A stretch of 61,217 nucleotides of DNA from a virus: positions 1 to 61,217 of IMG/VR virus record IMGVR_UViG_3300027741_000065. The stretch is one strand, 5' to 3'. The first letter of the stretch is position 1, and each line of letters begins with the position of its first letter. This document shows, piece after piece, positions 1 to 61,217 of the stretch. Made by a program: the position numbers and the translations under genes. The notes below the pieces were generated by a model. It ran no database searches, was not told where the DNA came from, and worked only from the letters and a program-made list of their open reading frames with translations.

Positions 1-148
1 GGAGTCATCTATTACTACGTCGCAGTTTGATATTGGCGACGGGCACAACTTTGCTTTTGTATGGAGGATGTTGCCTGACTTAACATTCCGAGGTTCCACA
101 GATGGGACAACGCCCAGCCTTACCATGCAGCTTCAACCACTGCAAAAC
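1..148. repeat. Terminal overlap, copy 1 of the 148-bp end repeat
   Basis: Bases 1-148 match 61070-61217 over the whole length except at positions 13 (T against A) and 22 (G against A). The identical run is 126 bp (23-148). Both differences are third-codon positions and synonymous (Ile, Ser). This is what a circular or circularly permuted genome assembled from a mixed population looks like; a true short direct terminal repeat is less likely because the repeat lies inside a gene. Confidence 0.9.
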
Positions 149-385
149 TCTGGCTCTGGGTACAATGACCCTATATCTATTGGCGGAACCAGCGCGACTG
201 GTACACAAACAGTAACAGCAACTCAAACATATCCTATTGACTTAGATACCTTTACTGGCCAGTTAAACATCCGTGTGCGGGGTCGCCAAATGTCTATGAA
301 AATTTCATGTAACACATTGGGTACACAATGGCAGCTAGGTGCGCCGCGAATTGATATCAGGCCTGATGGCCGCAGGGGTGGGTAA
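1..385 (+). CDS. Tail hub/stabilisation-like protein, 3' end (continues from 59355-61217)
   Basis: This is the C-terminal part of the 699-aa protein that begins at 59355 and crosses the arbitrary contig join; the first full codon starts at base 2. It ends with a basic tail (RIDIRPDGRRGG) and its stop overlaps the ATG of the next gene at 385. An internal ATG at 68 gives a 105-aa frame, but the frame is open upstream through the overlap with the right end, so 68 is not a real start. See the entry at 59355 for function. Confidence 0.85.
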   Translation, partial: ESSITTSQFDIGDGHNFAFVWRMLPDLTFRGSTDGTTPSLTMQLQPLQNSGSGYNDPISIGGTSATGTQTVTATQTYPIDLDTFTGQLNIRVRGRQMSMKISCNTLGTQWQLGAPRIDIRPDGRRGG

Positions 386-684
386 TGGCACAGAAAAATG
401 TAGTAGCTCCACGGCTACCCAACCCAACACCTGATTACGATTTCACCATGATGAATCAGCTTTTGAGTGTGCTGCGCTTGTACTTTAATCAGTTAGACAA
501 TGCAGGTCCTATAGCAGCATCATCTCAGTTTAATGGTACAGACGTTGTTGCGGGTCTTAGCTTTCCGCCAACTGGGAATACTACAACTCCAAGTTTGCCA
601 ACCCAAGCCAATTTAGCCAACCTACGTGTCGGGGACATTTACTACGACACCTCAGCAAGTAACGTACTGAAAGTGAAGGTGTAG
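385..684 (+). CDS. Small tail/neck-associated protein, unknown function
   Basis: A 99-aa protein whose ATG overlaps the stop of the upstream tail gene by one base, implying translational coupling. It has a Pro-rich start (RLPNPTPDYD), a helical segment around residues 17-38 (MMNQLLSVLRLYFNQL) and a beta-type C-terminus (VGDIYYDTSASNVLKVKV) of the kind seen in short virion proteins. Its place between the hub protein and the ejection-type genes suggests a tail or neck component. No catalytic motif is visible. Confidence 0.7.
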   Translation: MAQKNVVAPRLPNPTPDYDFTMMNQLLSVLRLYFNQLDNAGPIAASSQFNGTDVVAGLSFPPTGNTTTPSLPTQANLANLRVGDIYYDTSASNVLKVKV

Positions 685-685
685 T

Positions 686-2056
686 ATGCCAAGAGATATA
701 GATAGCGGTTTTGATGAACTTGGATTTGCAACAACCCCACAAGCTGTTATGCCAACGGCTCAGGAGCGTGGGCAAGCCGCATTGGATGCTCTTCCTCAGC
801 ACATTAAAGATGCAATAGCTTCTGGAAAATTGACGCCAAGTTATGAATCGGTGCGCGTTAGAGATGGTCGCGGGGGTGAGGGGTACGAGGCAAACGGAGA
901 CCTCCGAGGGTTTACTTCCCTTGACCCAAACGACATTGAAACTAGCTACGATCTTGCAGGAAACGTAACCGGGACAAGGCAGGTTGACCGTACTGGAGGA
1001 TGGATAGGAAGACTTACTCCCGGGCTAACAATGGCTGCGCTTGCGGCTATGGGTGGAGCAGGTATTTCCAACCTTCTCGGGGCGGGCGCTGGAGCCGGTA
1101 CTGCGGCAGGAGGTGAGGGAGTTGCTTCATTGTTTGGGGGGTATCCAAGTTTGGAAGCGTCAGAAATGGCGGCATATACAAATGCAACTGGAGCTGGCGC
1201 CGGTTTAAATGCGGCCGCTGGACTTGCACCTGCAAGTGCTGCATTGGCGCCACACTTAACGCCCGCTGCTATTGAATCCTTAATGGGTTCCGCTGGATAC
1301 GGAGCAAATTCTGCAGCCTTGGCTGCGGCTCCAATTTTAGGAGCAGATGCCGCCCTTATTGGATCTGGAGCAGCTATTGGTGCATCAGCCATCCCAGCCG
1401 CTCTTGGTGCATCAGCTATCCCGGCTGCAGGATCTGCTCTTAGTGCAACAGAGGCAGCAAAAGCAGCAGCTGCAAAAAGTTTACTGGGTGGAAATAAAAG
1501 TTCTTTTGGCGCTATTGGTGGCGGTCTTGGGCTTGCCGCCCTACTTGCATCTATGAACAAGAAAAGTGGTACAGATGATTCTTACAAGGGAACCATCCCA
1601 GAATACACAGCATCCAGAACACAGACGCCAACCAGTGAAACTAGACAAGGTATCAATGGAGCGCCCTATCGTCCTGGCCAGGGTGGTGTTACTTACTTTA
1701 GCCCGACAACCTATACGCCCAAAGCGGCTGGTGGCGGGTTGATGGGTCTTGCCAATGGAGGGGTAACTCCAGGACAATACAACCTAGGATCTTATTCTGA
1801 TGGTGGCCGTCTTTTAAAAGGACCTGGGGATGGTGTATCCGACTCCATACCTGCAGTCATTGGTCAGAAACAACCAGCCAGATTAGCAACGGGAGAATTC
1901 GTTATCCCGGCCCGAATTGTTTCGGAGCTAGGCAATGGGTCTACAGATGCTGGCGCTAAAAGACTTTATGAGATGATGAATAGAATACAGCAAACCCGTC
2001 GCAAGACTAAAAATGTTGCCGCTAACACGAATGCGGCCAAGTACCTACCCGCTTAA
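686..2056 (+). CDS. Ala/Gly-rich virion or ejection-type protein
   Basis: 456 aa beginning 1 base after the previous stop. Residues ~110-300 are almost entirely Ala/Gly/Ser/Leu with hydrophobic stretches, giving a likely membrane-active or flexible middle. The C-terminal ~90 residues carry the recurring phage motif GDGVSDSIPAVI, then RLATGEFVIPARIV and a basic helix ending in QQTRRKTKN. I have seen this end repeatedly on phage structural proteins near tail genes, but its role is not established. A long antisense frame opposite the Ala-rich part is a composition artefact. Confidence 0.75.
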   Translation: MPRDIDSGFDELGFATTPQAVMPTAQERGQAALDALPQHIKDAIASGKLTPSYESVRVRDGRGGEGYEANGDLRGFTSLDPNDIETSYDLAGNVTGTRQVDRTGGWIGRLTPGLTMAALAAMGGAGISNLLGAGAGAGTAAGGEGVASLFGGYPSLEASEMAAYTNATGAGAGLNAAAGLAPASAALAPHLTPAAIESLMGSAGYGANSAALAAAPILGADAALIGSGAAIGASAIPAALGASAIPAAGSALSATEAAKAAAAKSLLGGNKSSFGAIGGGLGLAALLASMNKKSGTDDSYKGTIPEYTASRTQTPTSETRQGINGAPYRPGQGGVTYFSPTTYTPKAAGGGLMGLANGGVTPGQYNLGSYSDGGRLLKGPGDGVSDSIPAVIGQKQPARLATGEFVIPARIVSELGNGSTDAGAKRLYEMMNRIQQTRRKTKNVAANTNAAKYLPA

Positions 2057-2064
2057 GGAAAATC

Positions 2065-2958
2065 ATGGCCGACCAACCCGCTCTCACTAATAACCTGACA
2101 ACTGGCGGAACTAACTCCCAGGGGCTCGCGTCCTGGGCTGCTCCATATGTTACAGATATGCTTGCCAAAAGTAAGGCAACTGCTGGAGAGGGCTATAAAA
2201 CATACGGAGGCCCACTAACGGCTGGGGCTTCTGATTTACAGAATAAAGTTTTTCAGGGAATTGGTTCTCTTAACTTTCCTGGAAATCTTGGAAAAAGTTT
2301 TAGTTCTTCTGGCGCATATCAGTTGCCACAAGTTGGTGCTGACGGAACTATTAGTGGAAGCTCTGGAGATCCCGGCATAGCTAGTCAATACATGAACCCG
2401 TATTTGATGTCGGTTCTAGGCCCACAGTTAGATGAACTTCGCCGCCAATCTCAAATTACACAGATGGGCAACAATGCCAAATCAACACAATTGGGTGCTT
2501 TTGGTGGAGCAAGACAAGCAATTACGGATTCCGAAACCAATCGCAACCTAATGCAAGAACAGAATAAAACTGTTGGTCAGGGCTATTCCAATGCCTTTGA
2601 TAAAGCTATGGGTCAGTTTAATACTGAGCAAAATCAAGCAAAAACCTTGGTCGACCTTATGGCTGAGCAAGGAAAAAATCAACGTACAATTGAATCGGAA
2701 GGAATTGCTGCGGATAAAACTGAGTTTGAAAAACAACGCGACTATCCCAAAGAGCAATTAAAGTTTGAAAAAGATATGTTGGCAAATTTACCAATGTCAG
2801 CAGTTACAAATACCCCGGGAGCACAAACTGATTTGGGAAATTTGCTTTCTATTCTTGGTGGCGGAATGAAATTATCGGAAGCAGGCGGATACGCCAATAT
2901 TGGAGATCTGCTCAAAGATCTTTACGGCGGCGCAAAAAACATTTTTAGCGGGCCTTAA
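2065..2958 (+). CDS. Internal virion-type protein, unknown function
   Basis: 297 aa, starting 8 bases after the upstream stop with AAGGAAAATC as ribosome site. It opens with a Thr/Gly/Ser-rich part. A helical centre follows with YMNPYLMSVLGPQLDELRRQ (residues ~112-131) and GAFGGARQA, then long charged helices (~150-240) and a Gly/Leu-rich end. The YMNPY and GAFGGAR patterns recur in phage proteins encoded beside giant internal proteins. It probably belongs to the ejected or internal protein set with its neighbours; no enzymatic motif is seen. Confidence 0.72.
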   Translation: MADQPALTNNLTTGGTNSQGLASWAAPYVTDMLAKSKATAGEGYKTYGGPLTAGASDLQNKVFQGIGSLNFPGNLGKSFSSSGAYQLPQVGADGTISGSSGDPGIASQYMNPYLMSVLGPQLDELRRQSQITQMGNNAKSTQLGAFGGARQAITDSETNRNLMQEQNKTVGQGYSNAFDKAMGQFNTEQNQAKTLVDLMAEQGKNQRTIESEGIAADKTEFEKQRDYPKEQLKFEKDMLANLPMSAVTNTPGAQTDLGNLLSILGGGMKLSEAGGYANIGDLLKDLYGGAKNIFSGP

Positions 2959-2967
2959 GGAAAAAAA

Positions 2968-4506
2968 ATGAATCTTATTCAAATTCAGGAGCATCTAAAA
3001 GATCTTCCTACTCAGGCAATCATGGGATATGCCAATGGGCAAAATCCAGAGGTTCCTCCTTACATGGCGTTGAGCGAGCTAAACCGCCGCAAGTCTATGG
3101 AGCAGCGGGCCGCGCAGCAACCTACTCAGTCTGTTAAAGATAAGCTTGAATCCCAAGTAAGCCAAGCCCCTCAAGGGCCTCAAGGAATTGCTCAGCTTCC
3201 TCAAGCTATGCCGCCCCAAGGACCGGAGCAAGGTTTGCCCCAAGGTTTGCCCCAAATGCCCCAGGGTGTTCCAGGCATGGCTGATGTTGGCTTGGCTGGG
3301 CTACCGGTTTCCGATGACATGTTCAATTACGCTCCCGGTGGGATAGTTGCATTTGCCAATGAGGAAAATGATCAAGTTGTTCCCGAGGAAAATATGGATG
3401 GCGGAGGGGATAGCAATGAGGGCGAAAAAGAAGCAATGGCAGGGGTGAGGAGTATTGCAAAACCAGCGTTTCCAGTTTTAAGCATGGAGGATGCGGCTAA
3501 AGAAATTATGCGCAAACGAATTGCTGGTGAAACAGACATCCCAGAGGTTATAAGCCCAGCTGATGCAAGAGCAGCGGCTATAAAACAAAACCCCAAACTA
3601 GCACCAATCTTGAACTCCCTTCCTGGGGAGGCGATTGAGGGTCTTATCAAAAATCTTGCAACGCGGAACCAAGCCTCGCAAGATAAATTTAAAGAGAACG
3701 AAGGACGGCTGGGGCTTGCCGGCTTGTCCAATGCCTTGATTGCTGCAGGAGAAGCTACGCGAGGCCACAAAGGCTTGGCTCTTGGAGAAGCTTTGGGCGG
3801 CTTTGGTAAATCCTATGGTAGGTACACCGAAGAATCAGTCAAGCGTGATGAGGCGCAACAAGCTCTTCAGCGCCAATACGAAATTGAAACAGCCAAGCTA
3901 CAGAGCGACGTTCAAAGCTTACAGAGAGCTTACGCTAACAATGACGTTAATGCTATTGCTCAATACAGCAAAGATGTTGCAGATAGAAAAGCTAAGATTG
4001 AAGCAATTCAAGGAACTGCAGCATCTAACGGTCTTGATATTGGAATTAAAGAGCAAAATCTTGCGGCGACTATTGCGCATCAGAAAGCTCAGAACGCTAT
4101 GTCTCAAGCCCAACTTGAAGAGTCAAGGCGTCACCATAAAGGGCAAGAACAAGAATGGGCTAATGCCAAAGCTAATCGTGCAGAACAATTGCAAATTATG
4201 AAAGATAGCAGGCCCACAGCTGAAAGCAGAGAGATTGACAGAATAAATCAAACAATTGGTCAAAGAGTTAGAAGTCTAGAAGCAAGACAAAAAGACATTG
4301 AGTTTGGTAGTGATGAGTGGAATAAAATTCAGGATGTAATTGATGACACATTTGAGCAAGCTTATAGGGCTCATAAAATAGAACCGCCACCCAGAATCCC
4401 AAGGCCAAAGATTGATGAGCCAGAAAAGAAGCCTGGATTTTTTAGTGGCCTATTTGGTAGCTCCCCTGCTCCAAAAGCTGTATCATTCGACCAGCTTCCA
4501 AAATAA
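2968..4506 (+). CDS. Coiled-coil internal virion-type protein
   Basis: 512 aa with ribosome site AAGGAAAAAAA directly before ATG. The N-terminus (MNLIQIQEHLKDLPTQAI, then YANG and VPPYMALSELNRRK) is a short conserved domain of phage internal proteins. Residues ~50-100 are Gln/Pro-rich low complexity and ~300-450 form long Ala/Gln/Glu/Lys coiled coils. It is immediately upstream of the giant polyvalent gene and probably co-packaged with it. Function is inferred from context only. Confidence 0.72.
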   Translation: MNLIQIQEHLKDLPTQAIMGYANGQNPEVPPYMALSELNRRKSMEQRAAQQPTQSVKDKLESQVSQAPQGPQGIAQLPQAMPPQGPEQGLPQGLPQMPQGVPGMADVGLAGLPVSDDMFNYAPGGIVAFANEENDQVVPEENMDGGGDSNEGEKEAMAGVRSIAKPAFPVLSMEDAAKEIMRKRIAGETDIPEVISPADARAAAIKQNPKLAPILNSLPGEAIEGLIKNLATRNQASQDKFKENEGRLGLAGLSNALIAAGEATRGHKGLALGEALGGFGKSYGRYTEESVKRDEAQQALQRQYEIETAKLQSDVQSLQRAYANNDVNAIAQYSKDVADRKAKIEAIQGTAASNGLDIGIKEQNLAATIAHQKAQNAMSQAQLEESRRHHKGQEQEWANAKANRAEQLQIMKDSRPTAESREIDRINQTIGQRVRSLEARQKDIEFGSDEWNKIQDVIDDTFEQAYRAHKIEPPPRIPRPKIDEPEKKPGFFSGLFGSSPAPKAVSFDQLPK

Positions 4507-4515
4507 GGGGTTAAC

Positions 4516-7500
4516 ATGGATGTATTGATGCCAGATGGTACTACCATCACTGGTGTACCGGAGGGTATAACTCAATCAGAATTGCTTGCAAGATACAACA
4601 AGTTAGTTCCATCTACTGAAAGCGCAGTAGAACCATCCGAAGTCCAGCCACAAACTGGACTCTCCGCCTTTGCTCCATCCGTAATGCGTGGTGGGCGTGG
4701 ATTGGTTTCTCTCATGGGTGATGTTGCTCCAGCAATGATTGCCAAAGCTGTAGGTGCGAATGACTATGCCAAGCAGCAGATGAAAGAAGCTGCCGCATAT
4801 CAAAAAGAAACAGAAGCTTTATATCCATCTGCTGTACCATCGTTTACCAACATCAAGGGTGTTGGCGATGCATTAACTTACATTGTTGAAGCGGTGGGTG
4901 AGGCTATTCCCACCCTTATACCAAGTTTGTTTACTGGCGGCGCAGCAGCAGTTGCTGGCCGTGGTGCAGTTGCAGCAGCTAGAGTTGCAGCAGAGAAAGC
5001 AGCGGCTACAAGCATGGCTTCTGGCGTAACCGCTGAAGCTGCAAAAGAGATTGCTCTTAAAGCCGGTGTTAATGCCGCTAAACGTGAGGCGTTAAAGTAT
5101 GAGATAGCTGGATCATTGGTTGGTTCAGCAGCGCAAAACGTCCCAGATGTGTACCAAGGATTGTACGAAAAAGGTTACGACAACCTTCCGGCTGCATTGT
5201 TATTTGGTGGATTTAATACCGTATTGGATGCTGTTACTCCAATCAACTTATTGCGCAAATCCAAGTTGTCTGGCATCCCAGAGAATGAAATTATTGGCGC
5301 TTGGTACAAACGTGCAGGTAAGGGCGCACTCGAAGGAATGGTTTCCGAGGGCGTCACTGAGTCAATTCAAGAGATGTCAAGTGCAGCAGCTGAAAAGTTT
5401 GTTGACAGCAACAATGACTTCTTTACACCGCAAAACTTTGAGCGGTTTATCAATGCTGGACTCAAGGGTGGTCTTGGCGGCGCTGGTATTTCTGCGGCTA
5501 CTAACGTGGCGTTTGGCCGTAAAGAGGAGGAAGTCCCCCCTTCTCCATTGGCTGCTGTACCTCCATCCAATAGTCCAATTGTTGGAACTACAAAAGTAAA
5601 TGTTGGAGGGAAGGAAAGCATTAAAGTTGTCAGGCAAGATGGAAGCGTAGACATTGACGGCGTTCAAGTCACACCGCCAACTGCTGGTATTGCTACGCTA
5701 CCAACCCAACCTGGCGATCAAGCAATAGTTACGACTGCACCAACTCAAGAAGGTCAAGGCATAACTACACTTGTTCCCCCGGTCCAACAAGATATCACAG
5801 GCGAAGAATCTCAGGACCAACAGCAACTAATTGATGAAGCCAATCAAATTCTTGGTACGCCTACTGTAACACCCGTTACTGTTGGGCAAACACCAGACAT
5901 CATAGATCTCCTGCCCAAAGAACCAAAAGGAACTACTAGTGGCCCTAAAACCATTGAAACCCAGCAAACAACGCCGCAAGAACAACAAGCGCCCACAGCC
6001 CCTGTAACCTGGGAAACAATTCAGCCCGGACAAGATATAACTCTTTATCGTGGTGAGAATAAAGAGAACCTAAAAGAAGGTGAATGGTGGACAACAGATA
6101 AAGCCAAAGCGGAAAAATTTGGTGAAGTAACAGAAGTAACTTTACCTGCTGATATAGTTGGAAAGCATTCTGTTCAGGGTCATGGCGGGCCTGATGAGTT
6201 TGTATTCCCCACTCCAGGAAGCCGCCCAACTGACTTGGCTAAAAAGCCTGAAGTAACTGCGCCCCCTGCAATCACAGGAGGTCCATCTACGCCTAAAGGT
6301 CCGGTTGCTCCAGTAGAAAAACCTGTGGAAGTTGCACCTACTCCTGAGCCTACTGCAACAGAAGAAAAGCCAACCAACATTGATGAAGTTATAAGGTCAT
6401 ATCGTGATGACCCAGATGTTGCTGCTGGTGTGATTGCAAATGATTTAGTTGGGCAAACACATTTAACTGCTGAAGTAAGGCAGATTGCAAAAACCTATTT
6501 AACAGATGGTGAAGATGCTGGGCGTACACAATTTAAAGAAAGTGTGCAAGACCCTGATAGTGGTTTTGGTCTTTTAGGTTTAACGCAACCGGAAATGGAT
6601 GCGTACTTTGATGAGATGGATCAATATTTAACCGAGAGATCCAAAATTTTTAGGGCAGAGCCTGCACAGAGTGCTGCATTGCCTCAACTCCCAGCCGGGG
6701 AAACCAAGCCCGTAGAAGGTGAAGCTGCACCTACTGGCGGTCCTACTGCACCAACTGGTGAAACTAAACCTGTAGAAGGTGAAGCTGCTCCTACGGGAGG
6801 CCCTGCTGCGCCCGCCGGTCCAGCCAAACCTCCAAAGGTAAAGCTTACTGATGAGGAAAAGGCCAAGGCTGCGGAAGAAAAGAAGGCGGCTGATGAAGCA
6901 AAGGCCAAGGCTGCGGAAGAAAAGAAGGCGGCTGATGAAGCAAAGGCCAAGGCTGCAGAAGAAAAAGCTGCTGCTGACAAAGCGGCTGAAGAGCAAAAGA
7001 AAAAGTTGGAAGAGTTCAACAAGCAGCCAATGAAGGTTGCAATGGATGAAGGTAACGCTGATACAGTTGCTTCTCTTCTATATGGTAAGTCTGTACCTCC
7101 AGAACTTCATCCTATTATTCTTTCAGAAGGATTGATCCGTATTCCTGTAAATATGGATGAAGTTGAAAAAATTGAGTCTGCTTTAGTTAAGTATGGTTTT
7201 ACGATTACAGGGCGCGATGTTCCTGCTACTACAGATGATCCTGCTTACCAAGGTCCAGAGCGATTAACTATATCTGCGTTATACAAACCAGAAAAAACAA
7301 GCATTGAAGGTGGCGGTGCTGAATTTGGTGGAAACCGTAAAGGCAAGCCAAAAAATGTTCAGCCAATAACAAAAGACGCTACAGACGGTCAGATCAACAA
7401 GATGCTGGCCGCTGTAAGTAAAGAAGAGTTGCTAGATGTCACATCAAACCCAAACAGTTCGTTTGGCGCAATGATGTTCAAGGAAGGTATTGTCAGCTAC

Positions 7501-10500
7501 ATCTTGTCACCAGTTGATTACATGCTTAAAGAATTAAAAGCATCAACTAGTCTTTATATTAATAGCCAAATGGGTGGGAAGCAAGCTATTAAGTTGGCCT
7601 TGCAACGTGGAATGGAAACGCAAGTACAAACTCTACTGCAACAATATGCAGATAGTTTGACTGACCTTCAGAAAATTTTTGATTCCAATCCGCGCATAGC
7701 TGATTTGTCTCTTGCTTTAAAAGATAAATACATCAAAGATGAGTTTGTTAGAGAGGCAATAAAAAAATATACAGACGACGGATTAAAACTGCGATCCACA
7801 TTTGAAGAAAAATTTAAAAATTTTACGCAAGTTTTTTCAAATTTGTATCAGTTGTTTGCTGGTAATGAAGACTCAACAGACCAGACTAACCGCATAGTTA
7901 AAAAAGAAACTGAAGTACCGCCAGAGCTTGGCAACATCATCCGCCGTGGTATGCGTGATCACCGCCAAGGCCGTAACGTAGATGTTGAAGACTTTGTAAA
8001 AACCTTTGGGCTTTTCCCAGGTGGCGTTGACTTTGGTAACTGGGTCAATCAATCTGAGCGTGCGGCTCACTTAAACGCTATCTATGATGCCATGTACGAC
8101 ATGGCTGATTTGTCTGGCATTTCTCCAAAGATGCTTGGATTAGACCAAAAGTTAAAAATAGCTATTGGAGCGCAAGGTAGAGGCGGTAAAACTGCAGCTC
8201 ATTACATACCAAAGCTCAATGAAATCAACCTTACTAAAACTAAGGGAGATGGAACTTTGGGCCATGAGTGGCATCACGGCTTAGACCATAACTTGCGATT
8301 GACAACCAACGGCAAAATATTGATGGCCGATACAGTTGTTATGCTTAAAGGCATGATGGACGTTGATAGGGTTGAAAACAATCTTCGTAGTATTTTGCGA
8401 GATGCTGCTAATACTGCAGACAACCGTAACCTTCCGCCAAAGAAAGCAATGTTTGCTGCCGTTACACAGGGCAGATACGACCAGCAACCTTCTATTTATC
8501 AAAATTCAAACGAGCCAACTAAATTTTACAAAGATGCTCGCAATTTAGATGATGGCGCATCACCTCCTTATTGGAGTTCAGATACGGAGATGTTATCTCG
8601 TGGATTTGAGTCCATGTTGTTTGATGCATCTAAAGGTGGAAGCCCGTACCTTGTTGGCCCAGATAGGGCTGATGGTTACATATCTCCAAAAAATGGATAT
8701 GCAGGAACCTCTTATCCAACTGGTAAAGAGCGCCCAAATATTAATGAAGTGTTTAAGCAGATGCTTGAACAGATTGACCCAGAAACACTGGAAGTCAAGA
8801 CTTACAAAATGGAAACAAAAATTGTTTACATTGAAGATCTTGGCTATGCTGTTTTGGATCAATACAACCTTAGCACAGGCGGCGATGGAACATTAATTTG
8901 GTACAAAGACGAAAAACAAGCAGAACATATTAAATCATCTCGCAATGGAAATGATAGAGCTTTAACTCCATACAGGATACAGATTGGTAAAGTTAATAGT
9001 CGCATCCTGGATATCTCTAAGCGTGTTGACGCAATCATGGAAGAGATGGGTCTGTTTAAGTGGCCTGAGATTAAGAACGGATCAATGGCTGAGTCCATGT
9101 TCTATCACATGCGCCAAGGCTGGTGGCCCAAGAACAACCGAGAGCTGGCTGAATACGGCATTAAAGCTTACCTTCAAAAGCCCGAGCTGCTTGGATTTAA
9201 TCCGGCTAAAGATCAAAGCGAGATTGACAAATACAAAATTTCAGACTTTGAAGGTGACCGGGTAAAACTTAAGCAAACTCAGGAAGATTTTGAGGCTGCA
9301 GCTGCTAGGTATATAGGCCAAATTATCACCGACATGCGAGCTTCTGGTTCTGACACCAAAGCCATCTACGATTACATTGTTAACCTGTATCAAAACCAGC
9401 CAACGCTGGATGTTCAGTCTGTCCTAAGCAAGACTAACAACGCCTACTCCACACCTCTACCTATTGCATTCCTGGCTGGTATGTTGGCTCGTATCAAGTC
9501 AACAACTACCGTATTTGATCCCACTGGCGGCAATGGAATGTTGGTGGTTGCAGCCAACCCACAAAATGTAACAACGATAGAGTTGGATCCTCATCGCGCT
9601 AATAACATGGAGCTGATGCAAATTGGCAATGTTATTCAAGGAGACACTACTGAGGAAGTAAAAAAACTTAGAGACCAAGAGGTTGATGTTGTTTTAGCCA
9701 ATCCACCATTTGGCGCTCTTTCTACTCCGGTAAAAGTACCATCTTGGACGGGGCAGGATTACAGAATTGGTACTTTAGATCAGTTGATTGCAGCTGAATC
9801 TTTACGCACTATGGCTAACAATGGTCATGCCATATTGATACTTGGAGCGCATCCAAAGCCAGGTACTGTAACTTCAACAGACCGAGTGTTCTTGAATTGG
9901 CTCTACGGTAACTATAACGTAGCAGATCATTTTGAAATTGCTGGTAATTTATATCGTAAACAAGGTGCGTCTTGGCCGTTGCGCTTCTTGGTTATTGCCG
10001 GTAGAAACCAAACGGAAAATGCTTATCCAATTGACTTTACTGTTGATCGGATAACTTCATTTGATGAACTTTGGAGTAGATATGTTCAAGCCAGTGATCG
10101 TAGCGAAAAAGTCGTGGTGGGTACCGGAAAAAAACAGCAGCCTGCTGGCGGTGCAAATCAACAGCCCGGAGGAGTACCAACAGGCAATACGTCAGAAGAT
10201 GGAGAGCTTGGCGGAGGAGTTGGGGCTGGAGAGGGCGCTGGCAACGGCGAACCACTATCTCCAACAGGAGGGGGCACGGGCACTTCCGGAGCCGGGGGAC
10301 GAGGAACAGCTGGTGGAAATGGTACTGGAGAACAACAGCCGCCTAATGGAAAAGGTAAACGAGGGGGATCCAGCGATAGCGAAACCGGCGGAACCGGAGG
10401 ACGCACAGGTAGCAGTGAAAAATCAGGAGATGAACTGGGAGGACTTTCTGACCTAGACCTAGATGACATCTTTGACAATCTAGGTAAGCCAGAAAAGCCA

Positions 10501-13500
10501 AAGGGTGGTCCTCGCGCCCCTGCAGCTCCTCGCACTCCACGGGGTGAATCTACTGGAGGTCCAAAAACTCCAAGAGGCCCATCAGTCAAAGCCCCAACAG
10601 CCATTCCTACAGAGTTGGAAGGGCTAGGTCTGGAAGACTTATTGGGAGAGTTGGATGAGGCTTTAAATGGAAAACCTCCAGAAGCACCCAAGCCTCCAAA
10701 ATTTGAAGCTCCAACAGGACTTGGCGCTAAACCAAAAAGAGAAAACAAAAAGCCAGTACAGGAAACTAAAAAACCAGTACAGCTGTTGCTTACATATTCC
10801 GCTCTATCTGGAATGGATAACTACTATAGAGCGCAATATTTTAAATACCTTGAAAACAAACAAGTTAATGCGGCACTGTCTCGTATAGCCCAGAACGCCA
10901 AGAACACTAGCGATGACCCTAACAGCGGCCTGTATTCCCGCAAAGGTGATCAAGATTACGCCAATGTGCAGCCCATCATTCAACGTGTATGGGAAGCTAT
11001 TGGGCAAAAGATTAGTGATGTAACGCAGCGTATCAAGCAGGTTTACGCATTGCTGGTTACTAAATTTGGTGAGCCAATCAAAGCGCATCTACGTACGTTT
11101 GTTGAAACATTGCGAAACAAAGATAAACGGCGTCCAAAGAATCAAACCCCAGTTCAGTCTGAACCCATTGATACCGAATCTCGGGTTGTGTACCTTGGCA
11201 AGTCTAGGTTTGCAAGCGATGGCATTTACCTACCCCGAGCACAGTCACAATATGCTTACTCTGCTCTGGAAAACCTGGAAGCACAGGTGGGTGATATTGA
11301 TGAGTTTGTAGCCAATGAGCTGGGCTATCCATCTGTTGAAAAGATGGCTAAAGGATTGGCTGGATACCAGATTGACGGTCTAGCTCTAGCTATTCAAGCC
11401 AACAAACTTGGTAAAGGCTTCATCATTGGTGACGACACCGGTGTGGGTAAAGGACGCGCTGCAGCCGCAATGTTGGTATGGGCTAAAAAGAATGGAAAGA
11501 TCCCAATCTTTGTTACCCTGAGCGACTCTTTGTACACAGCAATGTATGAAGATTTGAGCAATATTGGGCATGAAGATATGCAGATTGGAATGACCAATAA
11601 TGATTCTATTATTCAGAAAAACATTGGTAACGGCAAAACCAAAATTGTATTCCAGAATAAAGGAAAGAATGGTCCAGACCTTATGTCCTACATCACCAAG
11701 CATGGTGAGCTGCCTAAGGGCATGGATGTATTGTTTACTTCCTACTCTCAACTGAATGGTGGAGCTGGTTCCCCGGCTCGACAAAATGCAATTGCTTCTT
11801 TGGTAGCTGCAGGTAAAGCTGTGTTGGTTATGGATGAAGCCCATAATGCAGCAGGCATACCAACTAACCCAGAATCAATGGGCCAGAACGCATTTTTTAT
11901 GTCTTTGCTTACAGGTAAAAACTTGTTGGGCAAAGACAAAGATGCGCCAGAAGATTGGCAGCCACCATCAGCTTTGTACCTGTCGGCTACTTTTGCTAAG
12001 CGGCCTGACAACATGCCGTTGTATATACATACAAACCTACGCTATGCAGCCAACACTCCAGAAGAGTTGACTGAATTGTTTGGCAAAGGTGTAAAAACTG
12101 ACGTACTACAACAAGTTTCATCTGAAATGCTTGTTGAGTCTGGTTCCATGTTGCGCCGCGAGAGATCGTATGAGGGCGTAACTATGGACTTTGTTACAGA
12201 TGAAGCCAATGCTCCACGCGATACAAGGGAGGTTGATAGGGTTACAACTATTCTTCGCTCTTTAGTTAATGCTGACCGCGCCCTCAAAGAGTGGTTGAAG
12301 ACGGGAGATGCTCAAAAAGATATTATTGAAAAGCTTGGACCTAAGGGTTCTATGTTGGGCAAACAAGGGCCTAACGCATTTACCCAAGCAAGAAGTAACA
12401 TGTTTACTTCCGTGGTTCACAACTACATTGGCACTCTGTTGCTGTCTACCAAAACTCAAACTGCAGTAGACATGGTAGTCGACAAAATGAATAACGGCGA
12501 GAAGGTTGTTATTGGTTTGCAGAGCACCAATGGCAGCGCCCTGGATGATTTTGTTCAAAAGAACAACATCAAGATTGGAGACGAGATTTCCAACTTTGGG
12601 TGGCAAACTTTAATTCAACGTGCAATTGATTCAACCAGAAAAATTACATTGAAGGCTGCCAATGGAGATAAAAAAGATGATGTAAAAGTGGAGATTCCTT
12701 ACTCCATGATGCCGCCCTCTATAAGGGCTGGCTATGACAACTTGGCATTAATGATCAAAGACTTTCAGTCTGATTTACCTGTTGCTCCTATTGATTTCAT
12801 ACGCACAGAGCTTGAAAGTAAGTATGTCTGGACAATTGATGGTAAGACTAATGTTGGCAATACTCCACCGGCTGGAGTTAAGTCTCGGCGTTTAGTTGTT
12901 AAAGAAGTGACTGGTCGTAACACTGCTATTGACTACCGTGGGGACAAGCCAAAATACATGGCACTTGACAACCCCGAGCGTGTTCAAATGATTTCCCAGT
13001 TTCAAAATGGGGAAGACTCAGAAAAAGGGCCAATTGACGTACTAATAATTAATTCTGCTGGTGCTACCGGTATTTCCTTACATGCATCTGTTGAGGCGTT
13101 TGATCAGCGTCCTCGCCACATGATTGTGCTGCAGCCACATGGAGATATTAGCGTCTTCATTCAGTTGCTTGGACGTATTCATAGGACGGGTCAAGTTGAG
13201 TGGCCGTCATTTACCATGCTTGCTACCGGCATCCCAGCTGAGCGGCGTATTCTGGCAATGCTTCGTAAGAAGCTATCCAGCTTAAAGTCCAATACTTCAG
13301 GCGGATCCAGTAGTACAAAGGTTAATGGCGTTGACTTCATCAACATGTATGGGGACGTAGCAACTGCCGAGTACCTTAATGAACATGCCGACATCCGTGA
13401 GTTTTTAGGCCAGCCATTATTTCAAGATCCCGATAAGGAAGCGGGAACAGACTTGGCTCACAAAGCTTCTGGCACGGCGGGATTGTTGTCCTCTGCAGAT

Positions 13501-16500
13501 CAGCAAGAGTTTTTTGACTCTATTGAGGCTAGTTACACAGCGGCGATTGAACTTCGTAACGCCACCGGGACTAATGCTCTAGAGCGTAGGGTTCTTCCTT
13601 TGAATGCAGAGATGATCAAGGAAAACCTTATTGAAGAGGGATTGGACAACTCTAACCCATTTTTGTCTGATGTGGTTATGGCTCAGTTCAACGTAGATGT
13701 GATTGGGTCCATACCTACTGAGCAAAACATTAAAGATGATATTGCTCAAGCTTTGAACGGACGTACTCCCCAGCAAGTAGTAGATGAGATTGATGCTGAA
13801 CTCAACACTATTTTTATTGAAGTGCGCAACCAAATTATTTTGAAGCAACAGGATTTGGATAGAGCTATTGCGGCACCAGAAGCTACAGAAAAAGACAAAG
13901 AACAATTTACAAATCAAAAAAATGGATTGATCGGGGATTTTGTAAAACTTGGCGCTCGTCGGGAGCAAACGCTTAATGCTTTAAGGTACGAATACGCAAT
14001 TGGCATGGGCTATCAAGATTTTGAAATTAACAACGTGCCTGCAAGCGCAGTTGTTATTGGCATTAAAGTTGACAAGTCTCGTATTGGAAAATCAAAAACA
14101 GGTAACCCTTACTCTCCATCCAACTTCCAAGTTATCTTTAAGCGCAACATTCCAGATGGTAGGGTTGCTCCTTCATTAGCTACGCTAGAAGGAAAAAGCA
14201 TTAAAAAAAGTAGTGGTTACCGCAATCCCCCTTTAAATGAATTTTTTGCCTTACGTTCTGTAACGGGTGGCCGCACTACCCGCTACATTGCCCTGGGGAA
14301 CATCCTGCGGGCTGCACAACTTTTTGATAAAGATGGTGGAGAAATTGCTAGGTTTACTATTGCGAACCAAGATGAGCCGGTGTCTGGTGTGGTCATGCCT
14401 GCCAAATACGAGCCCGTGGCTATCAGTTCACAGCCAGTGCGGTTGCGTAATCCTAATGCGGCATCGCAGTTCGTCTTAGCAGCATGGCACCAATTCCTGC
14501 AGAAGAAGTATCAAGATACCCAGTTTGATTCTTACAAAGATGTAGCAGACCAAGTAAAGCCATTGCTACTAGAAGGCTTGCCAGACTTTGGCCCATTGGA
14601 GGAGACCAAGCGTAGGAACTATAGCGGCACTATTTTGCGCGGCTCACAAAACATGTGGACGCTTACGCTAGATACGTACCGTCCAAGCAATGGTTTCCGT
14701 TTAGTTATTGATGAATCAGCCCCCAAGAAGTTTATTTCCTCTCCAGACATTAAAGATCTGGTTGGGGCTATGGCTAAAAAACGCAACGGACCTTATGAAA
14801 TGTCCGACAGGAGCTACATCCGCGATCCGGAAAAAGTTGCTGCGTTGGTTAAGTTCTTACACAAAAACTATCCCGCTACTGTAGAAGCTGATTTTGGAAC
14901 ATTGGCTCGTGAACTAATGAAGGTGGAGTTTGACAACAGCGAGGCCAATAAGGGCATGTTGTCTCGTGGAGTTGCTGAGGGTGGTCAAAGCGTTGAAGAC
15001 GTTCAATCCCAAATTATTCCAATCAACGGTATCACTGTTAAAGTTGTTCAGTCTGCTGACAACCTTCCGGATACAGCTGCTCCTTCCGATGTTGAGGGTG
15101 CTTGGTACTCCGGAAACACCGTTTACCTTGTGGCTGATAACTTGCCTAATGCGAAACGTGTACAGGAAGTACTAGCGCATGAAGCAATTGGCCATGCCGC
15201 ATTGGAAGCAATGCTTGGCAAGGAAATGATGGGTGAGTTAGTAAAGAACGTACAAAACCTAGAGAAAACTTCAAATCTTATTAAGAAGATTTCTGAGCAA
15301 GTAGACCGCACACAACCCGGCTTGTCTCCAGAAAACCGGGCCAAAGAGATCGTAGCCGTAATGGCAGAGCGCGGGATTCAGAATGGACTGATAAAGCGTG
15401 TTTTTCAGGCAATACGTAACTTCCTTAAAAAACTTGGCTTCACAATTGAGTTTTCTGACAGTGATATCTTAGCTCTGCTGAGGAATGCAGAGAAATTTGT
15501 GGCTGGAGAGTTTAGCCCAACAGGGGAATCACTCTATTCTAGGAAAAACATTTATGGAAAACCAGCACCATTGGCTGTATTCCAAGCTCCAGATGAATTG
15601 AAGCTAACGGATACGTTTATCCAAAAGTATGTTGACAAGCAAATTGATACCAAGCGTATTGTTGAGGCCATCACAAAAGAAACTGGTCGTATCCAAGACG
15701 CTTGGAATCCATACCTTAAAGAAGAGTTGTTCCACGGAAGAACTGCTAAACAGACCATAGACTTTCTGAAGAATGATTTGCGTCCCTTGTTGGAAGACAT
15801 GGACAAGCGCGGAATAAATCTGGATGATTTCAATGAGTACCTCCACAATCGCCATGCCAAAATTCGTAATGAAGTTATAGCTATACGTGATCCTGGAAAA
15901 CCTGATGGCGGATCTGGAATATTTAACCAAGAAGCAGATGACTACATGGCAGATCTGGATAAAAATCCAGAACTTAAAAAGAATTTTGAAGCTCTTGCAG
16001 CCAAAATTGATAGCATCATTGAGGAAACTCAAAACCTGTTAGTGTCATCCGGCTTGGAAAAGCAAAGCACTATTGATGGTTGGCGTGAATTGTTTCCATT
16101 CTACGTTCCTCTTAACCGAGAGGAGGATGAGCTTGATTTCATTAACTCAAGCAGCGGCATGGGCCAAGGATTCAATGTTAGCGGCCCCTTCTCAAAAGCA
16201 GCCATAGGCTCGTTCAAGACTGTTAAGGACATTGTTGGAAGCATTGCCCTACAACGTGAGCGTGCAATTGTTAGATCAGAGAAAGCTATCGTTGGACGGG
16301 CAGTATATGCCCTGGCTATCCAAAACCCCAATCCAAACTTTTGGATGCCTATCAACCCAGAGGCCATCAAGAACAAGCAGAAGCTTATTGATGAAATGGT
16401 AAAGATGGGCATGTCTTTGGCTGATGCTGAAAACATTTTTCAAGAGCCAAAAACTGGTAGCCTGGATAAGAAAACTAACGTAGTTAAGTATGCAGTCAAT

Positions 16501-18282
16501 CCAAATATGCGCAACTCACCTAACGTGCTTCATACACGTATCAATGGTGAAGACCGCTACGTGTTCTTTAACCCGGGAAACCCCAACGCTAAGCGTATGG
16601 TGGAATCTTTAAAGAACCTTGATACCCATCAAGTAGATGAAGTATTGAGTGGCATTGCCGAGATAACCCGTTTCATTGCAGCTGCAAGCACTCAATACAA
16701 CCCAATTTTTGGTGCATTCAACTTTGTGCGTGACGTTCAGAGTGCTGCACTCAACCTGTCCAGCACTCCTATTGCTGATAGTAAAGTTCAGGTTGTTAGT
16801 GACTCTGCAAAGGCTGTAAGGGCAATATACCGTCATTTGCGCGGAAAAGGTGCTACTACTCCAGAGATGCAGAACTGGATAGATTTGTTTGAACAGTTTC
16901 AAAAAGCTGGTGGTCAAACAGGTTTTCGAGAGCAGTTTAGCCGAGGCAAAGGCAAGGAAACCATTGTTGCTCGTGAGCTTGAACGCTTAAACCGTGGGAA
17001 CGTCAAGAAAACTGCCTATGCCGTATTTGATTGGCTGTCTGACTATAACGATGCTATGGAGAACGCAGTTCGTCTTTCTGCGTTTAAAGCTGCCTTAGAT
17101 AAGAATATCTCTGTAGATCAAGCTGCAAGCATAGCCAAGAACATTACTGTTAACTTTAACCGTAGGGGTGCAAGCACTCAAACGATTGGCGCCTTGTATG
17201 CTTTCTTTAATGCTAGTGTTCAGGGTACAGCACGGTTAGCTCAAACGCTTTTTGCCAAAGACAAAAATGGCAAGATGATTTTAAGTTCTATTGGTAAAAA
17301 GATTGTTGCCGGCGGAATGCTAATTGGAGTTATGCAAGCCGCCATCTTGGCTATGGCTGGTTTTGGTGCAGATGATCCTCCCGAGTGGGTAAAGTCTAAA
17401 AACCTTGTTATTCCAATTCCAGGTAGTGAAAGCAAGTACTTAACTGTACCAATGCCATTGGGTTTCAACATCTTCCCCAATGTTGGCCGCATTGCTTCTG
17501 AGTACATGTTGGTCCAATCTGGTGCGATGGGTGGCAAGCGTGATATTAAGAAAACCATTACTTACCTTGGATCTTCAATATTTGATTCCGTTAACCCGCT
17601 TGGATCCAGCACGTTTGCTCAAACATTGGCACCTACTATTGTTGATCCATTTGTCGGCATTGCTGAAAACAAAGATCCTTTTGGTCGTCCAATTTCAAAA
17701 GAGAACAAAGCTCTTGCGCCAACACCTGGCTACCAGCGCAGCCGGGATTCGGCCAATGGATTGAGCCAGGCAATTGCTTATGGCCTTAACTACATAACTG
17801 GTGGAGGCGATAAAGGAATTGGTTTAGTTAGTCCAACTGCAGACCAGCTGAGCTATATAGCAGGGCAATATACCGGCGGTGTTGGAAAACTTGGTATTCA
17901 AAGTTACGAGTACGCAAAGTCAAAAGTAACGGGGGAGGAGGTACAACCATACCAAGTTCCAGTTGTTGGTAAGCTGTACGGTGATACCAATACACCCGCT
18001 GCTATTGCTGGTCACTTCTACGAAAACATCATTGAGATGTCCAAGCATGAGAACATCATCAAGGAAATGAAGGGAAAGGGCGTAACCGAGTATTACAAGG
18101 AAAACCCTGAGGCTAGGCTATACCATCGAGCCAACTATGTTTCCAACGAAGTTGCTCGACTTAAGAAAGAAAAAAAGGCGCTGATGGAGAAAAATGCACC
18201 AGACGCCCAGATTAAAAGAAAAGATGAACGCATAAAAGAAGTGATGGCAGCGTTCAACAAAGAAGTTACAAAACGCCAATGA
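4516..18282 (+). CDS. Giant polyvalent protein (protease/methyltransferase/helicase), 4588 aa
   Basis: This one gene fills 22% of the genome. Seen in order: an N-terminal cap (GVPEGITQSE); an Ala-rich hydrophobic region (~125-320); an ADP-ribosyltransferase-like segment (LYRGE, R512, then WWTTDKA and FG); Lys/Ala/Glu repeats (~780-835); and a zincin HEWHH (H1250, E1251, H1254). An N6-adenine methyltransferase follows with DPTGGNG (1668-1674) and NPPF (1729-1732), then a Gly-rich linker (~1880-2100). A strawberry-notch-like SF2 helicase has Walker A TGVGKG (2308-2313), DEAH (2440-2443) and LLGRIHRTGQ (2884-2893). A second zincin-like HEAIGH (3555-3560) and an LPD38-like C-terminus with NPIFGAFNFVRD (4062-4073) complete it. 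Such polyvalent proteins, like P1 DarB, are packaged and ejected to counter restriction or early host defence; that role is inferred here. Start: ATG after AAGGGGTTAAC. Confidence 0.9.
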   Translation: MDVLMPDGTTITGVPEGITQSELLARYNKLVPSTESAVEPSEVQPQTGLSAFAPSVMRGGRGLVSLMGDVAPAMIAKAVGANDYAKQQMKEAAAYQKETEALYPSAVPSFTNIKGVGDALTYIVEAVGEAIPTLIPSLFTGGAAAVAGRGAVAAARVAAEKAAATSMASGVTAEAAKEIALKAGVNAAKREALKYEIAGSLVGSAAQNVPDVYQGLYEKGYDNLPAALLFGGFNTVLDAVTPINLLRKSKLSGIPENEIIGAWYKRAGKGALEGMVSEGVTESIQEMSSAAAEKFVDSNNDFFTPQNFERFINAGLKGGLGGAGISAATNVAFGRKEEEVPPSPLAAVPPSNSPIVGTTKVNVGGKESIKVVRQDGSVDIDGVQVTPPTAGIATLPTQPGDQAIVTTAPTQEGQGITTLVPPVQQDITGEESQDQQQLIDEANQILGTPTVTPVTVGQTPDIIDLLPKEPKGTTSGPKTIETQQTTPQEQQAPTAPVTWETIQPGQDITLYRGENKENLKEGEWWTTDKAKAEKFGEVTEVTLPADIVGKHSVQGHGGPDEFVFPTPGSRPTDLAKKPEVTAPPAITGGPSTPKGPVAPVEKPVEVAPTPEPTATEEKPTNIDEVIRSYRDDPDVAAGVIANDLVGQTHLTAEVRQIAKTYLTDGEDAGRTQFKESVQDPDSGFGLLGLTQPEMDAYFDEMDQYLTERSKIFRAEPAQSAALPQLPAGETKPVEGEAAPTGGPTAPTGETKPVEGEAAPTGGPAAPAGPAKPPKVKLTDEEKAKAAEEKKAADEAKAKAAEEKKAADEAKAKAAEEKAAADKAAEEQKKKLEEFNKQPMKVAMDEGNADTVASLLYGKSVPPELHPIILSEGLIRIPVNMDEVEKIESALVKYGFTITGRDVPATTDDPAYQGPERLTISALYKPEKTSIEGGGAEFGGNRKGKPKNVQPITKDATDGQINKMLAAVSKEELLDVTSNPNSSFGAMMFKEGIVSYILSPVDYMLKELKASTSLYINSQMGGKQAIKLALQRGMETQVQTLLQQYADSLTDLQKIFDSNPRIADLSLALKDKYIKDEFVREAIKKYTDDGLKLRSTFEEKFKNFTQVFSNLYQLFAGNEDSTDQTNRIVKKETEVPPELGNIIRRGMRDHRQGRNVDVEDFVKTFGLFPGGVDFGNWVNQSERAAHLNAIYDAMYDMADLSGISPKMLGLDQKLKIAIGAQGRGGKTAAHYIPKLNEINLTKTKGDGTLGHEWHHGLDHNLRLTTNGKILMADTVVMLKGMMDVDRVENNLRSILRDAANTADNRNLPPKKAMFAAVTQGRYDQQPSIYQNSNEPTKFYKDARNLDDGASPPYWSSDTEMLSRGFESMLFDASKGGSPYLVGPDRADGYISPKNGYAGTSYPTGKERPNINEVFKQMLEQIDPETLEVKTYKMETKIVYIEDLGYAVLDQYNLSTGGDGTLIWYKDEKQAEHIKSSRNGNDRALTPYRIQIGKVNSRILDISKRVDAIMEEMGLFKWPEIKNGSMAESMFYHMRQGWWPKNNRELAEYGIKAYLQKPELLGFNPAKDQSEIDKYKISDFEGDRVKLKQTQEDFEAAAARYIGQIITDMRASGSDTKAIYDYIVNLYQNQPTLDVQSVLSKTNNAYSTPLPIAFLAGMLARIKSTTTVFDPTGGNGMLVVAANPQNVTTIELDPHRANNMELMQIGNVIQGDTTEEVKKLRDQEVDVVLANPPFGALSTPVKVPSWTGQDYRIGTLDQLIAAESLRTMANNGHAILILGAHPKPGTVTSTDRVFLNWLYGNYNVADHFEIAGNLYRKQGASWPLRFLVIAGRNQTENAYPIDFTVDRITSFDELWSRYVQASDRSEKVVVGTGKKQQPAGGANQQPGGVPTGNTSEDGELGGGVGAGEGAGNGEPLSPTGGGTGTSGAGGRGTAGGNGTGEQQPPNGKGKRGGSSDSETGGTGGRTGSSEKSGDELGGLSDLDLDDIFDNLGKPEKPKGGPRAPAAPRTPRGESTGGPKTPRGPSVKAPTAIPTELEGLGLEDLLGELDEALNGKPPEAPKPPKFEAPTGLGAKPKRENKKPVQETKKPVQLLLTYSALSGMDNYYRAQYFKYLENKQVNAALSRIAQNAKNTSDDPNSGLYSRKGDQDYANVQPIIQRVWEAIGQKISDVTQRIKQVYALLVTKFGEPIKAHLRTFVETLRNKDKRRPKNQTPVQSEPIDTESRVVYLGKSRFASDGIYLPRAQSQYAYSALENLEAQVGDIDEFVANELGYPSVEKMAKGLAGYQIDGLALAIQANKLGKGFIIGDDTGVGKGRAAAAMLVWAKKNGKIPIFVTLSDSLYTAMYEDLSNIGHEDMQIGMTNNDSIIQKNIGNGKTKIVFQNKGKNGPDLMSYITKHGELPKGMDVLFTSYSQLNGGAGSPARQNAIASLVAAGKAVLVMDEAHNAAGIPTNPESMGQNAFFMSLLTGKNLLGKDKDAPEDWQPPSALYLSATFAKRPDNMPLYIHTNLRYAANTPEELTELFGKGVKTDVLQQVSSEMLVESGSMLRRERSYEGVTMDFVTDEANAPRDTREVDRVTTILRSLVNADRALKEWLKTGDAQKDIIEKLGPKGSMLGKQGPNAFTQARSNMFTSVVHNYIGTLLLSTKTQTAVDMVVDKMNNGEKVVIGLQSTNGSALDDFVQKNNIKIGDEISNFGWQTLIQRAIDSTRKITLKAANGDKKDDVKVEIPYSMMPPSIRAGYDNLALMIKDFQSDLPVAPIDFIRTELESKYVWTIDGKTNVGNTPPAGVKSRRLVVKEVTGRNTAIDYRGDKPKYMALDNPERVQMISQFQNGEDSEKGPIDVLIINSAGATGISLHASVEAFDQRPRHMIVLQPHGDISVFIQLLGRIHRTGQVEWPSFTMLATGIPAERRILAMLRKKLSSLKSNTSGGSSSTKVNGVDFINMYGDVATAEYLNEHADIREFLGQPLFQDPDKEAGTDLAHKASGTAGLLSSADQQEFFDSIEASYTAAIELRNATGTNALERRVLPLNAEMIKENLIEEGLDNSNPFLSDVVMAQFNVDVIGSIPTEQNIKDDIAQALNGRTPQQVVDEIDAELNTIFIEVRNQIILKQQDLDRAIAAPEATEKDKEQFTNQKNGLIGDFVKLGARREQTLNALRYEYAIGMGYQDFEINNVPASAVVIGIKVDKSRIGKSKTGNPYSPSNFQVIFKRNIPDGRVAPSLATLEGKSIKKSSGYRNPPLNEFFALRSVTGGRTTRYIALGNILRAAQLFDKDGGEIARFTIANQDEPVSGVVMPAKYEPVAISSQPVRLRNPNAASQFVLAAWHQFLQKKYQDTQFDSYKDVADQVKPLLLEGLPDFGPLEETKRRNYSGTILRGSQNMWTLTLDTYRPSNGFRLVIDESAPKKFISSPDIKDLVGAMAKKRNGPYEMSDRSYIRDPEKVAALVKFLHKNYPATVEADFGTLARELMKVEFDNSEANKGMLSRGVAEGGQSVEDVQSQIIPINGITVKVVQSADNLPDTAAPSDVEGAWYSGNTVYLVADNLPNAKRVQEVLAHEAIGHAALEAMLGKEMMGELVKNVQNLEKTSNLIKKISEQVDRTQPGLSPENRAKEIVAVMAERGIQNGLIKRVFQAIRNFLKKLGFTIEFSDSDILALLRNAEKFVAGEFSPTGESLYSRKNIYGKPAPLAVFQAPDELKLTDTFIQKYVDKQIDTKRIVEAITKETGRIQDAWNPYLKEELFHGRTAKQTIDFLKNDLRPLLEDMDKRGINLDDFNEYLHNRHAKIRNEVIAIRDPGKPDGGSGIFNQEADDYMADLDKNPELKKNFEALAAKIDSIIEETQNLLVSSGLEKQSTIDGWRELFPFYVPLNREEDELDFINSSSGMGQGFNVSGPFSKAAIGSFKTVKDIVGSIALQRERAIVRSEKAIVGRAVYALAIQNPNPNFWMPINPEAIKNKQKLIDEMVKMGMSLADAENIFQEPKTGSLDKKTNVVKYAVNPNMRNSPNVLHTRINGEDRYVFFNPGNPNAKRMVESLKNLDTHQVDEVLSGIAEITRFIAAASTQYNPIFGAFNFVRDVQSAALNLSSTPIADSKVQVVSDSAKAVRAIYRHLRGKGATTPEMQNWIDLFEQFQKAGGQTGFREQFSRGKGKETIVARELERLNRGNVKKTAYAVFDWLSDYNDAMENAVRLSAFKAALDKNISVDQAASIAKNITVNFNRRGASTQTIGALYAFFNASVQGTARLAQTLFAKDKNGKMILSSIGKKIVAGGMLIGVMQAAILAMAGFGADDPPEWVKSKNLVIPIPGSESKYLTVPMPLGFNIFPNVGRIASEYMLVQSGAMGGKRDIKKTITYLGSSIFDSVNPLGSSTFAQTLAPTIVDPFVGIAENKDPFGRPISKENKALAPTPGYQRSRDSANGLSQAIAYGLNYITGGGDKGIGLVSPTADQLSYIAGQYTGGVGKLGIQSYEYAKSKVTGEEVQPYQVPVVGKLYGDTNTPAAIAGHFYENIIEMSKHENIIKEMKGKGVTEYYKENPEARLYHRANYVSNEVARLKKEKKALMEKNAPDAQIKRKDERIKEVMAAFNKEVTKRQ
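6859..6963 (+). repeat. 42-bp tandem repeat, about 2.5 copies, inside the giant gene
   Basis: Copies at 6859-6900 and 6901-6942 are identical and a partial third runs to about 6963. They encode a 14-residue KAKAAEEKKAADEA unit, a charged alpha-helical linker between the N-terminal half and the next globular region. Just upstream, 6700-6830 holds two copies of a GETKPVEGEAAPTGGP-type unit. Confidence 0.85.
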
Positions 18283-18553
18283 TCTCCCGCTCAAAGAGTT
18301 GACCGATAGTTTGGCGGTGTGCTTCCTCCCACATCTCCAGTCTCTCGGCTCGACTCATATGGGCGCCCTGGTCTAGTTCGGAGTGGCACTTAAAGCACAA
18401 TGACGCAATCCTATAGTCATTGGCTTTAAGGCTACGTCCTTTCCCATCACGCATTTGGTTGCTGTGAGCAGCCACTACCGTACCGTCTTCTATACCACAG
18501 TGCTGGCAGGGCAACTCACGAGCCGCGTCCAGAAGCTTACGATTCCGGTACAT
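18266..18553 (-). CDS. YbcO/DUF1364-like HNH nuclease
   Basis: 95 aa if started at the ATG at 18553 (MYRNRKLLDAARELPCQ); a longer frame to 18604 would overlap the upstream gene far more. The core is PCQHCGIEDGTVVAAHSNQ, then GKG, KANDY and ASLCFKCHSELDQG. Two CxxC pairs and the AHSN/CHSELD histidines match the HNH-fold YbcO (NinX-region) nucleases of lambdoid phages. It is the last gene of the leftward recombination operon, where Holliday-junction or flap processing would fit, and it converges on the giant gene with a 17-base overlap. Confidence 0.72.
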   Translation of the reverse strand: MYRNRKLLDAARELPCQHCGIEDGTVVAAHSNQMRDGKGRSLKANDYRIASLCFKCHSELDQGAHMSRAERLEMWEEAHRQTIGQLFEREIIGVL

Positions 18554-18731
18554 CTTTTTTACGCTTCTTGATTGCAGCAATACCGCTCTCCGTCTTGCGC
18601 CCAATCAGAAATTGATCAGCCAAATCAAAAGCAGTTTCAATTACATCCCCGCTATTCCTGCCCCCCATAAGAAGTCCGGTCATTGCGAACATTGCAGCCA
18701 AGTCACGTAGGTTTTCTTCGTTCTCTGTCAT
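18537..18731 (-). CDS. Small phage protein, unknown function
   Basis: 64 aa (MTENEENLRDLAAMFAMTGLL). Start and upstream stop share TAATG at 18731, so it is translationally coupled. It has an amphipathic N-terminal helix with a Met/Leu/Gly patch and a basic C-terminus (KKRKKDVPES). Similar short proteins occur beside ERF/exonuclease modules in other phages, but I know of no function. Confidence 0.65.
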   Translation of the reverse strand: MTENEENLRDLAAMFAMTGLLMGGRNSGDVIETAFDLADQFLIGRKTESGIAAIKKRKKDVPES

Positions 18732-18946
18732 TAGTGAAACTCCCGTTCTTGGTGTTCTCTTCTGGACATTTCCAGTGTGTTTAGAACAGCGTTACAAACC
18801 ATTCTGTTGTCATCCATCTTGATCTGAACAAGGAGTTCGCACATGACGCAGCAAAGCGCCATGACGGCATCCATAGGATCTTTGCAAGGAGTATTTGCTA
18901 TAGATGCATAGATGGCATCCTGCATTTTTTGAAATGACTCATCCAT
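18731..18946 (-). CDS. Small Cys/Met-rich protein, unknown function
   Basis: 71 aa from ATG at 18946, which shares TGATG with the upstream stop and has GGAG five bases before it; a GTG three bases earlier is too close to that site. It is mostly helical with MALCCVMCELLVQIKM in the centre. Part of the leftward recombination operon; function unknown. Confidence 0.62.
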   Translation of the reverse strand: MDESFQKMQDAIYASIANTPCKDPMDAVMALCCVMCELLVQIKMDDNRMVCNAVLNTLEMSRREHQEREFH

Positions 18947-19218
18947 CACATCTCCATTGATTCAATAGTTTCTGACAAAAGAGTCTCCAAATACTTGCCG
19001 TTGACTGCGATGTTCTCAATCTCTTTGATTTCATTGACGCACTTTACGCAATCACGCAGGGCTTTGTTATACCCAGATTTGTAGGCGTCACCTCCATCTA
19101 GGATCATGCATATCGCGTCACGCACCAATGCTGATGCCTTACGTTGGGATGCTAAGACCTTGATCTTTTCGTAATGCTCTATTGGTAGATAGACGCTGTA
19201 TGGGACTAATTTATTCAT
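18946..19218 (-). CDS. Ribbon-helix-helix-like small protein
   Basis: 90 aa from ATG 19218, with GGAGG six bases upstream; the frame extends to a TTG at 19230 but that codon lies inside the ribosome site. The N-terminus PYSVYLPIEHYEKIKVLA followed by RKASALVRDAI has the strand-helix-helix spacing of RHH DNA-binding proteins. The C-terminal half is helical with CVKCVNEIKEIE. It may be an operon regulator; this is inference from the fold pattern. Confidence 0.55.
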   Translation of the reverse strand: MNKLVPYSVYLPIEHYEKIKVLASQRKASALVRDAICMILDGGDAYKSGYNKALRDCVKCVNEIKEIENIAVNGKYLETLLSETIESMEM

Positions 19219-19637
19219 TGATTCCTCCAAGCATCAAAGCTTGCTTTAAGCCGATTAAAAAGATCTCTGGCTTCTTCGTTGGTCTTCAGTTCCTTGCGGG
19301 ACTCTATGCCAAGGTAGTAGCTAAGCCAAGTGGCGCATGGTTTCTCGCCCTTAACTGTAATCAAGTCTTTATGACTTAGCCAATCCCAGAACTCAGGATC
19401 TCGGCAGAGTATTCCAGCCATCTTTACGGCATGGTCGCCTGGAAACTCATTCTCTCGGTCCATTGGCCTCTCGTCGTCGCCAAGTCGAACCATGACCACC
19501 ACATAACGCGAGCCAACAAAGTCACGCATTAAGTCATCTGGCAGATCATCAGGATGGACGGCCATCGTTAAAACGTAGCCGTCCTTGGACTGTTTCAGCC
19601 CAGTCTTGATGCCCTCAAACTGAATTGGCTCGCTCAA
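19215..19637 (-). CDS. Conserved phage protein in the recombination operon
   Basis: 140 aa. Contains MAVHPDDLPDDLMRDFVGSRYVVVMVRLGDDERP, an OB-like strand pattern, then GDHAVKMAGILCRDPEFWDWL, a motif found in phage proteins encoded next to ERF and single-strand-annealing genes. Its ATGA end overlaps the next start. It could modulate recombination or bind DNA, but no functional residue can be assigned. Confidence 0.68.
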   Translation of the reverse strand: MSEPIQFEGIKTGLKQSKDGYVLTMAVHPDDLPDDLMRDFVGSRYVVVMVRLGDDERPMDRENEFPGDHAVKMAGILCRDPEFWDWLSHKDLITVKGEKPCATWLSYYLGIESRKELKTNEEARDLFNRLKASFDAWRNQ

Positions 19638-19932
19638 GCTTCATCTCCAGGTAGTTGATGATTGTGGCAGACTTGAGGATGGCAATGTTCAGGTTTTCAA
19701 TCTCCAAATCCTGCTGAGCCTCCACCTCTGAAGTCGCTTCATTCATTTTTGTATATATATCCAATGCATTTTCCAAATCCTTAATCCTATTTTTAAGAAT
19801 TTTGCCTTCAGCCTTCTCGGCCTCCAGTGCCCTGATCAACTCTTCCTCATCTTTGATGGATAGCTGGAGTGCTGAGTTTAGGTTGTTGCAAACCTTCTCC
19901 CAGCCTTCAATGGTTTTTGGTTTCTTAGTCAT
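19615..19932 (-). CDS. Coiled-coil small protein, unknown function
   Basis: 105 aa started at ATG 19932 (MTKKPKTIEGWEKVCN), since the longer frame to 20031 would lie inside the preceding gene. Residues ~15-100 are a nearly continuous heptad-like Leu/Ile/Glu/Lys helix (DEEELIRALEAEKAEG and on). The stop side overlaps the next gene by 23 bases and the start overlaps the previous one by 8. Probably a structural or scaffolding partner in the operon; no known family recognised. Confidence 0.58.
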   Translation of the reverse strand: MTKKPKTIEGWEKVCNNLNSALQLSIKDEEELIRALEAEKAEGKILKNRIKDLENALDIYTKMNEATSEVEAQQDLEIENLNIAILKSATIINYLEMKLERANSV

Positions 19933-20182
19933 CCCAAGGATCCTTTTGTGTTGCCATTGGTTTTGCATTGGTATCCGCTTTAAGAGAAACCATTCGGTTG
20001 CCGTTCTTGTCCTTCTTGAGCCAAGCGCCAAGCTTGATCACAACAACTCCATCCTCGGAGGCATCGATCATGGCCAGGAGATAGTCCCGCTCAAACTTGA
20101 TATCGCCGTTCATGTCGGGCGCGGTTTCTTTGGTCTTGCGGGTGTTGGTGAGAAGTAGTCCGCTGTTTGGGTAATCCATCAT
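19925..20182 (-). CDS. Conserved small phage protein (YPNSG family), possible ssDNA-related
   Basis: 85 aa starting MMDYPNSGLLLTNTRKTKE. The pattern YPNSG, a K-T-K pair, then VVVIKLGAWLKKDKNGNRMVSLK is shared with small phage proteins encoded beside ERF or SSB genes. The beta-rich centre is compatible with a nucleic-acid-binding fold but nothing proves it. Overlaps the ERF stop by four bases (ATGA). Confidence 0.62.
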   Translation of the reverse strand: MMDYPNSGLLLTNTRKTKETAPDMNGDIKFERDYLLAMIDASEDGVVVIKLGAWLKKDKNGNRMVSLKADTNAKPMATQKDPWDD

Positions 20183-20886
20183 TGATCCTTAAATTTTGCT
20201 TTGTTTTCTTTAAACATATCCATGATTTGGTCATAGATCTCGGGTGACTCAGTTTTGGCTTTTTCGTAAAGGCTGCGGTTAACCTTGAACATTTCCTTAA
20301 CTTGCTCTTCGCTTGTGGCAAAGGTAAGTTTGAGTTTTGTTGCACTAGCCAACAGTGCGCTCCAGTCGGCTGGGTCTTTGGCGTGGACTGTAATAGTCCA
20401 TTCCGGGCTTGTTTCCACGTAGGGAGGGGGCAGGGTATCACCCTTCACTTGCTTGGGCGGAATGGCCTGGACAATTGGCTCTCGGGGCACAAAGGTAGAT
20501 GCCTTTGGGGCTTCCTCGGGCTTGGAGGCGTCCAGCACATCGTGCTCAACTATCTCCATAGCAGTCATCCACAGGTAGCGGCGTTGATAGGTCTCAACCG
20601 CACCCAAGTTTTGGATGGGGTGTGCTCCCTTCAGTTCCGCCTTAGCCATAGGGCTGGTGATAATGATCTGAGTGCCGTCATCCACATCGGTAAGGGTAAG
20701 GATGGCGTACTCAGTCGTGTAGGAGACAACCCCACAGATCCCAACATCAGCCAAGATGGTTTGGATTGCCGGAAGGAAGTCTCCAAGCTCAAAGTAACTG
20801 TAACCGGCAAACTTGTTCTGTCCGGTCTTCTGTAACTTGGTTCCCTGCAGCCGTATGCGGGACACCATCAGTTTGTTATGTATCAT
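20179..20886 (-). CDS. erf: ERF-family single-strand annealing recombinase
   Basis: 235 aa. The N-terminal domain has LQKTGQNKFAGYSYFELGDF and LPAIQTILADVGI (residues ~16-48), then ITSPMAKAELKGAHPIQNLGA and an ETYQRRYLWMTAMEIVEHD segment, all typical of ERF proteins (P22 Erf type) that anneal single strands during recombination and concatemer formation. After a Pro-rich linker (~115-160) comes a helical C-terminus. Ribosome site AAGGAAAAAA. It is encoded with a Cas4/RecB-like nuclease (21517-22395), making a standard nuclease-annealase pair. Confidence 0.85.
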   Translation of the reverse strand: MIHNKLMVSRIRLQGTKLQKTGQNKFAGYSYFELGDFLPAIQTILADVGICGVVSYTTEYAILTLTDVDDGTQIIITSPMAKAELKGAHPIQNLGAVETYQRRYLWMTAMEIVEHDVLDASKPEEAPKASTFVPREPIVQAIPPKQVKGDTLPPPYVETSPEWTITVHAKDPADWSALLASATKLKLTFATSEEQVKEMFKVNRSLYEKAKTESPEIYDQIMDMFKENKAKFKDQ

Positions 20887-20975
20887 TTTTTTCCTTAAAG
20901 GGTGGGGGTACTCGCTGCACCGCTCGTGGATGAACCCACAATGTTGGCGGCATCCGCTTTCCCCCCGAAACTTAC

Positions 20976-21101
20976 TTACGTTTGCTCCAGCGACCTAGGA
21001 AAAAGCCGCTGCAAAGAACAACCACCATTCCTAGACACAATGTGCGTAATCCACGCAGCAACAACCCAGATGGGTAATCCCACAAACAATAAATCCTTCA
21101 T
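20976..21101 (-). CDS. 41-aa small membrane protein
   Basis: ATG at 21101 preceded by GGAGTAAGT, the same ribosome site as the gene just upstream. The product has one hydrophobic stretch (LLFVGLPIWVVAAWITHIV, residues 4-22) and a basic end (RNGGCSLQRLFPRSLEQT), so it is a likely single-pass inner-membrane peptide. Too short for a confident family; the good ribosome site and location inside an otherwise packed operon support it. Confidence 0.55.
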   Translation of the reverse strand: MKDLLFVGLPIWVVAAWITHIVSRNGGCSLQRLFPRSLEQT

Positions 21102-21103
21102 AC

Positions 21104-21514
21104 TTACTCCTTTTCCAGACGATCACACAGCTGATTTAGCCGCTTTATGGCTAAGGATATTTGCCCCTCCACTTCATCTGGCGGGAGAGTTTCAAACAAA
21201 AACTTTCCCTCTGTAACTTTGGTTAAGTTAAAAAGAAAGCTCTCCGCCTCTTGAAGCTCGTTGTAAATCACAATAGCCTCTGACTCTTTAGTTCCTCTTG
21301 CCATCAGTTGCTTACGCTCCTCTAGCAATTCAGCAATCATCTTCAGGTGCTCTTTGTGCCTATCCTCCATCGTTTGAACCAGCCGCTGAAAGTCAGCTAC
21401 CCAGCCCGACATCTTTCGGGTCAAGATATCTCCGTGCCACCAAATGTGGTCAGTAGTAATACCTTCTGTCTTGACATCAACCTCTTTGATGCCACTCTCT
21501 TCCATCCATTTCAT
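21104..21514 (-). CDS. Coiled-coil protein, unknown function
   Basis: 136 aa, ribosome site GGAGTAAGT before ATG. After a short charged N-terminus with HIWWHGDIL the protein is two long helices (SGWVADFQRLVQTMEDRHKE, and LEERKQLMARGTKESEAIVI) ending in IKRLNQLCDRLEKE. It sits between the nuclease and the ERF gene. No family recognised. Confidence 0.65.
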   Translation of the reverse strand: MKWMEESGIKEVDVKTEGITTDHIWWHGDILTRKMSGWVADFQRLVQTMEDRHKEHLKMIAELLEERKQLMARGTKESEAIVIYNELQEAESFLFNLTKVTEGKFLFETLPPDEVEGQISLAIKRLNQLCDRLEKE

Positions 21515-21516
21515 AC

Positions 21517-22395
21517 TTACTCCTTGGTTTTAAGATACTCTTGATGCTGATTGCACCACTTACTAACAGAGCAGAAACTTTCACAGCGCGTCCGTTCACC
21601 TGGGCGCACCTCAATCTCGTACTCCTTCCCGTACTCAGCCAGCTTAGCCCGAGCTTCCTCATCGGTGTTAAAGACGTTTCGCGCCTTAACTCCACCAATC
21701 TTTTTAACCGCATAGGTAGTCTGCTTCTCCCACATCTCTGATGGGGTGCAGTGCGGTAGTTCATCTCCAGTCTCCATATCAAACAATGCGTTGGAATGCA
21801 TCGAGACACGGCCTTCTACAAAGTCTTGCTGCTCTTCGTAAGACCAAAGCCGAATGGGAATAACCTTGACGGGCGCATCGGGGTAGGACGCCTTGACCGC
21901 GGCATCCCTGCGACTCCAGTCTCGGATGATGGCTACGATCTCCAAACCGCTTACGTTGGCTTCCTTGACCTTCCTGACAAGCCACGCATAGATGTTTAGC
22001 TGGAGCTCCCAGTCAATCTTCTCATTCATAACCGACCATGCGCCAACAGTCTTGTAGTCGTTAACGGTGATAGTTCCATCCTCATTCACGATCTGAAGAT
22101 CTATAGCACCTGATATAGACCAGCCGTCAACTTCGGTATGCAGCCGCTCTTCTACTAGGTGGTTCTTGTCCCGTCCGTGCTCCAGTACACCGTGGATGGC
22201 CGTACCAAAGATAGACCAAACCATATCGCTTACGTCCTGCTCTATCTCTTCGGCGTGCATCTTTCGCAGCTGAACGATACGCGGGGAAGAGATTAGCTCT
22301 GTAACAGAGATGTTGGCCTTACCCTTGGAGTAGGTAGGGCGGCGCAGGACGTTAACGAACGTCTGTGGGAGGTTGTGCTTGTTAGTTAGGATCAT
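21517..22395 (-). CDS. Cas4/RecB-like PD-(D/E)XK nuclease
   Basis: 292 aa from ATG 22395 (MILTNKHNLPQTF), which has AGGAAGAGC before it; the longer frame to 22440 would overlap the promoter. The active-site pattern is H68 (TAIHGVLEHG), D99 (SGAIDLQIV), D113-Y-K115 (TVNDYKTVG) and Q132 (WELQLNIYAWL). A C-terminal Cys group (C271, C275, C281) resembles the Fe-S cluster of Cas4-type nucleases. It likely resects DNA ends to give single strands for the ERF protein. First gene of the leftward operon. Confidence 0.82.
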   Translation of the reverse strand: MILTNKHNLPQTFVNVLRRPTYSKGKANISVTELISSPRIVQLRKMHAEEIEQDVSDMVWSIFGTAIHGVLEHGRDKNHLVEERLHTEVDGWSISGAIDLQIVNEDGTITVNDYKTVGAWSVMNEKIDWELQLNIYAWLVRKVKEANVSGLEIVAIIRDWSRRDAAVKASYPDAPVKVIPIRLWSYEEQQDFVEGRVSMHSNALFDMETGDELPHCTPSEMWEKQTTYAVKKIGGVKARNVFNTDEEARAKLAEYGKEYEIEVRPGERTRCESFCSVSKWCNQHQEYLKTKE

Positions 22396-22414
22396 GCTCT
22401 TCCTGTAGAATTGT

Positions 22415-22430
22415 TGTGTTGGGCAACACA
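22415..22430. promoter_or_regulatory. Perfect palindromic operator candidate
   Basis: TGTGTTG-GG-CAACACA is a perfect 7-bp inverted repeat with a 2-bp centre. It lies just downstream of, and touches, the -10 box of the leftward promoter, where a bound repressor would block initiation. On the RNA it could also form a small hairpin in the leader. Confidence 0.55.
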
Positions 22431-22459
22431 TTGTACCCATATCTTATCATGTATTGCAA
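22430..22459 (-). promoter_or_regulatory. Promoter of the leftward recombination operon
   Basis: Read on the minus strand: -35 TTGCAA (22459-22454), 18-bp spacer, -10 TACAAT (22435-22430), followed by the palindrome and the nuclease start codon 35 bases beyond it. Hexamer matches to the sigma70 consensus are 4/6 and 5/6. Confidence 0.5.
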
Positions 22460-22480
22460 GCATAGGTGAAAAATAAATTT

Positions 22481-22795
22481 ATGGCCGCAACTCCAACTCA
22501 GCTAAGCCTCAAGCACATGAGGGAGAACGGCTTCTACGCAGAAGTAGTGGAGAGGTACAACTCCTTCACCAAGCGGAAGAATGACTTCGCCGGCTTCATA
22601 GACATCCTATGCCTAGGTCAGGGCTCTGTGATAGGGGTGCAGACCACCAGCTGGTCCAATACATCAGCCAGGATGAAGAAGATCTTGGAGCACGAGAACC
22701 TGGACATCGTGCGTGACGCCGGAATCAAGATAGAAGTACATGGATGGCAAAAGAAAGATAACCGTTGGCAAGTCAAAGTAATTCATGTAGAATGA
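22481..22795 (+). CDS. PD-(D/E)XK-like nuclease or resolvase candidate
   Basis: 104 aa from ATG 22481 (MAATPTQLSLKHMREN); a GTG 15 bases earlier is an alternative and lies closer to AGGTG. The segment KRKNDFAGFIDILCLG, followed by VIGVQTTSWSN and a basic RMKKIL, matches small phage proteins thought to have a VRR/PD-(D/E)XK-like fold, with D in FIDIL and QTT in place of the usual E-x-K. The missing canonical Lys leaves catalysis uncertain. It diverges from the recombination operon and is followed by a terminator. Confidence 0.62.
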   Translation: MAATPTQLSLKHMRENGFYAEVVERYNSFTKRKNDFAGFIDILCLGQGSVIGVQTTSWSNTSARMKKILEHENLDIVRDAGIKIEVHGWQKKDNRWQVKVIHVE

Positions 22796-22828
22796 TGGCG
22801 TGTCTCTCCTTGGTCTTTACTGGCCTTT

Positions 22829-22854
22829 ACCCCTAGGAAACTGGGGGTTTTTTT
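22829..22854 (+). terminator. Intrinsic terminator after the nuclease-like gene
   Basis: Stem ACCCC-(T)-AG, loop GAAA, CT-GGGGGT, followed by seven T on the plus strand. It lies about 34 bases after the stop of the preceding gene. Confidence 0.8.
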
Positions 22855-22874
22855 ACTGTATCAACTGTTACAGT
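22855..22874 (+). repeat. 20-bp exact repeat, copy 1 (inverted relative to 35848-35867)
   Basis: The reverse complement, ACTGTAACAGTTGATACAGT, occurs without mismatch at 35848-35867. The unit contains an 11-bp dyad (ACTGT-T-ACAGT) plus a further ACTGT half site, the form expected of a protein-binding site. It lies directly between the terminator and the structured RNA region. Confidence 0.75.
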
Positions 22875-23034
22875 CAACATGGCTGGGGATTGTGGTTCGC
22901 CGTTACTAGAACCATCCTTGCAAGGCAGTCCTTAGCCATGTTGGTACAACTAATAACACACCCCGCCTTGGGTGCCGAGGACTAGGTTCGCCCCGTCCCT
23001 TGAAGAAATCGGTTATGGCTACCAACTTTTTTTT
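22875..23034 (+). ncRNA. Structured RNA or attenuator-like element
   Basis: P1 is a perfect 10-bp helix (CAACATGGCT 22875-22884 with AGCCATGTTG 22934-22943). It encloses a TGGTTC/GAACCA hairpin (22893-22898 with 22909-22914) and a CCTTGCAAGG palindrome (22916-22925). The 3' arm of P1 shares bases with GTTGGTA (22940-22946), which pairs with TACCAAC (23020-23026) directly before eight T. P1 and this terminator stem are mutually exclusive, as in attenuators. A further stem lies at 22966-22980. No open frame of substance is present. Function and true RNA ends are inference. Confidence 0.5.
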
Positions 23035-23043
23035 GTAAAGTTC

Positions 23044-23071
23044 TTGCGCAACGCAAAAACTCGTGTACACT
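23044..23071 (+). promoter_or_regulatory. Possible promoter for the small RNA
   Basis: TTGCGC (23044-23049), 16-bp spacer, TACACT (23066-23071). The hexamers are modest (3/6 and 4/6). Support comes mainly from placement just upstream of a strong hairpin-terminator. Confidence 0.3.
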
Positions 23072-23074
23072 ACG

Positions 23075-23171
23075 CTCCGTTGTAGTCGTTCACAACAGTT
23101 TGAAAGCCGTTACTCATGCATTGGCCTCCATCTCGGAGGGAACGACCCAGTGCAGTAGTAACGGTTTTTTT
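23075..23171 (+). ncRNA. Putative small RNA with three-tier hairpin and U7 terminator
   Basis: A GTTGT/ACAAC hairpin (23079-23083 with 23092-23096) is followed by a long compound hairpin. Its outer stem is CCGTTACT/AGTAACGG (23107-23114 with 23157-23164), its middle stem TGCATTGG/CCAGTGCA (23117-23124 with 23147-23154, one G-U) and its inner stem CCTCC/GGAGG (23125-23129 with 23135-23139). Seven T follow at 23165. The G-U pair and the T tract fit the plus strand only. No known RNA family is recognised. Confidence 0.55.
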
Positions 23172-23174
23172 CGT

Positions 23175-23520
23175 TTCCGACTCCAACCGTACTCCATACG
23201 TTAGTAAGTGGTTGCCTCGCCAGCGTGGAAGAAAAGACAGAACCTCGGTGTGACCCGCACCTCCGAAGTAGCGTAAGCCAAAAGGAATAAACAAGATTGC
23301 TAGAAATAGCACAAACCCTAGTACGCTGGGAGATGATCGACAAGCCGGTGAAGACTGGCTTTATCGGGATTCCAGGGGAGGGCGGCATGGCCTGCCGTAG
23401 ACTGCATAAAAACCAGTCATCCGCATCTTGATAAAGAGTCGTAAATCGTCCCTAGTCCCAACAGCTGTAACAGCCTGGGGGAGGGAGGGTAAACGGGTAA
23501 GAGGGCTTAGCAGTGGCTAT
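23175..23520 (+). other. Non-coding, hairpin-rich stretch upstream of the early operon
   Basis: No convincing gene on either strand. Local stems include CGTA-CTCCA-TACG, TGCTA-GAAA-TAGCA (near 23300), AAGCCGGT-GAAG-ACTGGCTT (near 23342, one G-U), CGGCA-TGGCC-TGCCG (near 23383) and GCTGT-A-ACAGC (23464-23474). A long-range CCAGCGT/ACGCTGG pair could close the first half. This may be a leader RNA, further small RNAs or a replication origin; the sequence does not decide. Confidence 0.4.
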
Positions 23521-23527
23521 GTAACAG

Positions 23528-23557
23528 TTGACGTTGCTAAAATTCATGTGTTATGAT
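23528..23557 (+). promoter_or_regulatory. Strong early promoter with extended -10
   Basis: -35 TTGACG (23528-23533, 5/6), 18-bp spacer, TGT before -10 TATGAT (23552-23557, 5/6). The sequence TGTAACAGTTGA, shared with the 20-bp repeat at 35848, overlaps the -35, so a regulator could bind here. The first early gene starts 18 bases beyond the -10. Confidence 0.65.
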
Positions 23558-23575
23558 TTAGACCAAGGAAGCAAA

Positions 23576-23761
23576 ATGATTAAGTACATCAAGAAACTTA
23601 TGGCTGGACCAACCGGCCTAGAGACTGCAGCAGCCGAGCTAGAGGAGGCTTACCTAGAGCTTCTATCGGCTCAGACAGCCGTTGACTACTCCCGTAGTGT
23701 TGTGGCGTACAACGAAACCCGCATCGCTCGCTTAGAGGCATACATCAAGGAGGCGAAATGA
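23576..23761 (+). CDS. Early small helical protein
   Basis: 61 aa from ATG 23576 with AAGGAAGC before it. N-terminus basic (MIKYIKKLMAGPTGLE), then a long Ala/Leu/Glu helix. First gene of a tightly coupled early operon; its TGA overlaps the next ATG (ATGA at 23758). No family recognised. Confidence 0.65.
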   Translation: MIKYIKKLMAGPTGLETAAAELEEAYLELLSAQTAVDYSRSVVAYNETRIARLEAYIKEAK

Positions 23762-23967
23762 ACTGCTGCGACGGCAACTGTAACCAAGGTAAAGACTGCC
23801 CTCTTAGGGCTAAAAGAGAATCTGTGTTCTCTTACGTCGTCAAGTTCTTTGCCGTCATCGGCATCTATGCCTTCATCATGTTTTTCTTGGGCTACCTGTG
23901 GGCAAGCGTCCCGCTGGTGAAAGAACGTACCTGTACACCTGACCTTATGGATAGGATATTCAAATGA
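23758..23967 (+). CDS. Early Cys-rich single-pass membrane protein
   Basis: 69 aa. The N-terminus has C-C-x4-C-x5-C (NCCDGNCNQGKDCPL), which could bind metal. One transmembrane segment follows (residues ~28-48, VVKFFAVIGIYAFIMFFLGYL), then a short outer part with one Cys. ATGA overlaps on both sides. Function unknown; a small inner-membrane early protein may affect the host envelope or superinfection. Confidence 0.65.
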   Translation: MNCCDGNCNQGKDCPLRAKRESVFSYVVKFFAVIGIYAFIMFFLGYLWASVPLVKERTCTPDLMDRIFK

Positions 23968-24218
23968 ACACACAACCCGAAGCATTAAAGTTGGCTGACG
24001 CGCTTGAAAAGCAGAAGGACTGCCATCTGCAATTGATCAAATCCGCCGCCGAACTTCGCCGCCTGCATGCACTGGAGGCTGATGCTCTGCGCTATCGCTT
24101 TATCCGTGATGTGCCTTACAGCGACTACATACACAACGTGATGACGCATCAAAAAAATCACGTTATGAATGCAGCTATCGACGCAGCCATTGCCAAAGCA
24201 GAAGGAGAGAAAGCGTGA
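23964..24218 (+). CDS. Early protein of the EALKLADALE type
   Basis: 84 aa beginning MNTQPEALKLADALEKQKD, followed by AAELRRLHALEADALRYRFIRD. This helical start is common in small early proteins of betaproteobacterial phages and prophages and is one basis for the host guess. No enzymatic motif. Confidence 0.7.
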   Translation: MNTQPEALKLADALEKQKDCHLQLIKSAAELRRLHALEADALRYRFIRDVPYSDYIHNVMTHQKNHVMNAAIDAAIAKAEGEKA

Positions 24219-24319
24219 CTTGGCCCTTCCCACCATTTCCCATGCCCCCGCAGGCGCCGGTCAAGGACACCAAGCCCGCGCCAATTAACCCCGATGACTT
24301 TGAGGACGCACTGATATGA
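24215..24319 (+). CDS. 34-aa Pro-rich early peptide
   Basis: GTG start overlapping the previous TGA (GTGA at 24215) with AAGGAGAGAAAGC before it; its TGA overlaps the next ATG (ATGA at 24316). Sequence is Pro-rich (WPFPPFPMPPQAP) with an acidic end. The coupled junctions on both sides are the main evidence. Confidence 0.55.
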   Translation: MTWPFPPFPMPPQAPVKDTKPAPINPDDFEDALI

Positions 24320-24537
24320 AAGTAAAAGAACTGATTGAGAAGCTGCAAGAGTTTGACCCCGAGCTTATGGTGGTACGCCCCGGATACGAGGGTGGCGAGA
24401 CCGAGATTAATTACGCAAACATTATGTTGCTCGCGCTTAACGTCAACGAGGAGTGGTACTACGGCGAGCATGACGAAGTGGAAGATACCACCACATGGCC
24501 CAAACACGAGCACGCGCAAGCGGTGGGGTTGTCATGA
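24316..24537 (+). CDS. Conserved early small protein
   Basis: 73 aa beginning MKVKELIEKLQEFDPELMVVRP. The pattern of a LIEKLQxFDP helix, a VVRPGYEGG strand-turn and a Trp/Tyr/acidic end is common in phage early regions. ATGA overlap to both neighbours. Function unknown. Confidence 0.7.
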   Translation: MKVKELIEKLQEFDPELMVVRPGYEGGETEINYANIMLLALNVNEEWYYGEHDEVEDTTTWPKHEHAQAVGLS

Positions 24538-24740
24538 AGATCACAATCGAATTTAATCTCCCCGAAGACGGGGACAAATACCGAAGCACAATCAACTCGG
24601 GCGCTGCTTGGGATGCCTTGCAGCAAGTCCACTACGAACTTAAGCAGCATCTGAAACACGGTGCTGCATTGAATTTGGAACAGCTACTCGCCTTTGTATC
24701 GGAAACTATATCAACATCAGACCAAGGACTAGAACTATGA
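24534..24740 (+). CDS. Early small protein, unknown function
   Basis: 68 aa from ATG 24534, which overlaps the upstream TGA; the longer frame from 24495 lies inside the previous gene. A strand (MKITIEFNLPEDGDKYRS) precedes two helices. Coupled to the next gene by ATGA at 24737. Confidence 0.62.
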   Translation: MKITIEFNLPEDGDKYRSTINSGAAWDALQQVHYELKQHLKHGAALNLEQLLAFVSETISTSDQGLEL

Positions 24741-25351
24741 AACTCTATAACGTGCCAAGAAATAGCAAGATCATGCTAAGTGATGGTGTGGTTCTCTTAT
24801 TCCACCATATTGATGGGATGTACAGCGTGTGTACAGATGAGAACGGCGACATATACCACATCAGCGCCAGCGAAGAAGTAACTGTGATGACTAAAGACGA
24901 AGCATTGAAGCTGGCGCTTGAGGCGCTGGAAACTTGCGGCGACGATGAGTGGCATACAGATGATGACTTTGGAATGATGCAAACGTATGATGCCGACAAA
25001 GTAAATCAAGCCATCACCGCAATCAAAGAAGCATTGGCGCAGCCAGCGCAGGAGCCTGTGGCGTGGGGTGTATTTGAGGGAAACTTGCACGACCTGTTCT
25101 TTACGCAAGCGGAAGCACAGGAGATGGCGGCGCTAAAAGGTAGCCATGCAAAAGTTCGGCCCCTCTACACCGCCCCACCACAGCGCGAATGGGTAGGGCT
25201 GACGGATGAGGAGATTAAAACTATTTTGTCACAAATTTATTGCGATATAAATCAAATGAAATTAACGCTTGGCGATGGACCACAAAAAGAAACAGTAGGA
25301 TTTCTTTTTGCCAAAGGTATTGAGCAAGCCTTGAAGGGGAAGAACACATGA
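24737..25351 (+). CDS. Two-part early protein with PVAWGVFEG and PLYTAPPQ motifs
   Basis: 204 aa that look like joined modules. Residues 1-47 form a beta-rich unit (SDGVVLLFHHIDGMYSVC). Residues ~52-100 are the EALKLALEALE...AITAIKEALAQ helix pair, followed by PAQEPVAWGVFEGN, VRPLYTAPPQREWVGLTD and a C-terminal helix. The PVAW/PLYT modules are widespread in betaproteobacterial phage early genes, where they are combined in many ways. Function unknown. Confidence 0.7.
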   Translation: MKLYNVPRNSKIMLSDGVVLLFHHIDGMYSVCTDENGDIYHISASEEVTVMTKDEALKLALEALETCGDDEWHTDDDFGMMQTYDADKVNQAITAIKEALAQPAQEPVAWGVFEGNLHDLFFTQAEAQEMAALKGSHAKVRPLYTAPPQREWVGLTDEEIKTILSQIYCDINQMKLTLGDGPQKETVGFLFAKGIEQALKGKNT

Positions 25352-25539
25352 CACCAGACGACAAGGTTGTCCTATTGGAAAACAAACTGCTGATGATGAG
25401 GGAATGGATAGTGGAGCTTGAAACTCTGCGCGAGGCCAACACCAAAGAACTTCTCATTCTGTCCGAGCTACACCACAAGCTACTGGGGGAGATGAAGGCG
25501 ATCAAGAAAATACGCGCCCAAAAGAAGGGGAACACATGA
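25348..25539 (+). CDS. Early coiled-coil peptide
   Basis: 63 aa, one long Leu/Glu/Lys helix (VVLLENKLLMMREWIVELET) with a basic end (RAQKKGNT). ATGA overlaps at both ends. Unknown function. Confidence 0.6.
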   Translation: MTPDDKVVLLENKLLMMREWIVELETLREANTKELLILSELHHKLLGEMKAIKKIRAQKKGNT

Positions 25540-25772
25540 CACGCAATGAATTGTTGGAACTTGCAAATACGTTCTATACAGGCGGTTTTACCGAAAGAGA
25601 AATTGCGTTCGCACGAGTTATCGCAGCAGCCGAGCGTGAGGCAATAGCCCAAATGTTTGAAGACGCGCCACCATTAGTACAGTTTGCACAGAACGACCGA
25701 GGCGGCTGCATGGTGTGTGGATTTACACCAAAACTGGCAATTGATGCAATCCGAGCAAGGGAGAACACATGA
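25536..25772 (+). CDS. Early small protein with EREAIAQMFE motif
   Basis: 78 aa. Helix ALARVIAAAERE-type (here FARVIAAAEREAIAQMFED) followed by CMVCGFTPKLAIDAIRAR. The helix-plus-ending-in-AIRARE arrangement is common in proteobacterial phage early regions. C-x-x-C could be structural. Coupled to neighbours. Confidence 0.65.
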   Translation: MTRNELLELANTFYTGGFTEREIAFARVIAAAEREAIAQMFEDAPPLVQFAQNDRGGCMVCGFTPKLAIDAIRARENT

Positions 25773-25921
25773 ACAACGAAACGCAACGCATCATGGAAGC
25801 ACTGATGCTGATCTACGGCAGAGATTTGCAAGCAGCGACGATCACGGTGTTGCTCAAAGACGGAGACACTGCGGTGCGCTTTTTAACGTATACCTTGCCA
25901 CAAATGGAGACAGAGAAATGA
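25769..25921 (+). CDS. 50-aa early peptide
   Basis: ATG 25769 overlaps the previous TGA and its own TGA overlaps the next ATG (25918). Helical N-terminus (MNNETQRIMEALMLIYGRD) and a beta-type end (TAVRFLTYTLP). Accepted because it exactly fills the space between two coupled genes. Confidence 0.6.
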   Translation: MNNETQRIMEALMLIYGRDLQAATITVLLKDGDTAVRFLTYTLPQMETEK

Positions 25922-26139
25922 CTGACCAACGCTACTTCGCGGACGGCAGGGAGTTTCTTTACCCCCATGCTGGTGACCCGTCGCCGCCAAAAGATACCAA
26001 GCTGCTGATACTCACCCGTGGCGGGGTGTGCATTGTCGGCTTCTGGGGTAACGAGTGGTGCCTTGGCTGGCTGCCATTGCCAAAGCGTAACAAGGAGAAA
26101 GAAGACCGTGAAAAAGTCCAATCAAATACGGATACGTGA
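25918..26139 (+). CDS. Early small protein with GFWGNEWCLGWLPLP motif
   Basis: 73 aa from ATG 25918 (MTDQRYFADGREFLYP). Contains PPKDTKLLILTRGGVCIVGFW, a strand pattern, then a Trp-rich segment typical of a small phage family whose members end in W-x-P-LP-KR. The last 32 bases overlap the next gene. Function unknown. Confidence 0.65.
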   Translation: MTDQRYFADGREFLYPHAGDPSPPKDTKLLILTRGGVCIVGFWGNEWCLGWLPLPKRNKEKEDREKVQSNTDT

Positions 26140-26356
26140 ACTGCTACGCGAGGTTGAGGATGGGCTTACGGCGACCGAGATAGCGGTACGTATTGACTCA
26201 GACCACCGCGCAATCATTGCGTCATTGAAGTGCATGCCCGATGCCTACATCGACAGATGGACGGCAGCGTCCTACCAAAAGAAACACAGCGCCGTATGGT
26301 GCGTCGTTGTGCCCCCCGAGCACTGCCCTAAACCCAACCTAAAGGAACCAAAATGA
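26108..26356 (+). CDS. Winged-helix/HTH-like small protein
   Basis: 82 aa from GTG 26108 with AAGGAGAAAGAAGACC before it. NQIRIRELLREVEDGLTATEIAVRIDSDHRAIIASLK reads as helix-turn-helix with a DNA-reading helix around SDHRAIIASL, and a possible wing follows (KKHSAVWCVVVPPEH). It may regulate the early operon; DNA binding is inferred from pattern only. Confidence 0.55.
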   Translation: MKKSNQIRIRELLREVEDGLTATEIAVRIDSDHRAIIASLKCMPDAYIDRWTAASYQKKHSAVWCVVVPPEHCPKPNLKEPK

Positions 26357-26610
26357 TATTCTTCACCGATGCTCAACGCCAACACCTGCGCGACCTAAGC
26401 GACGTGCGCGAGGGCAACATTTACCAGACCGTGAACCCCCGCCTCGAGGCCTACCTCATCGCGCTGCGCGACCAGTATCCCGAGAATTTTCACGACAGCA
26501 ACAGTCTTAAAACCCGTGTATTCTTTGATGCCCCTACTTTCCTCTCCGCGCCCTATGCGCGTTCAGTGCGCCCACGTCAAAATTCACCTTACTTGAAAGC
26601 CAGTAAATGA
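26353..26610 (+). CDS. Early small protein (VNPRLEAYLIALR type)
   Basis: 85 aa. MIFFTDAQRQHLRDL, VNPRLEAYLIALRDQYPENFH and LKTRVFFDAP form a conserved order seen in other phage early proteins. It has a basic, Ser/Pro-rich end. ATGA overlap with both neighbours. Function unknown. Confidence 0.65.
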   Translation: MIFFTDAQRQHLRDLSDVREGNIYQTVNPRLEAYLIALRDQYPENFHDSNSLKTRVFFDAPTFLSAPYARSVRPRQNSPYLKASK

Positions 26611-26777
26611 AAGACCTTCCAAATTTCCCTGCCTGGAGTAATCAAAACTTAGCAAATTTTGCAACTGAATCCTATATTCGCATGAAAGAACAGCAAGAAA
26701 CTATTGAGCAACTTAAGCAAGATTTCAAAGATGCAATGGTAGAGTTGCGAAAAATGACCATCAAAAACTTGTCATAA
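26607..26777 (+). CDS. 56-aa early helical peptide
   Basis: ATG 26607 overlaps the previous TGA. MKDLPNFPAWSNQNLANFA, then a charged helix to the end. Last member of the coupled early series before a 66-bp gap. Confidence 0.55.
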   Translation: MKDLPNFPAWSNQNLANFATESYIRMKEQQETIEQLKQDFKDAMVELRKMTIKNLS

Positions 26778-26843
26778 AAACTGAAATTTTGATGCTGTAA
26801 GATGCTTTTGCAGCACGTTGCTGCGTTCAATTTGGAGAATATT

Positions 26844-27176
26844 ATGATGTTTACTGTTACAGTTGATTTTGCCGAAAACGGCTACTTTGAGTTTGCAACC
26901 GAGTCAATTTTCCAATTGGCGGAGATGGCCCGAATGTTGGGAAGCCTTGAAGTTGTCGATGAGGATGAGGACTTTGCCGACGACGAGTTCGAGATCCCCG
27001 AAGACATCGCCCACTACTTTGACGATGGCGAAGAGTACGTCTACGATGAGGACGCCGATTGCTACTGCTGGTACGACGAAACTCACGAAGCCTGGTACTG
27101 GCTGAACGTTGAAACAGGCGAGTGGTTGCTTGTGGAAGATGTGGAAGGTTTTGAAGTCGAAGCCGAAGACGAATGA
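26844..27176 (+). CDS. Very acidic early protein with aromatic repeat (DNA-mimic candidate)
   Basis: 110 aa from ATG 26844, TTTGGAG before it. The N-terminus is a short strand-helix unit (FTVTVDFAENGYFEF). From residue ~38 about half of all residues are Asp or Glu, followed by aromatic-rich repeats (CYCWYDETHEAWYWLNVETG) resembling OCRE/WW-like strands. Extreme negative charge is a hallmark of DNA-mimic inhibitors of restriction or nucleoid proteins; that function is inference. It has its own upstream gap and is closed by a strong terminator. Confidence 0.65.
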   Translation: MMFTVTVDFAENGYFEFATESIFQLAEMARMLGSLEVVDEDEDFADDEFEIPEDIAHYFDDGEEYVYDEDADCYCWYDETHEAWYWLNVETGEWLLVEDVEGFEVEAEDE

Positions 27177-27186
27177 TCTTGTAAAG

Positions 27187-27226
27187 ACAAAGTACTGATA
27201 TTTATGTCAATTTATCGGTACTTTGT
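27187..27226. terminator. Long hairpin, bidirectional terminator
   Basis: ACAAAGTACTGATA (27187-27200) pairs with TATCGGTACTTTGT (27213-27226), 14 bp with one T-G position and a 12-nt loop. It lies between the convergent genes ending at 27176 and 27230 and has T/A-rich flanks on both sides. Confidence 0.75.
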
Positions 27227-27229
27227 TCT

Positions 27230-28207
27230 TTAGAAAGCAAATACGTCAATAACTTCACCTCTAAATTCTATTTTGCCCTCATCCCATTTATGCACAAGTT
27301 CAGGCCACAACAGCTTTCCATCCTTGATTGTCAAAACAGCAAAGCCCGACCTATGGTTCTGCGGGTTCTCTTCGGCATAGTCAAATTGGGGTCCGCTGGG
27401 CTCAGCCAATGTGCCGGTGTCTACCCCATACCTATTCCCAGAATAATCCGCATAGGGCGTTACCTTAAGCGCGTGAAGATGCCCAGTTACGATGGATTTA
27501 CCAGCAGAAACCGTGTTGTTGTGAGTAGCGTGGACGCCGCCTTTGTATCGGTGCTTCACAATTATGTTGTCGGTGGCCCAAACTGACATGCAAAATTCCC
27601 AATCTGGAAAATGGTCAGATAGTTTGAAGCCTGGTGTATGTACATATTGTGGTGCATTTGCCGCTAAGCGCATTTCAAACCGCGCATCATGGTTGCCCAT
27701 TGTGTACACAAGCCGAACGTTGTGTCGCGCTGCCTTGGACTTCTCAACGATCTCGCCAAGCATTTCCTTGCAAGCCTTGAGTTCGTCAATCACACTCGGT
27801 GTTCTAGTCCAGCCCAGAGGTGGATGGCGAGAGATAGATGCACCGTCAAAAGCATCCCCATTGCAAATAACTGCTTTCGGTTGTAATTTTTCAATCGCCC
27901 ACAATAAACCTTGAAAAGCAGTAGTCCGTATCCCAGGCCAGAAATGAGCGTCAGAAAAAACAATAACCGTTCCATTTTCAATCCCAAGTTCAGTCTTTGG
28001 TCTAACGGGGGAGTAAGTGTACCGTGGCTGGTCAACAGACTGTACCGGCCTGTTGGTTTCCAGCTTCACGTTTTGCGAGACTTGAATGGAATTCCGCTTT
28101 GCGTAAACAGTTCTCTCGGAGATGCCGGTAATTTTTGCAATCTTCGTTGGGGACTGGTGCGTATTCCACAACTCAATAAATTCCTGATCAGAAATGGCAG
28201 ATTTCAT
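27230..28207 (-). CDS. HTH-fused calcineurin-like metallophosphoesterase
   Basis: 325 aa. N-terminal ~45 residues are a helix-turn-helix (SDQEFIELWNTHQSPTKIAK, then TGISERTVYAKRNS). The phosphoesterase core has D86-x-H88 (FSDAHFWP), GD118-x-x-D121 (NGDAFDG), GNH173D (MGNHDARF), H226/H229 (HATHNN) and GH243-x-H245 (TGHLHAL), a complete di-metal set. Targets may be nucleic acids or nucleotides. It converges on the early operon and diverges from the ParB-like replication genes. Confidence 0.85.
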   Translation of the reverse strand: MKSAISDQEFIELWNTHQSPTKIAKITGISERTVYAKRNSIQVSQNVKLETNRPVQSVDQPRYTYSPVRPKTELGIENGTVIVFSDAHFWPGIRTTAFQGLLWAIEKLQPKAVICNGDAFDGASISRHPPLGWTRTPSVIDELKACKEMLGEIVEKSKAARHNVRLVYTMGNHDARFEMRLAANAPQYVHTPGFKLSDHFPDWEFCMSVWATDNIIVKHRYKGGVHATHNNTVSAGKSIVTGHLHALKVTPYADYSGNRYGVDTGTLAEPSGPQFDYAEENPQNHRSGFAVLTIKDGKLLWPELVHKWDEGKIEFRGEVIDVFAF

Positions 28208-28283
28208 GGTAGTCCTTTAGAGCAAACTTTTTAACCTTATCACATTTGCGTTACCTCATTACTAATTTTTAACTGGAGAGAAA

Positions 28284-29087
28284 ATGACTGAGAAAATTTT
28301 GCTAGAAAAAATCCGCCTTGATGGTGGAACACAACCCCGAAAAGAATTGGACGTAAACCTTGTCCAGCACTACACGGAGAAGCTTCTGGAAGGAAAGCAA
28401 TTCCCAGAAATAGATTTGTATTTTGATGGAAAGTCTTATTGGCTATCCGATGGCTTTCATCGCTTCCACGCCCACAAACGGGCTGGCTTCAAAGACATTG
28501 CCTCCAACGTAAAACAGGGAACCAAGCGGGATGCTTTTGTTGCATCACTCAAGGCAAACTCTACGCATGGCAAGCCAAGAACCTCGGAAGAAGGGCGCCA
28601 CGTTGTTCAATTAGCCCTGGAAGATATCGAGATGGGAGAGTTCTCGGACGGCCAAATTGCAGTCGTATGTGATGTGAGCAAAATGACTGTAGGCAGGGTG
28701 CGCAAAGCCCTTGGACTGGAAAAGACCCATACCATTGGTAAAGATGGAAAGCGCCGCGATACAACCAACATTGGGCGCAAGGCAAAGCCGGCAGATCCGG
28801 TCTATGAAGAACCGACAGAAGATGATAAATTAAATGAGCTTGCAACAGAGTTTGGTGTGATCTCAGAAGAGAATACACGGCTCAAAGATATGCTGGCAGT
28901 TCGCTCGCTTCCGGCAACAGAAGAGGCCCAAGCCGAAGTGCAGGAAACAATTGAGATGTTGCGAGAGCAAGTTAAGGATCTTGAATCACGGTTGCACTCC
29001 ATGACCCAAAGCAGGGATGAGTTCATGTCTAAGAACGCAGAGATGCTAAAGCAAATCAACTACTGGAAAAAAAGAGCAGAGAAGTAA
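28284..29087 (+). CDS. ParB/Srx-like DNA-binding protein
   Basis: 267 aa. The ParB-type nucleotide-binding core has GGTQPRKELD and LSDGFHRFHAHKRAG (D56-G-F-H59-R60), then a helical DNA-binding part with SDGQIAVVCDVSKMTVGRVRKALG (~119-142). The C-terminal ~90 residues are coiled coil. Ribosome site TGGAGAGAAA. It opens the replication block and could mark the origin, regulate transcription or act as a CTP-dependent clamp; which one is not visible. Confidence 0.8.
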   Translation: MTEKILLEKIRLDGGTQPRKELDVNLVQHYTEKLLEGKQFPEIDLYFDGKSYWLSDGFHRFHAHKRAGFKDIASNVKQGTKRDAFVASLKANSTHGKPRTSEEGRHVVQLALEDIEMGEFSDGQIAVVCDVSKMTVGRVRKALGLEKTHTIGKDGKRRDTTNIGRKAKPADPVYEEPTEDDKLNELATEFGVISEENTRLKDMLAVRSLPATEEAQAEVQETIEMLREQVKDLESRLHSMTQSRDEFMSKNAEMLKQINYWKKRAEK

Positions 29088-29094
29088 AACCGAA

Positions 29095-29112
29095 GCTGGG
29101 CGGTTTCCCAGC
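29095..29112 (+). promoter_or_regulatory. Intercistronic hairpin before the helicase ribosome site
   Basis: GCTGGG-CGGTTT-CCCAGC, followed at once by AGGAGAG and the ATG at 29124. No T tract, so it is more likely an RNA-stability or translation element than a terminator. Confidence 0.5.
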
Positions 29113-29123
29113 AGGAGAGACAC

Positions 29124-30584
29124 ATGATAAATTTAAGACCGCATCAAGCGGATGTTGTGGATAAGCTCGACAGGGGCTTTGCAGAACACCGCTGCCAACT
29201 CTTGTATGCCCCTACAGGTTTTGGAAAGACTGAAGTAGCCATGCATATGATGATGCAAGAGGCCAAAAAGGGGACTAAGGTTGCAATGGTTCTAGACAGG
29301 ATCGTATTGGTCAATCAAACCAGCACGCGACTTGCCAAGTACGGTATTGCTCACGGCGTCATGCAGGCGGGACATTGGAGGCATCGCCCTTATGAAAGCA
29401 TACAGGTCTGCAGCGCACAGACCCTGGAGCGCCGGGCTGACTTCCCGGAGGTTGGCCTTCTGATAATTGACGAGTGCCATGTCCAGCGCACGCAAGTCAT
29501 CCAGTTCATCAAGGACAACCCCGATATCAGGGTTATTGGCCTGACTGCTACACCCTTCACGGCTGGGCTGGGTGACACCTACACTCATGTGGTGGGGGCT
29601 AAGCCAACGGGTGAGCTTATCGAGGATAAATGGTTAGTTCCGCTCAAGATTTTCATTGCCAAAGAGATTGACATGACTGGAGCCAGTAAGGTTGCAGGAG
29701 AGTGGTCGCAAGATGAGGTCAGCACCCGAGGGATGAAGATTACCGGCGATATAGTTGATGAGTGGATCAACAAGACAAACCAGCTATTCGGTGGACCAAG
29801 AAAAACTGTTGTTTTTGCCTCGGGCGTTGAGCATGGTCGTGACCTTTCGCGCCAGTTTGCAGAGCGGGGATACAACTTTGTTTCCATCAGCTACAAGGAA
29901 GATGATGACTTCAAGCGGGAAACGATTGAAGACTTTAGCCGTCCAGACACCGATATAACGGGGCTGATTGCCACGGACATCCTCACGCGAGGGTTTGACG
30001 TTCCAGACGTAATGATTGGCGTGTCGGCCAGGCCTTTTTCTAAATCATTCTCCAGCCATGTCCAGCAGATGGGGCGAATCATGCGCCCTTGCGAGGGTAA
30101 GACGCACGGCATTTGGCTGGATCACTCGGGCAACTATCTCAGGTTTAGAAAAGACTGGGATGATTTGTTTACCGAGGGCGTTACATCATTACCCGAAGGC
30201 GCGGAGACTGCCAAGAAAGAGCCAACAGAGAAAGAGAAGAAAGAAGCCAAGTGTGGCGGCTGCGGGGCGCTGTGGGTTTGGCCTGACAGAATTTGCGGGG
30301 AATGCGGCTGGGTGCGTCCCTCAAAAGAAGTGTTGAACGTGCCAGGAAAGATGATCGAGCTTGAGATGGGCAAAAGCACCACAGGCGAGAATCAAAGCTT
30401 CTACTCTGAGCTTTTGTACTACAGTCGTATGCGCGGATACAAAGATGGCTGGGCGGCGCACAAGTACAAGGAAAAGTATGGGGCCTTCCCAAGGGGTCTT
30501 GGCACAGAGATAAAGTCGCCGAGCTATAAAACGCTCAACTGGATTAAAAGTAAAAACATCGCATACGCAAAGGCTAGGGCATGA
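29124..30584 (+). CDS. SF2 DNA helicase (DEAD/H type) with zinc ribbon
   Basis: 486 aa. Walker A APTGFGKT (29-36), DECH (116-119), TATP (141-144), motif V-like TDILTRGFDVPD and motif VI QQMGRIMRP (314-322) mark a complete superfamily 2 helicase of the UvsW/RecG-like or restriction-like type. A four-Cys zinc ribbon follows (C377, C380, C391, C394), as in many phage replicative SF2 helicases. Coupled to the primase by ATGA at 30581, so it probably unwinds at the origin or fork. Confidence 0.88.
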   Translation: MINLRPHQADVVDKLDRGFAEHRCQLLYAPTGFGKTEVAMHMMMQEAKKGTKVAMVLDRIVLVNQTSTRLAKYGIAHGVMQAGHWRHRPYESIQVCSAQTLERRADFPEVGLLIIDECHVQRTQVIQFIKDNPDIRVIGLTATPFTAGLGDTYTHVVGAKPTGELIEDKWLVPLKIFIAKEIDMTGASKVAGEWSQDEVSTRGMKITGDIVDEWINKTNQLFGGPRKTVVFASGVEHGRDLSRQFAERGYNFVSISYKEDDDFKRETIEDFSRPDTDITGLIATDILTRGFDVPDVMIGVSARPFSKSFSSHVQQMGRIMRPCEGKTHGIWLDHSGNYLRFRKDWDDLFTEGVTSLPEGAETAKKEPTEKEKKEAKCGGCGALWVWPDRICGECGWVRPSKEVLNVPGKMIELEMGKSTTGENQSFYSELLYYSRMRGYKDGWAAHKYKEKYGAFPRGLGTEIKSPSYKTLNWIKSKNIAYAKARA

Positions 30585-31366
30585 GATTCGAAGAGTTCGC
30601 ACAACAAAATGGCCTTCTGATAGACCATGTAGTCGAGGGAAGGTGGATGAGAGTTCCAACCGTAGATCACCCAAAAAAGAAGAACGGCGCGTACATTTTT
30701 GATGGGAGAAGTGGCCTCATACAAAACCATGCAGTCCATGAAAGCCCGATAAGGTATATGTCCGACGAACCCTACATCCATGACCCTCATGCGGCTGCAA
30801 AGCGCGAGAAACGTATGGCAGACCAAGTGCGAAAGCAGGATGAGGCAGCCAAAAAGGCGGCATTTATCTTTAACAATGTTACAGTCGAGCCCCACCCCTA
30901 CCTCATTCGCAAGGGGTTTCCAGAGCCCAGTAAGGTTTGGAATGGCCTCCTAACTGTACCAATGCGGATAGATGGGCGCCTAGTTGGCCTTCAGCTAATA
31001 CAAGAGGATGGGACAAAGCGGTTTTTGAGTGGGCAGCGGACCAAGGGCGCTAGTCTGACCATAGATAACCACGGTCCGAATGTGCTTGTGGAGGGTCTAG
31101 CGACAGGCTTATCGGTGCGTCGAGCGCTGAAACACCTTCGGCAGCGGTACAAAATCCACGTTTGCTTTTCGGCTGGGAATATGTTGGAGATAGCTAAGAC
31201 AGTCCAAGACCCGATAGTGATTGCCGACAACGACGCTATGGGCACAGGAACAGCCAAAAAAATAGCCTCACGCTACTGGCTAGGTGAGGCTGGGGAAGAT
31301 TTCAACGACTATGAGCAGAGGGTCGGCGTCCAGACGGCTGCCGAATCCCTCCGCCCGTTCTTTTAG
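30581..31366 (+). CDS. Toprim-domain primase
   Basis: 261 aa. The N-terminal ~95 residues lack the usual zinc finger. The Toprim core has VLVEGLATGLSVRRAL (E171), PIVIADNDAMGTG (D216, D218) and GEDFNDY (D240), matching phage DnaG-like primases. KRFLSGQRTKGASL precedes it. With the SF2 helicase it forms the recognisable replication pair; no polymerase is encoded, so host polymerase is presumably used. Confidence 0.83.
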   Translation: MRFEEFAQQNGLLIDHVVEGRWMRVPTVDHPKKKNGAYIFDGRSGLIQNHAVHESPIRYMSDEPYIHDPHAAAKREKRMADQVRKQDEAAKKAAFIFNNVTVEPHPYLIRKGFPEPSKVWNGLLTVPMRIDGRLVGLQLIQEDGTKRFLSGQRTKGASLTIDNHGPNVLVEGLATGLSVRRALKHLRQRYKIHVCFSAGNMLEIAKTVQDPIVIADNDAMGTGTAKKIASRYWLGEAGEDFNDYEQRVGVQTAAESLRPFF

Positions 31367-31602
31367 GATTCTCCCGAACCCCTGCAGGTGCGGCAGGTTG
31401 TGCCTTCTCGCATTCCTTCGCCGCTGCCGTTACAGGCTGGGCAAATACCTTCATCTTCGGTCTCCTCGCTTTCCGGCAGGAATGCCAGTAGGTTTTCTCG
31501 GGGCACATCGGACAGCATCAAAATGAGGGCGTCATATTCACCCAACACAATGTCCCGCTTGATCGCTTTGATCACGGCGTTGATCAATTCCACGTTGGTC
31601 AT
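31363..31602 (-). CDS. Small protein with DnaJ-type zinc ribbon
   Basis: 79 aa from ATG 31602 (MTNVELINAVIKAIK), GGTGAG before it. The C-terminus has CPACNGSGEG and CRTCRGSGE, the CxxCxGxG repeat of DnaJ-like zinc binding. The N-terminal half is helical. Converges with the primase by a 4-base overlap and is the last gene of the leftward accessory group. Confidence 0.68.
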   Translation of the reverse strand: MTNVELINAVIKAIKRDIVLGEYDALILMLSDVPRENLLAFLPESEETEDEGICPACNGSGEGMREGTTCRTCRGSGES

Positions 31603-31607
31603 GCGGC

Positions 31608-32033
31608 TCACCATGATGATTGATAGGTGAATGACCACTCGTAACCCAAGTCCAGCTTGAGTAGCTCCTTGAGTTCCTCATGGGTTCGTTTGACATTCTC
31701 CCAATACCATTCGTCGTAATCTGTGCTGCCAAAGAAAAACCCGCTGCTTGATGGGAGTAGCTCTTCTGCCTTGCTGGGGTCTGCGATAACCTCCCCGCAC
31801 ACGTTCATCAGGTCAGCCAAAACCTCCTTGTCAACGTAGTATTCCCCACAGTCGTCTTTGCCATCTTGTACGCGATCAACAAACCAATTGTGGATTTGGT
31901 TGGCCTTGCGCCAGTACATTCCCTCGTATGTTACGCCCTTCAAGCGCATAGACCCAGCCTCCACCCCATCCACATTCACCGGCTCATCGCTGCCAATGTA
32001 TTTCTTGGCGTTCAGGTACATATCTAATCCCAT
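31608..32033 (-). CDS. Conserved phage protein (MGLDMYLNAKKY family)
   Basis: 141 aa from ATG 32033, AAGGAGATAGAC before it; an ATG at 32072 would sit inside the leader. The start MGLDMYLNAKKYIG, YWRKANQIHNWFV and GSTDYDEWYWEN mark a family common in phages and plasmids, of unknown function. It is preceded by leader copy A. Confidence 0.72.
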   Translation of the reverse strand: MGLDMYLNAKKYIGSDEPVNVDGVEAGSMRLKGVTYEGMYWRKANQIHNWFVDRVQDGKDDCGEYYVDKEVLADLMNVCGEVIADPSKAEELLPSSSGFFFGSTDYDEWYWENVKRTHEELKELLKLDLGYEWSFTYQSSW

Positions 32034-32035
32034 GT

Positions 32036-32091
32036 CTATCTCCTTGTTACAGTTAGGGCAATGTCGCCCCACAAACCCAGCACGCTGGGCT
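32036..32091 (-). promoter_or_regulatory. Duplicated 5' leader, copy A
   Basis: The 19-bp CTATCTCCTTGTTACAGTT (plus-strand form, 32036-32054) and the hairpin CCCAGC-AC-GCTGGG (32076-32089) are repeated at nearly the same spacing at 33954-34010. Read on the minus strand: hairpin, ~20-nt spacer, AACTGTAACAAGGAGATAG, start codon. Confidence 0.65.
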
Positions 32092-32108
32092 TGTAGAGTT
32101 CACTTCGT

Positions 32109-32285
32109 CTATTCCTCCAATTTAACAATGCGATAGTTGCCAATGTCGCGGCTTTGCGTGTTTCGCAACAGGTCGTCTAGCGCGTCTTGCGCCTCTTCTC
32201 GGTTTTCAAAAGTCAAAATCCTGCCGTTTTCCGTCCAGGTGTTAATCCACTCTCCGCCCCAATGCAGGGTTTCAACCTCGTACAT
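32109..32285 (-). CDS. Small accessory protein, unknown function
   Basis: 58 aa from ATG 32285 (MYEVETLHWGGEWINTW); the longer frame to 32351 would overlap its neighbour. Strand-rich start with ENGRILTFENREEAQDALDDLL, similar in shape to small phage proteins that read a value and adjust it, but no family is recognised. Overlaps the upstream gene by 14 bases. Confidence 0.6.
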   Translation of the reverse strand: MYEVETLHWGGEWINTWTENGRILTFENREEAQDALDDLLRNTQSRDIGNYRIVKLEE

Positions 32286-32490
32286 GATCTTGCTCCTTAA
32301 GTTTGTCAAACGGCGCCAGCATCTCGTCAAACTGTGCCAGCACGCTCTCACGAGTTCCCTTCAGGCCGAACTCCTTCTTGATGATTGCGAAGAAACTGCG
32401 TCCGCTGCGGCGTAGTCCCTTCACTTCCAACCGTAGGCCGGCGCGTAAGGTCAGCATCCTGAATTGCAGGATTTGGTTTGGGTCTGTCAT
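32272..32490 (-). CDS. Conserved small phage protein (TDPNQILQFRMLTLRAGL)
   Basis: 72 aa from ATG 32490, sharing TAATG with the previous stop; an ATG six bases earlier is possible. The order ILQFRMLTLRAGLRLEVKG, then SGRSFFAIIKKEFGLKG is conserved across many phages. Basic; DNA or RNA contact is possible but unproven. Confidence 0.7.
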   Translation of the reverse strand: MTDPNQILQFRMLTLRAGLRLEVKGLRRSGRSFFAIIKKEFGLKGTRESVLAQFDEMLAPFDKLKEQDHVRG

Positions 32491-32669
32491 TACCATTGGT
32501 CGTCCTCAATCGGTTCGTCAACATCGTTTTGGTCGTAGCCAGACAGGATTTCTGGGCGGTAAGTCGCTAGGACAGCCTCACAGCACTTGTCGCACACTCG
32601 GGCAAGGGGAATGCCTTGTCCGTCATGCTCCCACCAGCTATCGGCTCGGGTATGGTCGCAGTAGTTCAT
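32490..32669 (-). CDS. Conserved small Cys protein (MNYCDHTRADSW family)
   Basis: 59 aa. MNYCDHTRADSWWEHDGQG, then IPLARVCDKCCEAVLATYRPE, then an acidic tail. C4, H6, C26, C29 could bind zinc. This short family recurs in phages of Proteobacteria. It fills the space between coupled neighbours exactly. Confidence 0.7.
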   Translation of the reverse strand: MNYCDHTRADSWWEHDGQGIPLARVCDKCCEAVLATYRPEILSGYDQNDVDEPIEDDQW

Positions 32670-32863
32670 CGCTCTTCTCCTTGGATCAAAATAATATCGT
32701 CATCTATGTCTGCGGCTTGGATCTCCGGCCCACCAGCAAAGCGCAGATACGAGGTGTTTACGGTGTAGTCGTAGTCAACTGCGAAAGCTAGGGCGTCTTC
32801 CGCGCTATCGGCCTCTACCAGCACTTCGACCACGAAATATTTTCGGACTGAATAGGTGTTCAT
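32666..32863 (-). CDS. Small accessory protein, unknown function
   Basis: 65 aa (MNTYSVRKYFVVEVLVEADS), strand-helix-strand with EDALAFAVDYDYTV. Four-base overlaps at both ends (ATGA), so translationally coupled. Unknown function. Confidence 0.62.
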   Translation of the reverse strand: MNTYSVRKYFVVEVLVEADSAEDALAFAVDYDYTVNTSYLRFAGGPEIQAADIDDDIILIQGEER

Positions 32864-33540
32864 TTGATCCTCACTATTGGTATCACGCGGCTTGCGCGTT
32901 GGTTAACTAAATTGGTCTTTGCACCGTGAGCGCGGAAGCCCACAATGCTCTTACGATCTACCTTTTGGCATAGCTGGCAGACAGCACAGTTTGTGTCACT
33001 AGTCTGCGCAGGACACACCACAATATGCCGTCCAGCAGGGGTGTAAGAATGCACAGGCGTATCCACAGGCACGATGCACACCACAGGCCCCGCGCCTAGG
33101 TCAGCCAAGTAATCGGCATCCTCAGCGTCATTGGCGGACAGGTTGACGGTGTATCCCCATGCGTTCGCGTGACGTATCCACTTGATTGCCTGAGCGCCGC
33201 GCTTGTGGGAGTAAGTAAACCCGCGCCGGCCAAAATTAGCCCGCACAATCATTCCTAGCTGGGCAGCGTCCACCCGCTCACCTTTGCCGACTAGGTCACC
33301 CACCACCTCACCCCGCCACAGTTGCCCCTCGGGCAGGGCAGCAATCCTGGCGGCCAGCGCGACAGTTGTAATGCCATCGCGGTCGGCGCGGTTCCATGCT
33401 AGTGATGTATGGAAATCATCCCCATAGCATCCCTTGCGGTACAGGGGACAGGATGGAGGGCACGAAGCCCGCTCGCGGTAGGTCACTGGTATTGCCCCCA
33501 CCTTCCGGTTGCCGCTCCTCTCTACGAACAGAGTTTTCAT
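32860..33540 (-). CDS. Cys-rich conserved protein (DUF7227-like)
   Basis: 226 aa. N-terminal RERASCPPSCPLYRKGCYGDD has a CxxxC...C layout. The centre has TYSHKRGAQAIKWIRHANAW and AGRHIVVCPAQTSDTNCAVCQLC, another Cys group (C-x-x-C near the end), then the RK-rich IVGFRAHGAK. This looks like a phage and actinobacterial family of unknown function, with metal or Fe-S binding plausible. Coupled to both neighbours. Confidence 0.65.
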   Translation of the reverse strand: MKTLFVERSGNRKVGAIPVTYRERASCPPSCPLYRKGCYGDDFHTSLAWNRADRDGITTVALAARIAALPEGQLWRGEVVGDLVGKGERVDAAQLGMIVRANFGRRGFTYSHKRGAQAIKWIRHANAWGYTVNLSANDAEDADYLADLGAGPVVCIVPVDTPVHSYTPAGRHIVVCPAQTSDTNCAVCQLCQKVDRKSIVGFRAHGAKTNLVNQRASRVIPIVRIK

Positions 33541-33794
33541 GGCTGGAACCTTGGCAAAGCACGAATGAATGAGTCATGGTTGGAGTTGACCTCGCGGATC
33601 TTGTACTCCTCGCCTGCGGCCTTCTTAGCATCGTCCCAAAGCGTGTAGTCGCAGTCTTCCTCAAGGTACGCATTTCCCCCCTTGCGGTAAGAGTAGCTGG
33701 ACACTTTGTCGGCAATGCCGAGTCGGTACAACTCAGGGATGGGTACTTCAATCCAGCCATGTCCGGGGTCAGCATGGAATGTGTACTCAGACAT
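33537..33794 (-). CDS. Small protein with HGWIEVP motif
   Basis: 85 aa: TFHADPGHGWIEVPIPELYR, SYSYRKGGNAYLEEDCDY, then a helical end. The D-PGHGW-EV order recurs in phage and plasmid proteins of unknown function. Its start overlaps the membrane gene upstream by 8 bases. Confidence 0.65.
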   Translation of the reverse strand: MSEYTFHADPGHGWIEVPIPELYRLGIADKVSSYSYRKGGNAYLEEDCDYTLWDDAKKAAGEEYKIREVNSNHDSFIRALPRFQP

Positions 33795-33951
33795 AGTCCT
33801 GCTCCAAGTAAGTGGTCAACAGGTAGCCGGTCATCACGCCAGCCCAAATCAGCGCGAAACTGGACACGCGCCCATCGGTGAATGCACCGATACAGAAGAA
33901 CACCGCACACAGGGCGCCGATACCAGCGTCCGCAATTGATTGACTACTCAT
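33787..33951 (-). CDS. 54-aa membrane protein
   Basis: ATG 33951 with AAGGAGATAGTA before it, directly downstream of leader copy B. Two hydrophobic segments (AGIGALCAVFFCIGAF and FALIWAGVMTGYLL) joined by TDGRVSS suggest two membrane passes. Overlaps the next gene by 8 bases. Too short to classify; could be a small holin- or exclusion-type protein. Confidence 0.62.
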   Translation of the reverse strand: MSSQSIADAGIGALCAVFFCIGAFTDGRVSSFALIWAGVMTGYLLTTYLEQDYV

Positions 33952-33953
33952 TA

Positions 33954-34010
33954 CTATCTCCTTGTTACAGTTGTGGCCAATATTGACCCGTTAACCCAGC
34001 ACGCTGGGCT
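33954..34010 (-). promoter_or_regulatory. Duplicated 5' leader, copy B
   Basis: Shares the 19-bp box (33954-33972) and the CCCAGC-AC-GCTGGG hairpin (33995-34008) with copy A at 32036-32091; the bases between are partly diverged but equal in length within one base. Confidence 0.65.
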
Positions 34011-34021
34011 AACAGATTGCA

Positions 34022-34498
34022 TTAGCGCGCCTCGATGCTGAAAGTGTTGTTGCCGAAGAAACTCGTCACCTTCTCATGCACCATGTCGTCAAGGTCAAAA
34101 ATTTCTTCCACCTTGTCCGACAGTTTGTCATCCGCCCAGCTATCAATGGCAGCGTCAAACTTGTCCGCAAAGACGTTATCCATGCGTTCGTCCAGCGCTT
34201 CCTCCACCGCAGCATTCACCCGCTCGTCCACCAAGCTCAGCAGCGCGGTAACAGGGTCAGGCCGTGCAGCCAGTTGTGATCGCAGCGCTTGCACTTCGGC
34301 AGCGTGCTTGTCTTGGATAGCAGCCAGTTCAAGGGTGTGCTGCTGGATCGCGGTGTTCAGCACAACATGGACAGCGGTGCGCATGGCAATAGAGTCCGCG
34401 CTACTGACAGCGTTGCCGTACAGGTCATTGGCCTGATTTAAAGCTTCCGTTAAGTTTGCGCGTGTGGCGAAGAGGTTTTGTTTGTAATCGACTAGCAT
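34022..34498 (-). CDS. Coiled-coil accessory protein
   Basis: 158 aa from ATG 34498 (MLVDYKQNLFATRANLTEAL), AAGGATCAATC before it. N-terminal helix with ALNQANDLYGNAV, central coiled coil with AIQDKHAAEVQALRSQL, and an acidic C-terminus with VEEIFDLDDMVHEKV. No family recognised. Followed by the leader B hairpin. Confidence 0.65.
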   Translation of the reverse strand: MLVDYKQNLFATRANLTEALNQANDLYGNAVSSADSIAMRTAVHVVLNTAIQQHTLELAAIQDKHAAEVQALRSQLAARPDPVTALLSLVDERVNAAVEEALDERMDNVFADKFDAAIDSWADDKLSDKVEEIFDLDDMVHEKVTSFFGNNTFSIEAR

Positions 34499-34521
34499 GA
34501 TTGATCCTTTGGTTGAGTAAG

Positions 34522-34535
34522 ACCCCCGAAGGGGT
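34522..34535 (-). terminator. UUCG-type hairpin upstream of the coiled-coil gene
   Basis: On the minus strand, ACCCC-TTCG-GGGGT followed by CTTACTC. The stem is strong but the T run is poor, so it may be a weak terminator or an mRNA-stabilising hairpin between the genes at 34559 and 34498. Confidence 0.45.
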
Positions 34536-34558
34536 TTCGCCGATTCACGGCTCATCAG

Positions 34559-34804
34559 TTACCCTGCAATGTCGCGGTAGTACTGCGCGTCCGCTTGACG
34601 TTCGCGGTAGACCTCAGCCACGTCCTTCAGCAGTTGCCAAGCTTCGCTTTTTGTGTAGGGCTTTCCACCCGACGAATGTGTAAAAAGACGCTCATAGTCC
34701 TGCTGCGTCCAGCACTCCACCATTGTGTCTGCACCGTTGTTATAGTTGTCATAGCACCATTGCTTCATTGCTTCCACTTCCGCTTTGATCTGCTCTGCGT
34801 TCAT
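34559..34804 (-). CDS. Small accessory protein, unknown function
   Basis: 81 aa (MNAEQIKAEVEAMKQWCYDN). Helical throughout, with SSGGKPYTKSEAWQLLKDVAEVYRERQADAQ. Its start abuts the stop of the upstream gene with no gap. Function unknown. Confidence 0.65.
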   Translation of the reverse strand: MNAEQIKAEVEAMKQWCYDNYNNGADTMVECWTQQDYERLFTHSSGGKPYTKSEAWQLLKDVAEVYRERQADAQYYRDIAG

Positions 34805-35155
34805 TTAGTAAGCTCCCTCTATTCCGTACTTCTCGACAATGTCGCCCCAGCAGGCAATGCGGTATGCGCCGTTCCAGCGCACCAGCGTAGGCACATAGGT
34901 ATCCCCAGCGTTGAGGTACAGGCAGATGCCGCGCTTTGTCTCGATAGCCTCGACACCGTGGTAGTCACCGAGCGCATTCAGGCATTCCATACGGATATCC
35001 TGAGTTGTTGGGGGGTGATAGCACTCGGCATAACGACGCACACCGACAGGCGTAGCCAGCAGTTCGTCGCGGGTCATTGTCAGCAGTTGCTTGGCACGTT
35101 TAGCGTTTTCACCGAACAGGGTAGTCAGGGCTTCTACGGAAGGGGATCGCATCAT
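34805..35155 (-). CDS. First gene of the leftward accessory operon, unknown function
   Basis: 116 aa starting MMRSPSVEALTTLFGENAKRA, GAGGAGTGA before ATG. N-terminal half helical; the second half beta-type (GVEAIETKRGICLYLNAGDTYVPTLVRWNG). The 5' leader has a strong hairpin at 35171-35198. No family recognised. Confidence 0.65.
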   Translation of the reverse strand: MMRSPSVEALTTLFGENAKRAKQLLTMTRDELLATPVGVRRYAECYHPPTTQDIRMECLNALGDYHGVEAIETKRGICLYLNAGDTYVPTLVRWNGAYRIACWGDIVEKYGIEGAY

Positions 35156-35170
35156 TCACTCCTCTATGTC

Positions 35171-35198
35171 ATACATGGCGGTATTGCCACCCATGTAT
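35171..35198. promoter_or_regulatory. Inverted repeat in the divergent control region
   Basis: ATACATGG (35171-35178) and CCATGTAT (35191-35198), perfect 8-bp arms with a 12-bp centre that itself contains GGC/GCC-type pairs. It lies just before the ribosome site of the leftward accessory operon, so it may act as an operator or as an mRNA leader hairpin. Confidence 0.55.
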
Positions 35199-35280
35199 TG
35201 CATCATACTTTTTAGGGCTGCGCAAGATATTTTGAAAATATTTTTCGCGTGGAGTTGACCAGGCACTATTGGGTGAGTCG

Positions 35281-35289
35281 TGATATAGT
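35281..35289 (+). promoter_or_regulatory. Extended -10 promoter for the packaging/head operon
   Basis: TG-A-TATAGT (5/6 to the -10 consensus with a perfect TGn extension), 54 bases before the terminase small subunit ATG. TTGACC further upstream is 23 bp away, too far for a classic -35. Confidence 0.5.
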
Positions 35290-35343
35290 CGGCGCGTTCT
35301 CAATTCATACCGGTCAGTCACAACATGGACGGGCAGTAACAAC

Positions 35344-36057
35344 ATGGCCAAACAGACAACACAGAAACTCACAAGGGCGCAGATCAAAGCAGGGCTAGAC
35401 ACTATCCCAGTAGAGCAGCTACTAAGTAGCGGTACAGGCAAGACACCAGCACTAACAACAAAACAAAGAGAGTTCGCAAGGGGCGTGGCTCTAGGTAAGA
35501 CCAAGGCACAGGCATACAGAGACAGCTACAAAGCAGACGCAACACCAGCAACAATGGTCACAGAACCGTATGCGGTGGCAAGGAACCCTTTGGTGTCCCG
35601 CGAGATAGAAGCCTACAAGCTGGCAATTGAGGCGGAGAAACACCGAACCCCTCAACAGCTAAAGGCCTTGCTGGTTCAACAGCTAGTGGCTCACAGTCTT
35701 GATGATGATTTCCCCCCAGCTAGCAGGGTTCAATGCTTGAAGCTACTCGGATCACTCTTTGAGGTGGGCGCATTCGTAGAGCGCAAAGAGATCACCACGG
35801 TCAACAGGTCTGATGACATACGCACTAGGCTCATGGACAGGTTGAGGACTGTAACAGTTGATACAGTACAGGCAGACGATGCGCTGGATTTGCTGGTAGA
35901 GATTCAGGGCTCACGCCAGCCAGCAGACCCCACCGCACCCGTACCCCCGCATTCGGGCCCGTCGGGCCAGCCCCTGCCCCAACATACTATTCCACACATT
36001 CAATCTCTAGAAAAATCCGATGAAGAATCCGATCAGGTCATAGACTTCGATTCCTAG
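35344..36057 (+). CDS. terS: Terminase small subunit (TerS-like)
   Basis: 237 aa. The N-terminal DNA-binding part has LTTKQREFARGVALGKTKAQAYRDSY, a helix-turn-helix common to small terminases, then ARNPLVSREIEAYK. The middle is helical and the last ~55 residues are Pro-rich then acidic (ESDQVIDFDS), probably the TerL contact. It precedes TerL by two small genes. The gene carries copy 2 of the 20-bp repeat in its coding sequence. Confidence 0.75.
   Translation: MAKQTTQKLTRAQIKAGLDTIPVEQLLSSGTGKTPALTTKQREFARGVALGKTKAQAYRDSYKADATPATMVTEPYAVARNPLVSREIEAYKLAIEAEKHRTPQQLKALLVQQLVAHSLDDDFPPASRVQCLKLLGSLFEVGAFVERKEITTVNRSDDIRTRLMDRLRTVTVDTVQADDALDLLVEIQGSRQPADPTAPVPPHSGPSGQPLPQHTIPHIQSLEKSDEESDQVIDFDS
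35848..35867 (+). repeat. 20-bp exact repeat, copy 2, inside terS
   Basis: ACTGTAACAGTTGATACAGT, the exact reverse complement of 22855-22874. Here it encodes TVTVDTV in terS. A degenerate relative (ACCGTATCACTATTACAGA, one gap and three mismatches) lies at 36113-36131 in the intergenic region. Confidence 0.75.
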
Positions 36058-36060
36058 AAC

Positions 36061-36110
36061 ACCCCCCCTTGTGTTTCTATACAAAAAAGGGGTGGGGGGT
36101 ATATTTTTTT
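36061..36110 (+). terminator. G/C-run hairpin with T7 after terS
   Basis: ACCCCCC (36061-36067) pairs with GGGGGGT (36094-36100); a TTGT/ACAA stem lies inside; ATATTTTTTT follows. This may attenuate transcription between terS and the LexA-like gene. The downstream genes have no obvious promoter of their own, so it is probably partial. Confidence 0.5.
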
Positions 36111-36179
36111 AAAACCGTATCACTATTACAGATGAAACATCCTAAGTTAGTACATGAAGTAAAGAACAAGAGCTACTAT

Positions 36180-36401
36180 ATGACTGAGAAGCAAAGAACT
36201 GTATTCCTTGTTATAGATGAATTCTGGAAGGAGTTTGGGTATGGTCCTTCTATAGATGACATCATGTATCAGACTGGGGATAAGGGGCGCGGGAATGTTC
36301 ATAGGATTGTTAAGAAGCTTTGTGAGCTTGGGATATGTAAGAGGATGAGCCGTAGTGCTAGGAGCGTGCGGCCAAGTTATTTGTCTATGAGGAACATATG
36401 A
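36180..36401 (+). CDS. LexA-like winged-helix regulator
   Basis: 73 aa from ATG 36180 (MTEKQRTVFLVIDEFWKEFG), AAGAG before it; an in-frame ATG at 36132 would add 16 residues without a ribosome site. YGPSIDDIMYQTG, NVHRIVKKLCELGICKRM and SARSVRPSYL follow the LexA DNA-binding domain helix by helix. There is no protease domain. Its place between TerS and TerL and beside a degenerate copy of the 20-bp repeat makes it a candidate late regulator. Its TGA overlaps the next ATG. Confidence 0.7.
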   Translation: MTEKQRTVFLVIDEFWKEFGYGPSIDDIMYQTGDKGRGNVHRIVKKLCELGICKRMSRSARSVRPSYLSMRNI

Positions 36402-36658
36402 AAACAATCATCCATGTAAATCAGCATGTTGTTAAGGCCAATAGGAAGAATGGGACTAATGATCCCGTGCTTACTGTTAAGACCTACAAGGAGAATAAGT
36501 ACGGGCATGAGGTAACCATCCACGGCGATAGTAAGGTTGTTTACTCACCTGATAAGCCTTTGTCTTGCGGGGCGCATGTTTGGATAGAGACTCAGGGCGA
36601 AGTTACAGTTGTAAATGACAATGACTACTTGTTGGCTCTTGGGCCTTGTGGAAAATGA
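36398..36658 (+). CDS. Conserved small phage protein (MKTIIHVNQHVVKANRK)
   Basis: 86 aa. The order IIHVNQHVVKANRK, PVLTVKTYK, YGHEV, VVYSPDKPLSCGAHVWIET is conserved in phages of very different hosts, usually near packaging or replication genes; function unknown. Coupled on both sides (ATGA at 36398 and 36655). Confidence 0.75.
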   Translation: MKTIIHVNQHVVKANRKNGTNDPVLTVKTYKENKYGHEVTIHGDSKVVYSPDKPLSCGAHVWIETQGEVTVVNDNDYLLALGPCGK

Positions 36659-39045
36659 ACGTAGACGCGCTTAGTAAGGCTATAGCCCTTCTTCCTGTAA
36701 ACGAGCAGGAGGCGTTCTTTGATGAGCTGGATGAGTACCGGGCAAGTCTTCTTCGGGAAGAGGCTCAGGCGGACTTTCTTAAGTTTGTCCACTCTATGTG
36801 GCCTGGGTTTATAAATGGCCGCCACCATAAGGTGATGGCAAGGAAGTTTGAAGAGATAGCCTCTGGGAAAATTAAGCGCCTGATCATTAACATGCCACCC
36901 CGGCACACCAAGTCTGAGTTTGCGTCCTACCTATTGCCGGCTTGGTTCCTGGGGAAGTACCCCAACAAAAAAATCATTCAGACTTCAAACACGGCTGAAC
37001 TTGCGGTTGGCTTCGGACGTAAGGTTAGGAACTTAGTGGGGAGCGAGCAGTACTCCAAGATCTTCCCAAATGTGAATCTTCGCCAGGATAGTAAAGCGGC
37101 CGGCCGTTGGTCTACCAATAAAGACGGAGAGTACTTCGCTATCGGCGTCGGCGGAACAGTAACAGGTAAGGGTGCTGATCTACTTATTATTGACGACCCG
37201 CACTCGGAGCAGGAAGCCGCCCTAGCATCCGGAGATCCATCCGTGTTTGACAAAGTGTACGAGTGGTACACATCCGGTCCGCGTCAGCGTCTACAGCCAG
37301 GTGGATCAATAGTTGTGGTTATGTGTATGACCGGAGATACATTGGTTCTGATGGCTAATGGAGAAAGCATCCAACTAAAAAACATTCGGGCTGGGGATGT
37401 TGTTGCTACGTTTGAAAAAGGAAAACTAAGTACAAGCAGGATTAACAACTGGCGGTCAAGTGGCGTTGATTCCATATACAAGATAAAAACACAATCTGGT
37501 AAAATTCTTCGTGCAAACGAGAGGCACCCGTTTCTCGTTATGAATGATGGAGTATTGGAATGGACAAGACTGAACCAGCTACGATTGGGAGATTTACTTG
37601 TATCGTTGAAGGATGCAACAGGCCTTCAAGGGCAAAAACAAAACCTAGCAAATGCGGACCATGCCAATCCAGCGACAATTACCATCGACGAAATCCTGAA
37701 GCGCCACGCAAGCCAATTGGCAGTCACGGAAAGTGGATTGGAAAGCATTGCGAATGCGGACAACCAGTTCACTGCAAGGGATTGTGCGCGTCTTGCTATC
37801 GAAAAGGCTACACCCCACCTCCAACTACCGCCGATCAGAGAAGGGGAAGACGGATCAAGCACCGGTATGGAATTACGGCCTCAGACTATGCTCGGATGGT
37901 TGAAGAGCGCGACAACAAGTGTGATGTCTGTGGCGAACCGCCTTCTTCCAAAAACACAAGGGCGCATTGGAACGGAAAGCTTTGCATTGACCACGATCAC
38001 AACACAGGAAAAGTTAGAGGACTACTTTGCAACGACTGCAACCTTACAGTTGGCTACGGAAAAAAGCCGAGCATTCTTGAAAGAGCTGCATCTTATCTCC
38101 GACTTCACGGTTGATCCGATAGTTAGCATTACCCCAGATGGCAGAGAAGAAGTATTTGACGTTGAGGTTGATCGGACAGAAAACTTCATTGCCAACGGCG
38201 TAGTTAGCCATAACACCCGCTGGGCAAAGAGAGATTTGACCGGAAGGATCATCCAATCGTCCATAGAGAAGGATGGAAACGATGACTGGGAGGTGATCGA
38301 CTTCCCCGCCATTCTTCCTAGCGACAGACCTTTATGGCCTGAATTCTGGAAGTTGGAAGAACTGGAAGCCCTACGCTCAGAACTGCCAGTCGCAAAATGG
38401 AATGCCCAGTATCAACAAAGCCCAACATCGGAAGAGGGCGCTATTGTTAAAAGGGAGTGGTGGAAGGAATGGAAGAAGGAAGATCCGCCTAGGTGTGAGT
38501 TTGTTATACAGAGCTGGGATACCGCATTCTTAAAATCAGAGCGCGCTGACTACTCGGCTTGCACCACCTGGGGTGTTTTCTACATGAACGAAAACTCCGA
38601 GGACGCACACATTATTCTTTTGGATGCGTTTAAGAAGCGTATGGAGTTTCCAGAGCTTAAGGAAAAAGCATTCAACCACTATAAAGAATGGGAACCGGAT
38701 GCGTTTATAGTTGAGGCCAAGGCTTCTGGAGCACCTTTGATATTTGAGCTAAGAGCAATGGGCATACCTGTTCAGGAATTTACTCCAAGTAGGGGTAATG
38801 ATAAGATGGTAAGGATTAATTCTGTATCCGATCTTTTTGCCAGCGGTAAAGTTTGGGCTCCATCTACACGTTGGGCCGATGAATTGATAGAGGAGATGGC
38901 AGCATTTCCTAATTCAGACCATGACGACTTGGTTGACTCAGCTACCCAGGCACTAATCAGATTCAGAAAAGGTGGATTCATTAGGCTTCAAACAGACGAG
39001 CAGGATGAGATCCAATCATTCCGCCGCAAGACATCTTATTACTAA
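36655..39045 (+). CDS. terL: Terminase large subunit, interrupted by an intein
   Basis: 796 aa precursor, 499 aa after splicing. ATG 36655 overlaps the upstream TGA; a TTG nine bases earlier is less likely. ATPase: NMPPRHTKSE (Walker A, 79-88), LLIIDDPHSE (Walker B, D180-D181). The intein sits between V-V-V-M223 and T521-R-W, inside the motif normally read as VVVMTRW. Nuclease: SWDTA (D622), VEAK around 690, DHDDLVD near the end (755-761). Splicing is required, because the insert separates ATPase and nuclease domains. Packages concatemeric DNA through the portal. Confidence 0.93.
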   Translation: MNVDALSKAIALLPVNEQEAFFDELDEYRASLLREEAQADFLKFVHSMWPGFINGRHHKVMARKFEEIASGKIKRLIINMPPRHTKSEFASYLLPAWFLGKYPNKKIIQTSNTAELAVGFGRKVRNLVGSEQYSKIFPNVNLRQDSKAAGRWSTNKDGEYFAIGVGGTVTGKGADLLIIDDPHSEQEAALASGDPSVFDKVYEWYTSGPRQRLQPGGSIVVVMCMTGDTLVLMANGESIQLKNIRAGDVVATFEKGKLSTSRINNWRSSGVDSIYKIKTQSGKILRANERHPFLVMNDGVLEWTRLNQLRLGDLLVSLKDATGLQGQKQNLANADHANPATITIDEILKRHASQLAVTESGLESIANADNQFTARDCARLAIEKATPHLQLPPIREGEDGSSTGMELRPQTMLGWLKSATTSVMSVANRLLPKTQGRIGTESFALTTITTQEKLEDYFATTATLQLATEKSRAFLKELHLISDFTVDPIVSITPDGREEVFDVEVDRTENFIANGVVSHNTRWAKRDLTGRIIQSSIEKDGNDDWEVIDFPAILPSDRPLWPEFWKLEELEALRSELPVAKWNAQYQQSPTSEEGAIVKREWWKEWKKEDPPRCEFVIQSWDTAFLKSERADYSACTTWGVFYMNENSEDAHIILLDAFKKRMEFPELKEKAFNHYKEWEPDAFIVEAKASGAPLIFELRAMGIPVQEFTPSRGNDKMVRINSVSDLFASGKVWAPSTRWADELIEEMAAFPNSDHDDLVDSATQALIRFRKGGFIRLQTDEQDEIQSFRRKTSYY
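37324..38214 (+). other. Intein in TerL, 297 aa
   Basis: Starts with Cys (block A, CMTGDTLVLMANGE) and ends with block G (ANGVVSHN) before extein Thr. Block B is GKILRANERHPFLV with its conserved His; block F is EEVFDVEVDRTENF. Penultimate His and terminal Asn are present, so splicing is probably active. Between B and F there is no LAGLIDADG or HNH domain in this frame. The ~160-residue linker is instead the out-of-frame reading of the nested endonuclease gene. Confidence 0.9.
37560..38114 (+). CDS. Endonuclease VII-type HNH nuclease nested out of frame in the intein
   Basis: 184 aa, ATG 37560, two bases off the TerL frame. Two Cys groups (C14, C19, C32, C35 and C64, C66, C76, C79, the latter in CKGLCASCYRKG) precede the Endo VII core: C121-x-x-C124, D144-H145-D-H147, GKVRGLLC157-x-x-C160-N161. 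All catalytic and zinc residues of T4 Endo VII are conserved. The gene covers the stretch between intein blocks B and F with no loss of either frame. The likely role is homing endonuclease for the intein, made as a free protein. No strong ribosome site is visible; how it is translated is open. Confidence 0.88.
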   Translation: MDKTEPATIGRFTCIVEGCNRPSRAKTKPSKCGPCQSSDNYHRRNPEAPRKPIGSHGKWIGKHCECGQPVHCKGLCASCYRKGYTPPPTTADQRRGRRIKHRYGITASDYARMVEERDNKCDVCGEPPSSKNTRAHWNGKLCIDHDHNTGKVRGLLCNDCNLTVGYGKKPSILERAASYLRLHG

Positions 39046-39053
39046 GGAAAAAT

Positions 39054-41465
39054 ATGTCGATTGACAAATCACTTTCTTCAGCGCCCCAGGGTCTGGAATC
39101 ACTCGCTCAACCAGACGAGGGTATTGAAATTGAAATAGTAGACCCTGAGGAAGTCACCATCCACATGGGTGATGTTGAAATTAAAATTGGAAGTGTTGAA
39201 GATGATTTTGATGCCAACCTTGCAGAAGAACTAGACTCAGATGTTATTAGCTCACTAGTAAGCGATCTAATTTCTGATTTTGAAGATGATGTTAACTCCC
39301 GCAAAGAGTGGATGCAGACCTATGTAGATGGACTAGAGCTATTGGGAATGCAGATTGAAGAGCGTGCGGATCCCTGGATTGGTGCGTGCGGTGTATACCA
39401 TCCACTCTTGTCTGAGGCCGTAGTTAAATTCCAAGCCGAGATAATGATGAGCACCTTCCCGGCATCTGGCCCGGTGAAAACTCAGATTATTGGCAAAGAA
39501 ACCCCGGAAAAGAAGCACGCATCCAACCGCGTTGCTGCCGATATGAATTACCGGCTGACAGATGAGATGACAGAATTCAGGCCAGAGCACGAACGCATGC
39601 TTTGGGGCCTGGGATTGGCTGGAAATGCTTTTAAAAAGGTCTACTTTGACCCAAGCCTTGACCGCCAGACATCCATTTTTGTACCAGCCGAGGACTTGGT
39701 TGTCCCCTATGGCGCTTCTGACTTGCAAACTGCTGACCGCATCACTCACGTTATGCGTAAAACAGAGAACGACATCAGAAAACTACAGGTTGCTGGCTTT
39801 TATTGCGACATCGATCTGGGTGAACCCAACAATAACTTAGATGATGTTGAGAAAAAGATTGCCGAGAAGATGGGATTCCGCGCAACTACGGACGACCGCT
39901 ACAAAATCCTTGAAATAAATGTAAATTTAGACTTAGAGGGGTTTGAAGATGAAGACAAATATGGAGAAAAGACTGGAATTGCTCTTCCATACATTGTTAC
40001 AGTGGAAAAAGGCAGCCAAAAATGCCTGGCAATCCGCCGCAACTGGAATAAAGACGACAAGCTCAAGAGCAAACGACAGCATTTCGTCCACTATGGCTAC
40101 GTACCCGGCTTTGGTTTCTACTGTTTTGGTCTTATTCACCTAGTAGGAGCATTTGCCAAGTCCGGAACTTCTATCCTGCGACAGTTGGTAGATGCGGGAA
40201 CACTCGCTAACCTACCTGGTGGATTTAAAACCCGTGGCTTGCGTGTAAAGGGAGACGATACACCCATCGGACCAGCAGAGTGGCGCGATGTTGACGTACC
40301 CAGCGGAACAATTGCCGACAACATTATGGCTCTCCCATACAAGGAGCCAAGCCAAGTTCTGGCAATTCTGCTAGATAAGATCGTTGATGAAGGACGTAAG
40401 TTTGCATCCGCTGCGGATATCCAGGTTGCAGACATGTCGGCCAATTCCCCAGTTGGAACTACCCTGGCTATCTTGGAGCGCACGCTTAAAGTAATGACAG
40501 CCGTCCAGGCGCGTATCCATTACTCGTTTAAGCAAGAACTGAAACTCCTGCGAGACATCATTCGGGACTATACGCCTCCAGAGTACAACTATGAGCCAGA
40601 TGAGGGATCTCCCAAAGCCAAGCAATCGGACTATGACCTTGTTACAGTTATCCCTGTATCGGATCCAAACGCCGCAACAATGGCGCAGAAGATTGTTCAG
40701 TATCAAGCCGTCATTCAACTAGCACAGCAGGCTCCACAAATTTATGACCTGCCTCACCTACACCGGCAAATGTTGGACGTGCTTGGGATTAAGAATGCCG
40801 AGAAACTAGTTCCACTGAATGATGACGAAGTTCCATTTGACCCTGTAAGCGAGAACATGAATGCGCTAAACGGAAAGCCGCTTAAAGCATTTATCTCTCA
40901 GGACCACAAGTCACACATGGCGGTTCACCAAATGTTTATGCAAGATCCAATGATCATGCAAACTATTGGTCAAAACCCCAAAGCCAATTTAATCATGTCC
41001 TCTTTGCAGGCTCATATTACAGAGCACCTTGCGTTTGAGTACCGCAAAATGATTGAGCAGCAAATGGGCGTTCCTCTTCCCCCGCCAAATGAACCCCTGC
41101 CCGAAGACGTTGAAGTCCAACTCTCCCAACTCATGGCTCAGGCTGGACAGCAAGTCAATCAGGCAAACCAAGCAGAAGCTCAGCAGCAGAAAAACCAACA
41201 AATGGCCCAAGACCCATTGGTTCAAATGCAGCAGCAAGAACTGCAAATCAAGCAATCTGAAGTGCAGCGCAAACAGCAGAAAGATCAAGCTGAACTACAA
41301 CTGAAATCTAGTCAACTTCAACTTGAAGGGGCAAGCATTCAAAACAAAAAAGAAGTAGATATGTCCCGCATTAGAGCGGATGTAGCAAAAACTCAAATGC
41401 AGATACAGAACCAGGCACAAACAGAACGTCAACGCATGATTGATGCGTACAGAGGTAATAAATGA
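39054..41465 (+). CDS. Portal protein
   Basis: 803 aa, AAGGAAAAAT before ATG. Acidic N-terminus, then the conserved portal body with RKEWMQTYVDGLELLGM, RADPWIGACGVYHPLLSEA and MLWGLGLAGNAFKKVYFDP. The C-terminal ~180 residues are Gln-rich helices (QQKNQQMAQDPLVQMQQQEL), as in portals with a long barrel. It forms the dodecameric vertex where TerL docks. Its TGA overlaps the next ATG. Confidence 0.9.
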   Translation: MSIDKSLSSAPQGLESLAQPDEGIEIEIVDPEEVTIHMGDVEIKIGSVEDDFDANLAEELDSDVISSLVSDLISDFEDDVNSRKEWMQTYVDGLELLGMQIEERADPWIGACGVYHPLLSEAVVKFQAEIMMSTFPASGPVKTQIIGKETPEKKHASNRVAADMNYRLTDEMTEFRPEHERMLWGLGLAGNAFKKVYFDPSLDRQTSIFVPAEDLVVPYGASDLQTADRITHVMRKTENDIRKLQVAGFYCDIDLGEPNNNLDDVEKKIAEKMGFRATTDDRYKILEINVNLDLEGFEDEDKYGEKTGIALPYIVTVEKGSQKCLAIRRNWNKDDKLKSKRQHFVHYGYVPGFGFYCFGLIHLVGAFAKSGTSILRQLVDAGTLANLPGGFKTRGLRVKGDDTPIGPAEWRDVDVPSGTIADNIMALPYKEPSQVLAILLDKIVDEGRKFASAADIQVADMSANSPVGTTLAILERTLKVMTAVQARIHYSFKQELKLLRDIIRDYTPPEYNYEPDEGSPKAKQSDYDLVTVIPVSDPNAATMAQKIVQYQAVIQLAQQAPQIYDLPHLHRQMLDVLGIKNAEKLVPLNDDEVPFDPVSENMNALNGKPLKAFISQDHKSHMAVHQMFMQDPMIMQTIGQNPKANLIMSSLQAHITEHLAFEYRKMIEQQMGVPLPPPNEPLPEDVEVQLSQLMAQAGQQVNQANQAEAQQQKNQQMAQDPLVQMQQQELQIKQSEVQRKQQKDQAELQLKSSQLQLEGASIQNKKEVDMSRIRADVAKTQMQIQNQAQTERQRMIDAYRGNK

Positions 41466-41659
41466 TTGATAAATATCTAGAACATCTATCCAAAAAGATA
41501 GATGACAAAGTCGGACAACTTCAAATAAACCTTGCAGATGGCAATGCAATGGATTATTCGGAGTACAAGAAGATGTGCGGGGAGGTCAAAGGTCTGCTCA
41601 CTGCACGTTTATTTATTACAGACCTACAGGAAAGATTGAAAAACGATGACGATGAATAA
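41462..41659 (+). CDS. Small head-module protein
   Basis: 65 aa (MIDKYLEHLSKKIDDKVGQL), mostly helical, with DYSEYKKMCGEVKGLLTARLF. Small proteins of this form follow portals in other podovirus-like genomes. Coupled to the portal (ATGA) and overlapping the next gene by 14 bases. Function unknown. Confidence 0.68.
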   Translation: MIDKYLEHLSKKIDDKVGQLQINLADGNAMDYSEYKKMCGEVKGLLTARLFITDLQERLKNDDDE

Positions 41660-42062
41660 TTTACATTTAGTTACTGCTGTAGATTTGTCTCAAATTTTGA
41701 ACAAGTCCTCAGAAGACAAGGCAAAACAACTTCCTAAGCCGTCTGGCTATCGAATTCTTTGCGCCATTCCAGAGGCGGAAAAAGAAATTGAAGGCAGTGA
41801 CATTGGCTTGATCAAAGCAGCTGAAACCATGCGCAACGAAGAACTGCTAACTACAGTTTTGTTTGTTGTTGAACTGGGGCCAGATTGCTACAAAGATGAA
41901 AGTAAGTTTCCCACTGGACCGTGGTGCAAGCAAGGCGACTTTATTTTGGTTCGCCCCCATGCAGGTACTCGGCTCCTAATTCATGACCGTGAGTTTCGCA
42001 TCATCAACGACGATTCAGTCGAAGGTGTCGTACAAGATCCTCGTGGCATTAAACGCAAATAA
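41646..42062 (+). CDS. GroES-like co-chaperonin
   Basis: 138 aa. After a short N-terminus: PSGYRILCAIPEAEKEIEGS (GroES strand and start of the mobile loop), a helical insert, then TTVLFVVELGPDCY (the GroES VLAVG strand), GPWCKQGDFILVRPHAGTRL (VGDIV-type) and REFRIINDDSVEGVV (the final strand). The strand order and Gly/Pro positions match GroES. An insertion in the mobile loop makes it longer than the 97-aa host protein. Placed between portal and scaffold, it probably helps host GroEL fold the capsid protein, as T4 gp31 does. Sequence identity is low, so the call is not certain. Confidence 0.62.
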   Translation: MTMNNLHLVTAVDLSQILNKSSEDKAKQLPKPSGYRILCAIPEAEKEIEGSDIGLIKAAETMRNEELLTTVLFVVELGPDCYKDESKFPTGPWCKQGDFILVRPHAGTRLLIHDREFRIINDDSVEGVVQDPRGIKRK

Positions 42063-42071
42063 GGAACACAT

Positions 42072-42986
42072 ATGAAATACGATGAATTTAAATTTCCAGA
42101 CGAGGAAAAAGATGAAAAACTTGATGATGACATCATTGTTGAAGTTGAAGACGATACTCCGGAGGAAGATAAGAATAAGTCGCCTCTGCCTGAAAAAATT
42201 AAAGAGGAGCTTTACAACGATGAGTTGGAAGACTACTCAACCAAAGTAAAGAAAAAACTTGTACAGCTAAAGAAGCTGGCGCACGATGAGCGCCGGGAAA
42301 AAGAAGCTGCACAACGTGAGCAAAACGAAGCAGTTGAATTTGCTCGTAAGCTTATGGATGAGAATAAAAAGCTCAAATCTAATCTCCATAACAGCGAAAC
42401 TAACGTGCTGGCTAGTGTTACTCGCGCAGTTGAAATGGAGATGGAGGCAGCCAAAAAAGCATATCGTGAGGCATATGATTCTGGCGATACAGATAGGGTA
42501 ATGGAGGCGCAAGAGCGTTTAACTGAAGCAACATTAAAAATTGATAAAGTTAAAAACTTTAAACCCCCTTCTGTACAAGAAGAAGAAAATGTGGTACAAC
42601 CGCCAAAACAAGCGGTCCAAAAGCCCGCACAAGATCCAACTGCAGTAGCTTGGCAACAAGATAATCCGTGGTTTGGTGAAGATGATGAAATGACTAGTTT
42701 GGCGTTGGGGTTACATGAAAAACTCCGCCGCGAAGGAATCAAAATATCATCTAAAGAGTATTACGATAGAATTAACAAAACAATCCGACAGCGTTTTCCA
42801 GAGAAATTTGAAGACGCAGAGGAACAAGATGAGCGGCCCAGCCGCAAAAGCTCGGTGGTTGCACCAGCTACACGGACTACGTCCGCAAAACGAGTTAAGT
42901 TGACTACTGGTGAACTGAACTTGGCAAAGAAATTTAAACTTACACCGGAGCAATTTGCTGCGGAAAAAATCAAATTAGGAGCCTAA
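42072..42986 (+). CDS. Capsid scaffolding protein
   Basis: 304 aa, AAGGAACACAT before ATG. Strongly acidic N-terminus (DEEKDEKLDDDIIVEVED), long charged coiled coils through ~70-170, Pro/Gln-rich linker and a basic C-terminal helix (KRVKLTTGELNLAKKFKLT) of the kind that binds coat protein. Position directly before the capsid genes and composition fit a scaffold; sequence alone would not prove it. Confidence 0.75.
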   Translation: MKYDEFKFPDEEKDEKLDDDIIVEVEDDTPEEDKNKSPLPEKIKEELYNDELEDYSTKVKKKLVQLKKLAHDERREKEAAQREQNEAVEFARKLMDENKKLKSNLHNSETNVLASVTRAVEMEMEAAKKAYREAYDSGDTDRVMEAQERLTEATLKIDKVKNFKPPSVQEEENVVQPPKQAVQKPAQDPTAVAWQQDNPWFGEDDEMTSLALGLHEKLRREGIKISSKEYYDRINKTIRQRFPEKFEDAEEQDERPSRKSSVVAPATRTTSAKRVKLTTGELNLAKKFKLTPEQFAAEKIKLGA

Positions 42987-42988
42987 TC

Positions 42989-43438
42989 ATGGCCGAAAAC
43001 AGAAAACCGCGTGAGCTAGAGGAACGATTGATGGTCGAGCGTCCAAAACAATGGATGCCAGCAGAACTTCTGCCAGAGCCTGATAAACAACCTGGCTACG
43101 AGTACAGATGGATTCGGGTGTCTACTTTGAATGTCGCGGATCCCCGCAATGTTTCCGGCAAATTACGGGAAGGTTGGGAGCCTGTTGCAGTTGAAGAGCA
43201 GCCGAAATTTAGGTTGATGGTCGATCCAGGTAGTCGATATAAAGACAACATTGAGATCGGTGGGCTGTTGCTCTGCAAAACCCCTCAAGAGTTTACGAAG
43301 CAGCGTGATGAATATTTCGCTAAACAATCGCAAGCTCAGATGGATGCTGTAGATAATACTATGATGCGTCAAAGTGACCCAAGGATGCCGATGTTTAAAG
43401 AGCGGAAATCCTCGACCAGCTTTGGCAAAGGTGTTTAA
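42989..43438 (+). CDS. Head-module protein, unknown function
   Basis: 149 aa. RPKQWMPAELLPEPDKQPGYEYRWIRVS and GSRYKDNIEIGGLLLCKTP are conserved in phage proteins lying between scaffold and capsid genes. The end is charged (MPMFKERKSSTSFGKGV). Possibly a minor capsid component. Confidence 0.68.
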   Translation: MAENRKPRELEERLMVERPKQWMPAELLPEPDKQPGYEYRWIRVSTLNVADPRNVSGKLREGWEPVAVEEQPKFRLMVDPGSRYKDNIEIGGLLLCKTPQEFTKQRDEYFAKQSQAQMDAVDNTMMRQSDPRMPMFKERKSSTSFGKGV

Positions 43439-43458
43439 TTTTTTATAGGAGTCCTTAA

Positions 43459-44283
43459 ATGGCTTATCCAACTGTCGATGCGGCTTACGGTTACAAACCC
43501 GTAAACCTGATTGGCGGTCAAGTGTTTGCTGGTTCAACTCGGAATCTTCCGATCCAGTACAACTACGGAACCGCTTTGTATTATGGTGACCTAGTCACTC
43601 TTTCCGCTGGTTATGTTGTAATTGCAACATACCCTGTGAGCACTACCAACACTACCGTTGGCGTGTTCTTGGGTTGCTATTACACTAACCCCACCACCAA
43701 GCAACGTCAATACTCACAGTACTACCCCGGTAGCGTGACTGCTGGTGATATCACCGCCATCATTGGTGATGATCCTGACCAAGTAATCCGTTGTGCGGTT
43801 ACTACCGGTGCTTCTGCTACTACCATTGGATCGGCTTCGTCGATTCTGGTTGGCGTGAACATGGCCGGTAATACGCTGACTGGTTCTGCTTCCACTGGTA
43901 ACGGTGCAGGCGCTGTTGTTGCGGCTTCGGCTACAACTTCTGGCGGCGGCTTCCGTGTCCTCAATCTGGTTCCTGATACCCAAATTAGCACCTCCTGCAC
44001 TTATGTGTCTGGTGGCGCTGCTTCGGCAACTTCGGTTGTTGTATCTGGCCTGACTGTCGGACAAGTACTGCCTGTTGGTACGGACGTGTTCAACTTGGTA
44101 AACGGTCAATTGCAGTTCACTGGCTCTACGCTCAGTTCTTCATCGACTGTAACTACCACCGGTAGCACGACTCTGACCATCACTTCGGTTACTACCGCAG
44201 TTGCTGGTACTGTTGTATTGGTTCAAAGCCCCGAGGTGTTGGTTAAGTTCAACTTCGGCGCTCATCGCTATTACGTAGCATAA
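43459..44283 (+). CDS. Capsid-associated beta-rich protein (decoration-like)
   Basis: 274 aa, AGGAGTCCTTAA before ATG. MAYPTVDAAYGYKPVNLIGGQVFAGSTR opens a domain common just upstream of capsid genes in this phage type. The rest is Thr/Ser/Gly/Val-rich beta sequence with an inserted low-complexity part (~120-170). Decoration or cement protein is likely; role in assembly is inferred from position. Confidence 0.72.
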   Translation: MAYPTVDAAYGYKPVNLIGGQVFAGSTRNLPIQYNYGTALYYGDLVTLSAGYVVIATYPVSTTNTTVGVFLGCYYTNPTTKQRQYSQYYPGSVTAGDITAIIGDDPDQVIRCAVTTGASATTIGSASSILVGVNMAGNTLTGSASTGNGAGAVVAASATTSGGGFRVLNLVPDTQISTSCTYVSGGAASATSVVVSGLTVGQVLPVGTDVFNLVNGQLQFTGSTLSSSSTVTTTGSTTLTITSVTTAVAGTVVLVQSPEVLVKFNFGAHRYYVA

Positions 44284-44296
44284 GGAGTAACTTAAA

Positions 44297-45205
44297 ATGG
44301 CTATTTCACGCGCACAGCTACTTAAAGAGTTGCTCCCCGGCCTGAACGCTTTGTTCGGTCTGGAATATGCAACGTATCAGGAAGAGCACAAAGAGATCTA
44401 TGAAACAGAAACCTCTGAGCGTTCTTTTGAAGAAGAAACAAAACTGTCTGGATTCTCTGCCGCTCCGGTAAAGAATGAGGGCTCTGCCATTGCTTATGAC
44501 AATGCGCAAGAAGCTTGGACAGCTCGCTATAACCACGAAACCATTGCTTTGGGCTTCTCCCTAACGGAAGAGGCAATTGAAGACAATCTGTATGACAGCT
44601 TGTCCGCTCGATATACCAAGGCCCTTGCTCGCGGTATGGCTTACACCAAGCAGGTTAAAGCTGCTGCTGTTGTTAACAACGGTTTCTCCAGCCAATTTGT
44701 TGGCGGCGACGGAGTTTCGTTGTTTAGCACTGCGCATCCTTTGATCTCTGGTGGCACTAACAGCAATCGCCCAGCTACCGGCGCTGATTTGAATGAGACT
44801 TCTTTGGAGTCTGCAGTTATTCAAATCGCAGCATGGACTGATGAGCGCGGTTTGCTGATTGCAGCTAAGCCTCGAAAGCTTATTGTTCCTCCTGCTCTGA
44901 TGTTCGTTGCTACCCGTCTGTTGGAAACCAGCCTGCGCGTTGGCACTACCGACAACGATATCAACGCCATTAAGAACAATGGTTCAATTCCTGAAGGCTA
45001 CTGCGTTAATCACTACCTGACCGATACAAACGGCTGGTATCTGACTACCGATGTGCCCAACGGTATGAAGCACTTTGTCCGTACTCCGCTGGCTAACAGC
45101 ATGGACGGCGACTTTGATACTGGTAATGTCCGTTACAAGTCTCGTGAGCGTTATAGCTTTGGCTTTAGCGATCCATTGGGCATGTTTGGATCTCCAGGAT
45201 CCTAA
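44297..45205 (+). CDS. Major capsid protein (Mu gpT-like)
   Basis: 302 aa, AAGGAGTAACTTAAA before ATG. Helical N-arm (LLKELLPGLNALFGLEY), then an E-loop-like charged segment (YETETSERSFEEETKLSGFS), LGFSLTEEAIEDNLYDSLSA, LARGMAYTKQVKAAAVVNNGF and DGVSLFSTAHPL. These match the HK97-fold Mu gpT-type coat proteins. A strong terminator closes the operon. Confidence 0.88.
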   Translation: MAISRAQLLKELLPGLNALFGLEYATYQEEHKEIYETETSERSFEEETKLSGFSAAPVKNEGSAIAYDNAQEAWTARYNHETIALGFSLTEEAIEDNLYDSLSARYTKALARGMAYTKQVKAAAVVNNGFSSQFVGGDGVSLFSTAHPLISGGTNSNRPATGADLNETSLESAVIQIAAWTDERGLLIAAKPRKLIVPPALMFVATRLLETSLRVGTTDNDINAIKNNGSIPEGYCVNHYLTDTNGWYLTTDVPNGMKHFVRTPLANSMDGDFDTGNVRYKSRERYSFGFSDPLGMFGSPGS

Positions 45206-45222
45206 GCCTTAGGGCTTTAGAG

Positions 45223-45247
45223 AAAGGCTCCTTCGGGGGCCTTTTTT
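45223..45247 (+). terminator. Strong intrinsic terminator after the capsid gene
   Basis: AAAGGCTCC-TTCG-GGGGCCTTT, a 9-bp stem with a UUCG tetraloop (one G-T) followed by a T run. It separates the head operon from the decoration and tail genes. Confidence 0.9.
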
Positions 45248-45262
45248 GTTGTATTCTCGCGT

Positions 45263-45339
45263 TGTTGGTAGCGTAGTGGGTTAGCGCCGCTGCAAATAGT
45301 TTGGCAAGTTTATACACTGCTTTATGTGGGCTACCAACA
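45263..45339 (+). other. Inverted repeat enclosing a tRNA-sized, possibly structured RNA
   Basis: TGTTGGTAGC (45263-45272) and GCTACCAACA (45330-45339) form a perfect 10-bp helix around 57 nt. Inside are possible GCG/CGC and CAAA-TAG-TTTG stems. The size and the arrangement resemble a tRNA, but there is no T-loop TTC motif or clear anticodon arm. Arms share GGCTACCAAC with the terminator arm at 23017-23026. Confidence 0.4.
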
Positions 45340-45343
45340 CCCA

Positions 45344-45372
45344 TTGCACATATTAAATTACTGTGATATATT
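45344..45372 (+). promoter_or_regulatory. Possible promoter of the decoration/tail operon
   Basis: TTGCAC (45344-45349), 17-bp spacer, TATATT (45367-45372, 5/6). The -35 is weak (3/6). It lies 88 bases before the next start and after a strong terminator, where a promoter is needed. Confidence 0.4.
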
Positions 45373-45459
45373 GCAGCCATCTGGGACTTCCAGTGCGCCA
45401 AACTGCCCCAGCAGACGACATACCGATTGACGCACTTAGCTTGTATGTAAGGAATTATC

Positions 45460-45951
45460 ATGGGATTCGCAACTCACCTCGGCCCTTGGCTGCTCGGCAC
45501 TGTTAAAAACACTACCGGCACTACTGCTGGCTTGATTCAAAATACTGGCGTTACTACTGTAGCTCAAACCGGCACCATGACGGTTGCCACAACGACTGCT
45601 ACTACGTTTGCAGTTATCCCCGCTGGCGCTCAAATTACCAACATTTTTGTTGATATCACCACTGCTTTTGCTGGCTCAACTGGTAATACCATTACGATTC
45701 AAACCGCTGGAGCAACTACTTTAGCTACAGTTGGTGGAGCAACTACTACACCCTTGGCTGTTGGTCGTGCTACGACTACTTTGTCTGGAACTAACATTGC
45801 TACCATCTTGAACGTAGGTACGACGGACTTGATCCTCCAAGTTATCTATGCATGCGCAGGAACAGCAAGCGGCGGTGCGGCTCAGATCACTGTGCAGTAT
45901 CTCGTCAAAGACTCTAGCGGCAATAGCTCTCCCCCCTCCAACCAGCAGTAA
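45460..45951 (+). CDS. Thr/Ala-rich beta protein, probable decoration protein
   Basis: 163 aa (MGFATHLGPWLLGTVKNTTG). Thr, Ala, Gly and Val dominate; repeated TTATTFAVIPAGAQITNI-type strands are usual in head decoration and fibre proteins. Transcribed as a single gene between a promoter and a terminator, so it is probably made in high amount. Confidence 0.68.
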   Translation: MGFATHLGPWLLGTVKNTTGTTAGLIQNTGVTTVAQTGTMTVATTTATTFAVIPAGAQITNIFVDITTAFAGSTGNTITIQTAGATTLATVGGATTTPLAVGRATTTLSGTNIATILNVGTTDLILQVIYACAGTASGGAAQITVQYLVKDSSGNSSPPSNQQ

Positions 45952-45958
45952 TTGATCT

Positions 45959-45980
45959 CGAGGGCTTCGGCCCTCGTTTT
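45959..45980 (+). terminator. Intrinsic terminator after the decoration-type gene
   Basis: CGAGGGC-TTCG-GCCCTCG-TTTT, perfect 7-bp stem with a UUCG loop. Confidence 0.88.
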
Positions 45981-45994
45981 ATAGGAGATTAGTT

Positions 45995-46288
45995 ATGATG
46001 CAGACAGACGTTAAATCAGCACATTTAAGCGCAGCAGGGTCTTATTACGTTGGGCGTACACGCCTAAAAGGGTTTATTGTTAGTCCTAAAGCAAGCACAG
46101 CGGCAACATTTGAAATCAGAGATGGAAGCTCAACGGCGGCAGTGTTGTACACAATGGACATAGCAAGCCTTAGCACTCCAAATACGTTTTCTATGGTAAT
46201 CCCTAGCGAGGGTATTCTGGCTTCTACGGGGCTTTATCTCACGCTTAGCGTTGGTTCCGTAACAGGAATTACAATATTTTATGGCTAA
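45995..46288 (+). CDS. Small beta-rich virion-type protein
   Basis: 97 aa; ATAGGAGATTAGTT before ATG. Strand-rich (YYVGRTRLKGFIVSPKAS, then TFEIRDGSSTAAVLYTMDI). The shape is common in small phage proteins near capsid genes that bind another virion protein. The stop overlaps the next start by 8 bases. Confidence 0.65.
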   Translation: MMQTDVKSAHLSAAGSYYVGRTRLKGFIVSPKASTAATFEIRDGSSTAAVLYTMDIASLSTPNTFSMVIPSEGILASTGLYLTLSVGSVTGITIFYG

Positions 46289-46535
46289 GAAAGCCCCATC
46301 CCTTGCAGTAGGTCGTGGCGAGAAGCTACCTGTCTCTAAAGGTGCGGGTCTTACAGCCAAGGGTAGGGCTAAATACAATGCAGCTACTGGGTCTAACCTA
46401 AAGGCTCCACAGCCCGAAGGTGGCCCACGCAAGAAATCATTTTGCGCCCGCATGTCTGGTATGCCCGGGCCAATGAAAGACGAAAAAGGCAAACCTACAC
46501 GTAAGGCTGCGTCCCTAGCTAGATGGAAGTGCTGA
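46281..46535 (+). CDS. DUF6321-like small basic protein
   Basis: 84 aa: GLTAKGRAKYNAATGSNLKAP, then KKSFCARMSGMPGPMKDEKG, then KPTRKAASLARWKC. This order is strongly conserved in many phages, and the family is often found in virion operons; its function is not known. Basic and Lys-rich, so nucleic-acid contact is possible. Confidence 0.78.
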   Translation: MAKKAPSLAVGRGEKLPVSKGAGLTAKGRAKYNAATGSNLKAPQPEGGPRKKSFCARMSGMPGPMKDEKGKPTRKAASLARWKC

Positions 46536-46536
46536 T

Positions 46537-46731
46537 ATGACTGAACATAACGACACTCTTAAACACATCATTGATGTAGTTGCTCCTATAGCAGCAATTG
46601 GGTCATTTTTTGAGATGATTTCACCCATGTTTGGCTTCATAGGAGCAGTTTTGGCGCTAATGCGTATTGCTGAAATGGTGACCGGCAAGGACTTTGTTGA
46701 TCTTATCCGGAAGAAAAAAGATGCCGAGTAG
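46537..46731 (+). CDS. Small membrane protein, holin-like candidate
   Basis: 64 aa. One or two hydrophobic segments (IIDVVAPIAAIGSFFEMISP and MFGFIGAVLALMRIAEMV) and a basic C-terminus (IRKKKDAE), the layout of small holins. The endolysin is 12 kb away with its own holin-like neighbour, so the role is uncertain. Confidence 0.58.
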   Translation: MTEHNDTLKHIIDVVAPIAAIGSFFEMISPMFGFIGAVLALMRIAEMVTGKDFVDLIRKKKDAE

Positions 46732-47536
46732 CTCAAAAAAGCAGCATAATTTCATGGAAGCGGTAGCTCACTCGCCGTCGTTTGCCAAGAAAGTAGGAGT
46801 TCCACAATCCGTGGGGCAGGATTTTGCAAAGGCCGATAAAGGTCATAAATTTTCTAAAGGTGGTGATATGATGAATTCCAAAATGAAAATGTTTGAAAAG
46901 TCTGGCAAAGATGTCGAGAAAAAGGGCATGAAAGAAGGCTCTAAAGCCGACATGGCCTTGGACAAAAAACAAATGATGGGAATGAAAAAAGGCGGTATGT
47001 CTAAGAAGATGGCTGGTGGTGGCCTTTCTGCTGGTCATAAGAGTGCTGACGGTATTGCATCAAAAGGCAAAACCAAAGGCAAAGACATCGCAATGAAAAA
47101 AGGCGGTATGGTTAAGCGTATGGCTGAAGGTGGTTATACAGATGAAATGTCTGGTGTAGATGAGGCCATAGCTAAACAAAACTCCATGAATGATATGGAA
47201 GATGATACTTCCATGCTCAGGGAATACACGCCAACTAAAACACAGTCTAAGCCAGCTCCAAAAACAACGCCTAAGTCAGCCGCAAAGACTTCAAATTACT
47301 CAAATGAAGGTAGGTTTAAACCTTCACCAAAAGAAACTGATGAAACTAAAATGTCAGTTAATGATCGTATTAAAGCATCCCGATCAAAATCTCGTGAAGG
47401 AACAACTGATACACGCTCTGTAAATGAACGTGTTCGTTCTTTGTTTGGCATGGCTAAAGGTGGAACAACTGGATCATTCCGTTCTTCAGCTAATGGTATT
47501 GCCCAACGTGGAAAAACTCGTGGAAAAATGTGCTAA
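46721..47536 (+). CDS. Lys/Gly-rich repeat protein
   Basis: 271 aa from ATG 46721; the frame extends to a TTG at 46694 inside the previous gene. SSKKQHNFMEAVAHSPSFAKK and GVPQSVGQDF form a conserved N-terminus. The body has repeated KKGGM and MAGGG/MAEGG units, and twice a GIA-x-[RK]GKT[RK]GK motif (SADGIASKGKTKG, SSANGIAQRGKTRGKMC). A basic, flexible virion or DNA-binding protein is likely. Confidence 0.72.
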   Translation: MPSSSKKQHNFMEAVAHSPSFAKKVGVPQSVGQDFAKADKGHKFSKGGDMMNSKMKMFEKSGKDVEKKGMKEGSKADMALDKKQMMGMKKGGMSKKMAGGGLSAGHKSADGIASKGKTKGKDIAMKKGGMVKRMAEGGYTDEMSGVDEAIAKQNSMNDMEDDTSMLREYTPTKTQSKPAPKTTPKSAAKTSNYSNEGRFKPSPKETDETKMSVNDRIKASRSKSREGTTDTRSVNERVRSLFGMAKGGTTGSFRSSANGIAQRGKTRGKMC

Positions 47537-47538
47537 TC

Positions 47539-47787
47539 ATGGCTGATGTTAAATACCCCGACTACACTCCGATTGATGATCCGGTGCCAAAACCAAAACC
47601 AAAACCAAAACCAAAGCAAGAGCAGAAACCCGTTTTATATCCTGACTCCGTCCCTGTTGATGAGCCAGTAAAAAAGATGGCCAAGGGTGGGTCTGCTTCA
47701 TCTCGCGCTGATGGCTGCGCTGAGCGAGGTAAAACTCGCGGAACTATGATTATGTGTGGTGGCGGAATGACTAGGGGCCGCAAGTGA
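47539..47787 (+). CDS. Small Lys/Pro repeat protein with RGKTRG end
   Basis: 82 aa from ATG 47539. DDPVPKPKPKPKPKQEQ, DSVPVDEPVKKMAKGGS, then SRADGCAERGKTRGTMI. The end repeats the motif seen in the previous gene. Its TGA overlaps the next GTG. Confidence 0.65.
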   Translation: MADVKYPDYTPIDDPVPKPKPKPKPKQEQKPVLYPDSVPVDEPVKKMAKGGSASSRADGCAERGKTRGTMIMCGGGMTRGRK

Positions 47788-48224
47788 GAGCTAGTCGCGG
47801 CATGGGTAATGTCAAACCTTCTAAGATGCCTGGTGCTAAGAAAAAAGCACGCCGTGACAATACTGATTTCACTCAGTATGCTGAGGGTGGATTAGCGCAA
47901 CAAGCCGCTACAGCTATTGCCATGAAGAAAGCTGGAAAGAAACCAAAGAAGATGGCTTCTGGAGGGGAATTAAAAGAGGTCCCGGGGGATAATATTGGGC
48001 TCTCAAAATTACCTACTCAAGTACGTAACAAAATGGGTTACATGAAAGATGGCGGCAAGGTTAACGCAGCCGGCAACTATACAAAACCTAGTTTACGGAA
48101 GCGTATTGTTTCTGCAGTTAAGGCTGAAGCCACGCAAGGCACTGGTGCAGGGCAATGGAGCGCGAGAAAAGCCCAGCTTGTAGCCAAGAGATATAAGGCA
48201 GCAGGGGGTTCTTACCGTGACTAA
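47784..48224 (+). CDS. DUF5872-like basic protein
   Basis: 146 aa, GTG start overlapping the previous TGA. Basic N-terminus, KKAGKKPKKMASGGELKE, then the conserved end GNYTKPSLRKRIVSAVKAEA, GAGQWSARKAQLVAKRYKAAGG. The last domain is shared by many phage and bacterial proteins; a DNA-associated role is plausible but unproven. Confidence 0.75.
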   Translation: MRASRGMGNVKPSKMPGAKKKARRDNTDFTQYAEGGLAQQAATAIAMKKAGKKPKKMASGGELKEVPGDNIGLSKLPTQVRNKMGYMKDGGKVNAAGNYTKPSLRKRIVSAVKAEATQGTGAGQWSARKAQLVAKRYKAAGGSYRD

Positions 48225-48654
48225 GACCTGCTTGAAATGCAGCGCAGAAAAGCCGCTTGAAGACTTCTACAAGTTTTTTGACAAGTGGTCGGACAAGCAC
48301 TATCCAAGCGCACGCTGCAAGCCGTGTCATGCAGATTACAGGCGCGAAAGCCCAACTACACCACGTAACCGTAAAGCAGACAAACTTCAACTGCGCTACG
48401 GATTGACTTACGAACAGTGGGAGCAAATGCGCGAAACCGAAAGCTATGCATGTATGATTTGCGGTATAACTGAAGCAGAAATAGATAAAAAGCTTGACGT
48501 AGATCACTGCCATAACAGCGGAAAAGTTCGTGGCATTTTGTGCAACCCGTGCAACAATATGATTGGGCACGCTAAAGACAGCGTTGCAGCGCTACGAGCA
48601 GCGGCGGACTACCTCGAAGAAAACGCTGACGGTTATAAAGGTTTTCCTGTATGA
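48217..48654 (+). CDS. Endonuclease VII-type HNH nuclease (free-standing)
   Basis: 145 aa. N-terminal zinc group C5-x-x-C8 and C34-x-x-C37; Endo VII core C79-x-x-C82, D96-H97-C-H99, GKVRGILC109-x-x-C112-N113. All catalytic residues are present. It could resolve branched DNA during packaging or be a homing-type insertion. It overlaps both neighbours (8 and 4 bases) and so is well fitted into the operon. Confidence 0.87.
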   Translation: MTKTCLKCSAEKPLEDFYKFFDKWSDKHYPSARCKPCHADYRRESPTTPRNRKADKLQLRYGLTYEQWEQMRETESYACMICGITEAEIDKKLDVDHCHNSGKVRGILCNPCNNMIGHAKDSVAALRAAADYLEENADGYKGFPV

Positions 48655-48884
48655 AAGCACCGCAGCAATCCCTTAAAAACTGGGGTGACCAGAAATGGCG
48701 CACTAAGAGTGGAAAGCCATCTAGCAAAACTGGAGAAAGGTATCTTCCGGAAGCTGCCATAAAAAGTCTTAGCTCTGCAGAATATGCAGCAACTACCAAA
48801 GCTAAACGTGCAGGCAAAGCAGCTGGCAAACAATTTGTAGCGCAACCAAAGTCAATTGCAAAGAAAACAGCAGGGTTCAGATAA
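48651..48884 (+). CDS. Small basic protein, unknown function
   Basis: 77 aa: SLKNWGDQKWRTKSGKPSSK, TGERYLPEAAIKSLSSAEYAATT, then Lys/Ala-rich. The order W-x-x-QKWRTKSGKPS...GERYLP...LSS.EYAAT recurs in phage proteins beside DUF5872 genes. Starts in the TGA of the upstream gene (ATGA). Confidence 0.72.
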   Translation: MKAPQQSLKNWGDQKWRTKSGKPSSKTGERYLPEAAIKSLSSAEYAATTKAKRAGKAAGKQFVAQPKSIAKKTAGFR

Positions 48885-49066
48885 TGGCAACTAAAAATTG
48901 GATTCAAGACGCTATTAAGCCAAAAAATAAGGGTGCATTGCGCTCTGCTCTTGGCGCCAAAGAGGGTAAGCAAATACCGGCTAAAAAACTTGCTGCTGCC
49001 GCTAAGAAGCCCGGTAAAATGGGTCAACGTGCAAGATTGGCGGAAACGCTCAAGGGATTTAAATGA
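48884..49066 (+). CDS. Small basic protein, unknown function
   Basis: 60 aa: NWIQDAIKPKNKGALRSALG, then KKLAAAAKKPGKMGQRARLAET. Very basic and helical; short proteins with this sequence order are frequent in phage virion operons. Starts one base into the previous stop and overlaps the next start (ATGA). Confidence 0.72.
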   Translation: MATKNWIQDAIKPKNKGALRSALGAKEGKQIPAKKLAAAAKKPGKMGQRARLAETLKGFK

Positions 49067-49995
49067 CCACCTCCGGCTCTACCGCGTTTAATCTCGAGTT
49101 CACCGAACTTGCTGAGGAGGCATGGGAGAGAGCTGGACGCGAGATGCGTTCTGGTTATGACTTACGTACAGCACGTAGGTCCATGAACTTGATGACCATT
49201 GAGTGGGCAAATCGTGGACTCAACATGTGGACCATTGATACGGGTACGATTACCCTTACTCAAGGACTAAACACATACGCCCTACCGACTGACACCATTG
49301 ATCTACTAGACCACGTTATTCGCACGCAGCCCAATGTTTCTTCAACCCAGGCTGACTTGAGCATTACGCGAATTAGCGTATCAACATATGCAACCATCCC
49401 AAACAAGTTAATCCAGGCTCGGCCTATTCAAGTTTGGATACAAAGACTCTCTGGTCAGGCAAACCCCACTAGCTCAACCCTAAGTACATCCATATCATCT
49501 ACAGATACAACTGTAACACTGAGTACAGTTGTAGGTCTTGCTGGATCTGGATACATACGACTTGATAGTGAAGATATGTATTACACCTACATATCTGGAA
49601 ATACTCTGGGCGGGGTGTTTCGTGGACAGAACAATACAACTGCAGCCTCTCATACGGCGGCAACTGCTGTTATTGTTCCGCAACTTCCTGCAATTACAGT
49701 TTGGCCTACACCAGATGGATCTCAAACCTATCAGTTTGTGTACTACAGACTTCGCCGGGTCCAAGATGCCGGAGATGGTAGCAATACGGCTGATATGAAT
49801 TTTAGGTTTTTGCCGGCTGTTACAGCTGGTCTTGCTTACTACATAGCAATGAAAGTTCCAGAGTTCCAGGGGCGCTTGGATATGTTGAAAGCTGTTTATG
49901 ATGAACAGTACAAGCTTGCAGCTGGTGAAGACCATGAAAAAGCAACAATGCGTCTTGCACCAAGAATTTCATACATAGGCGGAAGCGGTTTATGA
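49063..49995 (+). CDS. Head-tail adaptor or tail accessory protein (P22 gp4-like position)
   Basis: 310 aa. N-terminal helices with FTELAEEAWERAGREMRSGY and RRSMNLMTIEWANRGLNMW, then beta-rich sequence, a Thr/Ser-rich insertion (~135-175), FRGQNNTTAASHTAATAV and a helical end with FLPAVTAGLAYYIAMKVPEF. The shape resembles adaptors of short-tailed phages. Exact family assignment is not certain. Confidence 0.68.
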   Translation: MTTSGSTAFNLEFTELAEEAWERAGREMRSGYDLRTARRSMNLMTIEWANRGLNMWTIDTGTITLTQGLNTYALPTDTIDLLDHVIRTQPNVSSTQADLSITRISVSTYATIPNKLIQARPIQVWIQRLSGQANPTSSTLSTSISSTDTTVTLSTVVGLAGSGYIRLDSEDMYYTYISGNTLGGVFRGQNNTTAASHTAATAVIVPQLPAITVWPTPDGSQTYQFVYYRLRRVQDAGDGSNTADMNFRFLPAVTAGLAYYIAMKVPEFQGRLDMLKAVYDEQYKLAAGEDHEKATMRLAPRISYIGGSGL

Positions 49996-50375
49996 CCTCT
50001 CCTTATGCATCGGGAAAATACTCCATTGCGGAGTGTGATAGGTGTGGGCAGCGTTATAAACTTAAGCAGTTGAAAATTGAAGTAATTAAGACTAAACTCT
50101 ATCAACTAAAAGTATGTGAAGTATGCTGGGATCCAGATCAGCCTCAGCTTCAATTGGGCATGTATCCTGTAAATGACCCACAGGCTGTGTATCAACCAAG
50201 ACCAGATACAACTTATGTTACGGCTGGACTTAACAATCAAGGATACACAACTGGTGGATCTAGAGATATACAGTGGGGATGGTCACCAATTGGCGGGGCT
50301 AGTGGTTTTGATACATTTTTAACACCCAATTACTTGGTTGGAACCACAAGTGTTGGCACAGTTACAGTTTCATAG
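49992..50375 (+). CDS. Zinc-ribbon virion-type protein
   Basis: 127 aa. C15-x-x-C18 and C42-x-x-C45 (CDRCGQRYKLKQLK, CEVCWDPDQPQLQLG) form a likely zinc ribbon. The rest is Tyr/Gly/Thr-rich. It is coupled to the adaptor gene and is a type recurrent in marine and freshwater short-tailed phage genomes. Confidence 0.7.
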   Translation: MTSPYASGKYSIAECDRCGQRYKLKQLKIEVIKTKLYQLKVCEVCWDPDQPQLQLGMYPVNDPQAVYQPRPDTTYVTAGLNNQGYTTGGSRDIQWGWSPIGGASGFDTFLTPNYLVGTTSVGTVTVS

Positions 50376-50384
50376 GAGTAAATT

Positions 50385-50582
50385 ATGGCTAAAGAAAACA
50401 TGAAAAGTGATATGGCTCAAGACAAAGCCATGATTAAAAAAGCGTTTAAGCAGCACGATGCTCAAGAGCATAAAGGCGGTAAGGGTACAACCTTGAAGCT
50501 TAAAAAAGGCGGGCCAACAAGCGAGGACAGTATGAAAATGGGTCGCAACATGGCTCGCGCAGCTAACCAAAAGACTGGATAA
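50385..50582 (+). CDS. Small Lys-rich virion-operon protein
   Basis: 65 aa, AGGAGTAAATT before ATG. MAKENMKSDMAQDKAMIKKAFKQHDAQEHKGGKG, then LKKGGPTSEDSMKMGRNMAR. The D-K-AMIKKAFKQHD order is found in small phage proteins near tail genes. Function unknown. Confidence 0.68.
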   Translation: MAKENMKSDMAQDKAMIKKAFKQHDAQEHKGGKGTTLKLKKGGPTSEDSMKMGRNMARAANQKTG

Positions 50583-50585
50583 ATC

Positions 50586-50864
50586 ATGGCATACAGTATG
50601 AAAAAAGGCGGGAAAGAAGTTGGCTACGCCTCTGTTTACGCTCAGCCACATACGATGGATGGAAAGAAAATGACTAAAGCTCCTCAAGAATTTGGTACAA
50701 ACCCAGGGTTTCCGCCAAACCGCAGCAAGCTAGATACGCTCGATGTCAGTATCGGAAATCTCAGTAAGTCTGCTGGTAATGAGCCAATCAAGACTGATGG
50801 CATCAAAATTCGCGGTACTGGATGTGCTACTAAGGGAATCATGGCCCGAGGCCCGATGGCATGA
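50586..50864 (+). CDS. Small virion-operon protein with RGTGCATKG end
   Basis: 92 aa. MKKGGKEVGYASVYAQPHTM, then a middle with ISNLSKS-like IGNLSKSAGN, and IKIRGTGCATKGIMARGPMA at the end, a form of the R-x-x-G-x-A-x-K-G motif seen in its neighbours. Overlaps the next gene by four bases. Confidence 0.68.
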   Translation: MAYSMKKGGKEVGYASVYAQPHTMDGKKMTKAPQEFGTNPGFPPNRSKLDTLDVSIGNLSKSAGNEPIKTDGIKIRGTGCATKGIMARGPMA

Positions 50865-51520
50865 ATTACGCTGCTCTAGTCACGGCAATCTCCACTTACA
50901 TGGAGAATACGTTCCCGACAACTGCGATGAACACGTTCATCACGCAGGCAGAGCAGCGCATCTACAATTCTGTACAGTTCCCTTCTCTTCGTAAAAATAT
51001 GACTGGATCAGTTACTGTTGGTAACAAGTATCTATCTAGTCCCCAAGATTTTTTAGCACCATACTCCCTGGCGCTGGTAAACACTACAGGTGAGTATCTT
51101 TACTTGCTGAACAAGGATGTAAACTTTATCCGTGAGGCTTATCCAAAACCAACAAGCACGGGAATTCCAAAGTACTACGCTCTATTTGGACCAACCATAA
51201 GCGCAGGTGTTCCAACTACAGAGTTGTCCTTCATTCTTGGACCAACTCCAGACACTACTTATACCGTAGAACTCCATTATTTTTACTACCCAGAGTCGAT
51301 TACTACCGCCGTTAATACATGGCTTGGAGATAACTTTGACTCTGTCTTGCTCTATGGATCCCTAGTAGAGGCATACACCTACATGAAAGGTGAGCAAGAT
51401 ATGATTACTTTTTACAACCAAAAGTACATGGAGTCACTTGCTCTTGCTAAGCGCCTGGGAGATGGAATGGAGCGCCAGGATGCTTATCGTAGCGGTCAAT
51501 TAAGAGTGGCGGTGAAATAA
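50861..51520 (+). CDS. Tail adaptor-like protein (T7 gp11/P22 gp4-like)
   Basis: 219 aa. N-terminal helices with LVTAISTYMENTFPTTAMNTFITQAEQRIYN, then strand-rich VTVGNKYLSSPQDFLAPYSL, and a helical end with DSVLLYGSLVEAYTYMKGEQDMI. This helix-strand-helix arrangement matches the ring-forming adaptors of short-tailed phages. Next to the other adaptor-like gene. Confidence 0.72.
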   Translation: MNYAALVTAISTYMENTFPTTAMNTFITQAEQRIYNSVQFPSLRKNMTGSVTVGNKYLSSPQDFLAPYSLALVNTTGEYLYLLNKDVNFIREAYPKPTSTGIPKYYALFGPTISAGVPTTELSFILGPTPDTTYTVELHYFYYPESITTAVNTWLGDNFDSVLLYGSLVEAYTYMKGEQDMITFYNQKYMESLALAKRLGDGMERQDAYRSGQLRVAVK

Positions 51521-51933
51521 TGGCAATCGTCCAAGGCCAAACCACATCGTTTAAAGCTGAACTGTATCAAGCAGTACACAACCTGCTCACGGATACGCTC
51601 AAAATTGCTTTGTATACGGGCAACGCAAGCTTGGATTCAACTACAACAGTTTATAGTTCTACCAATGAAGTTGTAGCGTCAGGCTATACAGCGGGCGGGA
51701 ACACTTTAACGGGTGTGACTATAAATACCTCTGACTATACAGCCTATGTAAACTTTAATAACACAAGCTGGACATCAGCGTTAACCGCCCGTTGCGCCCT
51801 AATTTACAATGCAAGCAAGGGTAACAAGTCCATCGCGGTAATTGATTTTGGGTCTGACAAGACCTCAACGACCACATTCTTGATTACTATGCCTGCCAAT
51901 ACCTCAACTACCGCGCTGATACGTAGCGCATAA
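51520..51933 (+). CDS. Tail-associated beta protein
   Basis: 137 aa: FKAELYQAVHNLLTDTLKIA, LYTGNASLDSTTTVYSS, then strand-rich to IRSA. This type starts many fibre gene sets of podovirus-like and environmental phages. ATG overlaps the previous TAA by one base. Confidence 0.7.
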   Translation: MAIVQGQTTSFKAELYQAVHNLLTDTLKIALYTGNASLDSTTTVYSSTNEVVASGYTAGGNTLTGVTINTSDYTAYVNFNNTSWTSALTARCALIYNASKGNKSIAVIDFGSDKTSTTTFLITMPANTSTTALIRSA

Positions 51934-51942
51934 GGAACCACT

Positions 51943-52473
51943 ATGTCCGTAGAAAACACTCTTGCATCTGGCGTTTACACTGTTGAATGTGTCGGTGCTG
52001 ATGGCGTTGTTAAATGGTCTGAGCAACTGCCAAACCTTGTGGTTAACCAAGGTATCCAGTACATGGCGAGTGTTGCCTTGACTGCTGGCGCTACCGCTGT
52101 TACTCAAATTACCGCTTGGTACATTGGCTTGTACGGCGCTGGGGCTTCCAACAACCCCGCTGCTGGCGACACGATGGCATCCCATGCTGGCTGGACTGAG
52201 GCTGTTCCTTATAGCAATGCCACTCGACCATCTTGCACTTTTGTAGCAGCCACTACCGCTAACCCGTCTGTAGCCACAAACTCTGCTTCTCCTGCAGTGT
52301 TCAACATCAACGCAACGGCTACTGTTGGTGGCGCGTTTCTGGTAAGCAATAACACCAAGTCGGGCACAACCGGAACGCTGTTCTCTGCATCGGACTTCAC
52401 CACTGGAGATCGTAGCGTTGTGAGCGGCGACACCTTGAACGTGACCTACACCTTTAGCTTGACTGCGACTTAA
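51943..52473 (+). CDS. Tail-associated beta protein
   Basis: 176 aa. VGADGVVKWSEQLPNLVVNQGIQYM opens a conserved domain (A-DG-V-W-E...NLV-N-G), followed by Ala/Thr/Ser-rich strands ending in LNVTYTFSLTAT. Commonly encoded with fibre genes; likely a virion protein. Confidence 0.7.
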   Translation: MSVENTLASGVYTVECVGADGVVKWSEQLPNLVVNQGIQYMASVALTAGATAVTQITAWYIGLYGAGASNNPAAGDTMASHAGWTEAVPYSNATRPSCTFVAATTANPSVATNSASPAVFNINATATVGGAFLVSNNTKSGTTGTLFSASDFTTGDRSVVSGDTLNVTYTFSLTAT

Positions 52474-52475
52474 AA

Positions 52476-53894
52476 ATGGCACTAGTACTCGCGGATAGGG
52501 TACAAGAGACTTCGACAACCAGCGGCACTGGAGCGTTCACTTTAAACGGTGCTGTATCGGGGTATCAGTCTTTTGCAACGGGCATTGGCTCGGGTAACAC
52601 CGTTTACTACGCCATCTACGATGCAACAGCTTTTACATTTGAAATTGGACTTGGTACTTTTACTGGCCCTAGTACGTTAACCCGTACAACAGTATTTACC
52701 AACTCGCTTGGCACCACGGCGTTCATTTCCTTTGCTGGCAATACCACCAGCGTATTTGCTACATACCCCGGAAGCAAAGCTGTATCTACAGATACCTTAG
52801 CAACTCCACCTGCCATAGGCGGTACAACCCCAGCGGCTGGCGCATTCACGACCCTATCCGCAACAACACCAATTGCACTTACTTCAGGCGGCACAGCAGC
52901 AGCATCCGCACCAGCAGCACAGGCTAACTTATTGGGGTATACGACTACTGCAACCGCAGCGGGAACAACCACTTTAGACAATACAAGCAGTTTTTACCAA
53001 TTATTTACAGGTGCAACCACTCAAACGGTTGTGCTTCCAGTAACTAGCACATTGCAAACTGGCTGGTCTTTTAGGATAAATAACAGCTCAACTGGTGCAT
53101 TGACTGTTAATAGTTCAGGTGGAAATTTGGTCATAAACGTAGTTGCTGGTGCAACGGTAATGTGTACTTGTATTAATACTGGTGTAACTGATGCCACTGG
53201 TTGGAGAGTTGGTGTTACTGAAATAGCGGCAGCTTCAGGCACAGGCAATATGGTTCTTAGTCTTGCCCCAGTTCTTCAGGGTATAACAATAACTGGAACT
53301 CTTAACTTTAACGGGTCTGCCGCATCAGCGTCTTTTTTCCATATTACTCAAACTACTGGAGCAATGACGATTGGAGGGACTGCTGGTACTGGATTAATAA
53401 CTTTTGGGAGATCAACCGCAACTCAGACAACAAGTATTCAAGACGGTATAACAACTAGCGGAAATACCAAAACAATCACAATAGGCACTAGCGGTGCGTC
53501 AGGCTCAACCACCAACATCACGCTTGGCTCGGCAACGGCAGGTGCAACGTCTACCACCACAGTCAATGGCGCCTTTAACTATGCAAATAGGGCTGTTACC
53601 GTCACATCAAATGCCGGAACAGTTCCGGTTTCAATCAAGCTAAACACCTTTACAAACAGTTCTGCCGCAACGATGGCAATTACGATGGCTGTAACCGGCG
53701 CTGCGGATGGTCAGATGACTATGGTGCGCATATACGACTTTAGCGCAGCGACACAAACAATTGGGTGGACAAACACCGAGAACAGCACAATTAGCGTCCC
53801 AACAACTTCTAATGGCTCTACGACTCTGCCCCTTACGGTAGGGTTTATGTACAACGCCCAAACGTCTAAATGGCGTTGCATAGCGGTAGCTTAA
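52476..53894 (+). CDS. Tail fibre-type protein
   Basis: 472 aa. N-terminal MALVLADRVQETSTTSGTGAF, then GAVSGYQSFATGIGSGNTVYY is a domain found on many tail proteins. The rest is Thr/Gly/Ala-rich strand repeats (GNTKTITIGTSGASGSTTNI and others) as in trimeric beta fibres. No chaperone domain at its end. Probably a fibre or fibre-connecting protein. Confidence 0.72.
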   Translation: MALVLADRVQETSTTSGTGAFTLNGAVSGYQSFATGIGSGNTVYYAIYDATAFTFEIGLGTFTGPSTLTRTTVFTNSLGTTAFISFAGNTTSVFATYPGSKAVSTDTLATPPAIGGTTPAAGAFTTLSATTPIALTSGGTAAASAPAAQANLLGYTTTATAAGTTTLDNTSSFYQLFTGATTQTVVLPVTSTLQTGWSFRINNSSTGALTVNSSGGNLVINVVAGATVMCTCINTGVTDATGWRVGVTEIAAASGTGNMVLSLAPVLQGITITGTLNFNGSAASASFFHITQTTGAMTIGGTAGTGLITFGRSTATQTTSIQDGITTSGNTKTITIGTSGASGSTTNITLGSATAGATSTTTVNGAFNYANRAVTVTSNAGTVPVSIKLNTFTNSSAATMAITMAVTGAADGQMTMVRIYDFSAATQTIGWTNTENSTISVPTTSNGSTTLPLTVGFMYNAQTSKWRCIAVA

Positions 53895-53895
53895 T

Positions 53896-54756
53896 ATGGC
53901 AACGGTAATATTAACTGGCTCAGGCACATGGAATCTTCCAGCGGATTGGAATGATGCTGCCAATACGATTGAGTGCTATGGTTCTGGTGGCAATGGTGCG
54001 GCGGGAAGTGCAACAGATTCTGGCGGTGGTGGTGGCGGTGGTGGTTACGTAAAAGCTACTAATGTTCCTCTAAAAGCCTCCATTGCGGCTGGATATGTAA
54101 CTGATACAAATTATCTAGATGGTGGCCTTTGGAACGGTGTTACTGTTTACGATGGGGATGGGAATCCCGTATACGGCACTTTAATTGTTGGGTACAATGG
54201 AACTAATACTTATGGAATTATTGGCGGGGCCGGTGCTGGCGGTTTTTCTTCAATAGCAGGAGTTTCTTACACCACCATTCAAAACGTTGGAGCAAAGGGC
54301 GGGAATGGAAGGTCTGCTGCTACTGCCGCAGGCGGCGGTGGCGGTGGTGCTGGAGGCCCCAATGGTGCTGGCGCGGTAGGTGGCTCAAATAGCACAACCA
54401 ATCCAACAATAGGTCGAGGCGGGGGTGGTGGCAATGGTGGCACGGCTGGTTCTGGTACATCTGCAACAGGTGGAACGGCGGGAACAGGCGCTGGCGCTGG
54501 CGGTACGGGTGGCGCGGCATCTACATCAGGTAATGCAGGCGGCGCAGGAACATCGGTTTACTCTGGCGGCGGTGGTGGCGGTGCTGGTGATGGAATCACT
54601 ATTACTTCAGGCGGCGCTGGTGGTCTTTATGGCGGCGGTGGCGGTGGCGGCGCATCTTCTTTACTTTCAACTGGCGGTCTGGGGGCTGGTGGCATCATCA
54701 TCATTACTTACACTCCAATTGCAACATCCACCGGCAATATGTTTTCATTTTTTTAG
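53896..54756 (+). CDS. Glycine-rich tail adhesin
   Basis: 286 aa. Short strand-rich start (ATVILTGSGTWNLPADWNDA), then long Gly runs (SGGGGGGGGYVKATN, GGGGGGAGGPNGAG) that extend to the end. Gly-rich loops like this form the receptor-contact face in T4-like gp38 adhesins and related fibre tips; binding is inferred. The high GC-repeat content makes antisense frames that are not genes. Confidence 0.75.
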   Translation: MATVILTGSGTWNLPADWNDAANTIECYGSGGNGAAGSATDSGGGGGGGGYVKATNVPLKASIAAGYVTDTNYLDGGLWNGVTVYDGDGNPVYGTLIVGYNGTNTYGIIGGAGAGGFSSIAGVSYTTIQNVGAKGGNGRSAATAAGGGGGGAGGPNGAGAVGGSNSTTNPTIGRGGGGGNGGTAGSGTSATGGTAGTGAGAGGTGGAASTSGNAGGAGTSVYSGGGGGGAGDGITITSGGAGGLYGGGGGGGASSLLSTGGLGAGGIIIITYTPIATSTGNMFSFF

Positions 54757-54763
54757 GAAAAAC

Positions 54764-55033
54764 ATGGCACTCATCAAATCAATTGACACCGAATTTGGGA
54801 TTCCAGTGGTCTACTGGAACATCGGCGCATTTCAAGAAGACTTCAAAGGTAGGGGCACTGAAGTTACGTGTTACGGCTACGTGTCTCAAGAAGCGCGTGC
54901 TGCTGGTAAACAACCGTTAAGTTCAGTCTATCTGCAAATCTCTGGCGGTGACTATGTTGCCGGTGCAGACCGTGCGGCTTTGTATGCAATCATCAAACAA
55001 AAGCCTGAATTTGACGGCGCTGTAGACGCATAA
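54764..55033 (+). CDS. Small tail-module protein
   Basis: 89 aa from ATG 54764; AGGAAAAAC before it. SIDTEFGIPVVYWNIGAFQ, then an EVTCYGYVSQEARAAGKQPL segment and ISGGDYVAGADRAALYAIIKQ. This small protein commonly follows fibre genes; a chaperone or structural role is possible. A longer frame from 54425 is out of place inside the adhesin. Confidence 0.68.
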   Translation: MALIKSIDTEFGIPVVYWNIGAFQEDFKGRGTEVTCYGYVSQEARAAGKQPLSSVYLQISGGDYVAGADRAALYAIIKQKPEFDGAVDA

Positions 55034-55042
55034 AGAGTTAAT

Positions 55043-55837
55043 GTGCTTGGCTTCCTACCACTATCTGCTATCAGTATGTCCGCCATTGTGGCGGGGAGCA
55101 TCTACGGTCCTGCGGTAACCGAAGCCTCATCTGGGCTGGATTCAACCAACTCCCAGTTACAAGCCATCGGCGCAATAGATGAAGCAGCTTCCGGCCTTGA
55201 CTCCAACACCACACAGCTACAAGCCACTGGCGCAGTATCCGAAGCAGCTTCCGGGCTGGATTCCGTATCCACGACTGCCACACTAAGTTTGGCTATTGCG
55301 GAGGCTGCATCAGGTGTGGACTTGATCTCCACCATTGCTACTCTAAACCTCGCCATTGCAGAGGCTGCATCAGGTGTGGACTTGATCTCCACCATTGCTA
55401 CTCTAAACCTTGCCATTGCAGAGGCTGCGTCTGGGCTGGACGCCGTAGATAAAACACTCACCGTAACCCTGTCCATCTCCGAAGCCGCATCGGGAGTTGA
55501 TTCTGTACAGTCCGTACTGACGGCAGTTGCAGCCATCCTAGAGAACGCATCGGGACAAGACGCCCTAGCTACCCAACTCCAAGCAGTTACGGCAATTCTT
55601 GAGGCCGCTTCCGGCATTGATGGGATAACGGCAGGGGCTATTCTATTTATCGATGTTGTAGAATCGGCCACGGGGTCAACAGTATTTAATGCGGCCTTTT
55701 TATGGAACCCCATAGATGATGCACAAAACCCCGCATGGTCTGTTTTAAACAACGCGCAAACGCCAACATGGTCTGCAATAGACAACGCGCAAACTGTAAC
55801 ATGGGTTTTAGTTAACAATAACCCCAATGCAAATTAA
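55043..55837 (+). CDS. Repeat protein of EAASGLD units
   Basis: 264 aa from GTG 55043 (AAAGAG before it); an ATG at 55076 is an alternative. About nine ~20-residue repeats of the form EAASG(L/V)DS-x-x-T-x-L-x-A-x-x-AI cover residues ~25-200. Three W-x-x-(L/I)-x-NAQTP-type units close the protein (PAWSVLNNAQTPTWSAID). Such stacked repeats suggest a rod or fibre element that can change length by recombination. Confidence 0.7.
   Translation: MLGFLPLSAISMSAIVAGSIYGPAVTEASSGLDSTNSQLQAIGAIDEAASGLDSNTTQLQATGAVSEAASGLDSVSTTATLSLAIAEAASGVDLISTIATLNLAIAEAASGVDLISTIATLNLAIAEAASGLDAVDKTLTVTLSISEAASGVDSVQSVLTAVAAILENASGQDALATQLQAVTAILEAASGIDGITAGAILFIDVVESATGSTVFNAAFLWNPIDDAQNPAWSVLNNAQTPTWSAIDNAQTVTWVLVNNNPNAN
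55321..55440 (+). repeat. 60-bp tandem repeat inside the repeat protein gene
   Basis: 55321-55380 and 55381-55440 agree over most of their length; mismatches include C/T at 55351/55411 and A/G in the final Ala codon region. Each encodes DLISTIATLNLAIAEAASG(V/L)-type units. Recent duplication is indicated by the near-identity compared with the other, diverged units. Confidence 0.85.
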
Positions 55838-55846
55838 GGATATCGC

Positions 55847-57403
55847 ATGACTACAGCAGCAACATCACTCTTGGGACTTGCCCTGCCGGTTACCGGAGAG
55901 CTTTCGGGCACTTGGGGTGATACGGTTAACAACTCAATCACATCGCTTTTGGACTCCGCCATTGCGGGCACTACCACTTTGAGCGCGGATGCTGATGTTA
56001 CGCTAACCACCACAACTCTTTCGGCTAACCAAGCGCGTTCAGCAATCATCCTGTGGACTGCTGGCGGTACAGCTACCCGAACCATCACGGCTCCAGCGCA
56101 GTCTAAACCATACATTGTTATCAACAAGACCTCTAGCACGCAGTCCATCATTTTTATTGGGGCTACCGGTGCCGGGGTAACGCTTGTTGCAGGGGAAAAA
56201 GCAGTTGTTTCTTGGAACGGAGTTGACTTTGTAAAGGTAGCCAATCAAAACGGTACAGGAAACTTTACCTCACTCATAACAACTGACAACGTGGGTATTG
56301 GTGTTACTCCTAGTGCTTGGGGCAGCTCTTATAAAGCGGTTCAATTTGCAAATGGCAATATTTATTCTTTATCTAGCGTAAACGACACATCATTTGGGTC
56401 TAATTTTTATGTTGATGCGTCTGGAAATGCTAAGTATTTAAACACTACAACAGCAACTTTATATAGACAAGCAACTGGTGCGCACATTTGGTACGCCGCC
56501 CCCTCCGGTACAGCAGGTAACACCATTACCTTCACCCAAGCAATGACGCTGGATGCTAGTGGGAATTTGGGTATTGGGACGACTTCTCCACAAGCAAAAA
56601 TCCATACTGTGGATGTTGCTTCGGGCAACCCAGCGCGGTTTCAAGGTGGTGAATCAAATTACACCATTCGGATAGTTAACAGCGCAAATACTAGCGGGGG
56701 CTCTATCAACGCCAATACTGGCACTGCTCAGGGCATAACTATCAGTTCTGACTCTGGCCCTATGATATTTAATGCTGCGTCTTCAGAACGTGCCCGTATT
56801 GACTCCAGCGGTAACTTACTGGTGGGGCAATCTTCATATCCATTTGCAGGGCAACCAAAAGCTTCTTTTATTTCAACGTCTACAACTCAAGGTGGAGTAG
56901 CTAGTGTTCAGCCAAATAGCGCTACAGCATCTGGTTTTACATCACAGTCTGTTACTGCCGCTGGTCTTACTTGGTTTCATTTTGTGGGGCAATCAGGCAA
57001 TGGCAGTGCAATTACAACCAACAACATCTTAATTTATGGAAACGGAGATGTAAAAAATACCAACAACAGTTATGGCGCAATTTCTGACGTAAAGCTCAAA
57101 GAAAACATTGTTGATGCAACGCCCAAACTTGCAAACTTGATGCAGGTAAAAGTTCGTAACTACAACCTCAAAGGTGATTACGAACAACACAAACAGATTG
57201 GTGTAATTGCACAAGAACTTGAACAAGTGTTTCCCGGCATGGTGGATGAAACAGCCGACAAGGATATGGAAGGCAATGACCTTGGCACAACAACCAAGTC
57301 GGTCAAATACAGCGTGTTTGTCCCCATGCTCATCAAAGCAATCCAAGAACAGCAAGCCCTAATCACATCCCTCACCGCCCGTCTTGACGCTGCTGGACTA
57401 TAA
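55847..57403 (+). CDS. Tail spike/fibre with C-terminal S74 chaperone
   Basis: 518 aa, AAGGATATCGC before ATG. N-terminal head-binding-type part (TTAATSLLGLALPVTGELSG), beta-helix-like middle with DASGNLGIGTTSPQAKI and ARIDSSGNLLVG repeats. C-terminal peptidase S74 domain: S413-D-V-K-L-K418-E-N (ISDVKLKENI), HKQIGVIAQELEQVFPG and KSVKYSVFVPMLIKAIQEQ. S74 domains fold the trimer and then cut themselves off, here before S413 (~106 aa released). Likely receptor-binding spike. Confidence 0.88.
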   Translation: MTTAATSLLGLALPVTGELSGTWGDTVNNSITSLLDSAIAGTTTLSADADVTLTTTTLSANQARSAIILWTAGGTATRTITAPAQSKPYIVINKTSSTQSIIFIGATGAGVTLVAGEKAVVSWNGVDFVKVANQNGTGNFTSLITTDNVGIGVTPSAWGSSYKAVQFANGNIYSLSSVNDTSFGSNFYVDASGNAKYLNTTTATLYRQATGAHIWYAAPSGTAGNTITFTQAMTLDASGNLGIGTTSPQAKIHTVDVASGNPARFQGGESNYTIRIVNSANTSGGSINANTGTAQGITISSDSGPMIFNAASSERARIDSSGNLLVGQSSYPFAGQPKASFISTSTTQGGVASVQPNSATASGFTSQSVTAAGLTWFHFVGQSGNGSAITTNNILIYGNGDVKNTNNSYGAISDVKLKENIVDATPKLANLMQVKVRNYNLKGDYEQHKQIGVIAQELEQVFPGMVDETADKDMEGNDLGTTTKSVKYSVFVPMLIKAIQEQQALITSLTARLDAAGL

Positions 57404-57405
57404 CC

Positions 57406-57873
57406 ATGATCGATCCCTTCACCGCTTTCGCTGCAGCACAAGCCGCTATTAAGGGGGTGCAGGCAGCTATCAAGATGGGCAAGGACATCGGGGCCATCTC
57501 CGGTGACTTGATGAAGTTCTTCGAGGCCAAGGACGTAGTAGCAAAAGCGGCATCGAAGCCCGGTAAGTCTGACACCGCGCAGGCCATTGAGATCGTGATG
57601 AAGGCCAAGCAGCTACAGGACGCTGAGGATGAGTTGAAGCAGATGCTGATCTGGTCAGGCAATGCAGACACTTGGGAAGCCATCCTGCGCGAGCGCAACA
57701 AGATCGTCTACAACCGCAAGGCCCAAGATATCGCGGACAACAAGGCCAAGGCCAAGCGCAGAAAAGAGATTGAGGAGGTGGTAGAGATGGTGCTTTTGGC
57801 TGCACTCGCTGCCTTGGTTATTACCCTAGTTGCATGGGGCACTATGGAATACGTGGACTTTATGAGGAAGTGA
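57406..57873 (+). CDS. C-terminal membrane-anchored protein near the lysis genes
   Basis: 155 aa. Ala-rich helical start (FTAFAAAQAAIKGVQAAIKMG), charged coiled coil, one transmembrane segment near the end (MVLLAALAALVITLVAWGTM), then EYVDFMRK. Genes of this type sit between fibre and lysis genes in marine and freshwater phages. A lysis-associated or virion role is likely; no family function known. Confidence 0.68.
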   Translation: MIDPFTAFAAAQAAIKGVQAAIKMGKDIGAISGDLMKFFEAKDVVAKAASKPGKSDTAQAIEIVMKAKQLQDAEDELKQMLIWSGNADTWEAILRERNKIVYNRKAQDIADNKAKAKRRKEIEEVVEMVLLAALAALVITLVAWGTMEYVDFMRK

Positions 57874-57874
57874 A

Positions 57875-58369
57875 ATGAATGAACTACTCGGACTTCTTAA
57901 GGGACTTGCTCCTGCTGTTGCAACTGCTGTATCCGGGCCTCTTGGTGGTCTTGCTGTTACCGCTATTGCCAATCGGTTTGGTGTGGCTGATGATGTTCAG
58001 GCCGTGGCGCAGGCCATCGCAGGAGACCCAGACGCTGCCCAAAAACTGGCTGAACTAGACCTCAAGCAGTTTGAGTTGGAGAACGCCGACCGTGATTCGG
58101 CTCGGCATATGCAAGAGACCGCGCTTAATGGTGAAGACAAATTTGCCAAGCACTTCATCTATTGGTTCGCGTGGTTCTGGTCTGTTGGTTCTATGGCCTA
58201 CTTCTTCGCCATCACCTTTGGTCAGGTGCCGCCAAGTGGTAAAGACTTTGGCAACATCATCTTGGGCTTCCTACTCGGCACCGCCGTGGCTACCATCATC
58301 AGCTTCTTCTACGGTAGCTCTAAATCCAGCAAGGACAAGACGGAAGCGATGAAGGACGCATTGAAATGA
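57875..58369 (+). CDS. Holin-like membrane protein
   Basis: 164 aa. N-terminal amphipathic Ala/Gly-rich part, then a charged middle (KQFELENADRDSARHMQETAL) and two transmembrane segments (FWSVGSMAYFFAITFG and NIILGFLLGTAVATIISFFY) with a basic C-terminus. It is coupled to the M15 endolysin by ATGA at 58366. Matches the layout of 3TM-type holins of phages that use M15 endolysins. Confidence 0.76.
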   Translation: MNELLGLLKGLAPAVATAVSGPLGGLAVTAIANRFGVADDVQAVAQAIAGDPDAAQKLAELDLKQFELENADRDSARHMQETALNGEDKFAKHFIYWFAWFWSVGSMAYFFAITFGQVPPSGKDFGNIILGFLLGTAVATIISFFYGSSKSSKDKTEAMKDALK

Positions 58370-58788
58370 CCCCAAACTTTACCCTTGCGGAACTTACTCA
58401 CACAGACCACCGCTCACTGGACAACACACCCAATGATACAGAACGAGCAAATCTGGTACGACTGGCTGAATTTCTGGAGCTGGTCAAGGTGGCGCTTGGA
58501 GGTAAACCCATTATGGTCAACTCCGCCTTCCGATCTAAAGCGGTCAACGATGCAGTCGGCAGTAAAGATACGTCCCAACATCGAGTGGGCTGTGCTGCGG
58601 ACATCCGTGTTCCCGGAATGACGCCTGACCAAGTTGTACGTACAATAATTGCAGCCCAGCTACCGTTCGACCAGATCATCCGTGAGTTCGATGCTTGGAC
58701 ACATATCAGCGTACCAAACTCCACGGCGCTAAAACCTCGTCGCCAAGCACTTATTATCGATAAATCTGGAGTTCGAGCTTATGTCTAA
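58366..58788 (+). CDS. Peptidase M15 endolysin (M15_3 type)
   Basis: 140 aa. FTLAELTHTDH start, VNSAFRSKAVNDAVGS, SQH72RVGCAAD79IRV (the SxHxxGxAxD zinc motif) and WTH113ISV supply the zinc ligands. Cuts peptide cross-links in peptidoglycan (L-Ala-D-Glu or D-Ala type). No signal peptide, so release depends on the upstream holin-like protein. Its stop overlaps the convergent HNH gene by four bases. Confidence 0.87.
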   Translation: MTPNFTLAELTHTDHRSLDNTPNDTERANLVRLAEFLELVKVALGGKPIMVNSAFRSKAVNDAVGSKDTSQHRVGCAADIRVPGMTPDQVVRTIIAAQLPFDQIIREFDAWTHISVPNSTALKPRRQALIIDKSGVRAYV

Positions 58789-59279
58789 ACGCTGCGAGCA
58801 AATAACCCGTGTAGTTTTGTGCGGGCCGCAGACATGGCATCTTGAGCCTCATTTATAGTAGCAAAGAACCCAATATGGACTTCCGATCCGTCGACAGCAA
58901 TGCGCCCGCGCCATTTTTGTTTTTGCTTACACCAAGCAACCCCCTTTATGCCAGAGGTGTTCGACTTTGGGAGTCGGCTATTTTGTTGGTTTTGCGCGGT
59001 ATTGCACTCACGCAAGTTTTCTATGCGGTTGTCAAAGGAGTTGCCGTTGATGTGGTCTATAGTGTGAGCAGAAGCTCCGTAGTGGTAAGCCCACACAAGT
59101 CTGTGGGTTCTGTACAAGATGTAGTCTATGCAAATTTGATGGTAATGGTGCGAAGCTGTGCCTGCAAGCGCCCCAGCAACGCGCCTGCCTTTTCGTTCTT
59201 TCCAGTACAGGTTTCCATCCGCATAAGTAAACAGTGCTTGCAAGACTTCTTTAGTAAAGTGGCTGTCGGTTTTGTGCAT
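58785..59279 (-). CDS. HNH homing endonuclease with AP2 domain
   Basis: 164 aa from ATG 59279 (MHKTDSHFTKEVLQALF, GGAA before it); ATGs at 59294 and 59300 are earlier but fall at or before the predicted transcript start. HNH_3 core: THRLVWAYHYG, TIDHINGNSFDNRIENLREC. AP2 DNA-binding domain: SGIKGVAWCKQKQKWRGRI, GFFATINEAQDAM. Lone minus-strand gene between lysis and tail genes, with its own promoter, as expected for a mobile HNH element. Confidence 0.86.
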   Translation of the reverse strand: MHKTDSHFTKEVLQALFTYADGNLYWKERKGRRVAGALAGTASHHYHQICIDYILYRTHRLVWAYHYGASAHTIDHINGNSFDNRIENLRECNTAQNQQNSRLPKSNTSGIKGVAWCKQKQKWRGRIAVDGSEVHIGFFATINEAQDAMSAARTKLHGLFARSV

Positions 59280-59302
59280 AAGGGTTCCAATCATGTACAT
59301 GC

Positions 59303-59308
59303 ATTATA
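59303..59308 (-). promoter_or_regulatory. -10 box of the HNH gene
   Basis: TATAAT on the minus strand (perfect match), 24 bases before the ATG at 59279. No clear -35 at 16-18 bp. Confidence 0.45.
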
Positions 59309-59354
59309 CAATACAGGTACTCGCGCATTTGCCTAATTCGTGGGAAAATGAGTA

Positions 59355-61217
59355 ATGCCCTTACAAAAGATTACCCTCAAACCCGGCGTCAACCGGGAGA
59401 ACACTCGGTACACCAATGAAGGCGGCTACTATGAGTCCAACCTAGTACGCTTTCGCCAAGGCACGCCTGAAAAAATAGGCGGCTGGCTTCGTATTTCTGC
59501 CAATACATTTTTGGGTGTTTGCCGTTCCCTGTGGAATTGGGTAACTCTAGGTTCTCAAAATTTAATGGGCATAGGTACTAATCTTAAGTACTACATTGAG
59601 AACGGCGGAGCTTACTACGATATCACGCCGGTACGTGCAGAAGTAACCCTGACCAATCCGTTTACACCAAACGGTACAACTACGATTCTTGTTACAGATA
59701 CTTCTGGTGGGTTTATTAATAATGATTACGTTACCTATACAGGCGGAACTGCGGTTGGCGGACAAACTATAACCGGCGAGTACAAGATAACGCTGGTTAG
59801 CAACACAACGTATAACATCACTATTTCTGCTGCAGCCACCGCTGGCGCTGCTGCCGGAGGTACTGTCTATGCCGTATATCAAGTAAACACAGGCCCGTCA
59901 TACGCAGTGCCACTAGTGGGTTGGGGTGCTGGAGCTTGGGGTTCTGGTACTTGGGGGAATGGAACAACTTCAAATGACGCATTGCGTATTTGGAACGCAA
60001 ACAACTTTGGACAAGATTTACTGTATGGCCCCCGTGGAGGCCCACTATATTACTGGAATGCCGGTATTGGCTTTACACCATCTACGGTAACCATAACAAT
60101 TGCTACTCCAGCCGTAGTAACTACTACTTTAAACTTGGCAGACAAGACAGCTATTCAGTTTCAAACTACTGGGGCTTTGCCTACTGGCCTTCTTCCGGGG
60201 GTAACTTACTACACACGCTACGTATCTCTGACTACGTTTAACTTGTCTGCTACACCTACTGGCGCTTTAATTAACACTTCCGGGACACAGTCAGGGGTAC
60301 AAAGCATATCGCCTAGAGGGATACCTTTAACTGCTCTTAATGGGGCATCTAGCGTACCACTGTCTCAGACTTACTTTCTTATTTCAGACGCAAGCCGGTT
60401 TGTTATTCTGTTTGGAACAAATGATTACGGAAGCACCACCTTTGATCCAATGGTTGTGCGGTGGTCTGACCAAGAAAGTTATTTGGAATGGGCACCGGCT
60501 GTTACTAACCAAGCGGGTAGTATTCGACTGTCTCATGGGTCAAAAATTGTTACCGCATTGCAAAGCCGCCAAGAGATCGTGATTTGGACGGACTCGACGT
60601 TTTACTCACTGCAGTACTTAGGCCCACCGTATGTTTGGGGTAGTCAACTACTTGCTGACAACGTGTCTATTGCTGGCCCGAACGCAATGGCAATAGCCTC
60701 TGGCGCGGTGTACTGGATGGGTGTAGACAAGTTCTACAAGTACGATGGACGGGTTCAGACCTTACGTTGCGATCTTCGCCAATTTATTTATAACGACATT
60801 AACCCGTTACAGTTCGACCAAGTGTACTCAAGTACCAATGAAGGATTTAATGAAATCTGGTGGTTCTACTGCACCAAAAACTTTTACGTAATTGACCGTT
60901 ATGTTGTTTACAACTACGTAGAAGACGCTTGGTACTATGGTTCCTTGGGACGCACGGCATGGATTGATTCTGGGCTGCGCAATTACCCTATAGCGGCTAC
61001 GTACTCCAACAACCTTGTGAATCACGAATTTGGGAATGACGACGGTACTAGCGGTACTTTGGTTCCAATGGAGTCATCTATAACTACGTCACAGTTTGAT
61101 ATTGGCGACGGGCACAACTTTGCTTTTGTATGGAGGATGTTGCCTGACTTAACATTCCGAGGTTCCACAGATGGGACAACGCCCAGCCTTACCATGCAGC
61201 TTCAACCACTGCAAAAC
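59355..61217 (+). CDS. Tail hub/stabilisation-like protein (5' 621 codons; ends at 385)
   Basis: Starts MPLQKITLKPGVNRENTRYT, GGGAAAATGAGTA before ATG 59355. The frame is open to the right end and, through the 148-bp overlap, continues to 385, giving 699 aa. Conserved N-terminus with YYESNLVRFRQGTPEKIGGW; the rest is beta-rich with DALRIWNANNFGQDLLYGPRG, ILFGTNDYGSTTFDPMVVRWSD, DSTFYSLQYLGPPYVWG and VYWMGVDKFYKYDGR. The repeated W/Y-rich strands suggest a beta-propeller-like tail protein similar in role to P22 gp10 (DNA stabilisation); family assignment is by pattern. Confidence 0.82.
   Translation, partial: MPLQKITLKPGVNRENTRYTNEGGYYESNLVRFRQGTPEKIGGWLRISANTFLGVCRSLWNWVTLGSQNLMGIGTNLKYYIENGGAYYDITPVRAEVTLTNPFTPNGTTTILVTDTSGGFINNDYVTYTGGTAVGGQTITGEYKITLVSNTTYNITISAAATAGAAAGGTVYAVYQVNTGPSYAVPLVGWGAGAWGSGTWGNGTTSNDALRIWNANNFGQDLLYGPRGGPLYYWNAGIGFTPSTVTITIATPAVVTTTLNLADKTAIQFQTTGALPTGLLPGVTYYTRYVSLTTFNLSATPTGALINTSGTQSGVQSISPRGIPLTALNGASSVPLSQTYFLISDASRFVILFGTNDYGSTTFDPMVVRWSDQESYLEWAPAVTNQAGSIRLSHGSKIVTALQSRQEIVIWTDSTFYSLQYLGPPYVWGSQLLADNVSIAGPNAMAIASGAVYWMGVDKFYKYDGRVQTLRCDLRQFIYNDINPLQFDQVYSSTNEGFNEIWWFYCTKNFYVIDRYVVYNYVEDAWYYGSLGRTAWIDSGLRNYPIAATYSNNLVNHEFGNDDGTSGTLVPMESSITTSQFDIGDGHNFAFVWRMLPDLTFRGSTDGTTPSLTMQLQPLQN
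61070..61217. repeat. Terminal overlap, copy 2 of the 148-bp end repeat
   Basis: Same sequence as 1-148 with the two synonymous differences at 61082 and 61091 (see the copy 1 entry). Joining the copies restores one uninterrupted reading frame. Confidence 0.9.

Follow-up and report, generated by a model that had tools for sequence, protein, structure and literature searches.

Almost a quarter of a 61-kb phage genome is taken up here by one gene, and the question is what a protein of that size does for its phage. The window, that is the whole stretch of 61,217 nucleotides that was analysed, is a complete-looking genome of ~61,069 bp with a direct terminal repeat of 148 bp (1–148 and 61070–61217, 99% identical), and its last gene therefore continues into its first across the circular junction. 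The gene under study (4516–18282, plus strand) has an intact reading frame from the ATG at 4516 to the stop at 18282 with 0 internal stops, a Shine-Dalgarno-like AAGGGG immediately 5' of the ATG, and a product of 4588 amino acids (aa) and ~500 kDa (computed mass ~499.5 kDa), called the giant below. With good confidence we assign it to the phage polyvalent virion proteins of the DarB/Bcep22 type, and we propose for it loading, ejection and protection of DNA from type I-like restriction; it is a real and well conserved protein, and neither its kind nor its size is unusual for its group, in which similar giants are known.

The giant gene ends a same-strand run of virion genes, leading from the terminase at 36.6 kb through portal, capsid, and SU10-type adaptors across the circular junction; an opposite-strand block stands tail-to-tail with it on its 3' side, and the early genes lie apart from it. 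Upstream of it, all on the plus strand, are a gene for an Ala/Gly-rich protein of 456 aa (686–2056), a proposed internal virion protein by position and sequence character, with no match in Pfam or PHROG; a gene of 297 aa (2065–2958), a proposed ejection partner by its position, with a similar gene in the related contigs L004 and L010; and a gene of 512 aa (2968–4506), likewise a proposed ejection partner, in the same place as gp68 of Burkholderia phage JC1 (510 aa, virion-detected). The gene of the terminase large subunit (36646–39045, plus strand) carries an in-frame intein (Pfam Intein_splicing, aa 255–523, E 3e-17) between two terminase parts. A nucleotide search of INPHARED with the window returned 0 relatives; in a scan of genome contigs, relatives of the helicase of the giant were distant (at most 34% identity), mostly Bacteroidales, with a Rhizobiales MAG as top match, and the phage host is therefore left unclaimed.

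Polyvalent proteins have been described as having a late-gene location and a methylase-helicase dyad with a TP motif and NPP(Y/F); Strawberry-notch helicases occur in a few of them, the proteins carry one to five zincins, among which are a HEXXXH group and a phage type that has Asp at +3 after HEXXH, and the dyad is known also from plasmids [according to Iyer 2017, PMC5512222]. The giant likewise joins several disparate domains (enzymes and LPDs) in one chain, encoded among the late/virion genes of one strand. Its HEWHH at aa 1250, read as a zincin site in the earlier note, is spanned by a CLCA_X-type zincin domain (aa 1143–1260, 7942–8295, plus strand; NCBIfam NF041907, E 5e-30, under the whole-protein cut-off of the model and with about half of the model covered). 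The site has the Asp at +3 (HEWHHGLD) and the His in the preceding strand (AAHY) of phage-type MPTases, this His being replaced by Trp in some relatives. An LPD1 domain follows C-terminally (aa 1345–1420, 8548–8775, plus strand; Pfam PF18796, E 1.6e-11).

The NPPF methyltransferase of the earlier note was recovered as an adenine methyltransferase domain (aa 1640–1811, 9433–9948, plus strand), with PHROG DNA methyltransferase matches (2e-7) and conserved motifs: TP (STP) at aa 1645, DPTGGNG at aa 1668, and NPPF at aa 1729. C-terminal to it lies the helicase (aa 2297–2955), with lobe 1 (AAA_34, aa 2297–2561, 11404–12198, plus strand; Pfam E 4e-15; Walker A DTGVGKGR at 2307, DEAH at 2440) and lobe 2 (Helicase_C_4, aa 2795–2955, 12898–13380, plus strand; Pfam E 1e-19; GRIHRTGQ at 2886). 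Both are Strawberry-notch models (55.8 bits against a Pfam cut-off of 27, and 71.5 against 30.5, respectively), as the note had guessed, and the order of TP before the SAM site, NPP(Y/F), and helicase is that of the dyad. The profile searches that the note had called for thus returned LPD1, LPD38, Strawberry-notch, and the CLCA_X zincin, the Pfam matches (LPD1, AAA_34, Helicase_C_4, LPD38) all exceeding the curated cut-offs; for the ART-like segment there was no Pfam match. LPD36, which in the dyad lies N-terminal to the methylase, had no match anywhere in the giant by Pfam, whose library here may or may not hold an LPD36 model, and a profile search of solved structures with the core, the zincin, the C-terminal part, and the ART-like segment gave chance-level matches only.

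A second zincin-like domain (aa 3495–3660, 14998–15495, plus strand) surrounds HEAIGH at aa 3555. This motif is HEXXXH and not HEXXH, and no library profile matched it; the zincin-like character that had been suggested is upheld to the extent that the site is kept as HE[AG][IV]GH in all relatives covering it and that the zincin 2 profile picks up HEXXH/HEXXXH sites in other phage giants. The same profile matched the HExxH region of the N4 virion RNA polymerase (vRNAP) with hhalign E 1.2e-4 in one comparison, better than 300 local shuffles; the strand-strand-strand-helix order appears in the low-confidence AF2 model only.

The remainder of the chain (aa 3665–4588, 15508–18279, plus strand), referred to as the C-module, is predicted with low confidence to be mostly helical and recurs near the C-terminus of many phage giants. 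It contains a hydrophobic helix (aa 4262–4285, 17299–17370, plus strand) and, directly C-terminal to it, LPD38 (aa 4286–4484, 17371–17967, plus strand; Pfam PF18857, E 4e-32), which settles the LPD38-like end in favour of the first reading; three uncharacterised giant PHROG families match the last ~890 aa. Structure prediction in windows, also suggested earlier, succeeded in part: the ART-like segment gave a confident model (with no significant fold match), whereas the model of aa 3400–4588 was poor (pLDDT 47, pTM 0.25), for which reason no fold search was made with it. The C-module is found at or near the C-terminus of giants of Vibrio D96a, Ruegeria 45A6, Bacillus Palmer, Aeromonas phiARM81mr, Bacteroides BF1-TP2, and MetMV, further in Burkholderia and Pelagibacter phages and, from annotation lines alone, in Stx-converting phages; the material N-terminal to it differs among carriers, zincin 2 is often its N-terminal neighbour, and the hydrophobic helix adjoins LPD38 in the window and in several carriers. 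In Pelagibacter HTVC204P the carrier (1253 aa) occupies the position of T7 gene 16, with the annotated internal virion protein before it and the tail-fibre gene after it. Judged by these comparisons of sequence, the C-terminal end (LPD38 module with hydrophobic helix, preceded by the HEXXXH domain) is a portable unit of otherwise different giants. The archaeal MetMV (L018, 8635–17643; C-module 37% identical) links bacterial and archaeal viruses for LPD38. We do not claim that the C-module is homologous to T7 gp16 or N4 C2, the matches being weak (for T7 gp16, hhalign probability 5% and E 0.0074, with a score of 3.5 bits where the best of 300 local shuffles reached 3.4).

The nearest precedent in layout is JC1 (61,182 bp), whose gp69 (4515 aa, 22.1% of the genome; lytic transglycosylase-like, methylase, helicase, LPD3, and LPD38 domains) was found with 51 unique peptides and the second-highest MS score in CsCl-purified virions [PMC9144972]. 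Like JC1 gp69, Bcep22 gp75, and BcepIL02 gp70 (DarB-like), the giant has a methylase, a helicase, an LPD domain, and an LPD38 end; JC1 and BcepIL02 are podophages of 61–63 kb with giants of 4515–4667 aa, and in this group a gene for a virion protein of ~510–530 aa precedes the giant and opposite-strand genes follow it. Unlike the giant of the window, theirs have an N-terminal lytic transglycosylase with LPD3, a helicase of SNF2/HepA type, and no detectable CLCA_X or LPD1; their similarity to the window by BLAST is confined to zincin 2 and the C-module (for BcepIL02 gp70, which also has LPD38, E 3e-46 and 25% identity across 967 aa). Gp3 of Bacteroides phage BS-TP4 (5391 aa) shows the same succession of methylase, helicase, and C-module, but is only ~21–31% identical, has a longer N-terminal part, and adjoins the portal gene. 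The earlier note had judged the combination of domains extreme, given the size of the phage; this does not hold, since JC1 (61,182 bp, 4515 aa), BcepIL02 (62,715 bp, 4667 aa), and BS-TP4 (64,274 bp, 5391 aa) match it and such domains are listed by Iyer 2017. In Methanosarcina virus MetMV (AZF89913), the C-terminal ~920 aa are 36.7% identical, but the cargo differs, with only a weak, sub-threshold DUF6098 match besides LPD38.

Two further systems are alike in parts. P1 DarB is also a methylase and helicase protein; it is virion-borne, has an N-terminal capsid signal, its first 30 residues targeting the capsid [PMC9024508], and protects DNA in cis, but has 2256 codons, and DarB, used as one sequence without its first ~80 residues, gave no significant match to the methylase, helicase, zincin, or C-module profiles of the window. 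By its predicted architecture the giant is thus a polyvalent protein, as the earlier note had it from P1 DarB and related proteins, and both the mix of domains and the location fit the description of Iyer 2017; by sequence, DarB is not detectable as a homologue of its core. The N4 vRNAP (gp50) is a giant with the same order of parts (N-terminal injection part, enzyme, HExxH domain, large helical C-terminal part); it is ejected, it requires its C-terminal region to be encapsidated, and its gene stands last after two smaller virion-protein genes, but its enzyme is an RNA polymerase and its C-terminal part has no detectable homology to that of the window.

Relatives of the giant were found on 17 IMG/VR contigs, with helicases 75–88% identical to that of the window, and all copies not cut by a contig end have 4.5–4.7 thousand aa. 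The core (aa ~760–3640) is constant, while the N-terminal ~750 and C-terminal ~930 aa switch versions, down to ~14–20% identity. Values of dN/dS are mostly 0.02–0.16 in zincin 1 with LPD1, methylase, helicase, and zincin 2, the helicase having the lowest domain value in several pairs, and reach 0.6 in aa 400–760; the enzyme core is under strong purifying selection. The catalytic motifs are conserved in relatives covering the region, except in L010 and L011, in which NPPF has become HPPA in an otherwise intact gene (from 3509), identically in two contigs of different datasets; methylation is therefore not always needed. In L030 (9389–9465) the giant is split N-terminal to zincin 2, by assembly error or naturally, and the two resulting reading frames (3146 and 1295 aa) overlap.

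The two ends were compared with the rest among 15 phages, using the similarity of the upstream genes, the N-terminal part (aa 1–400; 4516–5715, plus strand; a short variable tag MDVLMPDGTTITGVPEGITQSELLARY and an Ala/Gly-rich region, swapping between phages), the core (aa 1120–3400), zincin 2, and the C-module. Given the core, partial Spearman correlations were 0.85 for N-terminal part and C-module, 0.72 for upstream genes and C-module, and 0.69 for upstream genes and N-terminal part (0 of 1000 permutations each, a figure that overstates the evidence, as the 15 phages are treated as exchangeable and represent no more than some three frame classes; some of the upstream-gene signal may also be plain common descent); given the C-module, the N-terminal part and the core gave −0.27. 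The N-terminal part and the C-module co-vary despite the 3,300 residues between them, and the pattern persists when the most divergent class is left out (8 phages left). The ends of the window are closest to L004 (N 0.84, C 0.82) and its core to L001 (0.80), the ends of which are only 0.26 and 0.37 identical to those of the window. The ends vary together and in step with the upstream genes, and the core is more independent; the simplest reading, which these patterns suggest, is that the ends are a virion "frame" and the middle an exchangeable enzyme "cargo". New here are the evidence that both ends of the giant travel together with the particle genes next to it, with the enzyme core being swapped between phages, and the recurrence of the C-module in giants from phages of many bacteria and from a Methanosarcina virus; the boundaries at aa ~750 and ~3650 offer a concrete guide to the probable virion parts and the probable delivered cargo, and help to annotate the many 'hypothetical' giants with the same C-terminal module. 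The giants compared (L001–L017, L019, L022, L143) start with one of several short N-terminal tags, and similar tags stand on otherwise different giants: L010 MPIYEYKGQQYDI and BS-TP4 MPIFEYNGKKYNV; L143 and Ruegeria 45A6. Possible, but on balance not probable, is a wider reading, in which zincin 2 and the LPD38 module, together with an N-terminal tag that varies, would be a general loading/ejection frame in tailed viruses of bacteria and archaea with unrelated enzymatic cargo inserted and swapped, and in which the DNA-protection cargo of some lineages would work without methylation.

By analogy, the giant most likely travels inside the particle and enters the cell along with the DNA, shielding it from bacterial defences, and it probably works like DarB and the N4 vRNAP. 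For loading into the capsid the chain would rely on its N-terminal tag and its C-terminal module, which would also link it to the small ejection proteins of the genes immediately upstream; at infection the giant would exit together with the DNA or ahead of it, like T7 gp16 and the N4 vRNAP; one or both zincins, as presumed proteases, would cleave the chain or host proteins; the Strawberry-notch SF2 ATPase would track the incoming duplex and the methylase mark or shield it, so that the DNA would be safe from type I-like restriction in the early phase of infection. Packaging is likely from homology and position: of the argument from gene position in the earlier note, the place at the end of the virion run and away from the early genes stands, and JC1 gp69, of the same layout, is in virions, while packaging and ejection in this phage are what we infer from them. 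Protection by methylation is likely, and not universal given HPPA. Giant injected proteins are a major, poorly tested part of phage survival at first contact with host defences.

It is rather unlikely, by contrast, that the giant is mainly an ejectosome or DNA-translocation protein with a helicase-like motor pulling the DNA in and methylation secondary or vestigial. The T7 gp16 position of the HTVC204P carrier, the hydrophobic helix that many carriers have ahead of LPD38, the loss of the methylase motif beside an intact helicase in L010/L011, and the low dN/dS of the helicase would all suit such a motor, but the methylase motifs are intact in all other covering relatives, their domain is under purifying selection, and the dyad also occurs on plasmids and in L027, there in a 1986-aa protein without C-module. 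Less probable still is anti-restriction by decoy or binding, with the giant coating or occupying sites on incoming DNA without methylating them: the identical HPPA variant in full-length genes of two datasets speaks for it, and the conservation of NPPF, TP, and SAM motifs in all other covering relatives against it. That the giant is an unpackaged, early-acting intracellular enzyme is very improbable, given its place as last gene of the late run, adjoining virion-type genes and separate from the early ones, the co-variation of its ends with the upstream genes, and the virion association of JC1 gp69.

Between frame and core lies a hypervariable region (aa 400–760, 5713–6795, plus strand; pairwise dN/dS up to 0.6), in which most relatives are little identical to the window. 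It includes the segment first called ART-like (aa 494–575, 5995–6240, plus strand), an assignment that was not confirmed and is kept as a candidate only: LYRG...TTD..KA...GHxG..EFV is invariant across 6 sequences (the window, L004, and L143–L146) and the AF2 model is good (pLDDT 82.5), but there is no sequence match in Pfam or PDB, and no significant fold match by Foldseek, PARP16 (an ART) being at rank 2 with E 1.4. Among the 17 IMG/VR relatives the segment is present in L004 only; in L145 and L146 it recurs in different proteins of 1.45–1.5 thousand aa, and therefore looks like a separate portable domain.

Follow-up and report, generated by a model that had tools for sequence, protein, structure and literature searches.

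The element at positions 22875-23026 of the window (the whole 61,217-base virus record analysed here) is an array of two modules, A (22875-22943) and B (22940-23026), and comparison with other phages reveals conserved RNA folding, modular exchange, a tRNA neighbourhood and an accessory nature. Arrays of this kind consist of none to few A modules alternating with B modules, occupy one place per genome and keep to the strand of adjoining tRNAs, and in other phages the stem that closes B can serve as acceptor stem of a tRNA fold. We put at about even the chance that this short array of two structured RNA modules belongs to a large phage-borne family of exchangeable RNA cassettes that act in trans. 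The window carries a 148-bp direct terminal repeat at its ends, which suggests that it is probably a complete circular assembly, and its genes include those for a terminase large subunit with an intein-like insert, portal, head, Erf, exonuclease, helicase and primase. Within the terminase large-subunit ORF (36646-39042) the intein-splicing domain PF14890 covers residues 255-523, and elsewhere a single ORF of 4588 codons spans 4516-18282. The array sits in the stretch from the stop of the upstream ORF to the start assumed for the next gene (22796-23576), which is free of genes, as the first-pass annotation had described for 780 bp. It lies just behind the intrinsic terminator of the upstream gene (22829-22850, plus strand), a hairpin at 22829-22848 followed by T, and the separate terminator reported to precede the element is thus present.

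The folded structures at 22875-23034, all read from the plus strand, are confirmed. A 10-bp helix, perfect as had been claimed, pairs 22875-22884 (CAACATGGCT) with 22934-22943 (AGCCATGTTG) and extends to 18 bp through two G-U pairs and GGAUUG/CAGUCC, forming the closing frame of module A (22875-22892 with 22926-22943) around a core that we call X1 (22893-22925). This core contains both features described earlier inside the helix, a hairpin (TGGTTC/GAACCA, 22893-22898 with 22909-22914) and the palindrome CCTTGCAAGG at 22916-22925. A second stem of 7 bp, 22940-22946 (GTTGGTA) with 23020-23026 (TACCAAC), closes module B in an acceptor-like manner; immediately after it comes T8 (23027-23034), where, judging from the sequence, transcription of the array probably stops in this phage. 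The proposed overlap between the 3' strand of the helix and the 5' strand of the stem before the T run is borne out, the two stems sharing GTTG at 22940-22943. The interior of B holds a hairpin (22959-22963 with 22970-22974) and a CCGA/TCGG pairing (22975-22978 with 23009-23012). When 22800-23075 was dinucleotide-shuffled 1000 times, 15 of the shuffles contained a Watson-Crick stem of 10 bp; none contained such a stem overlapping a second one of 7 bp with six or more T behind it. Module A alone (22874-22945) folds at -36.1 kcal/mol with z -5.10 and 0 of 200 shuffles as low; module B alone (22942-23026, cut 2 nt short) has z -0.19, no better than shuffles, and the whole 180 nt (22855-23034) has a folding z of -2.61.

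The frame of module A is conserved as a base-paired structure. In relatives its helix is AACACGCATGGGGATTG ... CAGTCCCCAGCCGTGTTG, with 6 bp, a 2x2 internal loop and 9 bp, and in the window the positions of the internal loop are themselves base-paired. A covariance model built from 45 modules, the window's included, scores the window's A at 49.7 bits, and a model built without the window, locus L003 and the modules with the same core matches 22876-22943 at 32.5 bits (E 6.9e-6 in 132,869 bases), which places the window in the A-frame RNA family, as defined here, through a model that excludes both the window and its core. The same window-free model returned nothing at E <= 1 in L008, L009, L015, L016, L020, L264 and L265. 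Covariation was counted in 28 modules that lay outside the first training set and came from loci not chosen by the A pattern (alignment A4 omits training modules and opposite-strand hairpin echoes, together with a few rows that were long, gapped or duplicates; the window is part of alignment A2 but not of alignment A8). In these modules 88.2% of cells pair, against 35-47% in slid structures, and 7 of the 17 pairs change on both sides, in 20 cells, which 0 of 500 shuffles reached. The frame has thus undergone compensatory change, for example from C-G to A-U at pair 5 and from G-C to A-U at pair 11, with the window itself carrying a C-G to U-A change at pair 5. Pair 15 is U-G in 24 of the 28 modules and U-A or C-G in the remainder, counts that exclude the modules found by regular expression, where this pair is forced, and such a near-fixed U-G is as expected of RNA from this strand.

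Within this fixed frame the cores are exchanged. A census by regular expression, covering the window and 261 loci, found at least 184 A modules in 153 loci, 145 of them distinct and never on both strands of one locus, with 125 distinct cores of 20-104 nt that form about 76 clusters by a simple k-mer rule; the expression misses the window's own A, with its two G-U pairs, so that the census is a lower bound for these loci, and frame counts are conditioned in L032-L151, chosen by the exact A pattern, and in L152 to L262, chosen by the exact b1 pattern. Core X1 recurs in at least 12 other loci, and its hairpin pairs throughout in all 11 distinct sequences compared, two of its pairs having changed on both sides; its palindrome is nearly invariant in those sequences and hence uninformative for covariation. 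The window and L003 share X1 identically over 33 nt and have unrelated B interiors, several unrelated B interiors follow X1 modules, and members of the window's B subfamily in L088, L143 and L263 follow three other cores. That subfamily has 3 two-sided changes in 4 sequences, a level that 7 of 500 shuffles reach, and the covariation that had been proposed as a check in relatives is therefore seen in the A frame, the X1 hairpin and the B subfamily. The b1 core (GGTTAGCGCCG ... CTGCTTYATGTGA), usual in the B frame, lies inside the A frame at L160:905-1000 and L034:1596-1692. Arrays also contain a third frame (AAAGCGGATGCT ... CAGCGAGTA), which is found as well in the early-gene leaders of L004, L005, L008, L012 and L013; the L008 leader and the L066 array have the same core, and the stem flanking it shows a compensatory change. 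These comparisons show that cores move between frames and modules between phages. As a single element, the b1 RNA is found at L264:4900-4966 and at L265:1805-1870 (minus strand); in L265 it begins a few bases 3' of a -10-like TATACT and its closing stem leads straight into a run of T, so that it looks like a free-standing small RNA gene.

Module B links the array to tRNA. It starts within A's 3' strand, at GUUGG, and finishes with CCAAC. Among 143 distinct B candidates, whose 3' ends were placed at the first CCAAC or CAAC within range, in some cases wrongly, the seventh closing pair is present in 75.5% against 62.2% and the eighth in 51.0% against 38.2%, both above all 1000 shuffles, giving B a stem of about the length of a tRNA acceptor stem. 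The Rfam tRNA model RF00005 scores above gathering (40.1-47.8 bits) exactly over the B slot of L046, L052 and L053, 3 of 6 loci in a relaxed-threshold search of which five or six had been picked for a tRNA-like B; ARAGORN calls no tRNA in these three slots, and neither program recognises the window's B as a tRNA. ARAGORN found 25 tRNAs in 2.17 Mb of loci; for 22 of them an A module is no more than 400 nt away and on the same strand, and two further tRNAs lie behind A modules that the regular expression missed. Such a neighbourhood would also suit cis-acting processing or spacing elements of the tRNA island, in which A hairpins and tRNA-like B modules guide RNases and have no trans function. 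Arrays do adjoin tRNAs, A is a long helix of RNase III type, and theta ribozymes show that phages put RNA elements at tRNA ends for processing (PMC10879173). However, most arrays, the window's included, have no tRNA found alongside, the self-cleaving ribozyme models of Rfam, which cover described ribozymes, gave no match at gathering thresholds in the window and 18 loci or at relaxed thresholds in the stretch and six loci, and diverse, recurrent and internally covarying cores would be superfluous for a cutting site, which together render a purely cis-acting role unlikely.

The distribution among close relatives is that of an accessory insertion at a fixed site. We found 29 IMG/VR loci that encode a relative of the small protein just upstream of the array, and compared the arrangement of 22 of them (L003-L024, with near duplicates L006/L007, L008/L009, L010/L011, L013/L014 and L016-L018). 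Seven of these 22 (L008, L009, L015-L018, L020) have no module, and from the upstream stop to the terminator of a downstream RNA, RNA C, they measure 161-175 nt; the 15 with modules measure 232-829 nt and the window 312, and it is this difference in spacing that identifies the insertion. Modules were counted here with a loose pattern, which gives 3 for L010/L011 where reading shows 2 A modules. The module-free relatives keep the promoter-like site, RNA C, element D or a substitute for it, the early promoter and the early genes. Selfish or recombination cassettes, whose frames are conserved borders for exchange around RNA of little function, would account for fixed frames with exchanged cores and for empty sites in close relatives. 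Against them, the compensatory changes, the tolerance of G-U and the near-fixed U-G at pair 15 in the frame fit RNA, not DNA, the cores covary on their own and the arrays keep the tRNA strand, and we regard cassettes of this kind as distinctly improbable.

We prefer RNAs acting in trans to cis elements, as there are many cores, each conserved in its own right and unaffected by which gene lies next to it. In the mechanism that we propose, the array would be transcribed as one RNA that ends at T8 in this phage. RNase P prefers U before G1 of an acceptor stem; since U precedes G1 of the acceptor-like stem of B, tRNA-type processing may cut the array RNA at the A/B junction, where, GUUG being common to A and B, one helix would mask or expose the cut site. 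Once matured, the pieces would work in trans against a host target that varies. Since the modules are accessory and hypervariable and accompany tRNAs, this target would most likely be a host protein that binds RNA or cuts tRNA, for instance one serving in defence, and variability together with tRNA likeness possibly points to a decoy role. The fuller version of this proposal, an RNA equivalent of accessory gene cassettes, is offered tentatively and may well be wrong. It supposes a single hypervariable phage locus, often beside tRNA genes, in which recombination shuffles dozens of small RNA cores into a few fixed frames, the acceptor stem of a tRNA fold among them, and the processed RNAs would serve to decoy or inhibit the RNA-binding machinery of the host or its tRNA-cutting defences. 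If true, it would describe an arms race fought with folded RNA instead of proteins. The family itself, if rightly recognised, would be a large class of phage noncoding RNA that has escaped notice because it occurs almost exclusively in uncultured phages and conserves only its frames, with no sequence kept end to end. Accessory content of phage genomes would then be RNA, in a system searchable with a frame model and core families, and the role of non-tRNA RNAs in phage tRNA islands would become directly testable.

Viral scans with the A pattern and with the b1 pattern each returned at least 120 stretches, and 19 of 25 whole records have A matches at E <= 0.001, match counts in these records including opposite-strand echoes, and several sense matches, where listed for one record, falling within about 200 nt of each other. 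Named phages, plasmids and the genomes of 84,980 species were searched by blastn or exact patterns, which divergent modules could escape: the exact A pattern had 0 matches in the species genomes and the exact b1 pattern 2, both in short phage-like contigs of betaproteobacterial MAGs; blastn found no array in named phages, with no match for the L022 and L160 arrays, a single weak match for the window's stretch, inside the upstream gene, and, for the L174 array, only its tRNA genes covered among the 30 matches listed of 856; and the L088 array had no match in plasmids. One betaproteobacterial MAG contig has the same upstream gene together with RNA C and the beginning of element D, and the b1 contigs hint at Burkholderiales-type hosts. 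Rfam gave no match in the window at gathering scores and only chance-level rows in a relaxed search of the stretch, and on 18 loci its sole match at gathering scores was one tRNA; the GOLLD and ROOL models matched neither the window nor the 18 loci.

Several known systems resemble the array in part. GOLLD and ROOL are described as large noncoding RNAs of phages and prophages that are often near tRNA islands and of unknown function (PMC12286853); they share with the array their noncoding phage nature and this frequent setting, whereas each is one RNA of hundreds of nucleotides with an Rfam model and the array modules are of about 50-170 nt, exchangeable and lacking an Rfam match. Theta (HDV-like) ribozymes are likewise small RNA elements beside phage tRNAs (PMC10879173), but they self-cleave at the 3' end of real tRNAs, whereas module A is a plain long hairpin before a tRNA-like slot. 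By these descriptions the element belongs to neither group. The tRNA cluster of phage T4 includes non-tRNA stable RNAs, and phage tRNA arrays such as this one resemble ours as tandem tRNA-type folds with non-tRNA RNAs among them; they differ in that our modules are mostly non-tRNA, have a common frame sequence across many phages and exchange their cores. Exchangeable units between conserved borders also make up integron gene cassettes and CRISPR arrays, but these carry genes or spacers where the array carries structured RNAs. The RNA arrays of type III toxin-antitoxin systems are tandem near-identical repeats beside a toxin gene; the modules are not near-identical to one another. We found no description of arrays of this kind in titles and abstracts of the open-access literature (preprints absent, subscription papers few), and, as far as that literature shows, the organisation of interchangeable frames and cores in an RNA array is new.

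The first-pass annotation had read the element as a transcription attenuator or riboswitch-like sensor in which the 10-bp P1 and the U8 stem are mutually exclusive and set read-through into the early operon. A structured RNA with overlapping stems survives from this reading; the either/or choice does not. Competition is limited to the outer 4 bp of the 18-bp A hairpin, ViennaRNA puts the full A at -53.5 and a shortened A with full B at -52.7 kcal/mol, and an inner pair of module A has a probability of 0.997 in the free ensemble. Because the second fold is only 0.8 kcal/mol away, the A and B stems trade four base pairs rather than exclude each other, and they do not form mutually exclusive terminator and anti-terminator helices. 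Nor is the element directly upstream of the early operon, as had been stated: a promoter-like site, RNA C with its own terminator (23077-23171), about 350 conserved nucleotides (element D) and a second promoter-like site (23528-23557) intervene between T8 and the early genes, so that the array does not stand between a promoter and genes that it would control, and it is not conserved with them, being absent from 7 of the 22 relatives. The GTTG overlap and T8 are real, and the overlap (GUUGG) recurs in 143 of 145 distinct A modules, a count biased by the choice of most loci with a pattern ending GTGTTGG; yet in most arrays read, what comes after B is another module or a gene rather than a T run. 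A and B modules are also found apart, with unrelated partners and before unrelated genes. There is no sign of coding conservation, which had been named as evidence against the annotation: core lengths modulo 3 are distributed 54/49/42, and any open sense frame occurs in only 43 of 145 segments made of A plus 90 nt. A real folded noncoding RNA is present here, its reading as an attenuator of the early operon is wrong on this evidence, and we give a switch of this type very little credence. Similarly improbable is a family of ligand-binding RNAs, with aptamers in leaders of small phage genes. Some arrays do lie just 5' of a start codon and the b1 core loops are nearly invariant, though the locus-selecting pattern fixes most of them, but the downstream genes differ among phages and the same cores precede tRNAs or terminators.

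RNA C (23077-23171), a 5' hairpin with a terminator hairpin, is the better attenuator candidate of the stretch. It follows a promoter-like TTGCGC-16-TACACT at 23044-23071, and the inner loop of its terminator hairpin, GAACGAC (23140-23146), pairs with the loop of its first hairpin, GTCGTTC (23085-23091). This loop-loop helix is 100% paired in 12 sequences, with 4 of 7 pairs changing on both sides. Many different complementary 7-mers occur in other phages, in a list that required loop complementarity (61 distinct of 127 terminator-like stretches) and includes some by chance, so that the 12-sequence comparison alone serves as a test. RNA C has no Rfam match above gathering. Element D (23172-23520), of about 350 nt, is about 80-88% conserved among close relatives, and no ORF was recognised in it; in L006 (L006:4715-5437) and L024 it is substituted by another sequence and then an HNH-like ORF, which in L006 (5102-5437) matches PF01844. 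A relaxed Rfam search gave no match in the window's element D or in the D region of L006.

Between the upstream terminator and module A lies a 20-bp palindrome, ACTGTATCAACTGTTACAGT (22855-22874), that is not part of the modules and varies symmetrically among relatives, its sequence differing while its symmetry is kept. An exact 22-nt inverted copy is found at 35847-35868, inside a terminase small-subunit-like ORF. The window encodes a ParB-like protein at 28284-29087, which makes a partition or operator role possible for the palindrome. A half-site common to the palindrome and the early promoter (23520-23531) was considered as an operator; the link is weak because relatives whose early promoter was read keep ACAGTTGA or a near form there, whatever the sequence of their palindrome. 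The palindrome ends in TGTTACAGT (22866-22874), which was dropped as an extended -10 for the array, the start falling inside module A, and no convincing promoter for the array was found in the window. TGTTACAGT is present 11 times in the window against 0.5 expected, and two of its copies fall within a repeated leader (32031-32102 and 33949-34021, minus strand), just 5' of a ribosome-binding site and start codon.
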